In this document: positions 1 to 64,000 of the stretch, one piece after another | Layout of the letters: each line of letters starts with the position of its first letter | Numbering within the stretch: the stretch's first letter is position 1 | Source of the DNA: Diacronema lutheri | Lineage: Eukaryota; Haptophyta; Pavlovophyceae; Pavlovales; Pavlovaceae | Assembly: GCA_019448385.1 (NCBI GenBank) | Contig: JAGTXO010000004.1 | Coordinates: forward strand, 1,178,001 to 1,242,000 | DNA: 64,000 nt | Direction of reading: 5' to 3' | The notes under the pieces: model-generated | Told to the model about the DNA's origin: nothing | Databases searched by the model: none | What the model saw: only the letters and a program-made list of their open reading frames with translations | Position numbers and translations under genes: made by a program

Positions 1-3000
1 GCGGAGGCGAGCGCGATCGTCGCGGGCGACGGCTTCATCTCCGTGCACGCGAGCGGCGCGCGCCGCCTGTCGGAGGTGCGCACGGCCGCGCGCGCGCTGC
101 GCGACGAGCAGCGCGCGCTCGTGCCGCAGCGCCGCCGACTGCAGGCCTCGTTTAGCACGCAGGACGTGATGGACCTGGTCTTCAACACGTGGCAGATGGC
201 GAGCGGCTGCGAGGCCAAGTGCGACGTGCTCGGCGACCTTGACGGCGACTGCGCCTTCTCGTCGTACGACGTCTTCGCTGGCTCGATCGTCTTCAGCGGC
301 ATCGCGCTCGGCGCGGTCGAGTACGCGTCGCTCTGCCCGGTGATCCAGCGACGGCTCAACGCCAACCTGGACGGCGCGTTTGGGCTGTCGGATCTGCGCT
401 ACCTGCTGCTCACCGTCGGGCGCAAGCTGCACTTTGTGACCAACGTGACGGTCGACTCGGCCGCCGTCGTTGCTGGCTCAACCGGCGACCTCGGCGTGTT
501 TGTGACGTTGCGCAACGCGGCGGGCGCGCCGGTGGTCGCGCAGGCTGGCGTGCGCGCCGAGATCGCGTACCGCATGTCGGACGGCGCGCCGGCGTTCGCG
601 CTTGGCTTGGCGTCGGGCGAGGGCACTTCGCCTGACGGCCACTGGCTCGCGCAGCTGAGCCACGTCGGCGACGGCGTGTACGCGGTCGAGGCGCACGCGT
701 TGCCCTTTTGGCAGCGCCGCACGTTTGGCATCGCCTTCATGCTCGAGACGACGGACGCGGCGGGTCGGACGGAGGACGAGCGGAACGTCGCCTTCCTCGG
801 CAGCAGCGCGTCGCCGTACCGCGAGCAGGGCTCGACATTCGCACCCTTCCTCTCCGTCTCGGTCTCGGGCTTTTTGCCGCCGAGTCCGCCACCCAGCCCG
901 CCGCCCGCTCCGCCACCAAGTCCACCGCCGCGCTCGCCGCCGAGCCCGCCGCCGCCCAGCCAGCCGCCGGCGCCGCCAAGTCCGCCACCGCCGTCGCCGT
1001 CGCCGCCGCCTTTCACCACTGGCACCAAGCCTCCGCTGCCACCTGCGCCGCCGCCGCCCAGCCTACCGCCGCCCTCGCCGTTGCCGCCGCAGCCCCCCTC
1101 GCCGCCGCCGCAGCCCAGCTTACCGCCGTCCACACCACCGCTCGGTGCGGCGTCGCCGCCGGCGCCGCCATCGCCTCCGTCGCTTTGCCCGTACACGCCG
1201 GATGAGCTCGTCTACGGCGCGTTCGCCATGTTCGACGTGCTTTCGAACGGGCCCGGCCTGCCGATCGCCGGCTCCGGCACGACGAACGGCCGGACGGCGC
1301 AGCGCGATTTCGGCTTTTTCTACCGCGCTCGGCCGCAGACGGCCGGCCTAGTGAAGACGACGATACAGGGGTTCAACTTTCTCGCGCGCAACCAGTTCTT
1401 CGCGATGGGCCGCAGCCCCGCCGCCGAGGTGGTTGCGCTCGTGCGCACGCCGACGCTCTACGCCCAGCGCGCACAGCTGCGCGTCGCGTACCAGCTGCGC
1501 GACGCAGCCGGCCGCACGAGCGTGCTCGCGAGCGCGCTGAGCGTCGAGATGACAGTCGAGCATGACGTGACGTCGGTCCTGGCGACGGCGACGTGCGACG
1601 CGCCCGACACGACGAGCGGCGTCGGTCACTGCGCCGTGACAGTCGGCGCCAACTTCTTCTCGAGCGAGACGGCGGGCAGCGCGACCGTCACGCTCTCGTT
1701 GCAATACGGCGGCGCGATCGCGGCAACGGCTGCACCGCGGCCCGTCGCGATCGCTCGCTCGCCGCTGCACGGCACGCTCGGCTCGGCCGGCATGCTCGTG
1801 CGCATCGCCACGTCGCCGCTCTTTGCGGGCGATCAGTTCGACGCGTTTGTCGTGGGCAACAGCGCATCGTTTGTGCTCAAATCCTTCTCTCTTTTGATCG
1901 AATATGATGCGGCTGTGCTCGAGTACGTGGGCCTCGAGAGTGCAAAGCAGGGCGGCTCAGCGCTCTGGGCAACGCCCACCGTCGTGCCCGACGCGCTGAG
2001 CGGCCGGCTGAGCGTCTCGGTCCTCGACGTCGCGAGCGGCACGACGGATGAGCAGGTGACGGGGTCGGCCGTGCCCCTCGTCACCGTGCGCATGCGCGTC
2101 GTGAGCACGGCGGCAGCGGGCGTGACGCACGCCGGCGTGCTGACGATCGAGTCGACGTCGATGCTAAACGCGGGCAACCTCCAGTTCTTGCCCGCCACGC
2201 CTGGTATCGTGCTCGACCACCGCGACGGCTCGCACCCGTCGGGCGAGCTGCGCGTCGAGGCGGTCGTCGCGACGGGCGCGCATGCGTACACGGCCAGCGC
2301 CGAGCTGGTCAACACGGCGCCGCTCACAAGCACGGCGGTCACGGCGCAGGTGGTGGTCGTCGAGCATTACAACCGGCCGGAGACGAGCTCGGCCGAGGTG
2401 AGCACGTACGCGTGCAGCACGAACAGCACCGCCGTGCTCGCCGTCGACAACGCGAGCTGCGCTCTCTCGCTCACGGGCGCGCACACGGCCGGCGCGGCGT
2501 CCGCCGCGATCATCGCCGTCTCGACCGACGGCATGCTCACGGCGCAGACGCCGCTGCGCGTGTGGTACCCCGTCGCGGCGAGCCTGCGCGTCTCGGACGA
2601 TGCGCTGCAGCGCGTGCACGGCCTGATGCGCCCCGGCGCGTGCGCGCAGCCCGGCTACCAGTCGGCCGAGCTCGCGCTCGTCGCCGACTTTGGCGGCGAG
2701 GCGCTGCCGACGGTGAGCGGCGTCGACGTGACGAGCCTTGCGACCTTCGTGTCAAACGCCACCTCGGTCGCGGCCGTCTCGGGCGCGACGGTGACCGGCC
2801 TGAGCGCGGGCGTGGCGACCGTCTCGCTCGGCAACGGCGCGACGTCGGGCGCGAGCGTCGGCATCGACGTGAGCGACACGGTCGTCACGGCGAACCTGAC
2901 GGCCGTGGCGGTCAGCTCGCTCACATGGGCGTCGCAGCCGCCGTCCAACGTGCCGTCCGCGCCTGCCGACTTTGCCTTCACGGCGAGCGCGATGATCGCG

Positions 3001-6000
3001 CAGCAGCTGCGCGCGGAGGGCGACGAGGCGGGCGTGTACGCGTGGGCGCAGTTCAGCGACGGCACGAGCGCGGCCGTGCCCGCGACCGAGCTCGTCGTCA
3101 CACCACTCACGGAGAGCCTCGTCGTCACGCCCGGCAGCGCGAGCCAGCCCGCCAAAGCGACGGTTGCGATCGGCGCCGTGTACGGCTGCGGCGAGCTGGT
3201 GCGCGCGAACTGGACGACGTGCGGCGCGGTCGTCGCGACGGACGACGCGCCCATCTTTCTCGACATGCCGGTCCCGAGCGGGCTGCGCGCGTCGTCGACG
3301 CAGGCGCGGCTCACGGCGCCAGACGACCCGGCCGCGCAGGCGCCCATCGGCGTGCGCACGGCCGCGACGATCCGCGTGTTTGTCGACTTCGACTCGGGCG
3401 CGTCGGCCGACTTTTCGGCTGACTCGCGCGCGCAGATCGCGCTGGATGCGCCGTCGCAAACGTGCGCGACCACGTCAGGCGCGAACGTGGTGTCAATCTT
3501 GAGCGGCGCGAGCTGTGCCTCGATCACCGTGCTCGTCTCCGTGCCGTCCTTTGGCCTGCAGCAGAGCGTCACGATTCCTGTCGTCTACCTCGATCGGCTG
3601 TACGTGCAGGCAACGCCGTACCCGCCATTTGCCGGCAGCACGGCGGCGGCGTTCGTGCGGCACACGCTGTACAAGGTGGACTGCACGCCCTACTACCAGC
3701 ACGCCACGCCGACCGCGCACGTTGTGCTCAGCGACGCAACGCAGCAGGCCGTTACGGCGGCCACGTTGTTTGCGTCGACGAACGCGGCGGTGATTGCCGT
3801 CACCGGCTCAGGCGTCAGCTCGCGGCTGCGCGGCACGAGCGTCGGCATCGTCAACGTGACGGCAACGTGGGCGGGCGTGACGAGCGAAGCGTACGACCTG
3901 GACGTGACCGCCATGCAGGCCAACGTGACGTCGCTCGCGCTCTCGTACACCGGGCTGTCAAGCGCGGACACGCTCGTTGGGATCGCGGGCGCGGCGCGCG
4001 CGTCCGCGCGCGTGCGCGTCGCGTTCACGGATGGGACGGTCTTCAACAACTTCTTCGGCTTGGTCGACTGGATCCCGACGTCCGCGCTTCTCCTCTTCTC
4101 GAGCGCGGCGCCCGCCGTGCTGCCCACCACCGAGCATGGCGTCGTGACGCTGCTCGACAACTATCACGAGCGCATCGCGATGACCGTCGTGTCGGCGTGC
4201 GACGGGCTCGTGCGCAACAGCCGCGCGCTCGCGGCTAACCTCGCGCCGGCGGCGGGCGACGTCGACCTGGGCAACGTGTTTGGCGTGCAGTTCGACCAGG
4301 TGGGCGACACGGTGCAGGTGCCCGTGCGCATCCACGCCGTCGGTCAGCTCAAGAACTTCCAGATCGACGTCGACATCGACCCTGCGGTCTTCGAGGCGAG
4401 CGCGTGCGACCAGGGCGCGTCGTGGGGCGGGCTGTGGTCGTGCACGCTCAACGACCCGGCGGACAAGGTGACGATCGTCGGCAACGACGCGGACTCGACG
4501 CTCAGCGGCGCCGCGCTCGAGGTGGCGGTCGTCTACCTGCGCGTCAAGTCGGCCGCCGTCTCGCCGATCGGCGGCACGATCGTCGAGCTGACGCAGTACG
4601 TGAATGGCGCCGAATCGCGCGCGGAGGCGAGCGCGATCGTCGCGGGCGACGGCTTCATCTCCGTGCACGCGAGCGGCGCGCGCCGCCTGTCGGAGGTGCG
4701 CACGGCCGCGCGCGCGCTGCGCGACGAGCAGCGCGCGCTCGTGCCGCAGCGCCGCCGACTGCAGGCCTCGTTTAGCACGCAGGACGTGATGGACCTGGTC
4801 TTCAACACGTGGCAGATGGCGAGCGGCTGCGAGGCCAAGTGCGACGTGCTCGGCGACCTTGACGGCGACTGCGCCTTCTCGTCGTACGACGTCTTCGCTG
4901 GCTCGATCGTCTTCAGCGGCATCGCGCTCGGCGCGGTCGAGTACGCGGCGCTCTGCCCGGTGATCCAGCGGCGGCTCAACGCCAACCTGGACGCCGCGTT
5001 TGGGCTGCCGGATCTGCGCTACCTGCTGCTCACCGTCGGGCGCAAGCTGCACTTTGTGACCAACGTGACGGTCGACTCGGCCGCCGTCGTTGCTGGCTCA
5101 ACCGGCGACCTCGGCGTGTTTGTGACGTTGCGCAACGCGGCGGGCGCGCCGGTGGTCGTGCAGGCTGGCGTGCGCGCCGAGATCGCGTACCGCATGTCGG
5201 ACGGCGCGCCGGCGTTCGCGCTTGGCTTGGCGTCGGGCGAGGGCACTTCGCCTGACGGCCACTGGCTCGCGCAGCTGAGCCACGTCGGCGACGGCGTGTA
5301 CGCGGTCGAGGCGCACGCGTTGCCCTTTTGGCAACGCCGCACGTTTGGGATCGCCTTCATGCTCGAGACGACGGACGCGGCGGGTCGGACGGAGGACGAG
5401 CGGAACGTCGCCTTCCTCGGCAGTAGCGCGTCACCGTACCGCGAGCAGGGCTCGACATTCGCGCCGTACGCGACGGTGATGGTCTCGGGGTTCACGCCGC
5501 CCTCGCCGCCCCACTCGCCGCCACCAAGTCCGCCGCCGCCATCGCCGCAACCGCCGCCGCCGAGCTCGCCGCCGAGCTCGCCGCCTTTCCCGCCGGTCGC
5601 GCTTCCGCCGTCGCCGCCGCCGCCCAGCCTGCCACCGCCCTCGCCGCACTCGCCAATGGCGAGCGGTTCGCCCGCGCCGCCGCCAAGTCCGCCTTTGCCG
5701 CCATCCGAATGCCCGTACACGCCCGAGGAGCTTGTCGACGGCGCCAAAGCGCTGCTCGCGACGAGTGTAAGCGGGCCAGGCTTTGTCGTTGACGGAGGCG
5801 CCTCGATGAGCGGCCGCACATTCGCGCAGCGCGTCGCCTTCTTCCAACGCTTCCCGCCGACGACGGCCGGGTCGGTAACGGCGGCGCTGCAACGGCTTGG
5901 CTATCGTTCTATCGTGTCCAGCTTCGAGGTGGCCGTCGCCGACGTGGCGAGTGTATCCGCCGTGCTGCGCACGCCGACGCTCTACGCCGAGCGCAACCGG

Positions 6001-9000
6001 CTGCGCGTCGCGTACCAGGCGCGCGACGCGGCGGGCCGCACGTCCTTCCGCACGGCCGGGCTGAGCGTGCAGATGGCCGTCGCGCACGACGGCACGTCGG
6101 CGAGCGAGACGGCGACGTGCGCAGGCGTGGGCGCAGGTGGGATCGGGCTGTGCACGCTCGACCTGCCAGGCGCCTTCTTCACGAGTGCGGCGGCGGGCAG
6201 CGCGGCCGTCACGCTCACCGCGCGCTACGGCGGCGCGATCGTCGCGACGACCGCCGCCGGCAGCGTCGCGCTCGCGCGCTCGCCCGTGCACGCCGCGTTG
6301 CTTGACGGCGCAGGCGTCGTCGCGCGTATGGCGACGACGCCGCTTTTCCCAAGCGACCCGTTCGCGCTGATCGTCTCGGCGCACACGGGCGGCTTCGCGC
6401 TCAAATCCTTCTCCGTCATCGTGCGGTTCGATCCGGCTGTAGTGCACTTTGTTGGCGTGACGGGCAGCGCCCTCTTCGCCTCGCCCACGCTCAGCGTCGA
6501 TGCGGCGGCGGGCGTGCTCAGCGTCTCGGTGCTCGACACAATGGGCTCGACGAGCAACGACGAGGTGAGCAGCACGGCACTCGACTTGCTCACCGTCGAG
6601 CTGCGCGTCGCGAGCTCGGCGTCAAAGGGCGTGTTGCACGCCGCCGTCGTCACGATCGAGGCCGCTTCGTTTGTCAACTCGGGCACGATTCAATTCCTCG
6701 AGGCCACGCCCGGTGTCGTCCTCGACCACCGCGACGGCTCGCACCCGTCGGGCGAGCTGCGCGTCGAGGCGGTCGTCGCGACAGGCGCGCACGCATACAC
6801 GGCCAGCGCCGAGCTGGTCAACACGGCGCCGCTCACGGGCACGGCGGTCACGGCGCAGGTGGTGGTCGTCGAGCACTACAACCGCGCAAACACGGCGTCG
6901 GCCGTTGCGACCACGTCGTACGCGTGCAGCACGAACAGCACCGCCGTGCTCGCCGTCGACAACGCGAGCTGCGCTCTCTCGCTCACGGGCGCGCACACGG
7001 CCGGCGCGGCGTCCGCCGTGATCATCGCCGTCTCGACCGACGGCATGCTCACGGCGCAGACGCCGCTGCGCGTGTGGTACCCCGTCGCGGCGAGCCTGCG
7101 CGTCTCGGACGATGCGCTGCAGCGCGTGCACGGCCTGATGCGCCCCGGCGCGTGCGCGCAGCCCGGCTACCAGTCGGCCGAGCTCGCGCTCGTCGCCGAC
7201 TTTGGCGGCGAGGCGCTGCCGACGGTGAGCGGCGTCGACGTGACGAGCCTTGCGACCTTCGTGTCGAACGCCACCTCGGTCGCGGCCGTCTCGGGCGCGA
7301 CGGTGACCGGCCTGAGCGCGGGCGTGGCGACCGTCTCGCTCGGCAACGGCGCGACGTCGGGCGCGAGCGTCAACATCGGCGTGAGCGACACGGTCGTCAC
7401 GGCGAACCTGACGGCCGTGGCGGTCAGCTCGCTCACGTGGGCGTTGCAGCCGCCGTCCAACGTGCCGTCCGCGCCTGCCGACTTTGCCTTCACGGCGAGC
7501 GCGATGATCGCGCAGCAGCTGCGCGCGGAGGGCGACGAGGCGGGCGTGTACGCGTGGGCGCAGTTCAGCGACGGCACGAGCGCGGCTGTGCCCGCAACTC
7601 AGCTCGTCGTCACACCACTCACGGACAGCCTCGTCGTCTCGCCCGGCAACGCCATCCGCCCGTGGCGCGTGAACGTCGCGACGGGCGCGCTCTTCGGCTG
7701 CGGCGAGCTGGTGCGCGCGAACTGGACGACGTGCGGCGCGGTCGTCGCGACGGACGACGCGCCCATCTTTCTCGACATGCCGGTCCCGAGCGGGCTGCGC
7801 GCGTCGTCGACGCAGGCGCGGCTCACGGCGCCGGACGACCCGGCCGCGCAGGCGCCCGTCAGCGTGCGCACGGCCGCGACGATCCGCGTGTTTGTCGACT
7901 TCGACTCGGGCGCGTCGGCCGACTTTTCGGCTGACTCGCGCGCGCAGATCGCGCTGGATGCGCCGTCGCAAACGTGCGCGACCACGTCGGGCGCGAACGT
8001 GGTGTCAATCTTGAGCGGCGCGAGCTGTGCCTCGATCACCGTGCTCGTCTCCGTGCCGTCCTTTGGCCTGCAGCAGAGCGTCACGATTCTCGTCGTCTAC
8101 CTCGACCGGCTGTACGTGCGGACCACGCCGTACCCGCCATTTGCCGGCAGCACGGCGGCGGCGTTCGTGCGGCACACGCTGTACAAGGTGGACTGCACGC
8201 CCTACTATCAGCACGCCACGCCGACCGCGCACGTTGTGCTCAGCGACGCAACGCAGCAGGCCGTTACGGCGGCCACGTCGTTTGCGTCGACGAACGCGGC
8301 GGTGATTGCCGTCACCGGCTCAGGCGTCAGCTCGCGGCTGCGCGGCACGAGCGTCGGCATCGTCAACGTGACGGCGACGTGGGCGGGCGTGACGAGCGCC
8401 GCCCACGAGATGGGCGTGACCAACGAGTTGACCGTCGTGGCGCGGATGAGCATCGCGTTTAACGGCCTGCCAAGCGCGACGCTGTTGGGCCTCGTTGGCA
8501 CGCAGCGCGCGACGAGCGTGCGCGTCGAGTTTGACGACGGCACGGTCTTCACCGACGTCTTCACGCGCGTTGATTGGATTCCGCCCGCCGCGCTCCTTCG
8601 GCTCAACTCGTCGGCGCCAGCGGCGATCAGCATTTCGGCCGGCGGTGTGATGACGCTGGGCGGCAACCATCCGGAGCGCGTCGAGATGAGCGTCACGTCG
8701 GCGTGCGACGCGGGCACGACGGCGGTGGGTTTCCTCGCGGCCAACTTGCTCGCGGACGTGGGTGACGTTGACTTGGGCAACGTGCTCGGCGTGCAGTTCG
8801 ACCAATTCGACGGCCTCGTCGAGGTGCCCGTTCGCGTCAATTCTCACACGGGCGCGCTCAAGAACTTCCAGATCGACGTCTTCTTCGACGACGCGGTCTT
8901 GCTCGCGACAAGCTGCACGATTGGCGCGCAGTGGGGTGGCTTGTGGACGTGCACGCGCAACGACCCGACCAACGTCGTGACGATCGTGGGCAATGACGCG

Positions 9001-12000
9001 CAGTCCTCGTTCCAAGGCGCGGACCTCGAGGTGGCAGTGATCGTCTTTGAGGTCCAGTCGACGGCGCAGATGACGATTCGCGGCTCGGTCGCGCAGATCA
9101 TCTGGTTCGTCGGCGACGAGCGCGAGACTTCGTCCGGTGCGCTCTTCGCCGGCGAAGGCGACGTCCTCGTTGTGGCAGGCGGCGCACGCCGCCTCGACGC
9201 GATGCACGATCGCGTCGCCGCGCGGCGCGCGTCCGACGCCGAGTCGGCCGCGCACCGACGGCAGCTGCAGGCGGGCTCGCTCTCGCCCTCGCAGATCCAG
9301 GACTACGTCTTCAACGACTACGCCATGGCGAGCGGCTGCGAGGCCAAGTGCGACGTGCTCGGCGACCTCGACGGCGACTGCGCCTTCGGTTCGTCCGACC
9401 TGCTCGCCGCGTCGGTCGTCTTCAACGGGATCGGGCTCGGCGCGGTCGAGTACGCGGCGCTCTGCCCGGTGATCCAGCGGCGGCTCAACGCCAACCTGGA
9501 CGACGAGTTTGGCCTCGTCGACCTGCGCTACCTGCTCCTTGTGATCGCGCGCAAGCTGCACTTCGTGACGTCGGTCGTGACGGACGTCGGCGGCGTCGTC
9601 GCCGGTCAGCGCGACGACTTTGCGCTCTCGATCGCGCTGACCAACCTGCACGGCGTGGCGGTCACGTCGCAGGCTGGCGTGCGCGCCGAGATCTCGTACC
9701 GGCTGAGCGATGGCGTGCCCGTCTACGCCGTCGGCTCTTCGGGCGGCGCGTCCGCCGAGGGGCACTGGGTCGCGCAGCTCGCGCACGTCGGCGGTGGCAT
9801 CTACCGCGCTGCGGTGTACCCGCAGCCGTTCTGGCTGTCGGGCCGCGCGTTTGGCTACGCGTTCATGCTCGAGACGACAGACGCGCTCGGCGAGGGTGAG
9901 ATCGAGCGCAACTACGCCTTCTTCGGCTCGAGCGTCTCGCCGTACCGCGAGCAGGGCTCGTCGTTCCGCGAGTTCGGCAACGTCACGGTTTTGGGCGGAG
10001 GTGGCTTTGAGCTTTCGCCACCGCGCCCGCCGCCGCCGCCACCGAGCCCGCCGCGACCGCCGCCCACGCCCGCGCCACCGCCGCCGCCGAGCCCACCGAG
10101 CTCGCCACCGAGCCCGCCGGCGCGGCCGCCACCGCCGCCGCCGAGCCCGCCGCCAAGCCCGCCCGCGCCGCCGTCGCCACCGAGCTCACCGCCGGCCTCG
10201 CCGGCGCACCCGCCGCCGCCGCCACGCCCGCCGCTCGATTGCGTCGCGCCTGGCGAGCTCGTCGCGGGCGCGTCGGTGCTGCTCGCCGCGTCCGCGTCCG
10301 GCCCGGGCTTTGCGCTCGACGGCACGATGACGGCGGTGAACGCCACCTTTGGCAGCGACTTTGGCTTCTTCGCGCGCTTCCCGCCCCTCACGGGCGGCGC
10401 GGTCGGCGCGACGATCCAGGGCTACGGCTACAAGGCGCTCTCGAGCGCGGTCACGATGGCGCTCGCGCCCGTGGCGAGCGTGTCCGCCGTGTTGCGCACG
10501 CCGACGCTCTACGCCGACCGGCGCGCGCTGCGCGTCGCGTACCAGGCGCGCGACGCGGCGGGCCGCACGGCCGCGAATGCCGCCTTGGCGACGCTCAGCG
10601 TGACGCACGTTACGACGGGCGCGACGGAGTCCTTTGCGTGCGGCAGTGTGGGCGCCGGCGGCATTGGCCTGTGCGCGCACGAGCTGAGCGCGAGCTTCTT
10701 CTCGACCGCCGCCGCCGGTAGCGCGAGCCTCACGCTCGCGGTGGGTGGCATCAGCGAGGCCGTCGGCGCCGTCGCGCTGGCGCGCGCGCCCGTCGTTGGC
10801 GCGCTCGCGCAGGCGGGCGTCAGCGCGGCAATCGTCGCGTCGCCGCGCTTCCCGGGCGACACGTTCAGCGTGCCGATACGCGCGCACACGGGCGGCTTCG
10901 CGCTCACGTCCTTCTCGCTGCTCGTGCGATTCGACCCGGCGGTGCTGCAGTTCGCGAGCGCAAGCCACAGCGCGCTCTACGGCACGCCGACGGTCGCGCA
11001 GGACAACGGCGCGGGGCGAGTTGCGGTGCAGGTGGTCGACACGGCCGCCTCGACGAGCGCCGGCGACGTGACGGGCACGGGCGTGCTGCTCATCACGCTG
11101 CAGATGCGCGTCGCGCTGGGTGCGCCGGCGGGCGTAACGCACGGTAACGCGCTGTCAGTTTCCGTCGGCGAGTTAATCAACGACCTCAACGTTGTCTTTC
11201 TTGCAGGCGCGCCGGGCGTTGTGCTCGACTCGCGCGACGGCTCGAGTGCCGCTGGCCAGCTCCTTGTCGAGGCCGTCACGCCCGTTGGCGCGCACGCGTA
11301 CGTGACGCGCCCGGCGCTCGTTGTGCAGGATGGCGCCGAGCTGGTCAACACGGCGCCGCTCACGGGCACGGCGGTCACGGCGCAGGTGGTGGTCGTCGAG
11401 CACTACAACCGCGCAAACACGGCGTCGGCCGTTGCGACCACGTCGTACGCGTGCAGCACGAACAGCACCGCCGTGCTCGCCGTCGACAACGCGAGCTGCG
11501 CTCTCTCGCTCACGGGCGCGCACACGGCCGGCGCGGCGTCCGCCGTGATCATCGCCGTCTCGACCGACGGCATGCTCACGGCGCAGACGCCGCTGCGCGT
11601 GTGGTACCCCGTCGCGGCGAGCCTGCGCGTCTCGGACGATGCGCTGCAGCGCGTGCACGGCCTGATGCGCCCCGGCGCGTGCGCGCAGCCTGGCTACCAG
11701 TCGGCCGAGCTCGCGCTCGTCGCCGACTTTGGCGGCGAGGCGCTGCCGACGGTGAGCGGCGTCGACGTGACGAGCCTTGCGACCTTCGTGTCGAACGCCA
11801 CCTCGGTCGCGGCCGTCTCGGGCGCGACGGTGATCGGCCTGAGCGCGGGCGTGGCGACCGTCTCGCTCGGCAACGGCGCGACGTCGGGCGCGAGCGTCAA
11901 CATCGGCGTGAGCGACGCGGTCGTCACGGCGAACCTGACGGCCGTTGCGGTCAGCTCGCTCACGTGGGCGTCGCAGCCGCCGTCCAACGTGCCGTCCGCG

Positions 12001-15000
12001 CCTGCCGACTTTGCCTTCACGGCGAGCGCGATGATCGCGCAGCAGCTGCGCGCGGAGGGCGACGAGGCGGGCGTGTACGCGTGGGCGCAGTTCAGCGACG
12101 GCACGAGCGCGGCCGTGCCCGCGACCGAGCTCGTCGTCACATCACGCACCAGCGCCATCGCCGTGTCTGCCGGCAGCGCGAGCCAGCCGTGGACGCTGAC
12201 CGTCGCAACGGGCGCGACGCCGCAGTGCGGTGAGCTGCTTGACGCGGTGTGGACCGTGTGTGGCGCGCCTGTCGCTTCAGACGAGGCATACGTGCACCTC
12301 GACCTCCCGGCGCCCTCGTTGATGACCGTCACGTCGAGCGCGGCGCGGCTGACGTCGCCCGGCGACCCGGCATCACGGCTGCCGCACGGGCATGCCGTGC
12401 GCGTCGAGTCGTCGATCGGCGTGCGCGTCCATTTCGACACGGCCGTCATCGACTTCAGCAATGACGCGCGCACGAGCATCAGCGTGTCGGCGCCGTCGCG
12501 CGCGTGCGCCTTCATGCGCACGCGCACCGTCGTCGCGATGATTGGTGGCTCGACGTGCAGCAGCGTCACGCTGGACGTTGAGATCGCCAGCTACGGCCTT
12601 GCTCAATCGTTGAGCATTCCCGTCGTCTACCTTGACCGGCTGTACGTGCGGGCCACGCCGTACCCGCCATTTGCCGGCAGCACGGCGGCGACGTTCGTGC
12701 GGCGCGTTCTGCGCAAAATCGACTGCACGCCCTACTACCAGCGGCAGACGGTGATGACGAGGGCGGTGCTCACGCCGGCGGCGGGCGTCGCTGACGAGTA
12801 TGACATCAAGACCGTCGTCACGTACGCGTCGAGCGACGACGCGACGCTCAGCGTCTCGGGCACGCTGCTACGCGCACACGCCGTCGGCGTGGCCAACGTG
12901 ACGGCAACGTGGCTTGCGCGCGAGAGCGCGGCGTACGAAGTGTCGGTGACGGACGAGCCGGCGGTTATCAGCGGGCTGCAAGTCGCCTTCCAAGGGCTGA
13001 CGAGCCAGACGCTGTACGGGCCCGTCGGCACGCAGTCTCGCATCAAGGCGCGCGTGCTCTTCGACGACGGCACCGAGTTCGTCAACTTCGTCAAGGACGT
13101 GGACTGGGTGCCACCGCCCGCGCTGCTCACCTTCACGAGCGCCGCGCCCGCCGCCGCGCCCGCCTCGCCCGCCGGCTTCCTCACGCTGCTCGCCAACCAC
13201 CACGAGCCGGTGCTCGTGACGGCAACGTCGGTCTGCGCCGCGCAGCGCAGCGCGTCGAGCGCCGTGCCCGCAAACCTCGAGCCTGCGGACGGCGACGTGG
13301 ACCTGGGCTCGCGCTTCGGCGTGCAGTTTGCGCAGGACGGCGACACGCTCGCCGTCGCCGTGCGCGTGCGCACCGCCGGCACGCTCAAGAGCTTCCAGAT
13401 TGACCTCCACTTCGACCCGGCCGTCGTGCTCGCATCGTCATGCGTCGCGGGCGCCGATTGGGCGGGCCTCTTCACGTGCACGATCAACTCACCGACGGAC
13501 GTGGCGTCGATCCTCGGCTCGGACCTCGAGTTCTCGCACTCCGACGCTGAGTTCCACGTTGCGCTCCTGACCTTCGCCGTGCAGTCGGGCGGCCTTTCCG
13601 CCATCCGCGGCACCGTCGTCTCGCTCGTGCAGCGCGTCGGCGCGACCAACGTCGTCGCGGGCGGCTTTGCGCTCGAGGCGGGCGAGGGGCCAGTGGCAGT
13701 CACGCTCAGCCAGCGCCGGCGCCTTGACGCGATCCTTGCCAGCCACGCGCTCGCGCGCGAGCGCCAGCTCGTCGCGGACGCGGACGCGCGCGAAGACGCG
13801 GGCACGGACTCGGGCACGGACTCGGGCACGGACTCGGGCACGGGCGCCGCCGGCGCGCTCGGCCGACGGCAGCTGCAGGCGGCGGCCCTTTCGCGTGCAG
13901 AGATCGAATACGAGGTGCTCAGCCGGCTGCGGCTGGCAAGCGCGTGCGAGAGCAAGAACGCCGTCTTTGGCGACCTCGACGGCGACGGCATCGTCAACGT
14001 GAACGACGTGCTCGCCGCGTCGTACGTGTCGGCGGGCATCTCGCTCGGCGTCGTCTCCTACGCGCAGCTGTGCCCCGTGATCCGCGCGCGGCTCGACCAC
14101 ACGCTGGACGGCACTTTCAGCCTGGCGGACATCAAGTATCTGCTGCTCACCGCCGGCCGCAAGCTCCACTTTGTGCGCTCCGTCGTCACCGAGTCTTCTG
14201 GTGTCGTCTCGGGCACGACGGGCGAGTTGTCGGTCGAAGTGACGCTGCGCGACCGGAATGGCCTCGCACCGATCGCGAGCCAGACGGGCATGCGCGCCGA
14301 GCTGGGCTACTTGCGCGAGGAGGGTGCGCCCGTTTACAGCGCCGGCTCGGCCAACTCAACAAGCGCGTCGGGCTACTGGGTCGCAAACCTCGAGACGGCG
14401 AGCGGCAGCGGCGTGTACACGGCGCGCGTGCGGCCGCACCCCTTCTGGGTGTCGGGCAGGCTGATCGGCGTCGTGGTGATGCTCGAGACGACGACGGCGC
14501 TTGGCGGGCCGGAGGAGCGCTTTGCCTTCCTCGGAAGCACCGCCGGACCGTACGCCGCCGCCGGCTCGACCTTCAGGCCGCTCAAGTCGATCGCTGTGAC
14601 GGGGCCCACAGTCGTGCTTCCGCCGAGCCCGCCGCCGTCGCCGTCGCCGAGCCCGCCGCCGAGCCTGCCGCCGAGCCCGCCGCCGCCACTTCCGCCGCCG
14701 AGCCCGCCGCCGCCGACGCCGCCGCCGAGTCCGCCGCCACCCAAGCCTCCGCCCAGCCCGCCGCCGCCGGGCGCGCCGCCGTCGCCGCCGCCGGTCGCCT
14801 GCCTTGATGGACACCGCCTCGTCGCGGGCGCGTCGGTGCTGCTCGCCGCGTCCGCGTCCGGCCCGGGCTTTGCGCTCGACGGCACGATGACGGCGGTGAA
14901 CGCCACCTTTGGCAGCGACTTTGGCTTCTTCGCGCGCTTCCCGCCCCTCACGGGCGGCGCGGTCGGCGCGACGATCCAGGGCTACGGCTACAAGGCGCTC

Positions 15001-18000
15001 TCGAGCGCGGTCACGATGGCGCTCGCGCCCGTGGCGAGCATCTCCGCCGTGCTGCGCACGCCGACGCTCTACGCCGACCGGCGCGCGCTGCGCGTCGCGT
15101 ACCAGGCGCGCGACGCGGCGGGCCGCACGGCCGCGAATGCCGCCTTGGCGACGCTCAGCGTGACGCACGTTACGACGGGCGCGACGGAGTCCTTTGCGTG
15201 CGGCAGTGTGGGCGCCGGCGGCATTGGCCTGTGCGTGCACGAGCTGAGCGCCAGCTTCTTCTCGACCGCCGCCGCCGGTAGCGCGAGCCTCACGCTCGCG
15301 GTGGGTGGCATCAGCGAGGCCGTCGGCGCCGTCGCGCTGGCGCGCGCGCCCGTCGTGGGCGCGCTCGCGCAGGCGGGCGTCAGCGCGGCAATCGTCGCGT
15401 CGCCGCGCTTCCCGGGCGACACGTTCAGCGTGCCGATACGCGCGCACACGGGCGGCTTCGCGCTTAACTCGTTCGCCGGCACGCTGCTCTTCGACGCTGC
15501 GGTGCTGCAGGTTGTCGGCGTGAGCAAGAGCGCGCTCTTCGACGCACCCAGTGTCTCGCAGTCCGCAGGATCCCTTTCGTTCCTTGTCACCAACCGCGAC
15601 TCGTCCGCGAGCGACGCCGACACGACGGGCACGGCCGTGCCGCTCCTCACCGTGCAGATGCGCGTGCTCGACGGCGCGCCGACGGGCGTGCTCGTGACTC
15701 ACGCGCTCTCCCTCGCCGTCACCGAGATGATCAACACCGGCGGCTTCCGCTTCGCGGGCGCGCGCGCCGGGTTTGTGCAGGACGGCCGCGACGGGATGCA
15801 CCCGTCGGGCGAGCTGCGCGTTGAAGCGGTTGCGGCGGTGGGCGCGCACGCGTACACGGCCAGCGCCGAGCTGGTCAATACGGCGCCGCTCACGGGCACG
15901 GCGGTCACGGCGCAGGTGGTGGTCGTTGAGCACTACAACCGGGCGGAGACGAGCTCGGTTGAGGTGAGCACGTACGCGTGCAGCACGAACAGCACCGCCG
16001 TGCTCGCCGTCGACAACGCGAGCTGCGCTCTCTCGCTCACGGGCGCGCACACGGCCGGCGCGGCGTCCGCCGTGATCATCGCAGTCTCGACCGACGGCGT
16101 GCTCACGGCGCAGACGCCGCTGCGCGTGTGGTACCCCGTCGCGGCGAGCCTGCGCGTCTCGGACGATGCGCTGCAGCGCGTGCACGGCCTGATGCGCACC
16201 GGCGCGTGCGCGCAGCCCGGCTACCAGTCGGCCGAGCTCGCGCTCGTCGCCGACTTTGGCGGCGAGGCGCTGCCGACGGTGAGCGGCGTCGACGTGACGA
16301 GCCTTGCGACCTTCGTGTCGAACGCCACCTCGGTCGCGGCCGTCTCGGGCGCGACGGTGATCGGTCTGAGCGCGGGCGTGGCGACCGTCTCGCTCGGCAA
16401 CGGCGCGACGTCGGGCGCGAGCGTCATTATCGGCGTGAGCGACGCGGTCGTCACGGCGAACCTGACGGCCGTTGCGGTCAGCTCGCTCACATGGGCGTCG
16501 CAGCCGCCGTCCAACGTGCCGTCCGCGCCTGCCGACTTTGCCTTCACGGCGAGCGCGATGATCGCGCAGCAGCTGCGCGCGGAGGGCGACGAGGCGGGCG
16601 TGTACGCGTGGGCGCAGTTCAGCGACGGCACGAGCGCGGCCGTGCCCGCGACCGAGCTCGTCGTCACATCACGCACCAGCGCCATCGCCGTGTCTGTCGG
16701 CAGCGCGAGCCAGCCGTGGACGCTGACCGTCGCGACGGGCGCGACGCCGCAGTGCGGTGAGCTGCTCCGCGTCGAGTGGGCGCCATGCGCACTGAGCATG
16801 GCGGAGGACGAGGCGTACGTCAGCCTCGACCTGCCGCCCGCGTCGTCGATCGTCGCATCGGTGCCCGCTGGCACGCGCCTCACGCCGCCCACCGACGCGG
16901 CGCGCGTCGCGCCCGTGAGCGTGCCGACGTCGGTGACGGTGAGCGTGACGGTTGGCTTCGACTCGGGCGCGTCGGCCGACTTCACGGGCGACAGCCGCGT
17001 CGTTGTTTCGGTGACGAGCGCGGCGTCGTGCGCGCAGATATCGCCGGGGAGCGCGTTCGTCGTGCGCGTCGTCGACCACGCCGCGTGCAACTCGGTCGAG
17101 CTGCGCGTCACGTACCCCGCGGTTGGGCTCAGCGCGACGTTGTCGATACCCATCGTGCGCGTGGCTCGCTTCTTCGTCGAGGCGCGGCCCTTCCCCGACT
17201 TTGCGGGGTCCAGCGTGACGCGCACGCTGCGCAAGGTGGACTGCACCGCGCATTACCAGCACGCCACCGCCGCGGCCAAGGTGCTCATCTCGGGCACCGC
17301 CGTCGCCGATCAGATCGTCGACGTGACGGCGCGCGCCGCGATCAGCTCGTCGGACGGTGCGAAACTGGGCGTGCTCGGCGGCACGCGTCTGGCGGGCAGC
17401 GCGGTCGGCATCGTGATTGTCAGCGCGACGTGGGCGTCGCGCACGTCCGAGCCCCTCTCGATCACCGTGACCGACACGCCGGCCGTCGTCTCGGCGCTCG
17501 CGCTCTCGTTCACGAGCAGCGCGACGACGCTGTCGGCGACCGCCGGCACCGTCTTTGCGAGCACCGCGCGCGTGCGCGTCGAGTTTGACGACGGCACACG
17601 CTTCGACAACATGCTGCGCACGGCGGGTGTCGATTGGATACCCGTCGCCGAGCTCCTCGCTTTCGCCTCCTCCGCGCCCGCCGCAATTAGCGTCGACACT
17701 GCCGGCTCGATGACGCTGCACGCCAACCACCACGAGCTTGTCGCCATCTCCGCCACGACCGCGTGCGCATCGGGTGCGACGAGCTCGCGCGGGATTGCGG
17801 CCAACCTCGCGCCAGCGGTGGGCGACGTCGACCTCGGCGCGCTCACCGGCGTGCCCTTCGTCCAGGCGGGCAACACGCTCGAGGTGCGCGTACGCGTGCA
17901 CGCGCCGGACGCGGCGAAAAACTTCCATGTCGACATCGCGATCGACGACGCCGTTTTCCGCGCGTCTGCGTGCGCGCGCGGCGCGGACTGGCGCGACGGG

Positions 18001-19168
18001 ATCTTCCAGTGCACGCTGAACAGCCCCGTCGATCTCGTCACCATCATCGGCGACAACATCAACTTGGACGCGTCGGGTGTGATTGAGGTGGGCGTCTTCT
18101 ACCTGACCGTTCTCGCGGACGGCCTTTCGCCCATTCGCGCGACGCTGCAAAACCTGCGCTCCTTTGTCGACGGCGTGCCGCAGAATTGGCCGACGCCGCA
18201 GGCGGCGATTGCCGGCGACGGCGCCGCCCTCGTCGCGGCCAGCGCTGTCCGCCGCCTCTCCGAGCTGCAGCTCGACGAGGCGCGCCTCTCGCGCGTGCGC
18301 GCGCACGCGCGCGCCGCGGACGGCGCGCGCGCCGCGCGCCGGCTGCAGGTGGGGCTGTCGGAGGCGACGATCCGGAATGACGTGATCGTCGAATGGGAGA
18401 TGACGAGCAATTGCACCGCGAAGAACAATGTGCTCGGCGACCTCGACGGCGACGGCGCGTGCAGCTCGCTCGACGTGTCCGCGGCGTCCGAAGTCTTCCT
18501 CGGCATCAGCCAGGGCTACTTCGCGTATGCCGACCTGTGCGCCGTGATCCAGAGCCGGCTGGACGTGACGCTCGACGGCGCGTTCAGCCTCGCCGACATC
18601 ACCTACCTCCTCGCCGTCACCGCGCGCAAGATGCATTTCGTCGCGGCCGTCAGCGTCGAGGCGGACGCGGTCGTCGCCGGCACGAGCGGCGACCTGCTCG
18701 TCAACGTGACGCTGCGCGACGTGACGGGCGCGGCGGTGGTCGCGCAGACTGGCGTGCGCGCCGAGATCAGCTACCTCGCCGCCGAGGGCGCGCCGCAATA
18801 CGCGCTCGGCTCGAGCGCGGGCACGTCGCCCGCGCGGTACTGGCTCGCGCAGCTCGCCGACGTGGGCGGCGGCGTGTTCGCGACGGCGGTGCACCCAGCG
18901 TTCCCGTGGCTGCAGGGCCGCGCGTTCGGCGTGGCGTTCATGCTCGAGACGACCGACGCGCTCGGCGCCGGCGCCGATGACCGCCGCATCCCCTTCTTTG
19001 GCACGAGCGTCGGCGCGTACGCGGCGAGCGGCTTCAGCTTCTCGCCATTCGCGCAGGTGGTCGTGTTGGGCAACTCGTCGCTCGTGCTCTCGCCGAGCCC
19101 GCCGCCGCCGCCGAGCTCGCCGCCGCCGCCGCTCGCTCCGCCGCCCAGCCCGCCCTCGCGCCCGCCCA

Positions 19169-19200
<32 letters not shown>

Positions 19201-22200
19201 GCGCCGCCGCCGCCGCCGCCGTCGCCGCGCATGCGCGGCCGAGCGTACGACGGCTATCTGTCCAACTGCACAGTCTACGTCGACCTGAACGGCAACGGCG
19301 CGCGCGACGCGTCGGAGCCGACGGCGCGCACCAACCAGTTTGGCGTCTTCGAGATCGGCACAGACGGGCGCGACGCGATCGCGCTCGACGCGACCGATGG
19401 GTGCGTCGACTCGGCGACCGGCCAGCCGCTCCTCGTGCCCATGGCCGCGGTCGCCGGCTCGCGCGTGATCAGCCCGCTGACGACGATCAAGTACTACTTG
19501 GTGCAGCAGCTCGAGGCGTCGGGCGCGTACGCGCCGCAGACCCTCGCACGCGCCGGCGAGCTCGCGCTGATGCTCGCGTTCGCCATCCCGCTGAGCGGCT
19601 CCTTTGACTCGCGCACGTACGACCTGTACGAGCAGCTCTATTCGGGAGCGCCGGACGCGCTCGCGCTGACCGTCTTGCAGGCGACGTCGCAGCTGCAGGC
19701 GTTGGTCACGCAGCTCACCGCCGTCGCCGCGAGCATGCTCGAGTGCATCGTCGTCTTCGACTGCGCGCAGGTGGGCGACACGATCGACTGCGCGTCGGCC
19801 GGGAACGCGAGCGCGGCCGCCGCGCCCAGCGCGCGCCGCCGGTTGCAGGCGGACGGCGTCGCCGGCGCGTCGTCGATCACGATCAGCCTGGGCGCGAGCG
19901 AGCTCGCCGGTCCCGCCGCCGCCGTGTACGCCGCGCTCGCGTCGAGCATCCTCGCGCGCCTCGGCGACGCACTCGACGCGGCGGTGGGCGGCAACACGAG
20001 CGCCATCGTGGGCGGAGGCTCGCTCTTCGACGACGGCGCGATCGTGGGCAGCGTGCTCACGGCGTCGGCGAGCGCGCTCGCAACGACCGTGCCTGCCTAC
20101 CAGCTCGCCGTCTCGACCGCCTCCATCGCCGTCGCGCAGTCGGCCATCGGCAGCGCGACCAGCGCCAACGGCGCGGTCGTCGACACCGCGCAGCTCCTGA
20201 CCGCGTCCGCGCAGGCCGCGTCCTTCTCGACCGGCCCGCTGATCGCCGAGCTGAGCGGGCAGCTGTGCGGGCCGGCGGTGAGCAACGTCTCTTTCCTCGT
20301 CGATCTGAACGCGACGATCGGTGCGCTGATCAACAGCACGGTCGTACCGCCCGTCGTGCTCGCACCGTCGCCGTTCCCGCCACCCGCCGCGCCGCCGCCG
20401 AGCCCGCCACGCCCGCCACCGCTCATCTGCGAGACTGGCGATGGCCTCGTCGCGGGCGCGTCGGTGCTGCTTGCCGCGTCCGCATCCGGCCCGGGCTTTG
20501 CGCTCGACGGCACGATGACGGCGGTGAACGCCACCTTTGGCAGCGACTTTGGCTTCTTCGCGCGCTTCCCGCCCCTCACGGGCGGCGCGGTCGGCGCGAC
20601 GATCCAGGGCTACGGCTACAAGGCGCTCTCGAGCGCGGTCACGATGGCGCTCGCGCCCGTGGCGAGCATCTCCGCCGTGCTGCGCACGCCGACGCTCTAC
20701 GCCGACCGGCGCGCGCTGCGCGTCGCGTACCAGGCGCGCGACGCGGCGGGCCGCACGGCATTCCGCACGGCCGACCTCAGCGTGGCCGTCAGCCTCACGC
20801 ACGCGGGCACGGGCGCGACGACGACGTCGGGCGCGTGCGCGCTGGACGCGTCGGGCGGGCTCGGCTCGTGCGCGCTGAGCGTGCCCGCGAGCTGGTTCTC
20901 AACGAGCGCGGCGAGCAGCGCGGCCGTCACGCTGAGCGCATCGCACGGCGGCGCGGTCGTCGCGACGACCGCCGCCGGCAGCGTCGCGCTCGCGCGCTCG
21001 CCCGTGCACGCCTCGCTCGTTGCGGCGGGGATGAGCGCGATGATGGCCGCGTCGCCGCGCTTCCGCGGCGACACCTTCACCGTCACCATCCGCGGGCACA
21101 CGGGCGGCTTTGCGCTCTCCGCCTTCTCGTTCACGCTCGCGTTCGACCCGGCGGTGGTACAGTACGTCGGCTCGGCGCCGAGCCCGCTCTTCTCGACGCA
21201 GGTGAGCGACAGCGCGGGCGTGCTCTCGTGCTTGGTGCTCTCGCCCGTCGGCAGCCCGCTTAACGCGCAGCTGAGCGGCACGGACCTCGTCCTCCTCACC
21301 GTCACGATGCGCGTGCGGAGCGCGGGGCCCGCCGCGCCGATCGGCGTAACGGCCGACGCCCTCTCGTTGCACGTCGCAGACATGGTGAACTCGGTGGGCG
21401 TGCGCTTCGTCGAGGCGGCGGCGGGTCAAGTCCTTGACGACCGTGACAGCACCTCGCCCTCGCCCATCACGAGTGGCCGCGTCGTCGTCGAGGCCGTGGC
21501 GTCCGTCGGCGCGCACGCGTACGTGACGCGCGGCGCGGCGGGCGCGGCGGGCGCCGACAGCGCCGAGCTGGTCAACACGGCGCCGCTCACGGGCACGGTG
21601 GTCACGGCGCAGGTGGTGGTCGTCGAGCATTACAACCGGGCGGAGACGAGCTCGGCCGAGGTGAGCACGTACGCGTGCAGCACGAACAGCACCGCCGTGC
21701 TCGCCGTCGACAACGCGAGCTGCGCCGTCTCGCTCACGGGCGCGCACACGGCCGGCGCGGCCGCGGCGATGGTCGACGTGGTTGGCGCCGCGGTCGCACA
21801 GACGCCGCTGCGCGTGTGGTACCCCGTCGCGGCGAGCCTGCGCGTCTCGGACGATGCGCTGCAGCGCGTGCACGGCCTGATGCGCACCGGCGCGTGCGCG
21901 CAGCCCGGCTACCAGTCGGCCGAGCTCGCGCTCGTCGCCGACTTTGGCGGCGAGGCGCTGCCGACGGTGAGCGGCGTCGACGTGACGAGCCTTGCGACCT
22001 TCGTGTCGAACGCCACCTCGGTCGCGGCCGTCTCGGGCGCAATTGTCACTGGCGTCGCCGACGGTGCCGTCAACGTGACGCTCGGTGGTGGTGCGACGTT
22101 GGACGCGCGCGCGGAGCTCCGCGTGACCGCTGCGTCGGTCGTGCGTGCCAACCTGACGGCGGTCGTCGTCTCGTCGCTCGCGTGGAGTGCGGCGCCGCCG

Positions 22201-25116
22201 ACGAGCGTCGCGTCGACGCCAGCGGCCGCCTCCTTCAGCGCGAGCGCCACCGTCGCTCAGGCCCTCACGCAGGAGCGGCAGGGCGCTGGCGTGTACGCGT
22301 GGGCGGCCTTTGACGACGGCACGACGCGCGCGCTGCCGAGCACGCAGCTCGCCGTCACGTCGACGACGGCGGGGATTGTGCTGACGGCGGGCACGCCGAC
22401 AGCGCCCGTGCTGATGGAGGTGGCCATCGGCGCGCTGCGCGAGTGTGGCGAGCTCGTCGACGTGCGCTGGGAGGTGTGTGGCGCACTTGTCGCGCAGCGC
22501 AGGGCCAAGGTCACGCTCGACATGCCCGCGCCGAGCGCGCTCGTCGCGACGGTCGGCGCGCCGTTCCTCACGTCGCCGAGCGACTCGGCGTCCAAGGCGC
22601 CGGTCTCGGCGCCGACGCAGGCGCCGATTGGCGTCGTCGTGCACTTCGACAACGGGAACATGGTCGACTTCACGAGCGATGGGCGCGTGCACTTTGCCCC
22701 CGCCGACAATTGCGTCGCGCTCGTCGCGCCAAACGTCGTGCGCGTGCGCTCGAGCGTGGACAAGGCGGCGTGCACGGTGGCGCGCGTGCGTGTCTCGATC
22801 CCGCTCTTTGGCATCGAAGCGATCGCGAGCGCGCCGATTCACTACGTTGACCGCTTTGCGCTCGCTGTGCTCCCGTTCCCGGCATTTGACGGCAGCACCG
22901 CCAAGCGCGCGAACGGCTCGTACGCCTTCAGCAAGGACACGTTGCGCATCATCGAGTGCACGCGCCACTTCCAGCACGGCACCGCCGTCGCGCTCGTCCG
23001 CCTGACCAACGGCGACGAGCATGACGTGACCGCTGCCGCGACGTTCGCGTCGAGCAGCGCGACGGTGGTGCGCGTCGACGCCGCGCGCCCGTCGCGCCTG
23101 CGCGGCGAGGCGCCGGGCGTCGCGGCGGTGACGGCGCGGTGGGACACGGTCGTGTCGGAGGCGTACACGCTCACCGTGACGAGCGCCGTGCTTGCGCGAA
23201 TGCAGCTGCTCACCGTCAGCTTTGCCGGGCTCGTGGGTCGCACGCTCCTCGGCGGCGCGGGCCGTACGACCCCGCTCCGCCTGCGGATCAACTTTGACGA
23301 CGGCACGCAGTTCAAGAACTTCCTCACCGACGTGGACTGGGTGCCGCCCGTCGAGCTCGTCCGCTTCGCGAGCAGCGCGCCCGCCGCCATCTCCGTCTCG
23401 CAGGCCGGCATCCTGACGCTGCTCGACAACCACGCGTCAGCCGTCGCGATCACCGCGCGCCGCGAGTGCGACAGCTCAAACCCGGGCACGAACGCGCTCT
23501 TCGCCAACCTCGCGCCCGAGGATGGCGACGTCGACCTGGGCAGCCGCCTCGGCCTCCAGTTCGCCCAGTCCGGCGCCTTCCTCGACGTGCCCGTGCGCGT
23601 GCGCTCGGACGGCCTCTTGCGCGCGTTTGGCGTCGAGATGAATTTCGACGCGTCCGTCTTCGAGGCGATCGCCTGCACGATCGGCGCGGATTGGGACGGG
23701 CTGTGGGATTGCACGATCAACTCGCCCGTCGACGTCGCCAAGGTCGTCGGCGCGTCCTCTGATTCGGCCGCGTCGGGCGAGGTCGAGGTCGCCGTCCTGC
23801 GGTTGCGCGTGCGCGCCGAGACCGCGTCGGTCGTGAGCGGCACCGTCCTCGAGATCCTGCAGCTCGTCGGCGGCGTGGACGTGGCCGTCGGCCCGTATGC
23901 GCTCGTCGCGGGCGAGGGCCTTGCGCTCGTCCGCCCGTCCGCTCGCCGCGCGCTCGCCGCCGCGGGCGGCGCGGACGGCGGCGCGGACGGTGGGCCGCCC
24001 GCCGCGTCGCACCGCGGGCGCGCGCTGCAGACCGCGACGCTGAGCGGCGCCGAGATCCGCAACCGCGTCGTCGACGAGCTGCGCATGACGACAGACTGCG
24101 CCGCGAAGAACGCTGTGCTCGGCGACCTCAACGACGACGGTGCGTTCACGCCCGCCGACGTGTACGCAGGCCAGCTCGTCCTGTCGGGCATCGCCCTCGG
24201 AGTCCTCACGTACGCCGAGCTGTGCGCGCAGACCCGCGCGAAGCTCAACGTCAACCTTGACGCGGAGTTTGGCACCGTCGACCTACGCTACCTGCTCCTC
24301 GTGCAGACGGGCAAGCTCCACTTTGTGACCGGCTGGTCCGTCGATGACTCGGCGGTCGCGGCGGGCTCGATCGGCGACTTGACGCTGGCCGTCTCGCTGC
24401 GCGACTTTGCGGGCCAGCCCGTCACGCAGCTCGCAGCGATCCGCTCGCAGATGGCGTACCCGCGCTCGGTCGGCGCAGCGACGATGCGCACGGGCACGTA
24501 CGTCGGCACGACCGCCGAGGGCCACTGGCTCCTGCGCGCCGCGCACGTCGGCGGTGGCGTGTACCGCGCCGTCGTGCACGCGACGCCCTTTTGGCTCAAC
24601 CGCGCCTTTGGAATCGCGTTCATGCTCGAGACGACGGACGCGCTCGGCGGGACGGCGGACGAGCGCAACTATGCCTTCTTCGGCAGCTCCGCTGAGCCGT
24701 ACCGGACCGCCGGCTCGGCATTGCTGCCCGTGCACACGACCGTCGTCTCGGGCGTGTACGTGCCGTCGCCGTCCCCGCCGCCGAGCCCGCCGCCTTTCTC
24801 GGTCGCCAACTACGACGACACGGCGCTCGGTGCAATCATCGACCCGAGCGGCTTCCTTTTCGTCGCGGGCAACGACCCGCTCCCCGCCGGCTTTGGCAGG
24901 GCGCCGATGACCTTCGCGCCCTACCTCTCGCGCGTGACGGTCGGCGAGCGCGAGTACCTGGCGTTCCTCCCGTCCGAGCAGGACGGCGTGCTGAGCGACG
25001 CGCGGATCCAGCAGCTCGTCGACGAGCACGGCCGGTGGAAGGAGTGGGTGACCACGCGCGAGAAGTCGTACGAGATCACCGCGCGCATCAACCAGGAGGT
25101 CGAGGAGGCGCTCTAG
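1..25116 (+). CDS. Giant multi-unit TMEM132-like/cohesin/dockerin surface protein (5'-partial)
   Basis: One reading frame with no stop from base 1 to the TAG at 25114-25116, so at least 8,371 residues; the start lies left of the window. It consists of five tandem units of about 1,500 residues plus a tail. Each unit has a dockerin-like pair of EF-hand-type loops (DLDGDCAFSSYD, then NLDGAFGLSDLRYLLL), a beta-rich segment, a Pro/Ser tract, a beta-rich domain, a cohesin-like domain, Ig-like domains and a second cohesin-like domain. The core carries signatures I know from animal TMEM132 ectodomains: ELVNTAPLTG, PLRVWYP followed by LRVSDDALQRVHG, a Cys then GYQSAELALV, and VYAWAQFSDGT. Known TMEM132 proteins have one cohesin-Ig ectodomain and one membrane helix. 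Here five copies occur and no membrane helix is visible near the C-terminus. Many N-x-S/T sites fit a secreted glycoprotein. No intron is needed over 25 kb. The role is unknown; cell-surface or scale adhesion is an inference. Confidence 0.85.
145..4764 (+). repeat. Unit 1 of the giant protein
   Basis: A 4,620-bp coding unit starting just after the RRRLQ boundary. The dockerin-like part is at about 145-435, followed by a beta-rich segment to about 865. The Pro/Ser tract at about 870-1185 is the longest of the five. The TMEM132-like module starts at about 1186. Cohesin-like domain 1 is at about 1800-2200, the Ig-like core containing LRVWYP at about 2553 runs to about 3950, and cohesin-like domain 2 is at about 4258-4614. 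The dockerin and following segment are almost identical in nucleotides to those of unit 2. Confidence 0.8.
4765..9270 (+). repeat. Unit 2 of the giant protein
   Basis: A 4,506-bp unit with the same order. Dockerin-like part at about 4765-5055, Pro/Ser tract at about 5494-5709, TMEM132-like core with the LRVWYP motif at about 7065, and the second cohesin-like domain at about 8760-9100. Its first 700 bases differ from unit 1 by only a handful of substitutions. The Ig-like core (about 6820-7600) is also close to identical to units 1, 3 and 4, whereas the cohesin domains have diverged more. Confidence 0.8.
9271..13878 (+). repeat. Unit 3 of the giant protein
   Basis: A 4,608-bp unit. Dockerin-like part at about 9271-9560, Pro/Ser tract at about 10015-10236, TMEM132-like module from about 10240 with the LRVWYP motif at about 11592, and the second cohesin-like domain at about 13290-13640. 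Just before the boundary to unit 4 a short tandem repeat encodes Gly-Thr-Asp-Ser several times (about 13800-13845). The segment at 10255-10560 is nearly identical in nucleotides to the matching segments of units 4 and 5. Confidence 0.8.
13879..18348 (+). repeat. Unit 4 of the giant protein
   Basis: A 4,470-bp unit. The dockerin-like part has the most canonical calcium loop of the set (DLDGDGIVNVND, about 13975). Pro/Ser tract at about 14620-14797, TMEM132-like module from about 14800, LRVWYP motif at about 16119, second cohesin-like domain at about 17820-18150. The boundary to unit 5 is Arg/Ala-rich and ends in RRLQ. Confidence 0.8.
18349..24030 (+). repeat. Unit 5 of the giant protein, with an extra inserted domain
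   Basis: A 5,682-bp unit, longer than the others because about 1.1 kb of unrelated coding sequence (about 19229-20367) sits between the Pro/Ser tract and the TMEM132-like module. The dockerin-like part is at about 18349-18640 and the module begins at about 20430. The LRVWYP motif is at about 21808 and the second cohesin-like domain at about 23520-23880. The Ig-like core has diverged more here than in units 1-4 after about 22030. Confidence 0.8.
19229..20367 (+). other. Inserted SdrD-B/Cna-B-like plus Ala-rich domain in unit 5
   Basis: This in-frame segment has no counterpart in units 1-4. It starts with a beta-sandwich-like stretch (YVDLNGNGARDASEPTARTN, then FGVFEI) that resembles the opening of the SdrD B/Cna-B-type repeats of surface adhesins, where an Asp/Asn-rich loop binds calcium. 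An Ala/Ser-rich, probably helical region follows, with its own ARRRLQ motif at about 19840. A short Pro tract (about 20368-20424) closes it. The family assignment rests on motif shape only. Confidence 0.5.
24031..25116 (+). other. C-terminal tail: sixth dockerin-like segment plus unassigned domain
   Basis: A sixth dockerin-like copy (about 24031-24320, loop DLNDDGAFTPAD) and its beta-rich partner are followed by a short Pro/Ser tract (24763-24798). Then come about 105 residues that match no family I recognise and end in a charged helix. No transmembrane helix or GPI-type hydrophobic tail is visible, so any membrane anchor would have to lie upstream of the window. Confidence 0.6.
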
Positions 25117-25769
25117 GGCGCGCGCACGCGCATCCTCGTGGCGCGCCGCGCCGCATGGCGCAGGCCGGCCGGCGCGCCGACACGCTGCACACACGCACAA
25201 TAATATGTTCCAAGACGAGTGATTTTTTCCCGCAATTTTCCAGAATGAATACCGACGTTGCCCACAAGGGAGACTGTGACCCGATGAAGACGCGCGAGTC
25301 ATGAAGGAACAATTGCCTCCCACAGGGGAAACTGTGACCCGATGAAGACGCGTGGAAGGAACAATTGCCTCGCTCTCCTGGCCTCCTGCGTGCCCCCCGC
25401 CCCCCTCCTCGCCCCCGGGCGCCTCGGCGTGCACGCTGCCCTACAAGGGCACGGCGCCCGGCAGGCCTCCGAAGCCTGCGTGCAATGTCGCGCCCCGCGC
25501 GGACAGGCGCTGAATCGAAAAGGCGTGCGCGGCAAATGCGCGCACACTGACAGGGCGCGCTGCATGTTTCATGCGATGCGGCCCCACGCCGGCGGGAGCG
25601 GCGCGCGTTGGGCGCGCACGCGGCGCCGTCGGGGCCGGTCTGCCATGCGGCGCGCGCGCCGCCGCCGGCAAGCGGGATGGGCGCCGTGGCAGCGGCGGCG
25701 AGCGAGCACGCTCGGCTGCCGCGGCGCGCTGCATGCGCGCGGGCCGAGCGAGGGCGGCGTGGCGCCCGC
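25117..25769. other. Intergenic region between convergent 3' ends
   Basis: Apart from an imperfect tandem duplication at 25261-25371, I see no gene here. The sequence is GC-rich with an AT-richer patch at about 25198-25250 that could hold the 3' processing site of the giant gene. Reading frames in this interval are low-complexity Arg/Ala/Gly frames typical of high-GC noise. Confidence 0.5.
25261..25371 (+). repeat. Two-copy imperfect tandem repeat
   Basis: Two adjacent copies of about 53-58 bp share CTGTGACCCGATGAAGACGC and, a few bases later, GGAACAATTGCCTC. They lie in the intergenic stretch and contain no coding signal. Two copies only, with no regular spacer, so this is not a CRISPR-like array. 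Confidence 0.75.
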
Positions 25770-27683
25770 TCACGCGGCGACGAGGACCTTAGCGACGGGC
25801 GCGGGCGCACGCGCGTCCTTGCGCGCGAGCATGTCTGCGGCCTTCTCGGCAATCGCAATCGTGGATGACGCGGTTTGGCCGCCGGGCAGGGTCGGCATGA
25901 TCGACGCGTCGCACACGCGCACGCGCGAGAGCCCGCGCACGCGCAGCTCCGAGTCGACGACGGCCATCGGGTCGTCCCCTTTGCCCATCTTGCAGCTACC
26001 GACCAGCGCGTTGGCCGAGTGCACCGACTGGCGCACGTATTCCGCGAGCTGCGCGTCGGTCGTCGCGTCGGCGCCGGGGAACTCCTCGAAGGACTGGTAC
26101 GGCTCGAGCGACGGCCTGGCGAGGAGCGAGCGCGCCTTGCGCAGCCCGGCGACGAGCGTCTTGACGTCCTGCTCGTCCTCCAAGTAGAGGCCTTCGATGA
26201 GCGGCTTGTCGGCGGGATCGGCGGAGCGGAGGCGGAGCCTGCCGCGCGTGCGCGGACGCGCGCCAATGGCTTGCAGCGTGATGCCGTCCGCGTGCCCCTT
26301 CGCCTTGAGGTACTCGTCCGAGATGGTCGACATCCCGTCCGCCGACGTGCTCTTCGACGCCAAAAAGCGGAACTGGAGGTCCGGCAGCGCGCCCGTGCCC
26401 GCTGCGGCCTCGTCCGAGTGCGCGAAGCCGCCGTGGTCGCAGCCGGGCGAGCAGAGCGGGCCCTTGCCAAAGAGGAGCCACTGCGCGAGCGCGCCCGGGT
26501 TGAGCCGCGTCGTCTCGCCCAGCCGCAGCCGCGACGACTGAGAGACGCCGGCCGCGCCCTTCTTGCCCTCCGCCGAGCATGAGAGAAGCACAGCAGGGTG
26601 GTCCTGCAGGTTGGCGCCAACGCCCGGCACATTGACAACAGGCTCGACGCCGCGATCCTGCAGGTGCGCCGCTGGCCCGACGCCCGAGAGCATCAGCAGC
26701 TGCGGCGAGCCGACCGCGCCGAGCGTGAGCAGCACCTCGCCGCGCGCGGAGAGCCGCGCGACCCGACGCTCGCCCGTCGCCTCGTCCGTGTACGCGACCC
26801 CGGTCGCGGCCGGTCCGGCGGGCGCGGCCTTGTCGAGCTCGATGCTCGTCGCAAGCGCGCCCGAAATCACGCGCAGATTAGCCCGCCCGCGCACCGGCTC
26901 GAGGTACGACGCCGCCGCCTCGACGCGCTGCCCGCCTCGCTGCGAGACTTGGAAGCGTCCAAACCCGGCCTGCGGGCGCGACCAGTCGTTGAAGTCGTAG
27001 TTGGCGGGCTCGCCCGCCTCGGCGGCGGCCTGGAGGAACGCCTTGGACATCGGGTTCTGGTACGGCACGTCGCTCGTCGTGTACGGGCCGCCCTTGCCGT
27101 GCCACTCGCCTACGCCCGAGTTTTCGGTCGAGCGGCAGTCCTCGGCGCGCTTGAAGAAGGGCAGCATGCCCGCCGCGTTCCACGTGTCGTCGCCACACTC
27201 AGCGGCCCAGCGATCATAGTCGCCGGCGGCGCCGCGGTTATACAGCATGACGTTGGTGCAGCTCGAGCCGCCCAGCATCTTGCCGCGGCAGAGGTAGACC
27301 TCGCGGCCGGAGATGCTCGGCGAGGGCGCCGTCTGGTAGAACCAGTCGTGCTCGCTCTTGAGGAGCTTGAGGAGGCCGACGGGGATCTTTACGATCATCG
27401 ACTTGTGCGCCTTCTCAGATCCCGCCTCGAGCACGAGCACACGCGCGTCGCCGTCCGCCGACAGGCGGTTGGCGAGCACGCACCCCGCGGTCCCACCGCC
27501 GACAATTATGTAGTCGTACGCCTCGTCCGCGACCGTGGCGGGCGTGGGTGCGCGGCGGAAGAGGCCGGCAAGCGCGGTGGTGCGCTCTACGCTCGGCGCG
27601 CGGCGCACTGCCGCGCTCGCGCTCGCCACGCCGGTCGATGGCCCGACCCAGGCTGCCGCCGAGGCGGCGAGGAGAGCGAGCAT
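25770..27683 (-). CDS. FAP: Fatty acid photodecarboxylase candidate (GMC oxidoreductase family)
   Basis: An uninterrupted 637-residue frame. The start chosen is the ATG at 27681-27683, because a signal-peptide-like stretch (MLALLAASAAAW) and an Ala/Ser/Arg-rich transit-like region follow it. An upstream in-frame ATG at 27768-27770 would add 29 residues. The FAD-binding motif YIIVGGGTAGC and the GMC signatures are clear. Two residues that separate photodecarboxylases from ordinary GMC enzymes are present: the Cys of CDHGGF (residue 415) and the Arg of LQFRF (residue 439), matching Cys432 and Arg451 of the Chlorella enzyme. The His and Asn of SVHSANALVG are also kept. Known enzymes use blue light to turn free fatty acids into alkanes or alkenes in the plastid. 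Five extra residues lie between the Cys and Arg. It is divergent from the Tat-SF1-like gene. Confidence 0.82.
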   Translation of the reverse strand: MLALLAASAAAWVGPSTGVASASAAVRRAPSVERTTALAGLFRRAPTPATVADEAYDYIIVGGGTAGCVLANRLSADGDARVLVLEAGSEKAHKSMIVKIPVGLLKLLKSEHDWFYQTAPSPSISGREVYLCRGKMLGGSSCTNVMLYNRGAAGDYDRWAAECGDDTWNAAGMLPFFKRAEDCRSTENSGVGEWHGKGGPYTTSDVPYQNPMSKAFLQAAAEAGEPANYDFNDWSRPQAGFGRFQVSQRGGQRVEAAASYLEPVRGRANLRVISGALATSIELDKAAPAGPAATGVAYTDEATGERRVARLSARGEVLLTLGAVGSPQLLMLSGVGPAAHLQDRGVEPVVNVPGVGANLQDHPAVLLSCSAEGKKGAAGVSQSSRLRLGETTRLNPGALAQWLLFGKGPLCSPGCDHGGFAHSDEAAAGTGALPDLQFRFLASKSTSADGMSTISDEYLKAKGHADGITLQAIGARPRTRGRLRLRSADPADKPLIEGLYLEDEQDVKTLVAGLRKARSLLARPSLEPYQSFEEFPGADATTDAQLAEYVRQSVHSANALVGSCKMGKGDDPMAVVDSELRVRGLSRVRVCDASIMPTLPGGQTASSTIAIAEKAADMLARKDARAPAPVAKVLVAA

Positions 27684-27793
27684 GGCGATGCCCTCGCAGT
27701 CGCGAATTCCGCAACACCTTCGACTTTCGGCAAGCCAAGAAACTTTTTTGTCTGTAATTTCGGTGGCCATTTTTGAAAAGGGGGGCGCTCAGC
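27684..27793. promoter_or_regulatory. Shared divergent promoter interval, FAP / Tat-SF1-like
   Basis: About 110 bp separate the two start codons. It contains an AT-rich core (about 27735-27780, with runs of T and A), conspicuous against the surrounding GC-rich sequence. If the longer FAP start is used, the interval shrinks to 23 bp. No specific factor site could be assigned. Confidence 0.4.
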
Positions 27794-29374
27794 ATGGAGA
27801 CGTCCACAGGCGGAGTGCCGACGGGCCCGCCTCCGGGACCGCTATCGCCGCCGGCTCCGCCCCCGCCGCTGCGCCCTGATCCGCCAGCGGCTCTCTTACC
27901 GCCATTTTCTGCGCCGCTGCCGCTGCCGCCACCGCCGGGCCTTGAGACGTCAGCGGGGGCTCCGCCGCCGTTCGCGCCGCCGCCGCCCTGGCCGCCGGCC
28001 GCGCTGGCGCCCGCCTTGGCGTGGCCGCACGCGCCCGCGCTCGCGCTGCCGCCGCCGCCGCCGCTGCCGCCGTTTTCCACACCGCCATTTGGCCCGCCCT
28101 ACGCCGCGCCGCCCGGCCAGTCGGTGCTCGACCGCGTGCTCGCGGCGGACAATGCGCGCAAGCGCGCCGCGGACGAGCGCAACGCCGCCTACGTCGCGAG
28201 CGCGCTCGCGCGCGGCGGCGCGGGCGCGTACGACGCGTCGGCAGTTCAGGCGTGTGCGGCCGAGCTCGAGCCGACGCCACCCGAGCTCGGCGCCGAGATG
28301 CTGCGGCGCGCGAGCAAGCAGCGGCGCGTTCCGGCGGGCGCTTACGCAGCTGCGCGCCGCGCGCCGCCGACCGGCGCGCCACCTTCCGGCATCGTGCCGA
28401 CGAGCGTCTATGCGGCTGGGATCCCGCCTGAGGCGACGCAGGACGAGGTCGAGCGCTTCTTCTCAAAGGTTGGGCCGATCTCGCGCGCCAAATTGTACGT
28501 TGGGTCGAACGGTGCACCCAAGGGCGACGCGCTCGTCACGTACCGCACCGCGGGCGGCGCCGAAGCGGCGCTCAGGCTGCTGCACGGCCGGCACGTGCGG
28601 CCCGGCCCGGGCGCGGTGCCCGTCTCCCTCTCGCTCGCCTCATTCGAGCGCAAGGACGAGCGCGCGCCCGGCAGCGATTTGGCGGGCGAGGCAGCGGCCG
28701 ACGCGCCGCAGCCGCCGCCGCCGCCGCAGCCGCAGCGAATGCCGACGCCGCCGCCGCCGCCGCCGCCTCGGCCCACCGCGACGGAGATGGCCAGCCTCGC
28801 GGCGCGCACGATCGTCGTGCGGCACGTGTTCACCGCCACGGACGTTGCCGCGGCGCCGAGCGCCGACGCGCTCGCAGAGTCGATCAAGGACGAGCTGTGG
28901 ATTGAATGTTGCAAGTGCGGCGAGGTCGAGCAGATCCTCGCGCACGTGCGCGGCGCGCCGCTTGGCTCGGCCACCGTTCGCTTTGAGGGCGCGCTCGCCG
29001 CCGCCGAGGCGGTCGACCTGCTCGACGGCCGCTTCTACTGCGAACGCCGGCTCGACGCGAGCTTCTGGGACGGCGACGCGCAGTACGCGTGCGGCCTCGA
29101 CGTGGACGTGTCGCGGCAGCTGCAGTTCGGCTTTGGCGACGCCGCCGCGCAGGCCGCCGCGGCCGCCGCCGCCACGCCGTCCGCGGGCGCGCGGGCCGCG
29201 CAGGGCCGGCCCGGCGACGACGCGAGCGGCGGCGCGGTGGGCGCGAACGGGGGCGGCAGCGGGCGCGCGGCCGACGGAGGCGGCGCGGCGGCGCTGGACG
29301 TGGCATCTGCGGCCGACGAGCAAGCGCGGGCGGCCGAGCTCTCCAAGTTCATGGCCGAGGTGGGCGGCTTGTAA
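27794..29374 (+). CDS. HTATSF1: Tat-SF1/Cus2-like U2 snRNP splicing factor
   Basis: 526 residues from the ATG at 27794. The first 100 residues are Pro-rich. A first RRM lies at about residues 198-285 (SVYAAGIPPEATQDEVERFF). A second lies at about 336-430 and has UHM character: an acidic first helix (IKDELWIECCKCGEV) and the LDGRFY turn where canonical RRMs have RNP1, followed by FWDGDAQY. The second domain closely follows human Tat-SF1 and yeast Cus2, which load SF3B1 and remodel the U2 snRNP through a UHM. The C-terminus is Ala/Gly-rich and disordered. No intron is needed. Confidence 0.8.
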   Translation: METSTGGVPTGPPPGPLSPPAPPPPLRPDPPAALLPPFSAPLPLPPPPGLETSAGAPPPFAPPPPWPPAALAPALAWPHAPALALPPPPPLPPFSTPPFGPPYAAPPGQSVLDRVLAADNARKRAADERNAAYVASALARGGAGAYDASAVQACAAELEPTPPELGAEMLRRASKQRRVPAGAYAAARRAPPTGAPPSGIVPTSVYAAGIPPEATQDEVERFFSKVGPISRAKLYVGSNGAPKGDALVTYRTAGGAEAALRLLHGRHVRPGPGAVPVSLSLASFERKDERAPGSDLAGEAAADAPQPPPPPQPQRMPTPPPPPPPRPTATEMASLAARTIVVRHVFTATDVAAAPSADALAESIKDELWIECCKCGEVEQILAHVRGAPLGSATVRFEGALAAAEAVDLLDGRFYCERRLDASFWDGDAQYACGLDVDVSRQLQFGFGDAAAQAAAAAAATPSAGARAAQGRPGDDASGGAVGANGGGSGRAADGGGAAALDVASAADEQARAAELSKFMAEVGGL

Positions 29375-30367
29375 GTAGAGGCCCGCCACCCCCAACAGAG
29401 CGACTGGGGCGAAAAGTACGTTGTTCGCGGCGCCGGCGCAGTCGATGGGCAGGGGCGGCGGGGCGCGCGGAGCGCGGCCATTAGAGCGCGAGGGCACAGC
29501 CTGGATGGCCAAGGCAGGCGTCGTCAAGGCAGCCGACGTTCCAAAGCTTCCGACCGGCGCGGCCGCGCCGGCGGGCGCCTCGCAGCTGTTTGGTGACGGC
29601 CGGGACGGCAAGGACGCGGCAGGACGCGGCATGGGCGGGCACCTACACGCGCCTAGCCACCCCGCCGCACGCGTCCCTGTCGGCCTGGACGCCGTGGGCG
29701 GCGCGGCGCTGCGGCGGCGCCTGCCCGCGCGCCATCTGCGCGCGCGCGAGAAGGAGCTGCACGTGCCCACGCACGACGCACGCGGCGAGCTGGAGGCGCA
29801 CGTGCCGCTCGAGCGCCACTCAAGCGCCGCCCGGGCGACGGCACGCGAGGGCGCGCCCATGCGCGCCATCCACGCGTCCGCATGTGCCCGAAGGTAGCTA
29901 GGAGGTCGGCGAGGCCGGTCGACCACTCGCCAAACGAGCCGACAGCGCGCGGATCGGCGGGAACGAGTTGAGGCGCGCCTGCATCGGGCCCACCTGGCCC
30001 GGCTGCATGCCGAAGAGCTCCTCGTCGAGCTGGGCACACGCGCGCCGCCGCTCGCCGCCGACGGCCGCCGCCCGCCGCTCAGCGGCGTGGCAGCGGCGTG
30101 GCAGCGGCGCGTGTCCGACTGGCCGTAGCGCGAGGGGGCAGTACGAGATCGACGTGAGCTCGCACAGCGTGTGCACGAGCTGAGGCGCCGAGCCCGCATT
30201 GATGAGCACAACGACGAGGTGGACAGTGGGCGCGCGCCGACGAGCAGGGCCGCGCGCCCGGCCGGCGGCACGCCGGCGGGCACGGAGCCAAAAATGTCCG
30301 CGTCCACGCGCCGCGCGTACGTTCCGGCGTATCCGCGGGCGAGCGAGGCGAGCAGGTTGTTTTTAGA
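29375..30367. other. Intergenic region with possible remnant minus-strand gene
   Basis: No confident gene. On the minus strand three adjacent frames each show a short stretch with protein-like composition: DADIFGSVPAGVPPAGRAA (about 30250-30307), then LINAGSAPQLVHTLCELTS (about 30150-30209) and VGSFGEWSTGLADLLATFGH (about 29890-29950). No family is recognised and no splice pattern joins them convincingly. They may be exons of an unrecognised gene or a decayed one. The plus-strand frames look like noise. Confidence 0.3.
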
Positions 30368-30992
30368 GAGTTCCGTACTTTTCGACGTTTCAAACTTTGC
30401 CTCCGTACTTTTCGACTCTTCGTAGAAAAGTAAGGAGGCGCCGTACTTTTCGACGTGTCATTCCGTACTTTTTGACGCGCAGCTGAACTCACTTAGCTCT
30501 CTGCTGCTTGAGCTCCGGGCAGCTCCTCTTGTTGTGCCCGGGCCTCCCGCACTGCTTGCAGCAGTTCTGCTTCCGCGCGTTCACCTCGCCATGCGGCTGC
30601 TGCTGCGCGCCCATGCTTGTCTTGCGGCGCTTGTTGGGAACGTCTTCAGACGAATCATCGTACTCCTCCCAGTCCTCCTCGCCGCCCGTCGGAGGGGGCG
30701 CCGGCGCCGGCGAGCCAGCCACAGCAAAGCAGTGGCCGCACAGGTAGTCGCCGTCGCCCTCGCCGTTGCAGACCTTGTCGCAGAAGATGGCCGTGTGGAT
30801 AGGGCAGCGGCATCCCCGGCACAGGTGCCACCCAGTCACCTTGGACTTCTCCACAGCTGCCACGTCTGCGTCGCTCGCGCCGTCCTTCGCACGCGCTCCA
30901 GTATAGCACGCGCAGCACCACTTTGTGCCCGGGGGGCGTAGACGCGTCCCGTTGGTTGTAGCCGTCGATCATGGCGAGCGAGTTGTCACCTG
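30368..30992 (+). repeat. 625-bp direct repeat, left copy
   Basis: Aligns without any gap to 32811-33435, with a scatter of single substitutions. It includes the transposon terminal region and the whole zinc-knuckle frame. Identity stops at CAGGTGACAAC read on the minus strand, a sequence that looks like a splice acceptor. Confidence 0.9.
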
Positions 30993-32790
30993 GCTTAAAC
31001 GACGCGCATTCCTGCGCAAACCTGTGCGCAGGAGTCGCCGCAGCTCGGAGCGCAGCAGCAGCATCGTGCCCGGGAAAGTTTGCGTCCAGCCCACCAATCG
31101 GGCCGGAGGGGCGCGCGCGCGGTCGCCCGCCACGGCCAGGCGCGTACGCCGGGCGTCGCTCGTGCGAGGGAAGTGGTTTGGCGGTCGGCGGGCGCTCCGT
31201 GCCTCTGCGGACGCGCGCGTCGGCACCCGCGGGTGGTTGTCCGGCGACTGTAGAGAGCACAGGGATGCACGACACAGGGAGGGAGGCGGCACCAGCAGAT
31301 CAGACGGAGGCCGTAGCCCGTGAGATGGCGCGCAGCGCGCTGAGAGCTCGCTCGCGCGGAGGGCGCGCGCGCAGGCTCTGCACGTGCCGGGACGGACGGC
31401 GATCACGAGCTGCAGGTGCGCCCCCTTCGGAGACTCCGAGAGCACCGCAGCCACGTCAGGCAGTGGGCAGCGCTGCTTTCGCACGTTGTCGGCGAGCTCG
31501 CGCTGCCCGCCACCCGCGGCAGGTGCCGGTAGCGCCGACAAGCCGAGCTGCTTGCGCCAGGTTGCCTCGGTGTGGCATAGCGGCGCGAAGTCGCACACCC
31601 TCAGCTTAGCAACGCTGCACACGTGGCAAACGTGGTGGCACGGGTACACCTTGAGCTTGAGGAGGGGACAGCACGCGTACGCCCTGAGCGCAACCGTCCG
31701 AAACTGATCAGGCAGCGCAGCACAGCCAAGAGAGAACAGCAGGGTCGCACCACACGTGATCGAACCAGATACGTGTGTGCGCGCGCGCACACACACACAA
31801 CGCGCGTGCGCGCGCGCACACACACATAACGCGCGTCCGCCACATGCCGTGAGCAGGGTCAGCCGACTACGCGTCGCGCGCTCTCCGCGGAACGTGCACG
31901 ACTGCACGTACCTCATCGGCCTGGCTCAGCCGACCGACGTTGTAGACGTGATTCGCTCCGTCCACCTTCTGTGTCCTGGCCGTCGACATCGAGTCCGCAA
32001 GCCGCGTGACCGGTTCGAGCAGCTTGACCACTGCGGGCGGAAGTCCAGGCATGACGAGGTCGCGCTCTGCTGCATGATCGATCGCCAAAGTTTGTTGCTT
32101 GGCCAGGCGTTCGGCGGACTGCTCGACGATCGTGAGGAGGGCGTTGAACGGATCCTGCGAGCGCGCTGTCGCCAGCGCATTGTTCTCGGACTCCGCGACC
32201 GAAGACGTGAACCATCCGTGCAGGCTGTGCTTGCACATGATCGGGAAGAACTCTGGCCACTGCGCCTGCGGAAAGTGGTCGCGCGCCTCATCTGGCATGC
32301 AGGCCCATGCCGCATCAAAATCACGGTCGGTCTTTGCCTCGATGCAGAGCCTGTATGCCCGCAGCGCCTCTCCACGCACCCTGGAAGTCAAGCTCGAGTG
32401 CTGCAAGATGTTTAGCTTCTTGTGCTCGTAGCACCGGAACTTACCACGCAACGGAAAGACCTTGCGGTGCGCGTTCGAGATGCCCTTGTCACCGTCAGAG
32501 AGGCTTACCCCCTTCGGCGTGTTAAGCGTGGGGTAGTGCGTCTTGGCGAAAGCGAACATGTCCTCCCACGCGCCCTGGTTCTCCGTGTCAAACCTGAACG
32601 AGTAAGCCAGCGCGACAATGTACCGGTTGGCATTGACCGTGGTGATCACAAAAAATGCCCCTACGAGTTGAGCGCGCGCGCAGCGGACACGCAGATGGGA
32701 TTGAGTGGCTGGCTTGCCCCACAGGCGAAAGCACGCAGCACACACCTCCTTTGTAACCGTGGCCAGGGCCCCGCCGTAAGTGCGCAGCAT
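30489..32790 (-). CDS. MULE transposase with SWIM and zinc-knuckle domains (spliced, N-terminally truncated)
   Basis: The catalytic exon runs from the ATG at 32790 to 31912. It shows the second Asp in VSLSDGDKGI, the VFPLRGKFRCYEHKKLNI block and the SSVAESENNALATAR motif typical of MULE transposases. A GTACGT donor at 31911 and a CAG acceptor at 31704 frame a 208-bp intron. The next exon (from 31703) gives the SWIM zinc finger (ACCP, then YPCHH). Further exons are harder to place. A segment NSLAMIDGYNQRDAS lies at about 30930-30985, and a final frame (30863-30489) has a Cys-rich zinc domain (CRGCRCP, CDKVC, LCGHCF) and a CCHC knuckle (CKQCGRPGHNKRSC). The conserved N-terminus is absent, so the copy is probably immobile. 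Confidence 0.72.
31773..31836. repeat. (AC)n/(GC)n microsatellite inside a MULE intron
   Basis: Alternating purine-pyrimidine tract made of GCGCGC and ACACAC blocks, lying wholly within the 208-bp transposase intron (31704-31911). It is of the kind that can adopt Z-form DNA. Confidence 0.85.
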
Positions 32791-32810
32791 CAACAAAGAT
32801 TACTTCAAGG

Positions 32811-33435
32811 GAGTTCCGTACTTTTCGACGTTTCAAACTTTGCCTCCGTACTTTTCGACACTTCGTCGAAAAGTACGGAGGCGCCGTACTTTTCGACGTG
32901 TCATTCCGTACTTTTTGACGCGCAGCTGAAGTCGCTTAGCTCTCTGCTGCTTGAGCTCCTGGCAGCTCCTCTTGTTGTGCCCGGGCCTCCCGCACTGCTT
33001 GCAGCAGTTCTGCTTCCGCGCGTTCACCTCGCCATGCGGCTGCTGCTGCGCGCCCATGCTTGTCTTGCGGCGCTTTTTGGGAACGTCTTCAGACGAATCA
33101 TCGTACTCCTCCCAGTCCTCCTCGCCGCCCGCCGGAGGGGGCGCCGGCGCCGGCGAGCCGGCCACAGCAAAGCAGTGGCCGCACAGGTAGTCGCCGTCGC
33201 CCTCGCCGTTGCAGACCTTGTCGCAGAAGATGGCCGTGTGGATAAAGCAGCGCCATCCCCGGCACAGGTGCCGTCCAGACACCTTGGACTTCTCCACAGC
33301 TGCCACGTCTGCGTCGCTCGCGCCGTCCTTCGCACGCGCTCCAGCATAGCACGCGCAGCACCACTTTGTGCCCGGAGGGCGTAGACGCGTCCCGTTGGTT
33401 GTAGCCGTCGATCATGGCGAGCGAGTTGTCACCTG
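32811..33435 (+). repeat. 625-bp direct repeat, right copy (second MULE fragment)
   Basis: Same length and orientation as 30368-30992. It starts at the GAGTTCCGTAC terminus and ends exactly where a 44-nt hairpin begins. It represents only the 3' end of a second MULE; the rest of that element is replaced by unrelated sequence. Confidence 0.9.
32833..33306 (-). CDS. Zinc-knuckle fragment of the second MULE copy
   Basis: Encodes the same Cys-rich zinc domain and CCHC knuckle (CKQCGRPGHNKRSC) as the frame at 30489-30863, with a few residue changes. One former Cys position reads Trp (CRGWRCF instead of CRGCRCP). The frame runs on about 30 residues further than the left copy because the stop codon differs. 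The catalytic and SWIM parts are not present next to it. Confidence 0.6.
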   Translation of the reverse strand: MAAVEKSKVSGRHLCRGWRCFIHTAIFCDKVCNGEGDGDYLCGHCFAVAGSPAPAPPPAGGEEDWEEYDDSSEDVPKKRRKTSMGAQQQPHGEVNARKQNCCKQCGRPGHNKRSCQELKQQRAKRLQLRVKKYGMTRRKVRRLRTFRRSVEKYGGKV

Positions 33436-33478
33436 TCAACCAAGCCCCGCCGCTGTGCCAGCGGCGGGCTTGGTTGAC
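33435..33478. repeat. Near-perfect 44-nt hairpin at the MULE fragment border
   Basis: Left arm GTCAACCAAGCCCCGCCGCT, five-base loop GTGCC, right arm complementary apart from one bulged C. It starts at the last base of the 625-bp repeat, so it marks the junction with the sequence that replaced the second MULE. Confidence 0.85.
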
Positions 33479-35317
33479 GCCGTCTTGCCGGGGCCCTTGC
33501 GCCTTGCGGCGCGAGCGTCGCGGAGGGGCGTCGGCTGCGCTGGCTCCGCGTCGGCGGTGGCGTGGGGCAGGCTCTTGTGGAGGGCGGAGCGCTCGCGCAC
33601 GAGTCGGTTGCCAAGGCGGGCTGTCTGCGTGCCGTCGGGCTGCGCTTGGGCAGGTAGGACCTGCGGCCTCGGGGGCGGGCGGGTTTTCGTGTTGGGCCAG
33701 GCGGCAGCGCGCACCGGCCGTGTTCGCGGCCGGCAGGCGGACGTCCGCAGCGGGGCGGAGAATGCGGGTGAAGCGCTTGCATGGGCGCGGTTCGCACCTG
33801 GCGGCCAGGCGATCACGAACCGTTGGGTCGCCCGGCTGTTTGGTGGAGCTGAGGGCAGCAAGGATAGCGAGCTTGGCCGCCTCATCGGTGACGAGCGGCA
33901 CTGTTGCCCAGCTCTGTGCCTCGAAGCCCTGGATGTGCAGGCGTCGGGGAAGTTCCCGGCAGCGTCGCCTGCGTCCGTCGAGAGGCGGACCGAACTCGCG
34001 CCCGTGCCCCCGTTGGCGACACCGAGCTCTCGCTCGTTCACACCGGCCCGCCGACGCGGGCGCGTGGTGCGCGCGCGTTGGGTGCGTGTCTGCCTCGAGC
34101 AGCGTGCCCAGTCGCAGTGTGGGCGCGTGTCCGTCTGCCTCAAAACGCCGCGTGGAGGGGAAGGCGCGGGGCGGGCTCGCCGAGGAGGTGCCGCCGCTCG
34201 CTGCCACCCGGCGCGGGCTCGGGGCAGCCGTCTTCGGGTGCCGCGCTCTTCGCGCCATGCACGAACGTTCCGCCGCGCTCGCAGCGCGCGAGCGCACACA
34301 TAGAGCGCGCGGCGACCCCGGCGGGGGCAGTGCGTCCCGGTGGCACTCGCGGGCGCGCGCCTGGCCTGGGCGCAGCTGGGCGCGTTGCCGCCCGCGCAGC
34401 GAGCCGCCCGCGCGCCTCGCCGCGCGCGCGCTTCGTCGCACGCGTGCGCCCTGCACGCACGCGCACAGCGCGCGGCGGCTCGGCGCAGTGCAAGGCAGAG
34501 CGTGCTGCAACGGTTGCGAGGGCGCGCACGCGCGGCGCGGCGCGCCCCTGTGTGCGTCGCCTGCGCGCGGCGCGTGGTCCGGACGCAGCTGGGTGGCGTG
34601 ATGCCGTTCGTGCAACACAGTGCGCGTGAGAGCCGCACGTGCACACCCGCAGTGCAACGCGGCATTGCGCGCGTTGCGTGGGCGGAGCGCGGCTGGATGT
34701 GCTCGAGGTCGCGCGGCATGCCGCACGCCGCGCGCTGTGCGGCGCAGCGAGTCGGCCATGCCCCTGGTCCTCGTCTCCGGGGGGGGGGGGGGGGGGGGTG
34801 GTGGAGGCAACCAGGATCCGCCAGCGCGTGGTGGGCGCCGTCCAACACCCAACCAGAATGCGCCCCGTTCTTCCCCGACACTCTCCGTCCAAACCCGCCG
34901 CCCAGCCCGCCGCCGCAACCGCCGCCAACGCCGCCGCGCACCCATCCGCCGAGCTCACCGCGCGCGCGCTCGCGCTCACGTTGCGCGACGAGGCTGCGCA
35001 GGCCGGCGCGCGGCCGTGCAGAGCAGCGCAGGCCGGCGCGCGGCCGCGCGCGCGCGCTCACGTTGCGGCCGCGCAGCGAGCTTTCGCCGCGTCGCAGCCC
35101 CTCCGAGCAGCCACGATGCACGCCCCCGGAGGACGTCGGCCGCGCTCGGAGGCCGCGCTCGGGCGCGCAAAGAGAGGCGGCGCGGGCAAACGAGTAGGCT
35201 CGGCGCGCTGGCGGGTCCTGGTTGTGGGAGAGCGGGGCATTCTCCAGGGCATCATGTAAATTCTCCCAAGTATCATCCGGGCCGCCATCCGGACACTGAC
35301 GTGTCCACAGTCTGCAG
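33479..35317. other. Unrecognised, repeat-rich region upstream of the protease/Fanzor locus
   Basis: No gene could be assigned. A minus-strand frame at about 33470-33960 has protein-like composition (VPLVTDEAAKLAILAALSS) and runs open into the second MULE fragment; no family is recognised. A run of 20 G lies at 34779-34798 (C on the minus strand, followed by AG), so it could be a polypyrimidine tract of a minus-strand intron. A GC-rich tandem pair occurs at about 35002-35052. The last 100 bases before 35318 presumably hold the promoter of the next gene. Confidence 0.35.
34779..34798 (+). repeat. Homopolymer run of 20 G
   Basis: Uninterrupted G tract. The same kind of tract occurs at 49628-49666, 52374-52396 and, as C, at 43279-43293. 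Two of the four lie just upstream of a splice acceptor in the transcribed strand. Confidence 0.9.
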
Positions 35318-37765
35318 ATGGAGGACTCCGTGAAGGACGCCTTGCGCGGCGGGCTGGGCAGCTCGGACAGTTTCTCGCTGGCCCTCAGCACCACCGTGGC
35401 GAACGGTGTGCGCCACCCCCACGTGGTCCCACCCGAGTGCGTCCTCGCCCTGCTGCATGGCGAGAGTCTCGGCCCGAGCGTGGTCAAGGTGGAGTTCAAG
35501 GCGTGCTCGAAGCATGCGCTCAAGGTGGCGCTGCGCAACCTGGGCAAAGCATGCGCGGATGCGGACCGGCTTGGGCAGGTGCTCGTGGTCGTGCTACCAC
35601 TCTGCCTCCGCGCGTCCAGCGGCCTCGATCACTGGACGGCGGCGTACCTGCTCCTCGCGCCGCCCGCGCAGCCCGGCGCGCCGCACGGCGCCGCGCTCGC
35701 CCTGCACGCCGATTCGCTCAGCTTGGGCAATGGCGAGTCGGCGCACGCCACGGCGGCCGGCAAGCTCATCACGACGCTCGCCCAGCGCATCGGCATCCCA
35801 GCGCCGCCCATCGATGCCTTGAAGGCGCCCGCGCAGAGTGGGAACGAGTGTTGCTTCGCCGCGGCAACACTCGCGGCCGAGGTCGCGGCGAGCGCAGCGC
35901 CGACGGCGGGCCGCCGCGCGAATGTCCTTGTCGGGATCAAGAAGGCTTTGAACGCGCGCCTCACGCGACTCACGACGGCCGCGTACGAGGAGACCCGCAA
36001 GCGCACGCTCCACGCCGCCGTCGGCGCTCTGCTCGACGACGGCGCCAGGCGCTGCGGCGCGTTCACCGACGAGGCCGCGTGGCTCGCCGAGGCCGCGCGG
36101 CTCGCCGAGGCGTGCGGTGCCAGTGTCGGCGGATCCGCGCCCGACGGGCTGCTGCGGGCCGTCGAGGCGGCGCTGTGCGCGCCCGCCGACCGCATCGCAC
36201 GCACGGCCGCGCTCGACGCGCTCACGGGCGCTGCAGGCCGCGCGCTGTCGACGGCGGCCAGGCCGCGCGGCGCGGCGGCGTCAAGGCCGCCGTCGCGAGC
36301 GCCACCGCCGCGTGCGCCGCAGCGGCGCGCCGCCTCGGCGTGGGGGCACCGACCATTCAGCAGCCTCGGCGTGGGCGAGGGCGACGGGGGCGATGGCGAC
36401 GCCACCACCGCTGACGACGGGGAGGACGAGGAGGACGGGGACGACGACCTCTCCAACGACGATGCGGGTCACGACACCGACGACGACTCCGCCGACGGCG
36501 GCGACGGCGACGGCGGCGGCGGCGGCGACGGAGGCGACGGCGGCGGCGGCGGCGGCGGCCAAGGCTCGCCGTCGGCAGCCCCAGAGGACTTCGCGCTGGC
36601 CAGCCCCGAGGCGGTGCTCGAGCTGCTCGCGGCCGCCGCGACTGTGCGCGAGCAGCTGGCGCTCGCCTTTGCGCCGTCCGGCGGCGCGCGCGGCGACGCG
36701 CTGGACGCGAAGCGCGCGCCCTTTGAGGTGCTGCGCTCGCTGCTGGTGCGCGTCGCGCGGCTGTCGGACGTGCGCGCGCGGCTGCGCCTCCGCCAGCTGC
36801 TGCTCGCGCTGCGCGATCCGCGTTGCGCTGCCAAGCGCTCGCGGCGGCGCACGGACGAGCTGCGCGACGCGCGCCGCGTCGCCGAGCGGCTCGTCGCCGA
36901 GCTGCACGTGGCCCTGCCCGACTGGCAGCTCTTCTCCGGCGTCTGCGCCGCCGAAGACGGCTCGGCCGACGCGCCGTTCACGATGCTGCGCGTCGCGCCG
37001 CGGCCGAAGCAGCGCGGCGCGCCGGGCGTGCGCGACGTCGCCCAGCTGCTCGGCGGAGTGCGGCTCTCGAGCGCGCCGCGTGCGCTGCTGGTCGCGATCG
37101 ACCGCCCGTCGGCCGACAAGGAGCCGGTCGAGCTCGGCGGGCCGGGCGGCGGCGGTGGCGGCGCGCTCGTGCTCGGCACCGTCGGCGGCCCCGACGCGAC
37201 GTTCGCGCTGGCGAGCGTGCTCGTCCAGCGCCGCGGCCGCAAGCGCGACGCCTGCGCCGTGCTCGCGCCCGCGCCCGACGGCGGCTGGTGGCGCGTCGAC
37301 GGCGGCGGCAAGCAGCGAGACAACGCTGGCAGCGCGGCGGCCGAGGCCCGCGAGCTCGCCGTGGTCGCGCTGTACGAGCGCGTCGAGCCGCACGCGCCGG
37401 CGCGCCGAGTGGTCGGCGCGGCCGACGAGGCGCGCCTGTGCGCCGTCGCGCGCGCGCTCGACGCGCACGGCGAGCAGGTGTGGCGGTGGGCGACGGATAC
37501 GGCGCCGCCGCTCCGCGACGCGCTCGACGTGCTGCGCGTCGGGGCGGACGCGCCGTCGGCGTGCGCCGCGCTCGCCGCCGCCGAGCTCGCGCCGCTCTTC
37601 GCGCGCGCGCACGTCGACGGCGCGTGGGCGGCGATCGACGGCGACGCTGTGCTCGCGGAGGCGCGCAGCGCGGCCGACGCCGACGGCGTCCGCAAACGCA
37701 CGCGCCGGTCGACGCCGTCACTCCGCCCCAGGCTCGTCGTCGCGCTGCGCGATGGCACAGGCTGA
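35318..37765 (+). CDS. Ulp1-like (C48) cysteine protease with a degenerate USP-like domain
   Basis: 815 residues from ATG 35318 to TGA 37763-37765. The N-terminal domain has the Ulp1/SENP catalytic order: His105 in LDHWTAAYLL, Asp132 in LHADSLS, Gln173 and Cys179 in QSGNECCF. An acidic Asp/Gly-rich linker follows (about residues 345-425, nucleotides 36360-36570). A C-terminal domain resembles the end of ubiquitin-specific proteases (LASVLVQRRGRKRD, then GGWWRVDGG, then ELAVVALYERV) but lacks the catalytic His, so it is probably inactive. Known Ulp1-like enzymes cleave SUMO or related modifiers; some transposons carry them. The frame continues directly after the stop, which suggests one original long gene with the Fanzor part downstream. 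Confidence 0.65.
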   Translation: MEDSVKDALRGGLGSSDSFSLALSTTVANGVRHPHVVPPECVLALLHGESLGPSVVKVEFKACSKHALKVALRNLGKACADADRLGQVLVVVLPLCLRASSGLDHWTAAYLLLAPPAQPGAPHGAALALHADSLSLGNGESAHATAAGKLITTLAQRIGIPAPPIDALKAPAQSGNECCFAAATLAAEVAASAAPTAGRRANVLVGIKKALNARLTRLTTAAYEETRKRTLHAAVGALLDDGARRCGAFTDEAAWLAEAARLAEACGASVGGSAPDGLLRAVEAALCAPADRIARTAALDALTGAAGRALSTAARPRGAAASRPPSRAPPPRAPQRRAASAWGHRPFSSLGVGEGDGGDGDATTADDGEDEEDGDDDLSNDDAGHDTDDDSADGGDGDGGGGGDGGDGGGGGGGQGSPSAAPEDFALASPEAVLELLAAAATVREQLALAFAPSGGARGDALDAKRAPFEVLRSLLVRVARLSDVRARLRLRQLLLALRDPRCAAKRSRRRTDELRDARRVAERLVAELHVALPDWQLFSGVCAAEDGSADAPFTMLRVAPRPKQRGAPGVRDVAQLLGGVRLSSAPRALLVAIDRPSADKEPVELGGPGGGGGGALVLGTVGGPDATFALASVLVQRRGRKRDACAVLAPAPDGGWWRVDGGGKQRDNAGSAAAEARELAVVALYERVEPHAPARRVVGAADEARLCAVARALDAHGEQVWRWATDTAPPLRDALDVLRVGADAPSACAALAAAELAPLFARAHVDGAWAAIDGDAVLAEARSAADADGVRKRTRRSTPSLRPRLVVALRDGTG

Positions 37766-38559
37766 AGGGTCGTGGCGCTGCTCGTCGTGCTGCCGCCGCG
37801 CGCGGCGGGCGCCCCCGCGAGGCCGCTGCTCGTCGCGCCGCGCGTCGGCGGCGACGACGACTGGCGCATCGCGCGCGCGCACGTCGGCCAGCTGCGCAGC
37901 GCGGAGCTGCTCAGCACGGAGCCGACGCACGTCGCGATCGGCGGCGTCGCGCGCGCGAAGCCGCACGTCCTTGCGCTCGAGCTCGCGCTGCTCGCGCGTG
38001 CGGTCGTGTGCCACGACCTCGGCGACGCGTGGGCGCGCTGCACGAGCGCAGACGAGATGTGCCGCAGTGCGAACGCGCACATCGCCGGCCTGCCCGACGC
38101 GCGCGACGGTGTCGAGCGCGCGGCCGTGGCCGTTGCGGCGCATCGCTGGCGGTGGGACGTGCCGCTCGCGGCGCGCTTCGCCGCCGCGTCCACGGCCGCG
38201 GCGCCAACCCCGCCGGCGGCGGCGGGCGGCGGTGGCTCGGCGCCGCTCGGCGCGCCGGTGGCGCACGTGGCGGCGAACGCGGCGGCGGGCGCGCTCGTCG
38301 TGGCGGCGGCGGCGGCCGTCGCGGCACCGAGGGCGCCGTGCGCGCCACGCGCGGGCGCGACGGCTGCGGCGGTGGTGGTGACGGGCACGGCGGCGACGAG
38401 CGCGGTGGCGGAGGGCGCGGCGCCAACCTCGCCGGCGGCGGCGGACGGCGGTGGCTCGGCGCCGCTCGAACGCGAACGCCGCTGCGTCTACACTGCGCTT
38501 GGACAGGGCGACGCGGACGCGCGCGTGTACGACGCCAAGGACCCCGAGAAGCTAAAAGC
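37766..38559 (+). CDS. Continuation of the protease frame after the stop (possible broken or read-through part)
   Basis: The same reading frame as the protease resumes straight after TGA 37763-37765. Its protein-like beta-strand pattern (VVALLVVLPPRAAGAPARPLL) looks like the other half of a hairpin begun before the stop. It ends in Ala/Gly-rich duplicated stretches (about 38200-38480) and at a short tandem duplication (38504-38609), where the open frame changes. Either the gene carries one nonsense change and one frameshift, or it is two genes, or an unseen intron removes the stop. Confidence 0.4.
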
Positions 38560-38609
38560 GGGCAGGGCGCGGACGCGCGCGTGTACGACGCCAAGGACCC
38601 CGAGAAGCT
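38504..38609 (+). repeat. Coding tandem duplication that shifts the frame
   Basis: Two copies (38504-38553 and 38563-38609) encode the same peptide, ARVYDAKDPEKL, the first in the upstream frame and the second in the downstream frame. The offset is 56 bp over most of the repeat, with a 3-bp indel near its start. No GT-AG pair with this spacing exists in the repeat, so it does not behave as an intron. Confidence 0.8.
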
Positions 38610-38700
38610 TGAGGCGAACAGCGGGCGCGCGCCCGCCGTGGTCGGCACGCTCGACGCGCAGGCGACGGGCACGATCGTCACGCAGCAGCGCCCGGAGGTC

Positions 38701-41126
38701 ATGACCGGCGCGGAGATGCACCGCCTCGCCGCCCCGACGCAGGGCGCGGGGTACGGTAACGTCGTGCTGGCCAAGCTGGGCGAGCCCGGCTTCGCGGGGA
38801 CGACATGGCACATGACGTCGGGCGTGGAGAACCAGTTGCACGCGGTACGAGCGGCCGCGCGCGCGTACGCGCTCGACGGCTGGGGCGGCGTGTACAATGC
38901 GGACGAGGACTTTGCCGTCTTCGAGGGCTTGCCGCGGCTCGCCGCGCCCGAACCGCTCGCGGCCATCGCCGGCGGGTCGGCGGACGCGGTGTTCTGCTGG
39001 CGGTCCGGCCGGTCCGTTATCGGCGAGGTGAAGACGGTTCACTTCGATGGCGACCGCGCCGCTGCCATCGAACACGCGTGGGCGCTGCGCGTCAAGCCCG
39101 ATTGGCGCTCGCAGCCCAGGATCTACGAGGCGGCGTGCGGCGCGCAGGGCACGGTGCTGCTCGTGTGGGTCGTGCCCGACCGTCACAAGAACCCGCGGCT
39201 GGACTGGGCGCCGATTCTCGTCGTGATCCACCTGCCCGCCGACCCCGACTGGCTCGCGCGCGCCACGCCGGCGATCGAGAAGGCGTGGCGCGAGGTCGAG
39301 GACGGACGCGCGCTCGCGGAGGCGCGCGGCGTGCCGCAGCACCTCGCCTACACGCTAAGCCCACGCTTCCGAGGCACCGCGCCGCGCGGCGCCGCGCGCG
39401 TGCCGCCGCGCCTCGGCGCGAGCGACGCGCGCGAGGCGCGCGCGCTCGCGGCGCTCGTGTCGGCGCTCATGTTCGTGCCGGCCTGGCGGCGCGCGGTGCG
39501 CGCGGCAAGCCGCGCCCCCGGCAGTGGCGCCGCGGCCGTCGCGCGCGCGCTCGCGCGCCTGCACAACGCGCTCGAGCCCGATGACGAGAGCGCGCCCGAG
39601 TCGGCGCGCGTCGCGCCGCTCGCCGCCGCGCTCGAGCAGTCGGCGGGCTGGCCGGCGGGCACGGCGCGCGGCTTGTCGGCCGACGGCGCGCTGCGCGCGC
39701 TGCTCGACGTGCTGCGCGCGTGCGGCGCGAGCGACGAGCTCGAGCGCGCGCTGCGCGGCGGCGAGCCGCCGGCGCCGGGCGCGCCCTCGGCGCGCGGCGC
39801 GTCGGCCGCGTGGCCGCTCGTCGCGCTGCGCGCCGCCGACGCGCGCGGCGCGAGCGCCAGCGCCGCCGTGTCGCGCGCGCTCGGCGCGCACGGGGTGCGC
39901 AACCCGCCGCGGCTCGTCGTCGTGCACGTCGCGGACGCGACCGAGTCGCTGCTCGAGATGCCCGAGCGGCTCGCGCTGCGCGTCGCGCGCGGCGCCGAGC
40001 CGGCCGAGCCGACCGCGGACGCCGCCGGGGCCGACGCCGCCGCCGAGCCCGCCGCCGTGCTCAGGCTGGTCGCCGTCGTGCTGCGCGACGCGTACGACGA
40101 CAAGGAGCGGCTCGTCGCCTGCGCTGCCCTCGCGCCCGGCGATCGCGACTGGATGCGCGTTGCCGCCGCGAGCAGGCGCGCGTGCACCGCGAGGGTCGCG
40201 CTCGAGGGCCGCGCGCTGCTGCTCGTGTACGCGACCGAGCCGGACGGCGCGCGCGCGCGCGGCGGCGGCGCGAGCGCGCGCGCGGCGGGCGCGCCGGCCG
40301 GCGCGCCCGGCGCGCCGAGTGCGGAGCCGGCCGGCGAGTCGCGCGGCCGCCGCGTCGCGCCGCACCTGCCGCCGCTGCCGCGCAAGCGCAAGCGCGATGC
40401 CGAGGCGCGCGCGCGGCTCGCGGCCGACACCGCGCGCGTCGACGCGGCGGCGCGACCCGGCGGTCCGCCGCTCACGTACACGTGTGGCGGGCGGCCGCTG
40501 TCGACGCACGACGTGCGCGCGCTCCAGGGCAAGTACACCGAGGTGCCTTCGATCGTCGTCGAGGCCGAGCTCGGCGCGATCAACCGCGCCGCGGACAAAG
40601 CCGGCCGGCCGTGGAGGACGGCCGGACCGGCCGTCGCGCGCGCGCTGCTCGCCGCCGTCGCCGACGGCGGCGGCGAGCCCGATCGCGCGCAGGCCGCGCT
40701 GGACGAGCACGGCCTCGGCGAGTGCACGCACCTCGCGCTGCTCTTCGCCAGCACCAATCGGCGGGTCGGCGCGGCCGTCGTGGTCGTCGTGCGCGACGGC
40801 GAGGGCGGCTGGGTGCAGCACTACAACCCGACCGCCGCGCCGGAGCGCGCCACGGGGGCCAAGCCGATCGCCGTGCGCGAGCGCGCCAAGGAGATCGAGC
40901 GCCAGGCGGAGCAGCTCGTCCGCGGGCTCGCGCGCGCGCTCCGCCTGCGCGCGCTTCCGCCCGTCGACGGCGCTGCGCCGGCGACCGCGCGGTCGGCGCA
41001 GCCGACGGCGCACGGGCGCGCGGTCGGCGGCCGCTGGCGCGTCGAGCGCAGGGCGGATTCGCGCGCCGCCTGCGTCGTGGTCATGTCCTGGCTCGCGCTC
41101 GGCGCGCGTGACGCCGCCGCCGACGT

Positions 41127-41159
<33 letters not shown>

Positions 41160-44100
41160 TGGCGGCGGCGACCAGAGCGCGCTCGCTGCCGCGGCGAGCG
41201 TGCTTGCGCTCAACGTGCACGCGACGGCGCAGCTCGCCGAGTACCGCGCGGCGGTGTTTGCGCTCATCCTGCGCGAGACGGCCGCGCAGCTGCGAGCGCG
41301 CGACGCGGCGGTGACGCAGCAGCCGGTCGCGTCCGCGCCGGCGTCGGCGGCGCCGACGCCGGGGGAGGCTCGTGCGCGGTGCCTGAACGAGCTCAAGGCA
41401 TCGGGCGGCAAGCATGCGGTCGTGGCGCCCGCCGCCATTGACGGCGTGCTCGCCCAGGTGCGCGACCCGGCGCGCGGGTTCCGCGCCTTCTTCGGCCCGG
41501 GCGAGACGCGCGCGCTGCTCGACGCGCGCGACGCACGGCACGGGGCCGCGCAAGAGCGGCTGCGCGAGCGTCTCGACGGTACCGACTGCGACGCGCTGCT
41601 GCTCGTCCACTCGCCGAGCGACGGCGCCGACCCGCAGCTCCTCCTCCTGCTCGCCGCCGACGAGCACGGCGCAGGTCCGAGCGGCCGCTGGCGCCGGTTC
41701 CTCCTGCTCGAGCGCGCGCCGCGCGATGGCGCGGCGGGCGCGGCGGCGACAAGCTGGGCGGGCGGGCTCGTCGCGCGTTTGTTCGGCCGCGACGCGACGC
41801 TCGAGCAGCTGCGCCGGTCGGAGCGCTCGCGTGCGTACGTGCCGCCCGCCGGCCGCGCGGGCGTGTGGGCGCTCGCGCTCGCGCTGTGCGTGCTGCGCTT
41901 GGAGCGCGGCGGCCTGCTGGGCAACGCCGGGCGCGTGTGGCCGCGCGAGCGCGACGCGCAGGCGGCCGGCTGGATGCTCGAGGCGTGGCTGCGCGCGGAG
42001 GCCAAGCGCGAGGCCGCTCTCCTCACGTCGCCGGTGAGCACCGCGCCGGCGTCCGGGCGCGGCGCGGCGGCGGCGCGGCCGCGCGCGGCCGGCGCGGTCG
42101 GCGGGGGCGTGCTCGCGTGCGGCGAGTGCGCGGAGCCGGCCGCGACGCCGCGCCGCGCCGCGCGGACGGCCGCGCCGGCGGCCGGCGCGGCCAACGCGTC
42201 CACCTGCGCGTGCTGCGCGAGCGCCGAGCCGCCGGCCGAGCCGCCGGACGCGACGGGCGAGCGCATCGCTTGCCTGCAGAAGCCGAAGGGCTGGCACACG
42301 GAGTACCGGACCCTGGAGCTCAGCGACGGCGCCTTTCGCGGGCGGGCAAAGTACGGCGTCAAGCTGATGCGCGTCGTGGACGAGGCGAACGCCAGCACGC
42401 GCATGACGTACAACGTGCTCAACGACCGCGCGCACACATCGCTGCCGAACGCCGGGCAGTGCTCGCCCGGCGACGAGCTGCAGCGCCCAGACGACGAGCT
42501 GAAGGGCTACCCCAAGGGCGAGGACGACGTGGACAACCTGATCCGCCAGATCGAGCTGCCGCCCGACCAGAAGGGCGGCCATCCGCTCGGCGAGGCCAAC
42601 GCGGCGCAGCGGGCGCGCAACCAGCGGCACATTGACCGGCTGTCGCAGGGCGACGCGCCGACGGCGCGCTCGCACCCTTCGCTAAAAGGCTGCGTCGACG
42701 CCGAGGCGGAGAAGATCTTCACCGCGTACAAGATGCACCCGCGCCGCGTCGCGTACAAGCTGCTGCGCAAGCTGCTGCGCGCGGCGATCGACGCGGGCGA
42801 GGCCGCCAAGCCGCGCGGCGCGCGCACGTCGAATGAGCAGCGCGACGCGGACGTCGCGACGCTGCTCAAGCTGCTGTGGTCCGGCGCGGCGCCGCGGCTG
42901 CCGCCCGCGCTCGCGCAGCACGCCGACTGGCTCGTGCTCCCATGCGACTACAGCACGGATGACCCCAAGGTCAGGCACACGACCAACTACTTCCTGACGG
43001 TGCGCGCGCGCGCGCGCGCGCGCGCGCGCGCGCCGCGCGGCGCGCGCGGGGACGGAGGGGGCTACGCACGGGCCGGCCGCGCGACGGTGGCCGCGCCGTC
43101 CGCGCGGCGCGCGCGCGTGCCGCGGCGCGCCCCGCGCGCGCGCGCTCCGCGGCGTGGCGCCGCGGCCGGGCATGGACGGGCGCGCGCCGCGCGGACGACG
43201 TGCCGCGCGCGCGCGCAGCAGGGCCACGGCGCGCGGAGCGCTCGACGGCACTGATGGCGTGCTCCCCGACCTCCCAAACCCCCCCCCCCCCCCTTCCTTC
43301 CCTCGCGTGCGCCGCGCAGCCGGATAAGGCGGCGATGGGCGCGTCGCTGCTCGCGCGCCTCGCGATGCTCTACACGCACGTCACCGGCGAGCCGCCGCCG
43401 TACGCGCTCTGCCCCCGGCGCGGGAGCATGCAGAAGCGCTTTGTCGACCTGACCGCGCAGGACCTGTACCTCCTGCTCGACGAGGACGACACGGCCTTCG
43501 TCCGCGAGTGGGCGCGCAAGCTGCCGACGGCCGACGGCGTGCCGCACGGCGACCCGCACAGCGCGACCAGCGACCCGCGCGTCAGGGACATGATCTTCTC
43601 CCACTTCGTCAGCCTCGACGAGCGGGCGATGCGGTGGACAGGCCAGCAGCTGCCCGGCAGCGACGTGACGGCGGAGCAGCGGCCCACGTATGTCGGCACC
43701 GCCGTCCCACCCGCGACCGCGTCCGCCGGACCGCAGCCGGCGGTGTACCTGCGCCACAACGGCCACGCCTGGCTGGCGGTCGTGCCGGTGTTCAAGCCGC
43801 CGCCGCCCGGCGGCAGCAAGTCCTTCCTCGACGATTGGCGCGATCCCAACGGCACGTTCGACGAGGCGACGCCCAAGCAGCTGGCCGAGGCGATCGAGGT
43901 GCACGGCCTCAAGACGGCCACGGTGGACCCCGGCTCCGACGGCTTCGTGACGTACGCGCCGAACGGACACGGGCTCGAGCCCACCTCGGTTCGCCTCACG
44001 CAGCGCGAGCGCGCCGCGCGCGCGGGGCACGCGCGCGAGCGCAGCAAGCTCGAGGGCGCGAGGCAACGGCCGCTCGTCGAGCCGGGCGCGCGCGCCGGCC

Positions 44101-44975
44101 CGTCGGGGCCGGGCGGCGCGCGGCCGCGCGCGCCGCGTGCTCCGCCGACGGCGGCCGCGCTCGAGGCGGAGCTCGGCGCGGCGCACGGCGGGCGCACCGC
44201 GCTCGGCGCGAACGACCAGGCCGCCTACGCGCGCGCGCACGAGCGCGCGCGACGGGCTACGCTGCCCGTGTACGGCGCGCGCGCGCGGCTGCGCGCGCGC
44301 AAGCGGCGCGGCGGCGCGAGCCGGCGCGAGTGCGCACGCGCGGCGGCGCGGATCGTGCGCGCGCACGCGACCGACCGAGGGCTGCGGCCAGACCAGCTGC
44401 TCGTGCTCTTCGGCGATTGGCTCCACCGGTCGCGCGGCGGCGGCTTCGTGCGCGGCAAGGCGCCGGCGCTCGGCGTCGGCCTGCTGTGCGCGCTGCGCCG
44501 GCGCGGCGTCGCGGCGACGCTCGTGCCCGAGCCGCTCAGCTCCAAGTGCTGTTCGCAGCTGCGCGAGGTGCGGGGCGCGCCCGCTGCGAGCGCGGCGCCG
44601 GCCGCCAACGCCGGCGCAGGCGCTCCCGCCGACGACGGCGCGCCGACGACGGCGGACGAGGCGGCGGGGCAGCCGCCGCAGCTGCAGCGATGCGGAGGCA
44701 CGCTGCACCCGTACGCGCGCAGCTCGCCGAGCGGCCGCGGCGCGTGGCGGGCGACGCGGTGCGACGCGTGCGGCATCATCTACCACCGCGACTGGACGGC
44801 GGCGCGCTGCATCTACCACGATGTGCTCGACATGGTCGCCGACCACCTCGGCAGGCGTGAGCGCATCACGTCCGAGCCCGGTCGCTTCAAGCGCGTCAAG
44901 GCCTTTTGGCAGCGCGCCCTCGGTCGCGAGAGAGAGCACGACGAGGGCGTGCTGCAGGTGGACGAAGACGAGGCG

Positions 44976-45014
<39 letters not shown>

Positions 45015-45057
45015 TCCGGCGGCGGCGGTGGCGGCGGCGGCGGCGGTGCCGGCAGCC

Positions 45058-45098
<41 letters not shown>

Positions 45099-45749
45099 TC
45101 CGGCGGCGGCGGTGGCGGCGGCGGTGCCGGCAGCCGCGGCGGCGGTGCCGGCGGCGGCGGTGCCGGCAGCCGCGGCGGCGGCGGCGGCGCCGGCGCCGGC
45201 GCCGGCGGCGGCGGACGCGGCGGCGGACGCAGCGGCGGCCGCGGCCGCGGCCGCGGCAACGGTGCTGGTGCTGCCGGCGCCGCCGAAGGTGCCGCTGCCG
45301 CTGCCGCTGCCGCACACGCCGCCGCCGCCGCCGCCGCCGCCGCTGCCGCTGCCGGCACCGGCACGACCGGCGGCAACGCGCGAGGTTCGCTCGCGTCCGC
45401 ACGCGACGCGGCGCCGGAGGCGAAGCGCCAGCGTCGCGTCAGCACGGCAGCCGCGAACGGCGCAGCCCCTCGCCGGTCGGCGGCGACCTTGCGGCGGGGC
45501 GGCTCGGCCAGCCCGAGCACGCGCGCCACGCCCCCGGGCCCGAAGCGGGCACGGGCGAGCCGCAGTGGCGCACAGGACGCGGCCGCCGCCGTGCGCGCGC
45601 GCGCGCACGCGGCGCCGCGCGTGGCGGCGCCGCGCGGCGGCGCAGCCGGTGGCGCGACGAGGCGCGCCTGCCACACCCTGCTGAGAACAACGCTTCATGG
45701 CGATCTTCAGCCTCAGCACGAGCCGCTTGCGGCTTCGCACGCCCCGTAA
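38701..45749 (+). CDS. PD-(D/E)XK nuclease - degenerate protease domains - Fanzor RNA-guided nuclease fusion
   Basis: Join 38701-42999 and 43320-45749. The 320-bp intron has donor GTGCGC, acceptor CAG and a C15 tract. ATG 38701 is the first Met after the frame change, but the frame is open upstream. A YqaJ/lambda-exonuclease-like domain comes first: Asp in ADAVFC, then GEVK, then QPRIYE (about 38930-39150). Two regions resembling Ulp1/USP folds without catalytic residues follow (about 39900-40250, 40480-41100), and perhaps a third (41380-41990). The C-terminal part is a Fanzor/TnpB nuclease: RuvC-I Asp in TVDPGSDGFVTY (about 43920), RuvC-II Glu in VPEPLSSKCC (about 44525), a zinc finger with CDACG, and RuvC-III Asp in YHRDWTAARC (about 44785). 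A Gly/Ala-rich tail follows. Fanzors are known as RNA-guided DNA nucleases, often carried by transposons. The triad is complete, so this part may be active. Confidence 0.7.
43279..43293 (+). other. C15 polypyrimidine tract before the Fanzor splice acceptor
   Basis: Run of 15 C, then CTTCC repeats, ending about 25 bases before the CAG acceptor at 43317-43319. It sits where a polypyrimidine tract is expected. The 5' half of the same intron is a long GCGCGC tract (43002-43032). Confidence 0.7.
44978..45370 (+). repeat. GGC/GCC low-complexity tail of the Fanzor gene
   Basis: Runs of Gly codons broken by Ser/Ala, then Arg-Gly and poly-Ala stretches, following the last RuvC motif. It encodes a disordered RGG-like tail (for example GRGGGRSGGRGRGRGN) that could bind nucleic acid. 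Such tracts are prone to length change and assembly error. Confidence 0.85.
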
Positions 45750-47811
45750 GGGTCGTATATACCATGAAGACCGTGTCGATGGCCATCTCGTAGATGCCCA
45801 TGAAGAGCGCGGCGATCATGTAGGACGCGACCAGCACGATCAGGCATGGCAGGATGATCGATGAGGTGTTGAGCTGGAAGAGGGGGATGACCGTGAGGAG
45901 CAGCGCGCACAGGCCGGCACACGCGAGCGCGACGAAGAGCTTGCCGAGGAAGAGGAACGCGTCGCCGACCGTTTGCACCATCCCGAGGGCGGCAACGTTT
46001 GAGACGAGGTACCCAAAGGAGTGGCGCGCCGACGAGCAGAATGACTCGGACTCGATAGCGACGAGGATGTACGCGTTGCGCGAGATGAACTCGAGCGCCT
46101 TCTCAAAGCAGCGCAGGCAGCAATCGATGCAGCACCAGATGCACCTGACGAACCCGCCGTAGCAGCGCGCGTCCGGGTCCGCGTACCGCTTCAGAAAGTT
46201 CATCGCGTACCGCACGTACTTGACGATTGCGACGAGAAGTGAGCCGAAGACGATCGAGCCAAAGTGGTAGCGCAGGACGCGCCACGTCGCCGTGAGCACC
46301 GGCGACGTGCCCAGATCGTCCGGCCGCACCTTTGCAAAGTACCACTGCACAACAGACATCGCGACCACCGCCCACGTGAGGTGGTTGAGCAGCACGCCCG
46401 TCCACACGCAGCCAAAGAAGTGGTACGCGAGCGCGCCCTTGAGGTTGTCGTCGTAGACGATTTGCGCGACGCCCGACCCGTCCACCTTCAGCTCGCCAGC
46501 CGAGAGGATGTAGAAGGCGCCGATCACGAAATAGAGCAGCGTGCAAAAGGCGAGGAGCGCCGGTGCTATTGGCACGAGCAGCAGGCCGGGAAGCGCGTGC
46601 AGCGCCTTGGACGCCTCGATGATCACGCCGCACGCGAGGAGGATCTTGGACCAGAAGCAGCAGAGGAAGAGCACGTAGAGCGCGAGGCTCGCCGCGCTCG
46701 CGCCGAAGAAGCCCATCGTCACGTCCGCGTACACGGTGAAGTCGCGCTCGAGGCCGTACAGCGCGCTGCCGCGCATCGAGTCGGCCTTGAGCCAGAGCGT
46801 GACCGCGGCCAGGGCGAGGGCGAGGAACACGCCGACGATCGTCGCGAACACCATCGGCCTGATGAAGAGCCGCATCAAGAAGGCCCAGACGAAGCCGAGG
46901 ACGACTGCAGCGCCCGTGCACGCTAGAATCACTGGGAACGCCGCGTACGCGTCGGCGACGATCCGGAGCGTCGCGGCGCCGCCCGCGCCGAGTAGGCTCT
47001 CGGTCGCCGTTTCGATGAAGCCGAGGTCGAACCGGTCGCCGAGCACCGTCGCGACCGCGTCCTTGTTCTCGGCGATCCACCCAACATCGGGCAGGCAGAT
47101 GGCGGTCGAGCCGTACCGCACCGTCGGGTACGACGGGTAGCAGACGGTGCACTCCTGCGCGTCGTTGGGCAGGGTGTCGGCGCACGTGCTCGCCCCCTTA
47201 AGCAGCACGATCGAGTTGAAGTAGTCCACCTGCGCGCGCAGGTCCTCGCTGGCGGACGCCTGGAAGTCGCGAAAGTCGGCGATGAACTTGTCCATCCCTT
47301 TTCTCGTGAACTCGGCGATCTCGGGCAACCCGTCGATGGACAGGTCGGGCCGGTTGCTCGTGTCGTAGTACTTGCCCGTACACACCCATCGGCTCGGCTG
47401 CCAGCCGATGCCGCGCACGTCTGAGTTTGGGCACTCGCTCGTGCAGATGCCCACGAGCTGCGACGCCCAGCGCGGCCGGCCGGGCGTCAGCGCGTAGTAG
47501 AGCGGCCTGGCGGCTAGGTCCTTGCCGCCGAGGCGGATGGACTTGGTGCCCGTGCCGTTTGCCAACCGCACATCCTGCTCGAGCGACGCGAGCCCGCGCG
47601 CCGCCGCCGAGTTGTCCCTGCCGCACTGGTCAAACTTGTAGTCGAGCCCGTACAGCAGGCGATCGGGATCGCCGTGGAGGAAGCCGGTGACGGAAACGTA
47701 GAGCATGCCGCCCCACACGGCGAGGAAGAGCAGCGTGCACAGCACGTCCGTGCACTTGCGCCCTTTCGGGGCGCCCGGTGCCATCGCCTCGAGGGCATTG
47801 TCGGAGGCCAT
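45439..47811 (-). CDS. Choline transporter-like protein, SLC44/CTL family
   Basis: 790 residues from ATG 47811. The N-terminus is diagnostic: GRKCTDVLCTLLFLAVWGGM, then GDPDRLLYGLD and a Cys-Gly, as in CTL proteins. A long Cys-rich extracellular loop and about ten membrane helices follow. The family motif region GFVRCIWCCIDCCLRCFEKA and the end FMGIYEMAIDTVFMVY are clear. CTL proteins move choline (and related compounds) across plasma or organelle membranes. The natural family end falls near 45740; the remaining 100 Arg/Pro/Ala residues look like an extension into antisense of the Fanzor tail, so the true C-terminus may be shorter through an undetected intron. No intron is needed in the body. 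Confidence 0.88.
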   Translation of the reverse strand: MASDNALEAMAPGAPKGRKCTDVLCTLLFLAVWGGMLYVSVTGFLHGDPDRLLYGLDYKFDQCGRDNSAAARGLASLEQDVRLANGTGTKSIRLGGKDLAARPLYYALTPGRPRWASQLVGICTSECPNSDVRGIGWQPSRWVCTGKYYDTSNRPDLSIDGLPEIAEFTRKGMDKFIADFRDFQASASEDLRAQVDYFNSIVLLKGASTCADTLPNDAQECTVCYPSYPTVRYGSTAICLPDVGWIAENKDAVATVLGDRFDLGFIETATESLLGAGGAATLRIVADAYAAFPVILACTGAAVVLGFVWAFLMRLFIRPMVFATIVGVFLALALAAVTLWLKADSMRGSALYGLERDFTVYADVTMGFFGASAASLALYVLFLCCFWSKILLACGVIIEASKALHALPGLLLVPIAPALLAFCTLLYFVIGAFYILSAGELKVDGSGVAQIVYDDNLKGALAYHFFGCVWTGVLLNHLTWAVVAMSVVQWYFAKVRPDDLGTSPVLTATWRVLRYHFGSIVFGSLLVAIVKYVRYAMNFLKRYADPDARCYGGFVRCIWCCIDCCLRCFEKALEFISRNAYILVAIESESFCSSARHSFGYLVSNVAALGMVQTVGDAFLFLGKLFVALACAGLCALLLTVIPLFQLNTSSIILPCLIVLVASYMIAALFMGIYEMAIDTVFMVYTTLTGRAKPQAARAEAEDRHEALFSAGCGRRASSRHRLRRRAAPPRAAPRARARARRRPRPVRHCGSPVPASGPGAWRACSGWPSRPAARSPPTGEGLRRSRLPC

Positions 47812-47895
47812 GGCGAACGGCAGCGCCGCCCACCGCAAACGGCCGGGGCTATTCTTATGGCGTGTTCAAACGAACGTTGAGACTGGAAAGCGGCC
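47812..47895. promoter_or_regulatory. Shared divergent promoter interval, CTL / GH16
   Basis: 84 bp between the two start codons must hold both promoters. It has a short AT-richer stretch (GGCTATTCTTATGGCG, about 47847-47862). No specific element can be named with confidence. Confidence 0.35.
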
Positions 47896-49395
47896 ATGGG
47901 CGTCACTTCCGACGAGAGCGTGCTGCCGTCCGCGCAAAAGGCGCGCGCGCTCGAGTCGATGCGCCCGACCCGCGTGCAGATCCCGTCGGGCGTAGCCACC
48001 AGACCGGTCAGCTCGCCCTCGACGGCCACGTTTCGCTTCGTCGGACTGTCGCGTGCGCTGGACGACGCGGGGCAGTCACGCACTGGCTCGGCAGACGGCG
48101 AGGGCGACGAACGACGTGCGCTGCGGCCGACGCGGTCGACCGACAGCATGGTGGAGGCGTCGAACCTCGCCGCGTGTGGCGACGCTCCACGCTCCGAGCA
48201 GGTGGGCTCGGGCCCGCGCTCGCCAGTGCTGCGCGAGCTGCTCGAGCTCAGGCAGCGCGGCGCGACCGCCGTCGAGACGATTCGAGCCTACTCGGCGCTG
48301 CTCGGGCGCGCGCTGTCGCCCATGCCGCCCGCCGAAGTACTCGTCTGGAGCGATGAATTCGAGTACACCGGCCTACCCGACCCGACCAAGTGGGGCTACC
48401 AGACGGAAGCCAACGCGTGGACCCGCAGGGCAGAGAATGCCGAGCAGCAATGGTACACGGCGGAGCGCGAGAAGAACGCCTTCGTGAGCAACGGGACGCT
48501 CAAGCTGACCGCGCGCCGCGAGAACTACGCCGGCTGCCACTTCACTTCCGCCCGCCTCGTCACCAAAGGGAAGGGCGACTGGCGATATGGCCGCGTCGAA
48601 GTGAGCGCCAAGCTGCCGGCCGCATGCCGCGGTGCCTGGCCGGCCATTTGGATGCTGCCGACGGATCAGGTGTACGGCACGTGGCCGCGGAGCGGCGAGA
48701 TCGACCTGATGGAGCACGTCGGGTGCGCGCGCGTCGCGCGCACGCGCGCACGTTCCCGCGCCGGCGCACCCGCGAGCGCTCACGCCCTGCGCGTCGCACG
48801 TCTGCGCAGCTTTGCCGAGGGCGAAGTGCGCTCGAGCATCCACACAGAGCGTTTCAACCATCGGGACAAGACGCACAAAGTGGGCATCACTTTGCGCAAG
48901 AGCGCGCACGCAAAATTCCACACGTACGCACTCGACTGGACGCCGACGCGGCTTGCGCTCTTCGTCGACTCGCAATGCGTCCTCACGCATGCGCGCAGGG
49001 ACGAGGGCGGCGTGCACGACGCAACGGCGTGGCCGTTCGATCAGCGCTTCCATCTCGTCCTCAACGTTGCCGTCGGCGGCCACTGGGCCGGCCAGCAGGG
49101 CATCGACGTGTCCCGCTTCCCCTGCACGCTCGAGATTGCGCACGTGCGCGTCTTCCAGCGGCCGCACGGCTACGCGCGGCCCGACGCGGTGGCGCGCGTG
49201 CTCTCGCCGCTCGTGACGCGCAACAGGCGGCGGAGCGCGGAGGAGCTCAACTCGCGGAGCGGCTTTGCCGGCGCCGAATCGCAGCTGGCGGCCAGGGCAT
49301 CCGGCCTGTCATCGCCCCTTCGCGTGAACCGACCCTTCACTTCAACCGACCCTGCCGCGCCGGCAAGAAGCGCGAGCCGGAGCAATCGAGTGTGA
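47896..49395 (+). CDS. Glycoside hydrolase family 16 beta-glucanase-like enzyme
   Basis: Join 47896-48722 and 48810-49395, 470 residues. The 87-bp intron (GTGCGC...GCAG) lies right after the active-site motif. Catalytic motif SGEIDLMEHVG gives nucleophile Glu268, Asp270 and acid/base Glu273. The start VLVWSDEFEYTG, GAWPAIWMLP and FHLVLNVAVGGHWAG are standard GH16 blocks. Known members cleave beta-1,3(4)-glucans or related polysaccharides. Without splicing the frame stays open but carries a foreign Ala/Arg-rich insert, which supports the intron. The first 130 residues are low in structure and show no signal peptide, so the enzyme may be cytosolic or lack an unseen first exon. Confidence 0.85.
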   Translation: MGVTSDESVLPSAQKARALESMRPTRVQIPSGVATRPVSSPSTATFRFVGLSRALDDAGQSRTGSADGEGDERRALRPTRSTDSMVEASNLAACGDAPRSEQVGSGPRSPVLRELLELRQRGATAVETIRAYSALLGRALSPMPPAEVLVWSDEFEYTGLPDPTKWGYQTEANAWTRRAENAEQQWYTAEREKNAFVSNGTLKLTARRENYAGCHFTSARLVTKGKGDWRYGRVEVSAKLPAACRGAWPAIWMLPTDQVYGTWPRSGEIDLMEHVGCARVARTRARSRAGAPASAHALRVARLRSFAEGEVRSSIHTERFNHRDKTHKVGITLRKSAHAKFHTYALDWTPTRLALFVDSQCVLTHARRDEGGVHDATAWPFDQRFHLVLNVAVGGHWAGQQGIDVSRFPCTLEIAHVRVFQRPHGYARPDAVARVLSPLVTRNRRRSAEELNSRSGFAGAESQLAARASGLSSPLRVNRPFTSTDPAAPARSASRSNRV

Positions 49396-49452
49396 TCAGA
49401 GAGGGGGCCCACCGCCGTCAAACTGAAAGCGGGCCTTCGCGCCAGCAGCGCG

Positions 49453-49626
49453 CTAGGCGCACTCGGCCGCGCTGGCGTCGCGGGGCACGCTCGCGGCGCT
49501 CGCGCCACCGACGATGAAGGAGAGCCAGCGCGAGACGCGCAGTACGCTTACCGTCAGCCCGCATGCGTACAGCGCAAAAACGGACAGGCCCGACGCCGCG
49601 ACAACGCCTGCGTGCGCGCGCGCGCG

Positions 49627-49667
<41 letters not shown>

Positions 49668-50474
49668 GGGGGGGGTTTGTTGAGTAGCCCGCGCGTTGGG
49701 AAGACGGCCGCAGCGCGTGCGGCCGCGGCTCGCGCAGCGCACACCGAGGGCCGCCGACACCCACACTGCGCACGCGGTCGTGACGCCGCGGACGGGCACT
49801 TGGCTACCGCTCCCCTTCCAGATGACCCCCGCGCCGATAAAGCCGACGCCCGTGCATACCTGCGCCGCGGCCCTGCCCGGATCGCCGCCGTGCGTGCCAA
49901 AGATGACCGCGAGGGTGTACAGCGCAGAGCCGACCGCAACGAGCGTCATCGAGCGAAGGCCGGCGGGCCGATCGGCGCTCTTGCGCTCGAGTCCGATGAT
50001 CGTGCCACACGTGGTCGCGACGAGCAGCCGGAACGACATCAGCCGCACGAGCAGCAACTGCTCGCGGAAAAGGTGCGCGTGCGCGGTGCCAAACGTCAGC
50101 TGCACGCGGAGCACGTCCACGACCCACGGCCACGTCCAGAGGAGCAGGAGCGAGACGAAGGAGCGGGCGATGCGAGCTGGACGGCCCAGATCCGTTTTGA
50201 GGAGCCGCTTGATCCTGCGCGAGATGACCGCCGGCGGCGGCGCGCCGGCGGCCGCGCCGGCGGCGATCTCCGCTCCCGCGCCCGCCGCGACCTTCTTCGC
50301 GGCCCCGTCGGACGCCATGCGCGCGGCGAGCCGGCTCGGCGCGCCAAGGGCGCGCTGCGCGGGTACCGTTGCCGACCACCGCCCAACGAGCGCGCGCGGC
50401 CGCACGCACGCTGTGGAGGACGAAGCCCAACAGCTCAAGCCCAACAGGGCGGCGACGCGTAAGGACGTCGCCAT
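49453..50474 (-). CDS. MgtC/SapB-family membrane protein, plastid- or ER-targeted
   Basis: Join complement of 50474-49745 and 49607-49453, 294 residues. The 137-bp intron (GTGTGC...GCAG) contains a 39-base C run on the coding strand. The family core is clear: RLLVATTCGTIIGLERK, RPAGLRSMTLVAVGSALYT, then ICTGVGFIGAG-type spacing (QVCTGVGFIGAGVIWKG) and GVTTACAVWVSAALG. The second exon completes the last helices. In bacteria MgtC-type proteins are membrane regulators linked to magnesium and acid stress. The first 50 residues look like signal plus transit peptide. Divergent from the DUF4336 gene by only 26 bp. Confidence 0.85.
49628..49675 (+). repeat. G39 homopolymer plus G8 inside the MgtC-like intron
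   Basis: 39 consecutive G (49628-49666), one A, then 8 G. On the coding (minus) strand this is a C tract that ends about 20 bases before the CAG acceptor, so it serves as or replaces the polypyrimidine tract. The exact length is likely uncertain in any assembly. Confidence 0.85.
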
Positions 50475-50500
50475 CGTGTCGCCGTCGCGTTCGGACGGCC
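50475..50500. promoter_or_regulatory. 26-bp interval between divergent start codons
   Basis: The MgtC-like and DUF4336 start codons are only 26 bp apart, so promoter elements of each must lie inside or downstream of the other's 5' region, or the real starts are further downstream. Confidence 0.35.
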
Positions 50501-51346
50501 ATGCCGAGCGACGCGAGGCAGCTGCTGGTGCCGTTCGTGCTGGGGTGCGCTGCGCGGCTGGCGGCGTCCGCCCCTGTGCGCATGCCGCGTGCTGGTCCGC
50601 CCACCCGGCCCGTCGGCTGGAGCAACCCGCAGGGCGCGACGCTGACGCAGATCCGCCCCGACGTGTGGCTCGCCGAGCGACCCTTCTATCCGAGACTGCC
50701 CGGGCTCACGTCGACGGACGTGGGCGGCAAGATGGCGGTGGTGCGGCTGGACGACGGCACGCTTTGGGTGCACTCGCCCGTCGCGCTCGACGATGAGCTG
50801 CGCGATGCGCTCGCCGCGCTCGGCAAAGTGAAGCACGTCGTCACCCCAAACACGGAGCACCAAAAGTGGGCGCGCGACTGGATCGAAGCGTACCCGGGCG
50901 CGACGTCGTACGCGTGCCCGGGGCTGCGTGAGCGCAAGCCGCACGTGGGTTGGACGCGCACCGTCGGCCTGCCCGGCGACCAGCACCCGCTCGAGGCGTG
51001 CTGGGTGAGTGCCGAGCGCGTGCCGCTCATCGGCTCGGAGCCCTTCTTCTCGGAGGTCGTCTTCTTCCACGCGCCGTCGCGCGTGCTCTTCGTGACCGAC
51101 CTTTTCTGGAACTACCCGGCGGGCGCGGACGTGCCGGCGAGCACACGCGCGTGGAAGTGGGCAATGGACCGTGTTTACCGCCCTTTCTACAACCGCGCGA
51201 TGCGTGTGCAGCCCGCTTTTGACGAGCGCGTGTGGCCGACGCTCGCACGCTGGGATTTTGATATGATCGCGCCGTGCCACGGCGAGCCCGTGAACGTCGG
51301 CGCCAAGCGCCTCCTCGCCGAGCACCTCGGCTACCGAAAGGCGTAA
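50501..51346 (+). CDS. DUF4336 protein (metallo-beta-lactamase-like fold)
   Basis: 281 residues, single exon. Family hallmarks: MAVVRLDDGTLWVHSPVALDD, a VVTPNTEHQKWA block and YACPGLRERKP. DUF4336 proteins occur in algae, plants and bacteria and have a beta-lactamase-like scaffold without a full metal site; their function is not established. The first 25 residues (MPSDARQLLVPFVLGCAARLAASAP) look like a signal sequence. Confidence 0.8.
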   Translation: MPSDARQLLVPFVLGCAARLAASAPVRMPRAGPPTRPVGWSNPQGATLTQIRPDVWLAERPFYPRLPGLTSTDVGGKMAVVRLDDGTLWVHSPVALDDELRDALAALGKVKHVVTPNTEHQKWARDWIEAYPGATSYACPGLRERKPHVGWTRTVGLPGDQHPLEACWVSAERVPLIGSEPFFSEVVFFHAPSRVLFVTDLFWNYPAGADVPASTRAWKWAMDRVYRPFYNRAMRVQPAFDERVWPTLARWDFDMIAPCHGEPVNVGAKRLLAEHLGYRKA

Positions 51347-51491
51347 AGAGATATTGTTGGGATGTTGGTTTTTGGAATTTTTTCTACGAAGAAGCGTTGA
51401 CGTAAGCGCCGTTAGTAAAAGACAGTTCCGGACTGTAAATTCCGGACTTTGGCGGCACCACGCCGCGTGCCCTGTCCCACCTCGTCCCAAG

Positions 51492-52218
51492 ATGGTGCGC
51501 GCTTCACCCGCCGCCCGGCTGCGGCACGTAGAGGCGCTCTCGCGTGGGGATCTGCGCGGCGAGCTCTGCGCGCAGCGTGCGCACCGCTACCACAGAGACG
51601 TTTTGGCCCCTCGGCTCACTGCCTCGGGCCGCGCGCCGCTCGCCCGCGCCATTCGCAGGGTCGCGTTCGCAACAAGGTTGTGAAGCGCTCGGCGCGCCAG
51701 ATCGTCGAGAAGTACTATCAGCGGCTCACGATGGACTTCCAGACGAACAAGCGTATCTGCGAGGATGTCGCGATCATTCCTTCTAAGCGGCTGAAGAACA
51801 AGATCGCCGGCTTCGCCACGGTGCGGCCGCGGTCACGCGCGCGCCCCTGTCCCACGCCCGCGCCTGCTCGGTCGGAGCAGCGCTACGCGCGCGCATCGCA
51901 GGCGAGCGCGTCTCACAGAGCGCGCACTTCGACGCTCGCGGCACGCGGCTGCGCTCCGCGCAGCACTTGATGAAGCGCATTCAGCGCGGCCCGGTCCGTG
52001 GCATCTCGCTCAAGCTCCAGGAGGAGGAGCGCGAGCGCCGTCTCGACTTCATCCCTGACATCTCGCAGGTCAACTGCGAGAAGATCCCGATCGACCCGGA
52101 GACCAAGGCGATGCTTCGTTCGCTCGATCTGGACAAGCTGCCTGGTCTGCAGGCGGAGATCCCGGTGGTCGATGGTGGGGGCGACCGCGACCGCAAGCCG
52201 TACGTCCCGCGGCGATAA
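51492..52218 (+). CDS. RPS17: Ribosomal protein eS17 (40S subunit)
   Basis: Join 51492-51494, 51659-51820 and 51964-52218, 139 residues. Exon 1 contributes only the start codon, followed at once by a GTGCGC donor. Exon 2 starts [20 protein letters not shown], the highly conserved eS17 N-terminus, and exon 3 starts [18 protein letters not shown]. Introns are 164 and 143 bp. Both joins keep phase and restore the family sequence exactly where expected. A structural protein of the small ribosomal subunit. Confidence 0.96.
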
Positions 52219-52373
52219 ACTCGCGGCACGAGGCACGGCAGCTGTTCGGGGCCGCACAGGCAGCACGAGCGCCTGCCGCACCAGGGCGCGAGTGCTTACG
52301 CCCCCGTGGTGAGCATGCCGGGTGAGCATGCCGGGCTTGTTTACCGCCAGAGCGTTCTTTCGATGGGGACCTC

Positions 52374-52396
52374 GGGGGGGGGGGGGGGGGGGGGGG
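52374..52396 (+). repeat. Homopolymer run of 23 G between convergent genes
   Basis: Lies in the 257-bp interval between the ends of eS17 (+) and the next minus-strand gene. A short direct repeat (GTGAGCATGCCGGG, about 52310-52336) precedes it. On the minus strand the run is C followed by GAG, so an unannotated 3' exon of the minus-strand gene is possible. Confidence 0.85.
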
Positions 52397-52475
52397 ACCA
52401 GACACCGGCAGCTGAGAGAGAGCCGGGCGAGCCGCGAGCACACGCCGTATAGCCATCACATCTTGAGGCTCGGAC

Positions 52476-53195
52476 TCATTCAACCCGATCCTCCCCGTGC
52501 TCAGTCAGACCAGCTTTTTCCCCGCCCGTCGAGGAATGCCTAGCAAAGAACTCGAACGCGCTCCGCACCGCGAGGGCGGCCTCTGCCTGCGCGCGCGCCT
52601 TGTTCAGCTCCAGCTCGCGCGCGGCGTGCTGCCGCTCCGCACGCGGCCACGTGCGCTGAGTTTGCACGCGAGACGCGGGCGGCGCGCGCGGCGAACGCGC
52701 GCTCCAGTCGGGAGACGGTTGGCCGTCAGTGGACGGGCTGAACGGCTCCTCGGTGGGCATGGGAGCGCGCAACGGCGAGCTGACCAGGGCGGCGGACACG
52801 AGCGCGGCTGGGCTTGGTTCAGGCGAGCCCAGCGAGAAGCGCGGAGGCGGCGACTCGAGCGCGTCGAAGAAGGCGGCCACCGCGCTCGCCTCGCTGGTCC
52901 TCTCTGCTCGTTGGCTCGACATGAGCGCGCGGTCAGCGAGCTCGCGATTGTTGGGCGTGTGCGGGCTGCTGGCGTCTGGCGTTCTCTTTGCCCGTGCCGC
53001 CGCGACGGAGACCGCGGGCGCGGCCAGCTGCGCCGGCGCCGGCTCGCGGTGCGACAGCTTGCCTCGCACGCGGTCCTGCGTGATGCGCTCCCAGCGGCGC
53101 GCCTTGCACAGCGCGCACGCGCACTCACACAACTCGTGCGGGATGTGGCACGCGCAGATCTTGTGCCGACATCTCGCCAGGTAGACCTCGGCCAT
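52476..53195 (-). CDS. Unrecognised protein with a Cys/His-rich N-terminus
   Basis: 239 residues from ATG 53195 to TGA 52476-52478. The first 35 residues hold a dense Cys/His cluster (CRHKICACHIPHELCECACA, then LCKARRW) that could bind zinc. The rest is Ser/Pro/Ala-rich and probably disordered, with a helical stretch near the end (AERQHAARELELNKARAQAE). No family is recognised. It shares a 117-bp interval with the bilin reductase gene, which supports it as a real gene; codon usage resembles its neighbours. Confidence 0.55.
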   Translation of the reverse strand: MAEVYLARCRHKICACHIPHELCECACALCKARRWERITQDRVRGKLSHREPAPAQLAAPAVSVAAARAKRTPDASSPHTPNNRELADRALMSSQRAERTSEASAVAAFFDALESPPPRFSLGSPEPSPAALVSAALVSSPLRAPMPTEEPFSPSTDGQPSPDWSARSPRAPPASRVQTQRTWPRAERQHAARELELNKARAQAEAALAVRSAFEFFARHSSTGGEKAGLTEHGEDRVE

Positions 53196-53312
53196 CGTGC
53201 TTCACTCGCCAGGGCGCAGAGCAGCAGGGCGCAGAACTCCTACCACATCACCCCGCCGCCATCGTGCCTCGCGAGCACCGTCCGCACAGCCCGCGCGACG
53301 TCCGCAGGCACG
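53196..53312. promoter_or_regulatory. Shared divergent promoter interval, Cys-rich protein / bilin reductase
   Basis: 117 bp between divergent start codons. Nothing specific recognised; contains CCGCCGCCATCG- and AGCAGCAGGGCGCAG-type short repeats. Confidence 0.3.
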
Positions 53313-54203
53313 ATGCTGCTCTGCGCCCTGCTGCTCGCGCCGACCGTGGGCGGGCGCGCGCGCCTCAGTCCGCGCTGCCACGCGACGGCCGCGCACGGCG
53401 CGGCGTCGATGAACCGTCTCACCGTCGAGGCGCAAGGCCGCGCGTCGGTCGTGGACGAGGGCGTCCCCAAGCTGTACTGGCCGATGCTCGAGCACCTGTT
53501 CGGCACAATGCAGCGTCGGTTGCCGGGGTTGCGCGACCTCGAAATCCCGGCCGGGCTGGAGCTGGCGGAGAGTGACAAGCCGCGCCCCGCCTCGCGCATG
53601 GAGAGCTGGTGCTTCCAGTCCGACCACTTCTGCAAGATCCGCGCGACGTACATTGACGCGGGCAAGCAGTCGCAAGTCCTCAACTCGCTGTGGTACCCGC
53701 AGCCGCAGTACGACCTGCCCGTGCTCGGGCTCGACCTGCTCTCCTTCGGCCCGAAGAAGCTGTGCGTCATCGACATGCAGCCGCTCCCCGCCTCGCGCGC
53801 GCGCCACCACGAGCTCGTCCGGCCGCTCGAGCCGGTGAAGCAAAGATACCCGCTCTTCCTCGGCGAGAAGTCGGACAAGATCTACTCGGACGACCTCTTC
53901 TTCTCCCCCGCGATGCTCTTCGGCCGTTTCAAGGACGTACACGAGGTCGAGACTACCCTCTTTCCCGCGATGATGGAGTACCTTGACTTTTACCTTGACC
54001 TCGTTCACGCAGCCGAGCCGGACGCGAGCGACGCGGCACGCGAGCGGGTCAAGGAAGGGCACAGGCAGTACGACCAGTACAATTCGGAGCGCGACCCAGC
54101 GATCGGCCTCTTCAAGAGCTACTACGGCAACGACTTTGCACAGCGCTACGTCTACGAGTTCCTCTTCACGAGCGCCGTGCCCGTGGAGGGCGCGCCCCAC
54201 TAA
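53313..54203 (+). CDS. PEBB: Ferredoxin-dependent bilin reductase, PebB-like
   Basis: 296 residues, single exon, from ATG 53313. The N-terminus (MLLCALLLAPTVGGRARLSP) looks like signal plus transit peptide. The body is a clear FDBR: ESWCFQSDHFCKIRATYIDAG, YDLPVLGLDLLSFG, LCVIDMQPLP and FFSPAMLFGRF. The LGLDLLSFG block is typical of PebB (15,16-dihydrobiliverdin to phycoerythrobilin) rather than PebA or PcyA. Asp115 (in YIDAG) and Asp262 (in RDPAIGLF) are in the places of the conserved active-site acids. Acts in the plastid with ferredoxin. In an alga without phycobiliproteins, its product would serve another purpose such as a photoreceptor chromophore. Confidence 0.85.
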   Translation: MLLCALLLAPTVGGRARLSPRCHATAAHGAASMNRLTVEAQGRASVVDEGVPKLYWPMLEHLFGTMQRRLPGLRDLEIPAGLELAESDKPRPASRMESWCFQSDHFCKIRATYIDAGKQSQVLNSLWYPQPQYDLPVLGLDLLSFGPKKLCVIDMQPLPASRARHHELVRPLEPVKQRYPLFLGEKSDKIYSDDLFFSPAMLFGRFKDVHEVETTLFPAMMEYLDFYLDLVHAAEPDASDAARERVKEGHRQYDQYNSERDPAIGLFKSYYGNDFAQRYVYEFLFTSAVPVEGAPH

Positions 54204-54244
54204 GCCGGAGCGCCGCTGTGCTGTCCCCGACCGCGCGCGGCAGC

Positions 54245-56483
54245 TCAGTGCGGCGCGACGTACTCATACACGTCCCAGCCCTGCGCCTCGAGCTTTGCGG
54301 CCTTGCTGAGCACCTCCTCCTCCTGCTCGCGCATATACTTGGACATCGCGTCGAGCAGCGCGGGCCGGCCGAGGCCGAGCATGCGCACCGCGAGCAAACC
54401 GGCATTGGCCGCGTTGCCGATCGCAACGGTCGCGACGGGCACACCCTTTGGCATCTGCACAATGGAGAGGAGCGAGTCGTTGCCTGCGGGCGCGCGCCCA
54501 GCCGGGCGCGGGTGCGGAGGCGGCCGGTTGCGGGCCGGGTCGAGTCGACAGGATGGCCCCAAGCGGAGTGCCAGCAGGTGCGCGCAATGTTGCCACGCTC
54601 GGCTCCGCGTGGCGTGGCGGGCCCGCGCCACGGCGCTGGCGGCGCGGCCCGCTGCGCGCACCGCTGAGCGTCGACGTCTTGACGGGCACGCCGACGACCG
54701 GAAGCGGCGTCATCGCCGCGACCATGCCGGGAAGGTGCGCGGCACCGCCCGCGCCGGCGATGATCACTTTGAGCCCGCGTCCGAGCGCCTCCTTGGCGTA
54801 AGTGACGAGACGGTCGGGCGTGCGGTGCGCGGACACGATCGTCACCTCGAAGGGCACCGCGAAGTGCTTGAGGATCTGCGCGCGTGTGCGCGCGCGAGGA
54901 GGAGGGAGGGGGCCATCGTGGTGCGGCGAGGCGCGTGGGCCGGGCCGCAGAGCGCGCGGCGGCCGCTCGCACGCGCACAGTGCGGCGCCGGTGGCGGCGG
55001 AGCACGCCTCGCCACGAGCGGCACGGCGCGCGCGCGCGCGCGCGAGCGCGCGCGCAAGAGCGCCGCCCGCTCGCGCCGCGCTCGCCGCGCGGGCGCCTGC
55101 GCTCACTTTGGCTGCCTCCTTCATGCACGGCAGGTCTGAGTCGGAGCCCATGATCACGCCGACGACGGGCGACGGCAGAGCGTCGGAGAGCTCGTCGCCG
55201 TCGAGGACGCGGACGGCGCGGAGCACGTCGGCGACCGAATCGCCCGTGACGTTGATGTGCCCCATCTTGCGCTGCGGCTTGGCCTCCGCCTTGCCATACC
55301 AATGGATACTCGCGCGCGGCAGCGTGAGCGCGCGCTCCATTGGCCGGCTGCAGTGCGCCATCGAACCGCCCGGCGCGTCAACGGGCCCGCCGACGAGGTT
55401 GAGCATCGCCGACGCGCCGACGACCAGCTCGGTCGAGCCGAGCGGCATGCCGAGCACAGCGCGCACGTGGTTCTCGAACTGGTCGCACGCGCACGCGTCC
55501 TGCGTGTAGTGGCCCGAGTTGTGCACGCGCGGCGCGACCTCGTTGAAGAGGACCTGACCGGCGGCGGTCATGAAGAGCTCGACGCCAAAGACGCCGCACC
55601 CCGGCAGCGCTGCGACCACCGCCTGCGCGACGCGGCTCGCCTCCGCCTCGACGGCCGCCCAGTTGACGCCGGCGGGCAGCGCCGAGTTGGCCGGCGTGAC
55701 GGTCGTGTGGCACATCGACAGCTTCTGCACGGTGTGCACGACGGGGTAGGCGGCGAGGCCGCCGTCACTCGAACGCGCGACCACGACCGCGAGCTCGCGC
55801 TCGAACGGCACCCATCGCTCCGCGTAGACCTCTGCGCCGCCCGGCCGGCCGGCGCCGAGCGACTCGAGCGCTTCGCGCACGGACGCGCGGTCCTTGACGA
55901 CGGCGTTGCCGCGGCCGTCGTACGCGTTGCGCTTGGCCTTGAGCATCAACGGGAAGCCCCAGTCCGCGCCGCAGCGCAGCACGCCCTCCTCGTCCTCGAC
56001 AGGCCGAAAGTCGCCGATCGGCACGCCACCGACCGATGTGAGGTGCACCTTTTGCGCGTACTTGTCCTGGATGATGCGCAGGGTGGAGGGCGGCGGCTCG
56101 ATGCGAAGCGCGGGGTTGCTCTTTGCAATCTTATCCAGCGCGTCCACGTTGATGTGCTCGATCTCGTACGTGACCACCTTGCACCGCGCCGCGAGCTGCT
56201 CGAGCGCCTCGGGGTCCTTGAACGAGCCGTGCACTGCCGCGCGTGTCACCTGCCCAGCGGGCGACTCGATACCACCGGGGTCTACGATGACCGTCTTGAT
56301 GCCGAGCCGATGTGCGGCGAGGCAGAGCATGCGCCCCAGCTGCCCGCCGCCGAGGATCCCGAGAGGCCCGTACGACTCGTCCATCGCGCACGCGGCCGCG
56401 AGGTCTCCGAAGTCCACTGCGTCAAAAGGAGAGCGCCTTTTGGTTTCGTTTGAAAAGGGGCGGCGGCCGCGCGTGTCGCTCAT
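54245..56483 (-). CDS. ADE2: Phosphoribosylaminoimidazole carboxylase, PurK-PurE fusion
   Basis: Join complement of 56483-55107, 54875-54662 and 54483-54245, 609 residues. Introns of 231 bp (GTGAGC...GCAG) and 178 bp (GTGCGC...GCAG) both fall in the PurE part. The PurK part (ATP-grasp) shows [25 protein letters not shown] and [16 protein letters not shown]. The PurE part shows [17 protein letters not shown], the SAHRTPDRL signature and [21 protein letters not shown]. Together they convert AIR to CAIR in purine synthesis, with the PurK-PurE order of fungal ADE2 and plants. An ATG at 56384 would give 576 residues; the longer start is uncertain. Ends 41 bp from the bilin reductase gene. Confidence 0.92.
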
Positions 56484-56538
56484 CAGCTTCGCGCCAAGCC
56501 GGGCGCGGTGTGGTGCGGGTGCGCGCGAGCGCGGGCGC

Positions 56539-57099
56539 ATGGCGGGCGCACAGGGGAACACGCACATCCCGTGCATCCATCGCACGGCGGATGGCGCCTT
56601 CCGCGGTGCCTACATCGGCGTTGTGTGGGGCGGCTACTTTGCGCGCGAGCACCTGCGCGAGGCGGCGCACAGCGCCGGGCTGCCGAGCGGCTACCCGCTG
56701 AGCACCGCGGCGCTCAAGGTCGGCCGCTTTGTCGGCGCGCACGTCCTCGGCTTCTCCCTCTTCCTAGGCGGGTACAACGCCTTCCAGTGCAGCCTCGAAC
56801 GCACAATCGGGCAGGACAGCGGGCTCACGCCCATCGTTGCGGGCGCGACGCTCGGCGCGCTCGCGAGCTGCATCCTGCCCACGCGGCCGACGGTGCCGAG
56901 CATCGCCGCAGGCGCGGCGGGCACCGCCTGCGCGTGCTACGTCGTTTCGCGCTCCTTCCTGCCCCCGCCGTCGCGCTCAGGGTCGTGCGCGCGCGCGAGC
57001 ACGCCGGCGTGCGCGGACGTATTGGGCGCGGCGCAGCCATGCGGAGCTTGCGCACGGTGGTCAGATTTGTCGTGCGCTTCCGCGCCGAGCCAACGCTGA
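56539..57099 (+). CDS. Tim17/Tim22/Tim23-like small membrane protein
   Basis: 186 residues. Gly-rich membrane helices with a Tim17-type pattern: [33 protein letters not shown], then a [13 protein letters not shown] link and [13 protein letters not shown]. The family comprises inner-membrane translocase subunits and several other organelle membrane proteins, so the exact role is open. The C-terminal 50 residues are Ser/Ala/Cys-rich and may be disordered. It starts 55 bp from the divergent PurK-PurE gene. Confidence 0.5.
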
Positions 57100-57194
57100 T
57101 GAGCGCGTGCGGTCGCGTACGGCGCTGACGGCCCTACTGACGGCCAGCTGATGAGCTTTCACTGAGAGCCAAAAGGGCGCGGATTTTTTTGGTG

Positions 57195-60100
57195 ATGGTG
57201 AGGGAGCCGGCGCGGCAAGATTTGGAGGCGCTCTTGCCGCGCGCCGCCCCTGCGCTCTGGCGTCGGCGCGCGTCGGTCTGTTGCTTCTGTTGTTTGCTCA
57301 CTATCGCCCTCGTCGTGTGGGCTGCGCACGCCGCGCTCGACGACGCGCTGCTGCTCGTGTGCCTCGGCCTGCGCGTTGAATCCGTGCGCGTGGACAGCCT
57401 GTGCGACAACCCGATGCGGATCCGCGCGGTGGTGGAGACGTCAAGCGCGAGCCGGTTGCGGGTCTCGTTCTCTGATCTTCGGCTTGGCGTTGCGCTCGGT
57501 TCGGCGTCGCGCGCCGGCCTGACGGTGCGCGTGGTCGGCACGCACGCGATCAGCCTCGGCGAGCGCGTGCACGACCTCGAGGTGCTCGTCTCGCTGAACG
57601 AGGAGGCGCAGGTGGAGGGGATGCTGCAGGTGCTCGTTGATAGCGTGCTATGCGCCGCGATCCCCGATTCGCCCGAGCGCGCCGCCAACTGCAGCAGCGA
57701 GCTGGCGGCGATGGCGGAGAGCGCCGACATCCGCATCGCCGTTGGCGTCGGCGCACGCGTGCCGCTTCTCGGCCCGGTGGCGCTGCCCGTCGGCGTGCGC
57801 GTGGACCGCTCGCTCAAGCTGGACGCGCAGGCACGCCTCAAGATGCACGACGCCGTCGCCAGCCTCCGCCGGCGCGCGCGCTGCGCGGGCGGCGGCGAGA
57901 CGTTGCAGGTGCGCGCGCTCGAGGGGTTCTCGATCGGCGACGTCGTCTTCGAGGGCTTCAAGGTGCCCGAGCTGTCAGCGGAGCGGACGCGCGCGGACGT
58001 GAGCGTCGCGCTGCGCGTGAACGGCTCGATCCACGTGCGCGTCCCGCCCCTCGCGCTGCGCGTGTGCGCGCGCGACGACGACGGCGACGACGACGGCGAC
58101 GACGACGACGGCGCGCTGAGCACCCTCCGCTCTATGCCCTCCTTCAACAGAGCACTCGCGAACACGTCGGCGCCGACGAGCGGGTGCATCGGCACGCTCT
58201 CGACGCAGCCGTTCACATTGGGCAACGGCGAGCCCACCATCATCGGCGCGAGCGGCGTGGTCACGTATGGATACGGCGCTGGCGATGGTGACGGGCCGAG
58301 CGCGCGTGAGCGCGAGCGCGCGCGCTCGCACGCGGCGGCGCGGCCGGCCGAGCGCGCGCACCGGCGCGGCGGCGCGGCGGATGCGGCCTCGGCCGAGCTC
58401 TCGGACATGCTTTCGCCCCTCCACTTCGCCGAGCTCGTCTCACGGGGCCGATCCGTACGCGTGCGCGGCGCGTCGGACGCGGAGGCGTTGGAGGCCGCGC
58501 GGCGGCTTGGCGACGAATCGACGGACGACGCAGCGCACGAGGCGGCGCGCGGCGCGCTGCGCAGCGTGCAAGGGCGGGAGGACGCGCCGGTCGCGGGCTC
58601 GCGCTGCCTGCTCCAGCGCGTGCTGCAGGCCGTCTCCCTCGAGATCCCGCTGCGCAGACTGCTGCCACCCGCGGTGCACGCGATCGTGAAGGATGCGGCC
58701 GCGGCAGGCTCGTGCCTGATCGGCGTCTCCATGGCGTACGGGATCAACAGGACGGAGCAGAGCGCGGTCGACGCGCAGCTCGACTCGGGCCTCATCATGC
58801 AGGACTGTGTGCTCTTCCTCTCGCACGTCGTCGAGGACTCGAACGCGATGAACGCCGGCGCAGGCGGCGCGGCGGCCGGCGTGCCGCAGACGCAGGAGGA
58901 CGAGATGCGCGCTGCGCTCGGCGACGCGGCCGAGCGGCTGGCGCGCGGCGCCGTGCGCTTCGACGAGGTGCCGCCGCGCGCGCCGGACGAGGGCGCGGGC
59001 GGCGCTTGCCGCGTGGCGCATGGCGTCACGCACGCGCCCGGCACATGGCGGCCACGTCGCGTGCCCTCGCTGGTCGCGTGCGAGCTCGCGTGCTTGGCCG
59101 AGCCCGGCTGCGCGGCCGTCGACTACGAGGGCGATTCGGTGCCGGACGGCGCGGGCAAGTGCTCATTGTGGACGCGCGCCCCATTGTCCGTTGGGCCGGC
59201 GCGCGCACTCGGCCGCTGCCTGCGTCTCGTGCGGGCGGCGGAGCGCGGCGCGAACGGCGCGCGCGTCTCGGACGGCGCGGAGGGCGCGAACGGCGCGGAC
59301 GGCGGCGCGGACGGCGCGAACGGCGCGGACTCGCCCGCCGCGGCGCCGTACTGGCGCGTGCAAATGCTCGAGCAGCTGTCGATGGTGACGTGTCACGCGA
59401 GATGCGCGCACGCGGCGGGCTGCGTCACGGCCGAGTATTGGGCTGCGAGCCCCGTGCCGCTCAATTGCGCGCTCTGGTTCGCAGGCGGCGAGCAGCCGCG
59501 AGCGATGCTGCCCGCTCCGCCTCCATTGCTCGCGCCGCGCGCGCCGCCGCTCTTGCCTCCGAGCGCGCCGCCCGCGCCGCCGCCCGCGCCACCCGCGCCG
59601 CCGCCGCCGCCGCCGCCGCGCTGCGAGGACGGTGTGCACGACCTGGCGCTCTTCCGGCCCGTGCGCGCGTCGTCGTCGCAGTTCTCCACCTCCGCGGCCG
59701 CGGCGCACGTCGTCGACGCCGACGGCGACTCTCAGTGGATCACCGGCTCAGTCAGCGCGGCGGACTTGACCATCGAGTTTGAATCGTGGTCGCTCGTTCG
59801 GCGTGTTGTCGTGCGCTGGGCGGAGGTGGGCGGCGCCTCGTGGGTCGACTCTGGCGAGGTTTGCTACTCGGTCGAACTTGGCGAGCCGGGCGCGCACACG
59901 GTCGTCGCGACCGTCCGCTCGACGGGCAGCGGCGTCGACACGACGGTGCTGCCGCCCGACGCGGCAGGGCGGAGCATGCGCCTCGCCTTCAGCCGGCCGA
60001 GCCGCACCGGCTTTGCAATTTGGGCGGTTGAAGCCCTCGGCTGCGCCTACCCCGGCGCGCACGCGCCGCACGCGCCGCGCGCGCGCGCGGCGCTCCGGCC

Positions 60101-60497
60101 GGCGCACACGTCGCCGCCGCCCGCGCAGCCGCCCGTGCCGTCGAGCGCTCCGCCCGCGCTCGACGCCACTGCGCCCAGCGCGCCCACCGCCGAGCGCGCA
60201 CCGCCGGGCGCGCCAGTCGATGCCGCTGAGTGCTACACGCGCAAGGACCTCGCCGACTACCGCGGGCGGGTCAACCGCACGGTGGGCGGGCTCGCGTGCC
60301 AGTCGTGGTCGTCGCAGCAGCCGCACGAGCACAACTTCACCCCGGCGCGCTACCCGGGCGGTGGGCTCGGCGACCACAACAGCTGCCGGGCGGTCGGCTC
60401 AGCGTGGGCGTGGTGCTTCACGTTGGTCGAGCGCCCCTCGTGGCAGTACTGCCGGGTTGGGCCACGGCAGCAGCGCTGCCCGCCTGTGCGCAGGTGA
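57195..60497 (+). CDS. Membrane protein with PAN-like, discoidin (F5/8C-like) and kringle domains
   Basis: 1,100 residues from ATG 57195. One membrane helix near the N-terminus (about residues 25-47, CCFCCLLTIALVVWAAHAAL) suggests a type II or signal-anchored protein. A beta-rich region follows (to about 370), then a region with paired Cys, two PAN/apple-like modules (about 605-680 and 720-770), a Pro-rich linker and a discoidin-like domain (about 810-950, with RPVRASSSQFS and FAIWAVEALGC). A second Pro linker leads to a C-terminal kringle (about 1012-1096) with all six Cys and the DYRG, CQSWSSQQPHEH and WAWCF landmarks. These modules bind carbohydrates, lipids or proteins in other secreted proteins. 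Ligands here are unknown. An intron at about 58270-58380 (GTG-rich, Arg/Ala-rich) cannot be excluded. Confidence 0.72.
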   Translation: MVREPARQDLEALLPRAAPALWRRRASVCCFCCLLTIALVVWAAHAALDDALLLVCLGLRVESVRVDSLCDNPMRIRAVVETSSASRLRVSFSDLRLGVALGSASRAGLTVRVVGTHAISLGERVHDLEVLVSLNEEAQVEGMLQVLVDSVLCAAIPDSPERAANCSSELAAMAESADIRIAVGVGARVPLLGPVALPVGVRVDRSLKLDAQARLKMHDAVASLRRRARCAGGGETLQVRALEGFSIGDVVFEGFKVPELSAERTRADVSVALRVNGSIHVRVPPLALRVCARDDDGDDDGDDDDGALSTLRSMPSFNRALANTSAPTSGCIGTLSTQPFTLGNGEPTIIGASGVVTYGYGAGDGDGPSARERERARSHAAARPAERAHRRGGAADAASAELSDMLSPLHFAELVSRGRSVRVRGASDAEALEAARRLGDESTDDAAHEAARGALRSVQGREDAPVAGSRCLLQRVLQAVSLEIPLRRLLPPAVHAIVKDAAAAGSCLIGVSMAYGINRTEQSAVDAQLDSGLIMQDCVLFLSHVVEDSNAMNAGAGGAAAGVPQTQEDEMRAALGDAAERLARGAVRFDEVPPRAPDEGAGGACRVAHGVTHAPGTWRPRRVPSLVACELACLAEPGCAAVDYEGDSVPDGAGKCSLWTRAPLSVGPARALGRCLRLVRAAERGANGARVSDGAEGANGADGGADGANGADSPAAAPYWRVQMLEQLSMVTCHARCAHAAGCVTAEYWAASPVPLNCALWFAGGEQPRAMLPAPPPLLAPRAPPLLPPSAPPAPPPAPPAPPPPPPPRCEDGVHDLALFRPVRASSSQFSTSAAAAHVVDADGDSQWITGSVSAADLTIEFESWSLVRRVVVRWAEVGGASWVDSGEVCYSVELGEPGAHTVVATVRSTGSGVDTTVLPPDAAGRSMRLAFSRPSRTGFAIWAVEALGCAYPGAHAPHAPRARAALRPAHTSPPPAQPPVPSSAPPALDATAPSAPTAERAPPGAPVDAAECYTRKDLADYRGRVNRTVGGLACQSWSSQQPHEHNFTPARYPGGGLGDHNSCRAVGSAWAWCFTLVERPSWQYCRVGPRQQRCPPVRR

Positions 60498-60560
60498 CGT
60501 TCGTCGAGCGCCCCGCCTCGCGGTGGCGGTCAGGAGAGAGGCGCTCAAAAAAAAGTAGGC

Positions 60561-61813
60561 CTACGTCGCCTTGAGCGTTGTCCTGAACGCGTGGAAGGCG
60601 CCGACGACCGCGGCGAGCTGCACCTTCTCGTTGGTCCCGGCGGCAAGGCGCGCCTCCGCCTCCGCGAGCCACACGACCGCCTGCATTTGCATCAGCTTGT
60701 CCGCGCAGTCAAGCTGCAGCACGTAGGCATGCAAATCGCTCACAACATCAATCAATGCGAGCCCATGCTGAACGCAAATCTCCTTCACGCGCGCAAACGC
60801 AGTCGCAAAGTCGTCCGCGAGCAGCGACTTGAGGATGCGCTCGACGTCTTCCGGCTGCGGCTTGCCCGTGCACGTGTACACCGACGCGCGGTCGACGCGC
60901 GCGGCCTTCGCGCGCGCGGCACGGGGGCAGCGGCGAACGCGCGCCCGGGCGCGCGCACGTGCCGCGGCGGGCACGGCCGAGCGCGCGCGCACGAGAGCGC
61001 GCGCGGGTCGGCCGTGGCATTCGCGCGCACGCGCGCGCCGCGCGCATGCGCGCGAGATCGGCCGATTGGCACCGCGGGTGGCGCGAGCGCGCCGCAGTCG
61101 GCGCACGGCACGGTGCACGGCAGGCGCTCGGCGCGCACCGACATGGCCGTCGATTGCAGCACGTTGAGGCAACGGCGCATGTCGCCATGGCCGAGGCTGA
61201 CGCACGCTTCGATGCCGTCGGCCGTGTACTCCACGCCCTCCGCCTCGGCGATCTCGGTCGTGCGCGACGTCGCTTGCGCGGCCGAGAGCGGTGCGAAGCG
61301 GAAGCGCGTGCAGCGCGACTGGAGCGCGGGGATGATCTTGTTGCCATAGTTGCAGATCAGGCAGAAGCGCGCGTTGCGCGTGAACTTCTCCATCACGCGA
61401 CGCAGCGCCATCTGCGCCGGGTTCGTCATCGCGTCCGCCTCGTCGAGCACGATGAGCTTGGGCAGGTGCGAGAACATCTGCTTGGTGCCCGCAAAGTCCT
61501 TGATGCGCTCGCGCACGACATCGATGCCGCGGTCGTCCGAGGCGTTCAGCTCGAGAACCATGGATGAGTACGATTTGGTGTACATTTGGTGCGCGCACGC
61601 GAGGATCGTCGACGTCTTACCCGTGCCCGGCGGCCCGTAGAAGAGCAGGTGCGGCAGCTTGTTCGCCGAGATCAGCGCGTTGATCGTCGAGATGATCTCC
61701 TCGTGTGCGACGAGCTGGTCCATCGATTTTGGGCGGTACTTCTCCACCCACGGCAAGCTCTCATCCGTCAGCTTGGCCGCCACCTCGAGCGCCACGTCCT
61801 CATCCGCACCCAT
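60561..61813 (-). CDS. RFC5: Replication factor C small subunit, RFC5-like
   Basis: Join complement of 61813-61139 and 60905-60561, 339 residues, the usual RFC5 length. The 233-bp intron (GTGCGC...GAAG) follows LQSTAMS and the second exon restores VYTCTGKPQPEDVERIL. AAA+ motifs: Walker A GPPGTGKT (60-67), Walker B VLDEAD (122-127) and the sensor/SRC region LQSRCTRF. NASDDRGID and the C-terminal TNEKVQLAAVVGAF are diagnostic of RFC5 (yeast Rfc3). It is part of the clamp loader that places PCNA on primed DNA in the nucleus. Divergent from TAF9. Confidence 0.94.
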
Positions 61814-61887
61814 CCCCCCTCACTCTCGTCCCCCTCTCCCGCCCGCTCGTGCGTCCCCTCCCGCGCTTTGGGCGCGCACTTGCCACG
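61814..61887. promoter_or_regulatory. Shared divergent promoter interval, RFC5 / TAF9
   Basis: 74 bp between divergent start codons, rich in CCCTCTCCC and CCCCTCACTC pyrimidine blocks on the plus strand. No TATA-like element is visible. Confidence 0.4.
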
Positions 61888-62665
61888 ATGGCGCCGCGGG
61901 GCAAGAAGCACGCCCGACACGTCGTCCCCGACGTGGGCCTGCCGCGCGATGCCAAGCGGATGCAGCGCATGCTCGAGTCAATGGACGTGAAGCGCTTTGA
62001 GCCAAATGTCGCGCAGCAGCTCCTCGAGCTGATGCACCGTGCGCGCACGCGCCGCGCGGCCAGCGCGCGCGGCCGGCGCGCGCGGCCCTGAGTGTGCTGC
62101 GCCGCGCACGCGCGCGTGCGCTCGGCGCACAGGCACGATTGCCGAAACGCTCGAAGACGCGGTGCAGTACTCGGAGCACGCCGGGCGTGGCGAGGTGAGC
62201 GTCGAGGACACGCGCCTCGCGCTGGCGATGGTCTCGCGGACGGGCGACGTGCGCAGGCGACCGCCGCCCGGCCTGCTGCGTGAGATGGCGGCCGTGTGCA
62301 ATCGCAGAAATCTGCCCGAGCAGCGCAAGCAGAAGCAGCTGCCGCCGCCACGCGACACGTTCATCCACGACGGCCACCTGCGCAACTGGCAGGTGGTCGT
62401 GCCGCACCGCGTGCTCCGCCAGGCCGTGCCGATGTACACGCCAGCGCCGCCCCCGCCGGCGCCCGCCGGCGCAGACGCGCGCGGGCGCCGGACCGCGGCG
62501 CCGCAAATTCCGATCCGCCTGGGCGCGGTTAGGGCGCAGGCCGCCGCACCCGCCGCGCAGCCCGCCAACGCCGAACCGGCGACGCTCAACTTGCAGGACG
62601 CGCTCGCGCTCATGCAGGATCCGGCTGTCGATTACGATGACGACATGTGGGACGCCGAAAAGTAG
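61888..62665 (+). CDS. TAF9: TFIID/SAGA subunit TAF9
   Basis: Join 61888-62038 and 62133-62665, 227 residues. The 94-bp intron (GTGCGC...ACAG) splits the histone fold; splicing restores LLELMHRTIAETLEDAVQYS. Landmarks: PRDAKRMQRMLESMDVKRFE at the fold's start, VSVEDTRLAL in its third helix and the conserved block after the fold (PPPGLLREMA). TAF9 pairs with TAF6 in TFIID. The C-terminal third is Ala/Pro-rich and ends in an acidic DYDDDMWD motif. Without splicing the first exon would end in a short Arg/Ala tail. Confidence 0.92.
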
Positions 62666-62710
62666 TACCGGCCAGTTTTGAACGTAATCGCACGCGTGCG
62701 TGCGACCGCG

Positions 62711-63541
62711 TCATCTCGCGCGGCGGCCGCGCGAGGCTGCTGCAATTGCCGCGAGCTCGCGCACGAGCGGCTCGAGCTGGTCGAGCGGCCATTGGACGGC
62801 GGCGTCGCTCAGCGCCTGCTCGGGCCGGTCGTGCGTCTCGAGGAAAAAGCCGTCGACGCCGACGGCAGCGGCCATGCGCGCCACCGTGGGCACGAAACGC
62901 CGCCCGCCCCCTGTCGTCGCTGCGCCCACGGTCGGCGGGCTCTGCACGGCGTGCGTTGCGTCCATCACGATGAGCGCGTCCGGCGCAGCCTCTCGCATGC
63001 GCTCGAGGTTGCGGCAGTCAACGACGAGGTCGTCGTAGCCAAAGGTGGTCCCGCGCTCGGTGAGCAGCACGTGCTCGCACCCCGCCTGCTGCAGCTTGGA
63101 CGCCGCGTGCCCCATCACCGCGGCCGAAGCGAACTGCCCTTTCTTCACGTTGACCGGCAGGCCCGACGCGCCCGCGGCGACGAGCAGGTCCGTCTGGCGG
63201 CACAAGAACGCGGGAATCTGGAGCACGTCGACGACGCTGGCAACGGGCTTTACCTGCCAGCACTCGTGCACGTCCGTCAGCACGGGCAGCCCGCTCGCTC
63301 GCTTGATCGCCTCGAACGCGCGGAGTGAATCGTCAAGGCCGAGCCCGCGCGGGCTGCTCGCCGACGTGCGATTGGCCTTGTCGAACGACGTCTTGTACAC
63401 CAAAGGCACACCCGTCCGCGTAGAAAGGGTGGCGAGCGCATCCGACATGCGCAGCGCGTGCTCGAGCGACTCGAGCGCGCACGGCCCCGAGATGAGGAAG
63501 AAGGGTGACGCGCCCCGCAGGCGCGCGAAAAGCGCCGCCAT
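62711..63541 (-). CDS. kdsA: KDO-8-phosphate synthase, metal-dependent (class II) type
   Basis: 276 residues, single exon. Condenses phosphoenolpyruvate with arabinose-5-phosphate to KDO-8-phosphate. Family blocks: KTSFDKANRTS, TDVHECWQ, DVLQIPAFLCRQTDLL, VNVKKGQF and the end FLETHDRPEQALSD. The N-terminal GPCALES has Cys21 where the metal-free class I enzymes (as in E. coli) have Asn. With His197 (DATHAVQ), Glu235 and Asp246, the full metal-ligand set of class II is present. KDO occurs in bacterial LPS, plant RG-II and some algal scales or polysaccharides. No targeting peptide is visible. Ends 45 bp from TAF9, convergently. Confidence 0.93.
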   Translation of the reverse strand: MAALFARLRGASPFFLISGPCALESLEHALRMSDALATLSTRTGVPLVYKTSFDKANRTSASSPRGLGLDDSLRAFEAIKRASGLPVLTDVHECWQVKPVASVVDVLQIPAFLCRQTDLLVAAGASGLPVNVKKGQFASAAVMGHAASKLQQAGCEHVLLTERGTTFGYDDLVVDCRNLERMREAAPDALIVMDATHAVQSPPTVGAATTGGGRRFVPTVARMAAAVGVDGFFLETHDRPEQALSDAAVQWPLDQLEPLVRELAAIAAASRGRRAR

Positions 63542-63740
63542 TCTTCAGGCTGAAGTATGGCGGCGCGGGGCGTGTCTCGTCTGCGGGTTTGTAGGACACT
63601 GGCGAGTGTCGCCCCGCGCCTAGTCTGTTGCCAGACGGCGCACACGTCGGTGCACAGTGCAGACCGCGTGGCACTCATCTCAACTCCATTGCCAAGTACA
63701 TCCAGACAAGAACTGGGGGGTGGACTCACGAGTGCGCCCT

Positions 63741-64000
63741 TCATTCCGATCCGGCGCCACGACCAACCGGCGCGGCCCTCTCGCGCAGCCTCGCGCCCAG
63801 CCGCGACACGCGCGCGGGCGCGAGCCAGCCGTTCGCGACGGCGCGCTGGAAGGACCACATCGACTCGTGCTCGGGCGCATTCCACGTCCAGAAGAAGACG
63901 CCCACGCACCCGGCCTGCGAGCCGTACGCATCGAGCTGCCGCGCGCCAAACTCGCGCAGCAGCGCGTCCCGCCGGCTTGGCGTCATCGCGTCGAGCTCGG
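63741..64000 (-). CDS. C-terminal end of a GH5-type exo-beta-glucanase (partial)
   Basis: The frame runs in from the right edge and stops at 63741-63743. About 85 residues are visible. The stretch LREFGARQLDAYGSQAGCVG, FFWTW, then MWSFQRAVANGWL matches the end of GH5 exo-1,3-beta-glucanases, where a Trp-rich strand precedes the last helix (WSFQ...). The catalytic residues lie outside the window. Its substrate is probably a beta-1,3-glucan. Confidence 0.65.
   Translation of the reverse strand, partial: ELDAMTPSRRDALLREFGARQLDAYGSQAGCVGVFFWTWNAPEHESMWSFQRAVANGWLAPARVSRLGARLRERAAPVGRGAGSE

Follow-up and report, generated by a model that had tools for sequence, protein, structure and literature searches.

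A likely Fanzor nuclease at the end of a long coding run with candidate PD-(D/E)XK-like and Ulp1-like segments in Diacronema lutheri

Closest described systems and layout of the locus

Fanzors (Fanzor1 and Fanzor2) are eukaryotic relatives of TnpB. In the available excerpts of the papers, to which all our citations refer, they are defined by a DPG and a relocated glutamate (Ealt), which lies six residues ahead of the zinc finger (PMC10711439), and by the motif D-X(125,275)-[TS][TS]-XX-C4 zinc finger-X(5,50)-RD (PMC3627910). The locus described here lies in a 64,000-nt stretch of D. lutheri DNA (the window). It has in common with Fanzors the DPG, the relocated glutamate, a CxxC and the RD at RuvC-III (PMC3627910, PMC10711439, PMC10432273, PMC11423790), and its D-SS and RD spacing fits the published motif (PMC3627910). 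On the other hand, Fanzor1 proteins are mostly 600-700 aa long (PMC11423790), whereas the Fanzor part here forms the end of a run of some 3,076 codons. A 46-residue insert in the first zinc knuckle is a further difference.

Comparable parts are found together in several transposons. Fanzor1 is carried by MuDr-type elements (PMC3627910), and the Mariner-type PGv-1 resembles our locus in uniting a Fanzor and another nuclease in one element. In PGv-1, however, the GIY-YIG nuclease is a separate protein beside the Mariner transposase (PMC3627910), whereas here the nuclease-like domain lies in one ORF with the Fanzor N-terminal region, and the gene was found to have neither a transposase nor a terminal repeat with it. 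Ulp1 domains are carried by MULEs (Kaonashi/KIU; PMC13317346), with which this locus shares an Ulp1-type domain near MULE sequence; yet the excerpt of that source mentions no Fanzor, and the MULE relic of our locus stands apart on the opposite strand, without an end motif that recurs right of the gene. Cysteine-protease and nuclease domains are also combined in a transposon protein in Helitrons that carry VTD or OTU deubiquitinase domains, but these have RepHel (PMC9741609), for which we obtained no Pfam match. Among the literature matches listed, there was no fusion of a Fanzor with such a nuclease and protease, in agreement with the original prediction.

Codon-position GC and host-like codon usage delimit a coding run on the + strand, at about 35318-44970, which is read in one frame to about 38450, in a second to 42999 and in a third after the intron (Table 1). 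Coding bias extends along about 9 kb with two breaks only, and both the 1,462-aa stretch and a 550-aa exon are free of stops. The first ATG of the run is at 35318, and a further exon may lie 5′ of it. At the other end, the locus had been predicted to reach 45749; there is an ORF stop at this position, but a merely formal one, the coding signal fading past a Gly-rich repeat at 44976-45257. The tail of this ORF and the open frame of an opposite-strand choline-transporter-like gene overlap.

Table 1. Features of the locus, in positions of the window
Feature	Position	Strand	Basis or remark
N-terminal segment, Ulp1/C48-like	35318..36280	+	coding frame by codon-position GC and codon usage
S1	36905..37426	+	possible internal repeat of S2
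In-frame TGA	37763..37765	+	inside the coding run
56-nt tandem duplication	38512..38623	+	site of the coding-frame shift
Stop-free stretch of one ORF, 1,462 aa	38614..42999	+	PD-(D/E)XK-like domain, S2, further segments, Fanzor N-terminal region
PD-(D/E)XK candidate (YqaJ / lambda-exonuclease-like)	38701..39378	+	motif
S2	39787..40245	+	possible repeat of S1
Two further segments	40477..42030	+	putative, degenerate cysteine-protease-like by eye
Region in place of the Fanzor N-terminal (REC/WED) part	42256..42999	+	position only
Phase-0 intron, GTGCGC...CGCGCAG, 320 nt	43000..43319	+	frame change and splice style
Fanzor RuvC and zinc-ribbon exon	43320..44969	+	fingerprint, Pfam, profiles
Gly/Ala-rich tail	44970..45749	+	ORF stop at 45749; coding status of the tail uncertain

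The likely Fanzor part

By the published fingerprint, with modest support from Pfam and profiles, the C-terminal part is likely a Fanzor, and it is the sole well-supported part of the gene. The RuvC acids are D 43926 (VDPGSDG, with the DPG at RuvC-I), E 44529 (VPEPLSSKCC) and D 44790 (YHRDW); CDACG is also present. E 44529 is the relocated glutamate, with Cys at +6 and +7, and 203 residues separate D from SS, the RD following the CxxC after 5 residues. Across all six frames the fingerprint matches once (the regex match beginning at a D upstream); none of 50 residue-shuffled ORF sets and none of 2000 shuffled gene sets contains it. The original prediction of a Fanzor with three RuvC acids and a zinc finger thus holds for the acids, whereas the first zinc knuckle is altered: it is no plain CxxC, and its second Cys is 46 residues away from the Cys of QRCGG, so that a working C4 finger is uncertain.

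The Pfam match, PF07282 (OrfB_Zn_ribbon / Cas12f1-like_TNB; E 7.8e-4), scores 20 bits, under the curated cut-off of 26.3. With viral Fanzor2/TnpB profiles, the Fanzor ORF ranks first for 4 of 4 profiles (E 0.014-0.046) among 1402 sequences (701 real and 701 reversed ORFs), in displayed alignments that span the zinc finger and RuvC-III only. A zinc-finger DNA pattern identified 52 stretches in viral contigs, 28 of them with an ORF >200 aa, the motif and a following RD; Fanzor2-type and Fanzor1-type DNA patterns matched 0 stretches each in these contigs. The ‘all’ profiles comprise 25 distinct ORFs and the ‘dpg’ profiles ten hand-picked DPG members, leaving out five copies whose printed motif is that of a kept member (L021, L028, L031, L040, L043) and L047, where no DPG was seen. 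Alignment to viral Fanzors by hhalign gave E 7.7e-4 at a probability of only 25, with a score of 32.4 versus a shuffled maximum of 19.8 (0/60 shuffles as good). The global alignment is out of register at RuvC-I; in a second local one, E and C are in register. The Fanzor exon had no NCBIfam match, only a transposase family in PHROG (E 0.23) and, by phmmer, no Fanzor or TnpB chain in PDB. Its N-terminal region had no profile match in Pfam or PHROG. The tail carries two short basic clusters, KRQR and KRAR, which are possible nuclear localisation signals.

The presence of one intron in the Fanzor is strongly indicated by a frame change, GT-AG ends and a C/T-rich tract, and its splice sites resemble those of both introns of the window's S17e ribosomal protein gene. 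The nuclease had been placed in the same exon as the Fanzor. This is true of the Fanzor N-terminal region, which shares the stop-free ORF, but the RuvC acids lie beyond the intron.

Segments upstream of the likely Fanzor

The PD-(D/E)XK motif of YqaJ / lambda exonuclease type consists of D...(D/E)xK...QxxxY in order. In the candidate segment it takes the form D-x13-E-V-K...QxxxY (D 38983, E 39025, K 39031, Q 39112, Y 39124), and at this motif level a lambda-exonuclease-like reading is plausible. The gene contains this motif a single time, the rest of the window has one further occurrence (- strand, 26219), and it turns up in 45 of 2000 shuffled gene sets. Searches of Pfam, NCBIfam, PHROG and PDB gave no usable match. 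Fusion of this segment to the Fanzor N-terminal region is well supported, since both lie in the one stop-free stretch.

In the N-terminal segment, His, Asp, Gln and Cys follow in order (H 35630, D 35711, Q 35834, C 35849), and the ‘Ulp1-like’ reading is plausible, again judged by motif. A strict pattern of these residues is found once and in 0 of 2000 shuffled gene sets, and a looser one in 28 of 2000, both patterns having been composed after sight of the sequence. Pfam gave no match at E <=1, nor at E <=10 for residues 1-251; a further Pfam search returned a single chance-level match, Bin2_C (E 1.8). NCBIfam, PHROG and PDB gave none, and no C48 was detected. Profile searches had been set beforehand as a check able to refute the Ulp1 and PD-(D/E)XK calls, and both calls failed it. 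What persists of the proposed lambda-exonuclease-like nuclease is its motif residues in order, but without a profile match; likewise, the proposed SUMO-type protease keeps its full His-Asp-Gln-Cys set, but has no C48 profile or fold match.

AF2 models, predicted from the single sequence without relatives, were too poor for fold judgement both for the nuclease-like segment (pLDDT 38.4) and for the protease segment (pLDDT 46.9). With Foldseek, neither model had a match at E 0.001, and at E 10 they had 34 and 71, respectively. These outcomes speak neither for nor against the domain calls.

S1 and S2 might represent a weak internal repeat across both breaks. None of 2000 shuffles reaches their SW score of 78, but 4 of 300 do so for a longer version, and a Gly-rich host stretch taken as counter-control scored 83; masking of the Gly run leaves S2 as the best of 500 stretches (68 vs 62). 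When the gene was compared with the window by tblastn, nothing below 99% identity other than the gene itself matched at E 0.05, and an S1+S2 profile had no match in PDB. By eye, S1 may resemble a USP-type deubiquitinase (C-terminal half), and the middle segments may be Ulp1/USP-like, both putatively. The two further segments align with each other (SW z 4.3, 0/150 shuffles) in a compositionally biased manner; they have no Pfam match, and the first has two weak PHROG matches of unknown function (E 0.12 and 0.6). S1 also scores against the protease segment (SW 79, 0/300 shuffles), which we take as shared Ala/Arg-rich composition.

Viral protein queries, whose reach is limited to close relatives, gave pattern matches for the Fanzor exon (33), the nuclease (3), the protease (6), the Fanzor N-terminal region (4) and the middle segments (4), none of which was confirmed. 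For prokaryotic relatives of the nuclease, 0 of 32 pattern matches were confirmed, and the protease found none in plasmids. Three phage records matched the nuclease by tblastn (best E 0.1 over 18%) and were taken as chance. For 25 of the 52 viral zinc-finger-pattern loci, the records contained no YqaJ (0/25), with 2 of 14 control genomes positive. C48 was also found in 0/25, a search that shows nothing because 0 of 14 control genomes were detected. The Fanzor exon matched 0/12 of those records, without a positive control.

Breaks in the run, mobility and possible function

We give about even chances to the locus being one large eukaryotic gene, or its recent remains, for a multi-domain nuclease protein with the Fanzor last; most likely, a mobile-element or captured Fanzor gene was fused into such a protein. 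The TGA and the duplication stand between the protease half and the nuclease-Fanzor half. Codon signal is in the same frame on both sides of the TGA, onward to about 38450, and the tandem copies (38512-38567 and 38568-38623) are 89% identical, their 56-nt shift being exactly the coding-frame change (one chance in three). Thus, of the three domains predicted in one locus, perhaps one protein, the common coding run is found, but the TGA and frame change split it. Given these two breaks, the locus may or may not still be active; motif residues of all three domains are retained.

Alternatively, two neighbour genes in the same direction, a protease-like one ending at TGA 37765 and a nuclease-Fanzor one starting near 38600-38700, would account for both breaks as well as for the fall of codon signal at 38450-38599 and the in-frame ATG at 38701, and protease-nuclease linkage would then be adjacency only. 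This arrangement is somewhat unlikely in view of the same-frame signal past the TGA, the exact reconciliation of frames and the possible, weak S1/S2 repeat straddling the break. The gene could also be intact, with the TGA or both breaks inside unrecognised introns, which is compatible with the one-gene explanation: six frame-keeping candidates (GT[GA][CA]G...[CT]AG) skip the TGA and 12 skip both breaks. We hold this as somewhat improbable: signals this short should be frequent here, the DNA that would be skipped shows coding-type codon bias over most of its length, and 0 candidates of that style skip the duplication alone.

A decaying transposon-borne or captured Fanzor gene, with a defunct upstream ORF and motifs outside the Fanzor partly fortuitous in Ala/Arg/Gly-rich sequence, appears quite unlikely. 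The TGA and frame shift, the restriction of usable profile matches to the Fanzor and the recurrence of the PD-(D/E)XK motif in shuffled sets and elsewhere in the window are in its favour, whereas the extended codon-position bias with two breaks only, the two long stop-free stretches and the retained Fanzor catalytic acids argue against it.

The original prediction went as far as one accessory or mobile system; no terminal repeats beyond chance and no guide-RNA signal were observed, and protein queries found no relative. The proposed check for terminal repeats gave no TIR or TSD beyond chance at the locus: the longest exact inverted and direct flank matches are 13 nt, equalled in 39/60 and 49/60 resampled controls. 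That for a non-coding guide-RNA region at the Fanzor end gave no Rfam match at the locus, and the fold of 45370-45760 has z -1.1 (11/100 shuffles as stable). A MULE transposase relic (PF10551, E 8.8e-6) lies ~2.5 kb upstream on the other strand. The 16-nt MULE end motif (<=3 mismatches) has 10 occurrences, confined to 30372-30477 and 32815-32920, and is absent right of the gene; terminal inverted repeats that would enclose both transposase and cargo, as in a MULE-type transposon including the gene, were not found.

Coming back to the one-gene reading, a transposon-borne Fanzor would most likely have been fused to other nuclease and protease cargo. The Fanzor part would cut DNA matched by a guide RNA, and the tethered PD-(D/E)XK-like domain could trim the ends or cut further. 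The Ulp1-like part might process the protein itself, freeing pieces, or remove SUMO-type tags at the cut site, and the basic tail clusters could direct the protein to the nucleus. It is unlikely, in our estimation, that Fanzor, PD-(D/E)XK nuclease and Ulp1-type protease form a single eukaryotic polyprotein acting as a multi-domain RNA-guided effector. If this were true, one effector would combine guided cutting with the processing of ends and with either SUMO removal or self-processing. No biological role of Fanzors is known yet (PMC10432273). A Fanzor within a larger nuclease protein would, if confirmed, represent a naturally occurring fusion for guided cutting, and the domains joined to it would hint at the events that follow the cut.

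The Fanzor-type exon

According to PMC10711439, Fanzors combine a DPG at RuvC-I with a glutamate six residues ahead of the zinc finger. Both features are found in the gene studied here, with CDACG and YHRDW downstream of them. The fingerprint pattern, whose zinc-finger gap we made wide to suit this sequence, occurs once in the six frames. It is absent from all 50 shuffled ORF sets (ORFs of at least 180 aa) and from all 2000 shuffled gene sets. The looser Bao-Jurka pattern also occurs once, starting at an upstream D, versus 0.14 per shuffled set.

Profile searches gave a match to PF07282 with E 7.8e-4, below its cut-off, a PHROGs transposase family with E 0.23, and no match in NCBIfam. In a set of 701 real plus 701 reversed ORFs, the Fanzor ORF is ranked first by all four viral TnpB/Fanzor2 profiles, with modest E-values (0.014-0.046) and a displayed alignment spanning only the zinc finger and RuvC-III. 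The hhalign score is 32.4 versus a shuffled maximum of 19.8 (0/60 as good), at a probability of only 25, and a second local alignment places the RuvC-II glutamate and cysteine in register; RuvC-I is left unaligned in the global MAFFT alignment. Searching the PDB with phmmer returned no Fanzor or TnpB chain and one unrelated chance match. The C-terminal part of the gene is likely a Fanzor, as originally predicted.

As a separate observation, the pair of DPG and relocated glutamate is carried by viral TnpB/Fanzor2-type proteins of contigs L004, L019, L030, L033, L034, L037, L039, L044, L045 and L051.

Flanks and neighbouring genes

The original prediction proposed a search for terminal repeats and a guide-RNA region. 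Exact inverted or direct matches between 33440-35330 and 44900-46100 do not exceed chance; Rfam has no match over 33000-47000, and folding of the tail RNA reveals nothing unusual in its stability. The right flank is tight, the Gly-rich tail overlapping the open frame of a choline-transporter-like gene on the opposite strand.

On the left lies the relic of a MULE transposase, accompanied by clusters of the 16-nt motif TCCGTACTTTTCGACG, of which 10 occurrences with at most 3 mismatches (0.4 expected) all fall in 30372-30477 and 32815-32920. MULEs with Ulp1 domains and MuDr-type elements with Fanzor1 are each known (PMC13317346 and PMC3627910, respectively), which makes a MULE origin of the gene a lead rather than a result.

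The S17e, AAA, choline-transporter-like and glycoside-hydrolase-16 genes are ordinary eukaryotic genes. An algal host, as originally presumed, would fit. The 8,371-aa reading at the window edge contains repeats, identical at 98.7% at the protein level for 10303-10536 versus both 14863-15096 and 20491-20724, and at 97% for 1-873 versus 4621-5493.

Features of the window and of the gene
Feature	Coordinates	Strand	Remarks
Stop-free reading, 8,371 aa	1-25113	+	TMEM132-type Ig domains and a cohesin domain; truncated by window edge
300-nt repeat, 96% identical	30354-30653 / 32797-33096		zinc-knuckle-like ORF on - strand; beside TCCGTACTTTTCGACG cluster
MULE transposase relic	31870-32799	-	PF10551, E 8.8e-6, slightly under cut-off
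Hairpin	33435-33478		near-perfect, arms ~20 bp, edge of MULE-like DNA (by eye)
Best-supported frame, start mod 3 = 2	to ~38450	+	codon-position GC, codon usage
S1	36905-37426	+	compared with S2
In-frame TGA	37763-37765	+	first break
Tandem duplication, 56 nt	38512-38623	+	second break
Best-supported frame, start mod 3 = 1	38600-42999	+	codon-position GC, codon usage
S2	39787-40245	+	compared with S1
Candidate intron GTGCGC...CGCGCAG	43000-43319	+	phase 0, 320 nt, frame change
Best-supported frame, start mod 3 = 0	43320-~45200	+	codon-position GC, codon usage
Choline-transporter-like gene	45442-47862	-	PF04515, E 6.6e-77
G run, ~48 nt	49628-49675		95% pure
PurK-type and AIR carboxylase domains	54267-56609	-	one ORF
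Ribosomal protein S17e gene			two introns; named by us
AAA gene			resembles replication factor C subunit; profile search of window
Glycoside-hydrolase-16 gene			profile search of window

The coding run and its breaks

GC by codon position and codon usage, the latter with six other window ORFs as training set, both show a + strand coding run that begins at about 35300. At some 150-base steps (36200, 36800, 38450, 42200, 43100, 44000 and 45200) codon usage prefers another frame; several of these lie in low-complexity stretches, and step 43100 is inside the putative intron. The frame change there looks like an intron, and introns of the same style (GTGCG...GCAG, 164 and 143 nt) are found in the S17e gene, whose spliced protein looks complete.

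The nuclease-like domain had been predicted to share an exon with the Fanzor. It does share a 1,462-aa stop-free stretch, with coding bias nearly throughout, with the region preceding the Fanzor intron, but the RuvC exon lies one intron downstream. Since long ORFs arise by chance at the GC content of the window (72.4%), where the opposite strand also has a 1,108-aa ORF, we argue the joining of nuclease and Fanzor from codon bias and not from ORF length.

The link of the protease half to the nuclease-Fanzor half is less firm than that of the nuclease-like domain to the Fanzor. The two breaks between them, the TGA and the duplication (copies 89% identical, coinciding with a frame change), may reflect splicing of an intact gene, recent mutation or assembly error. 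Six candidate introns could skip the TGA and 12 could skip both breaks (raw counts), while none would skip the duplication alone in the same splice-style scan; most of the DNA that candidate introns would remove has coding bias in its codon usage.

Segments S1 and S2, between the two domains and on opposite sides of the breaks, align with a Smith-Waterman score of 78 (0/2000 shuffles; 4/300 for a longer version), and a Gly-rich host stretch reached 83 in this comparison. Once the Gly run is masked, S2 comes top of 500 stretches (68 versus 62); when the gene was compared with the window by tblastn, no non-self match below 99% identity appeared at E 0.05. The internal repeat is suggestive only; if real, it links the protease and nuclease halves.

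Proposed protease, nuclease and Fanzor in one locus

The residues of the two predicted upstream domains are present in the expected order, His-Asp-Gln-Cys for Ulp1 and D-ExK-QxxxY for PD-(D/E)XK. Neither the protease nor the nuclease call is backed by profile, PDB or structure searches. With patterns devised after sequence inspection, the strict Ulp1 version occurs in 0/2000 shuffled gene sets and a looser variant in 28/2000; the PD-(D/E)XK pattern is seen in 45/2000, with one further occurrence elsewhere in the window.

Fz1 proteins are mostly of 600-700 aa (PMC11423790). We found no Fanzor fused with an exonuclease and Ulp1, or with YqaJ, in the literature covered, mostly main texts of non-subscription papers, where Ulp1 next to Fanzor occurs in one paper, as a purification reagent. 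No protease-nuclease-Fanzor fusion is described among the matches listed (titles and abstract starts), or mentioned in the passages covered of PMC10711439, PMC3627910 and PMC10432273.

A protease-nuclease-Fanzor system is possible but is proposed from motifs, in a gene that has two unexplained breaks and for which our searches gave no relatives. The protease and nuclease calls of the predicted three-domain locus are motif-based. The Fanzor-type exon with which the long multi-domain coding run ends is a real observation and an unusual one.
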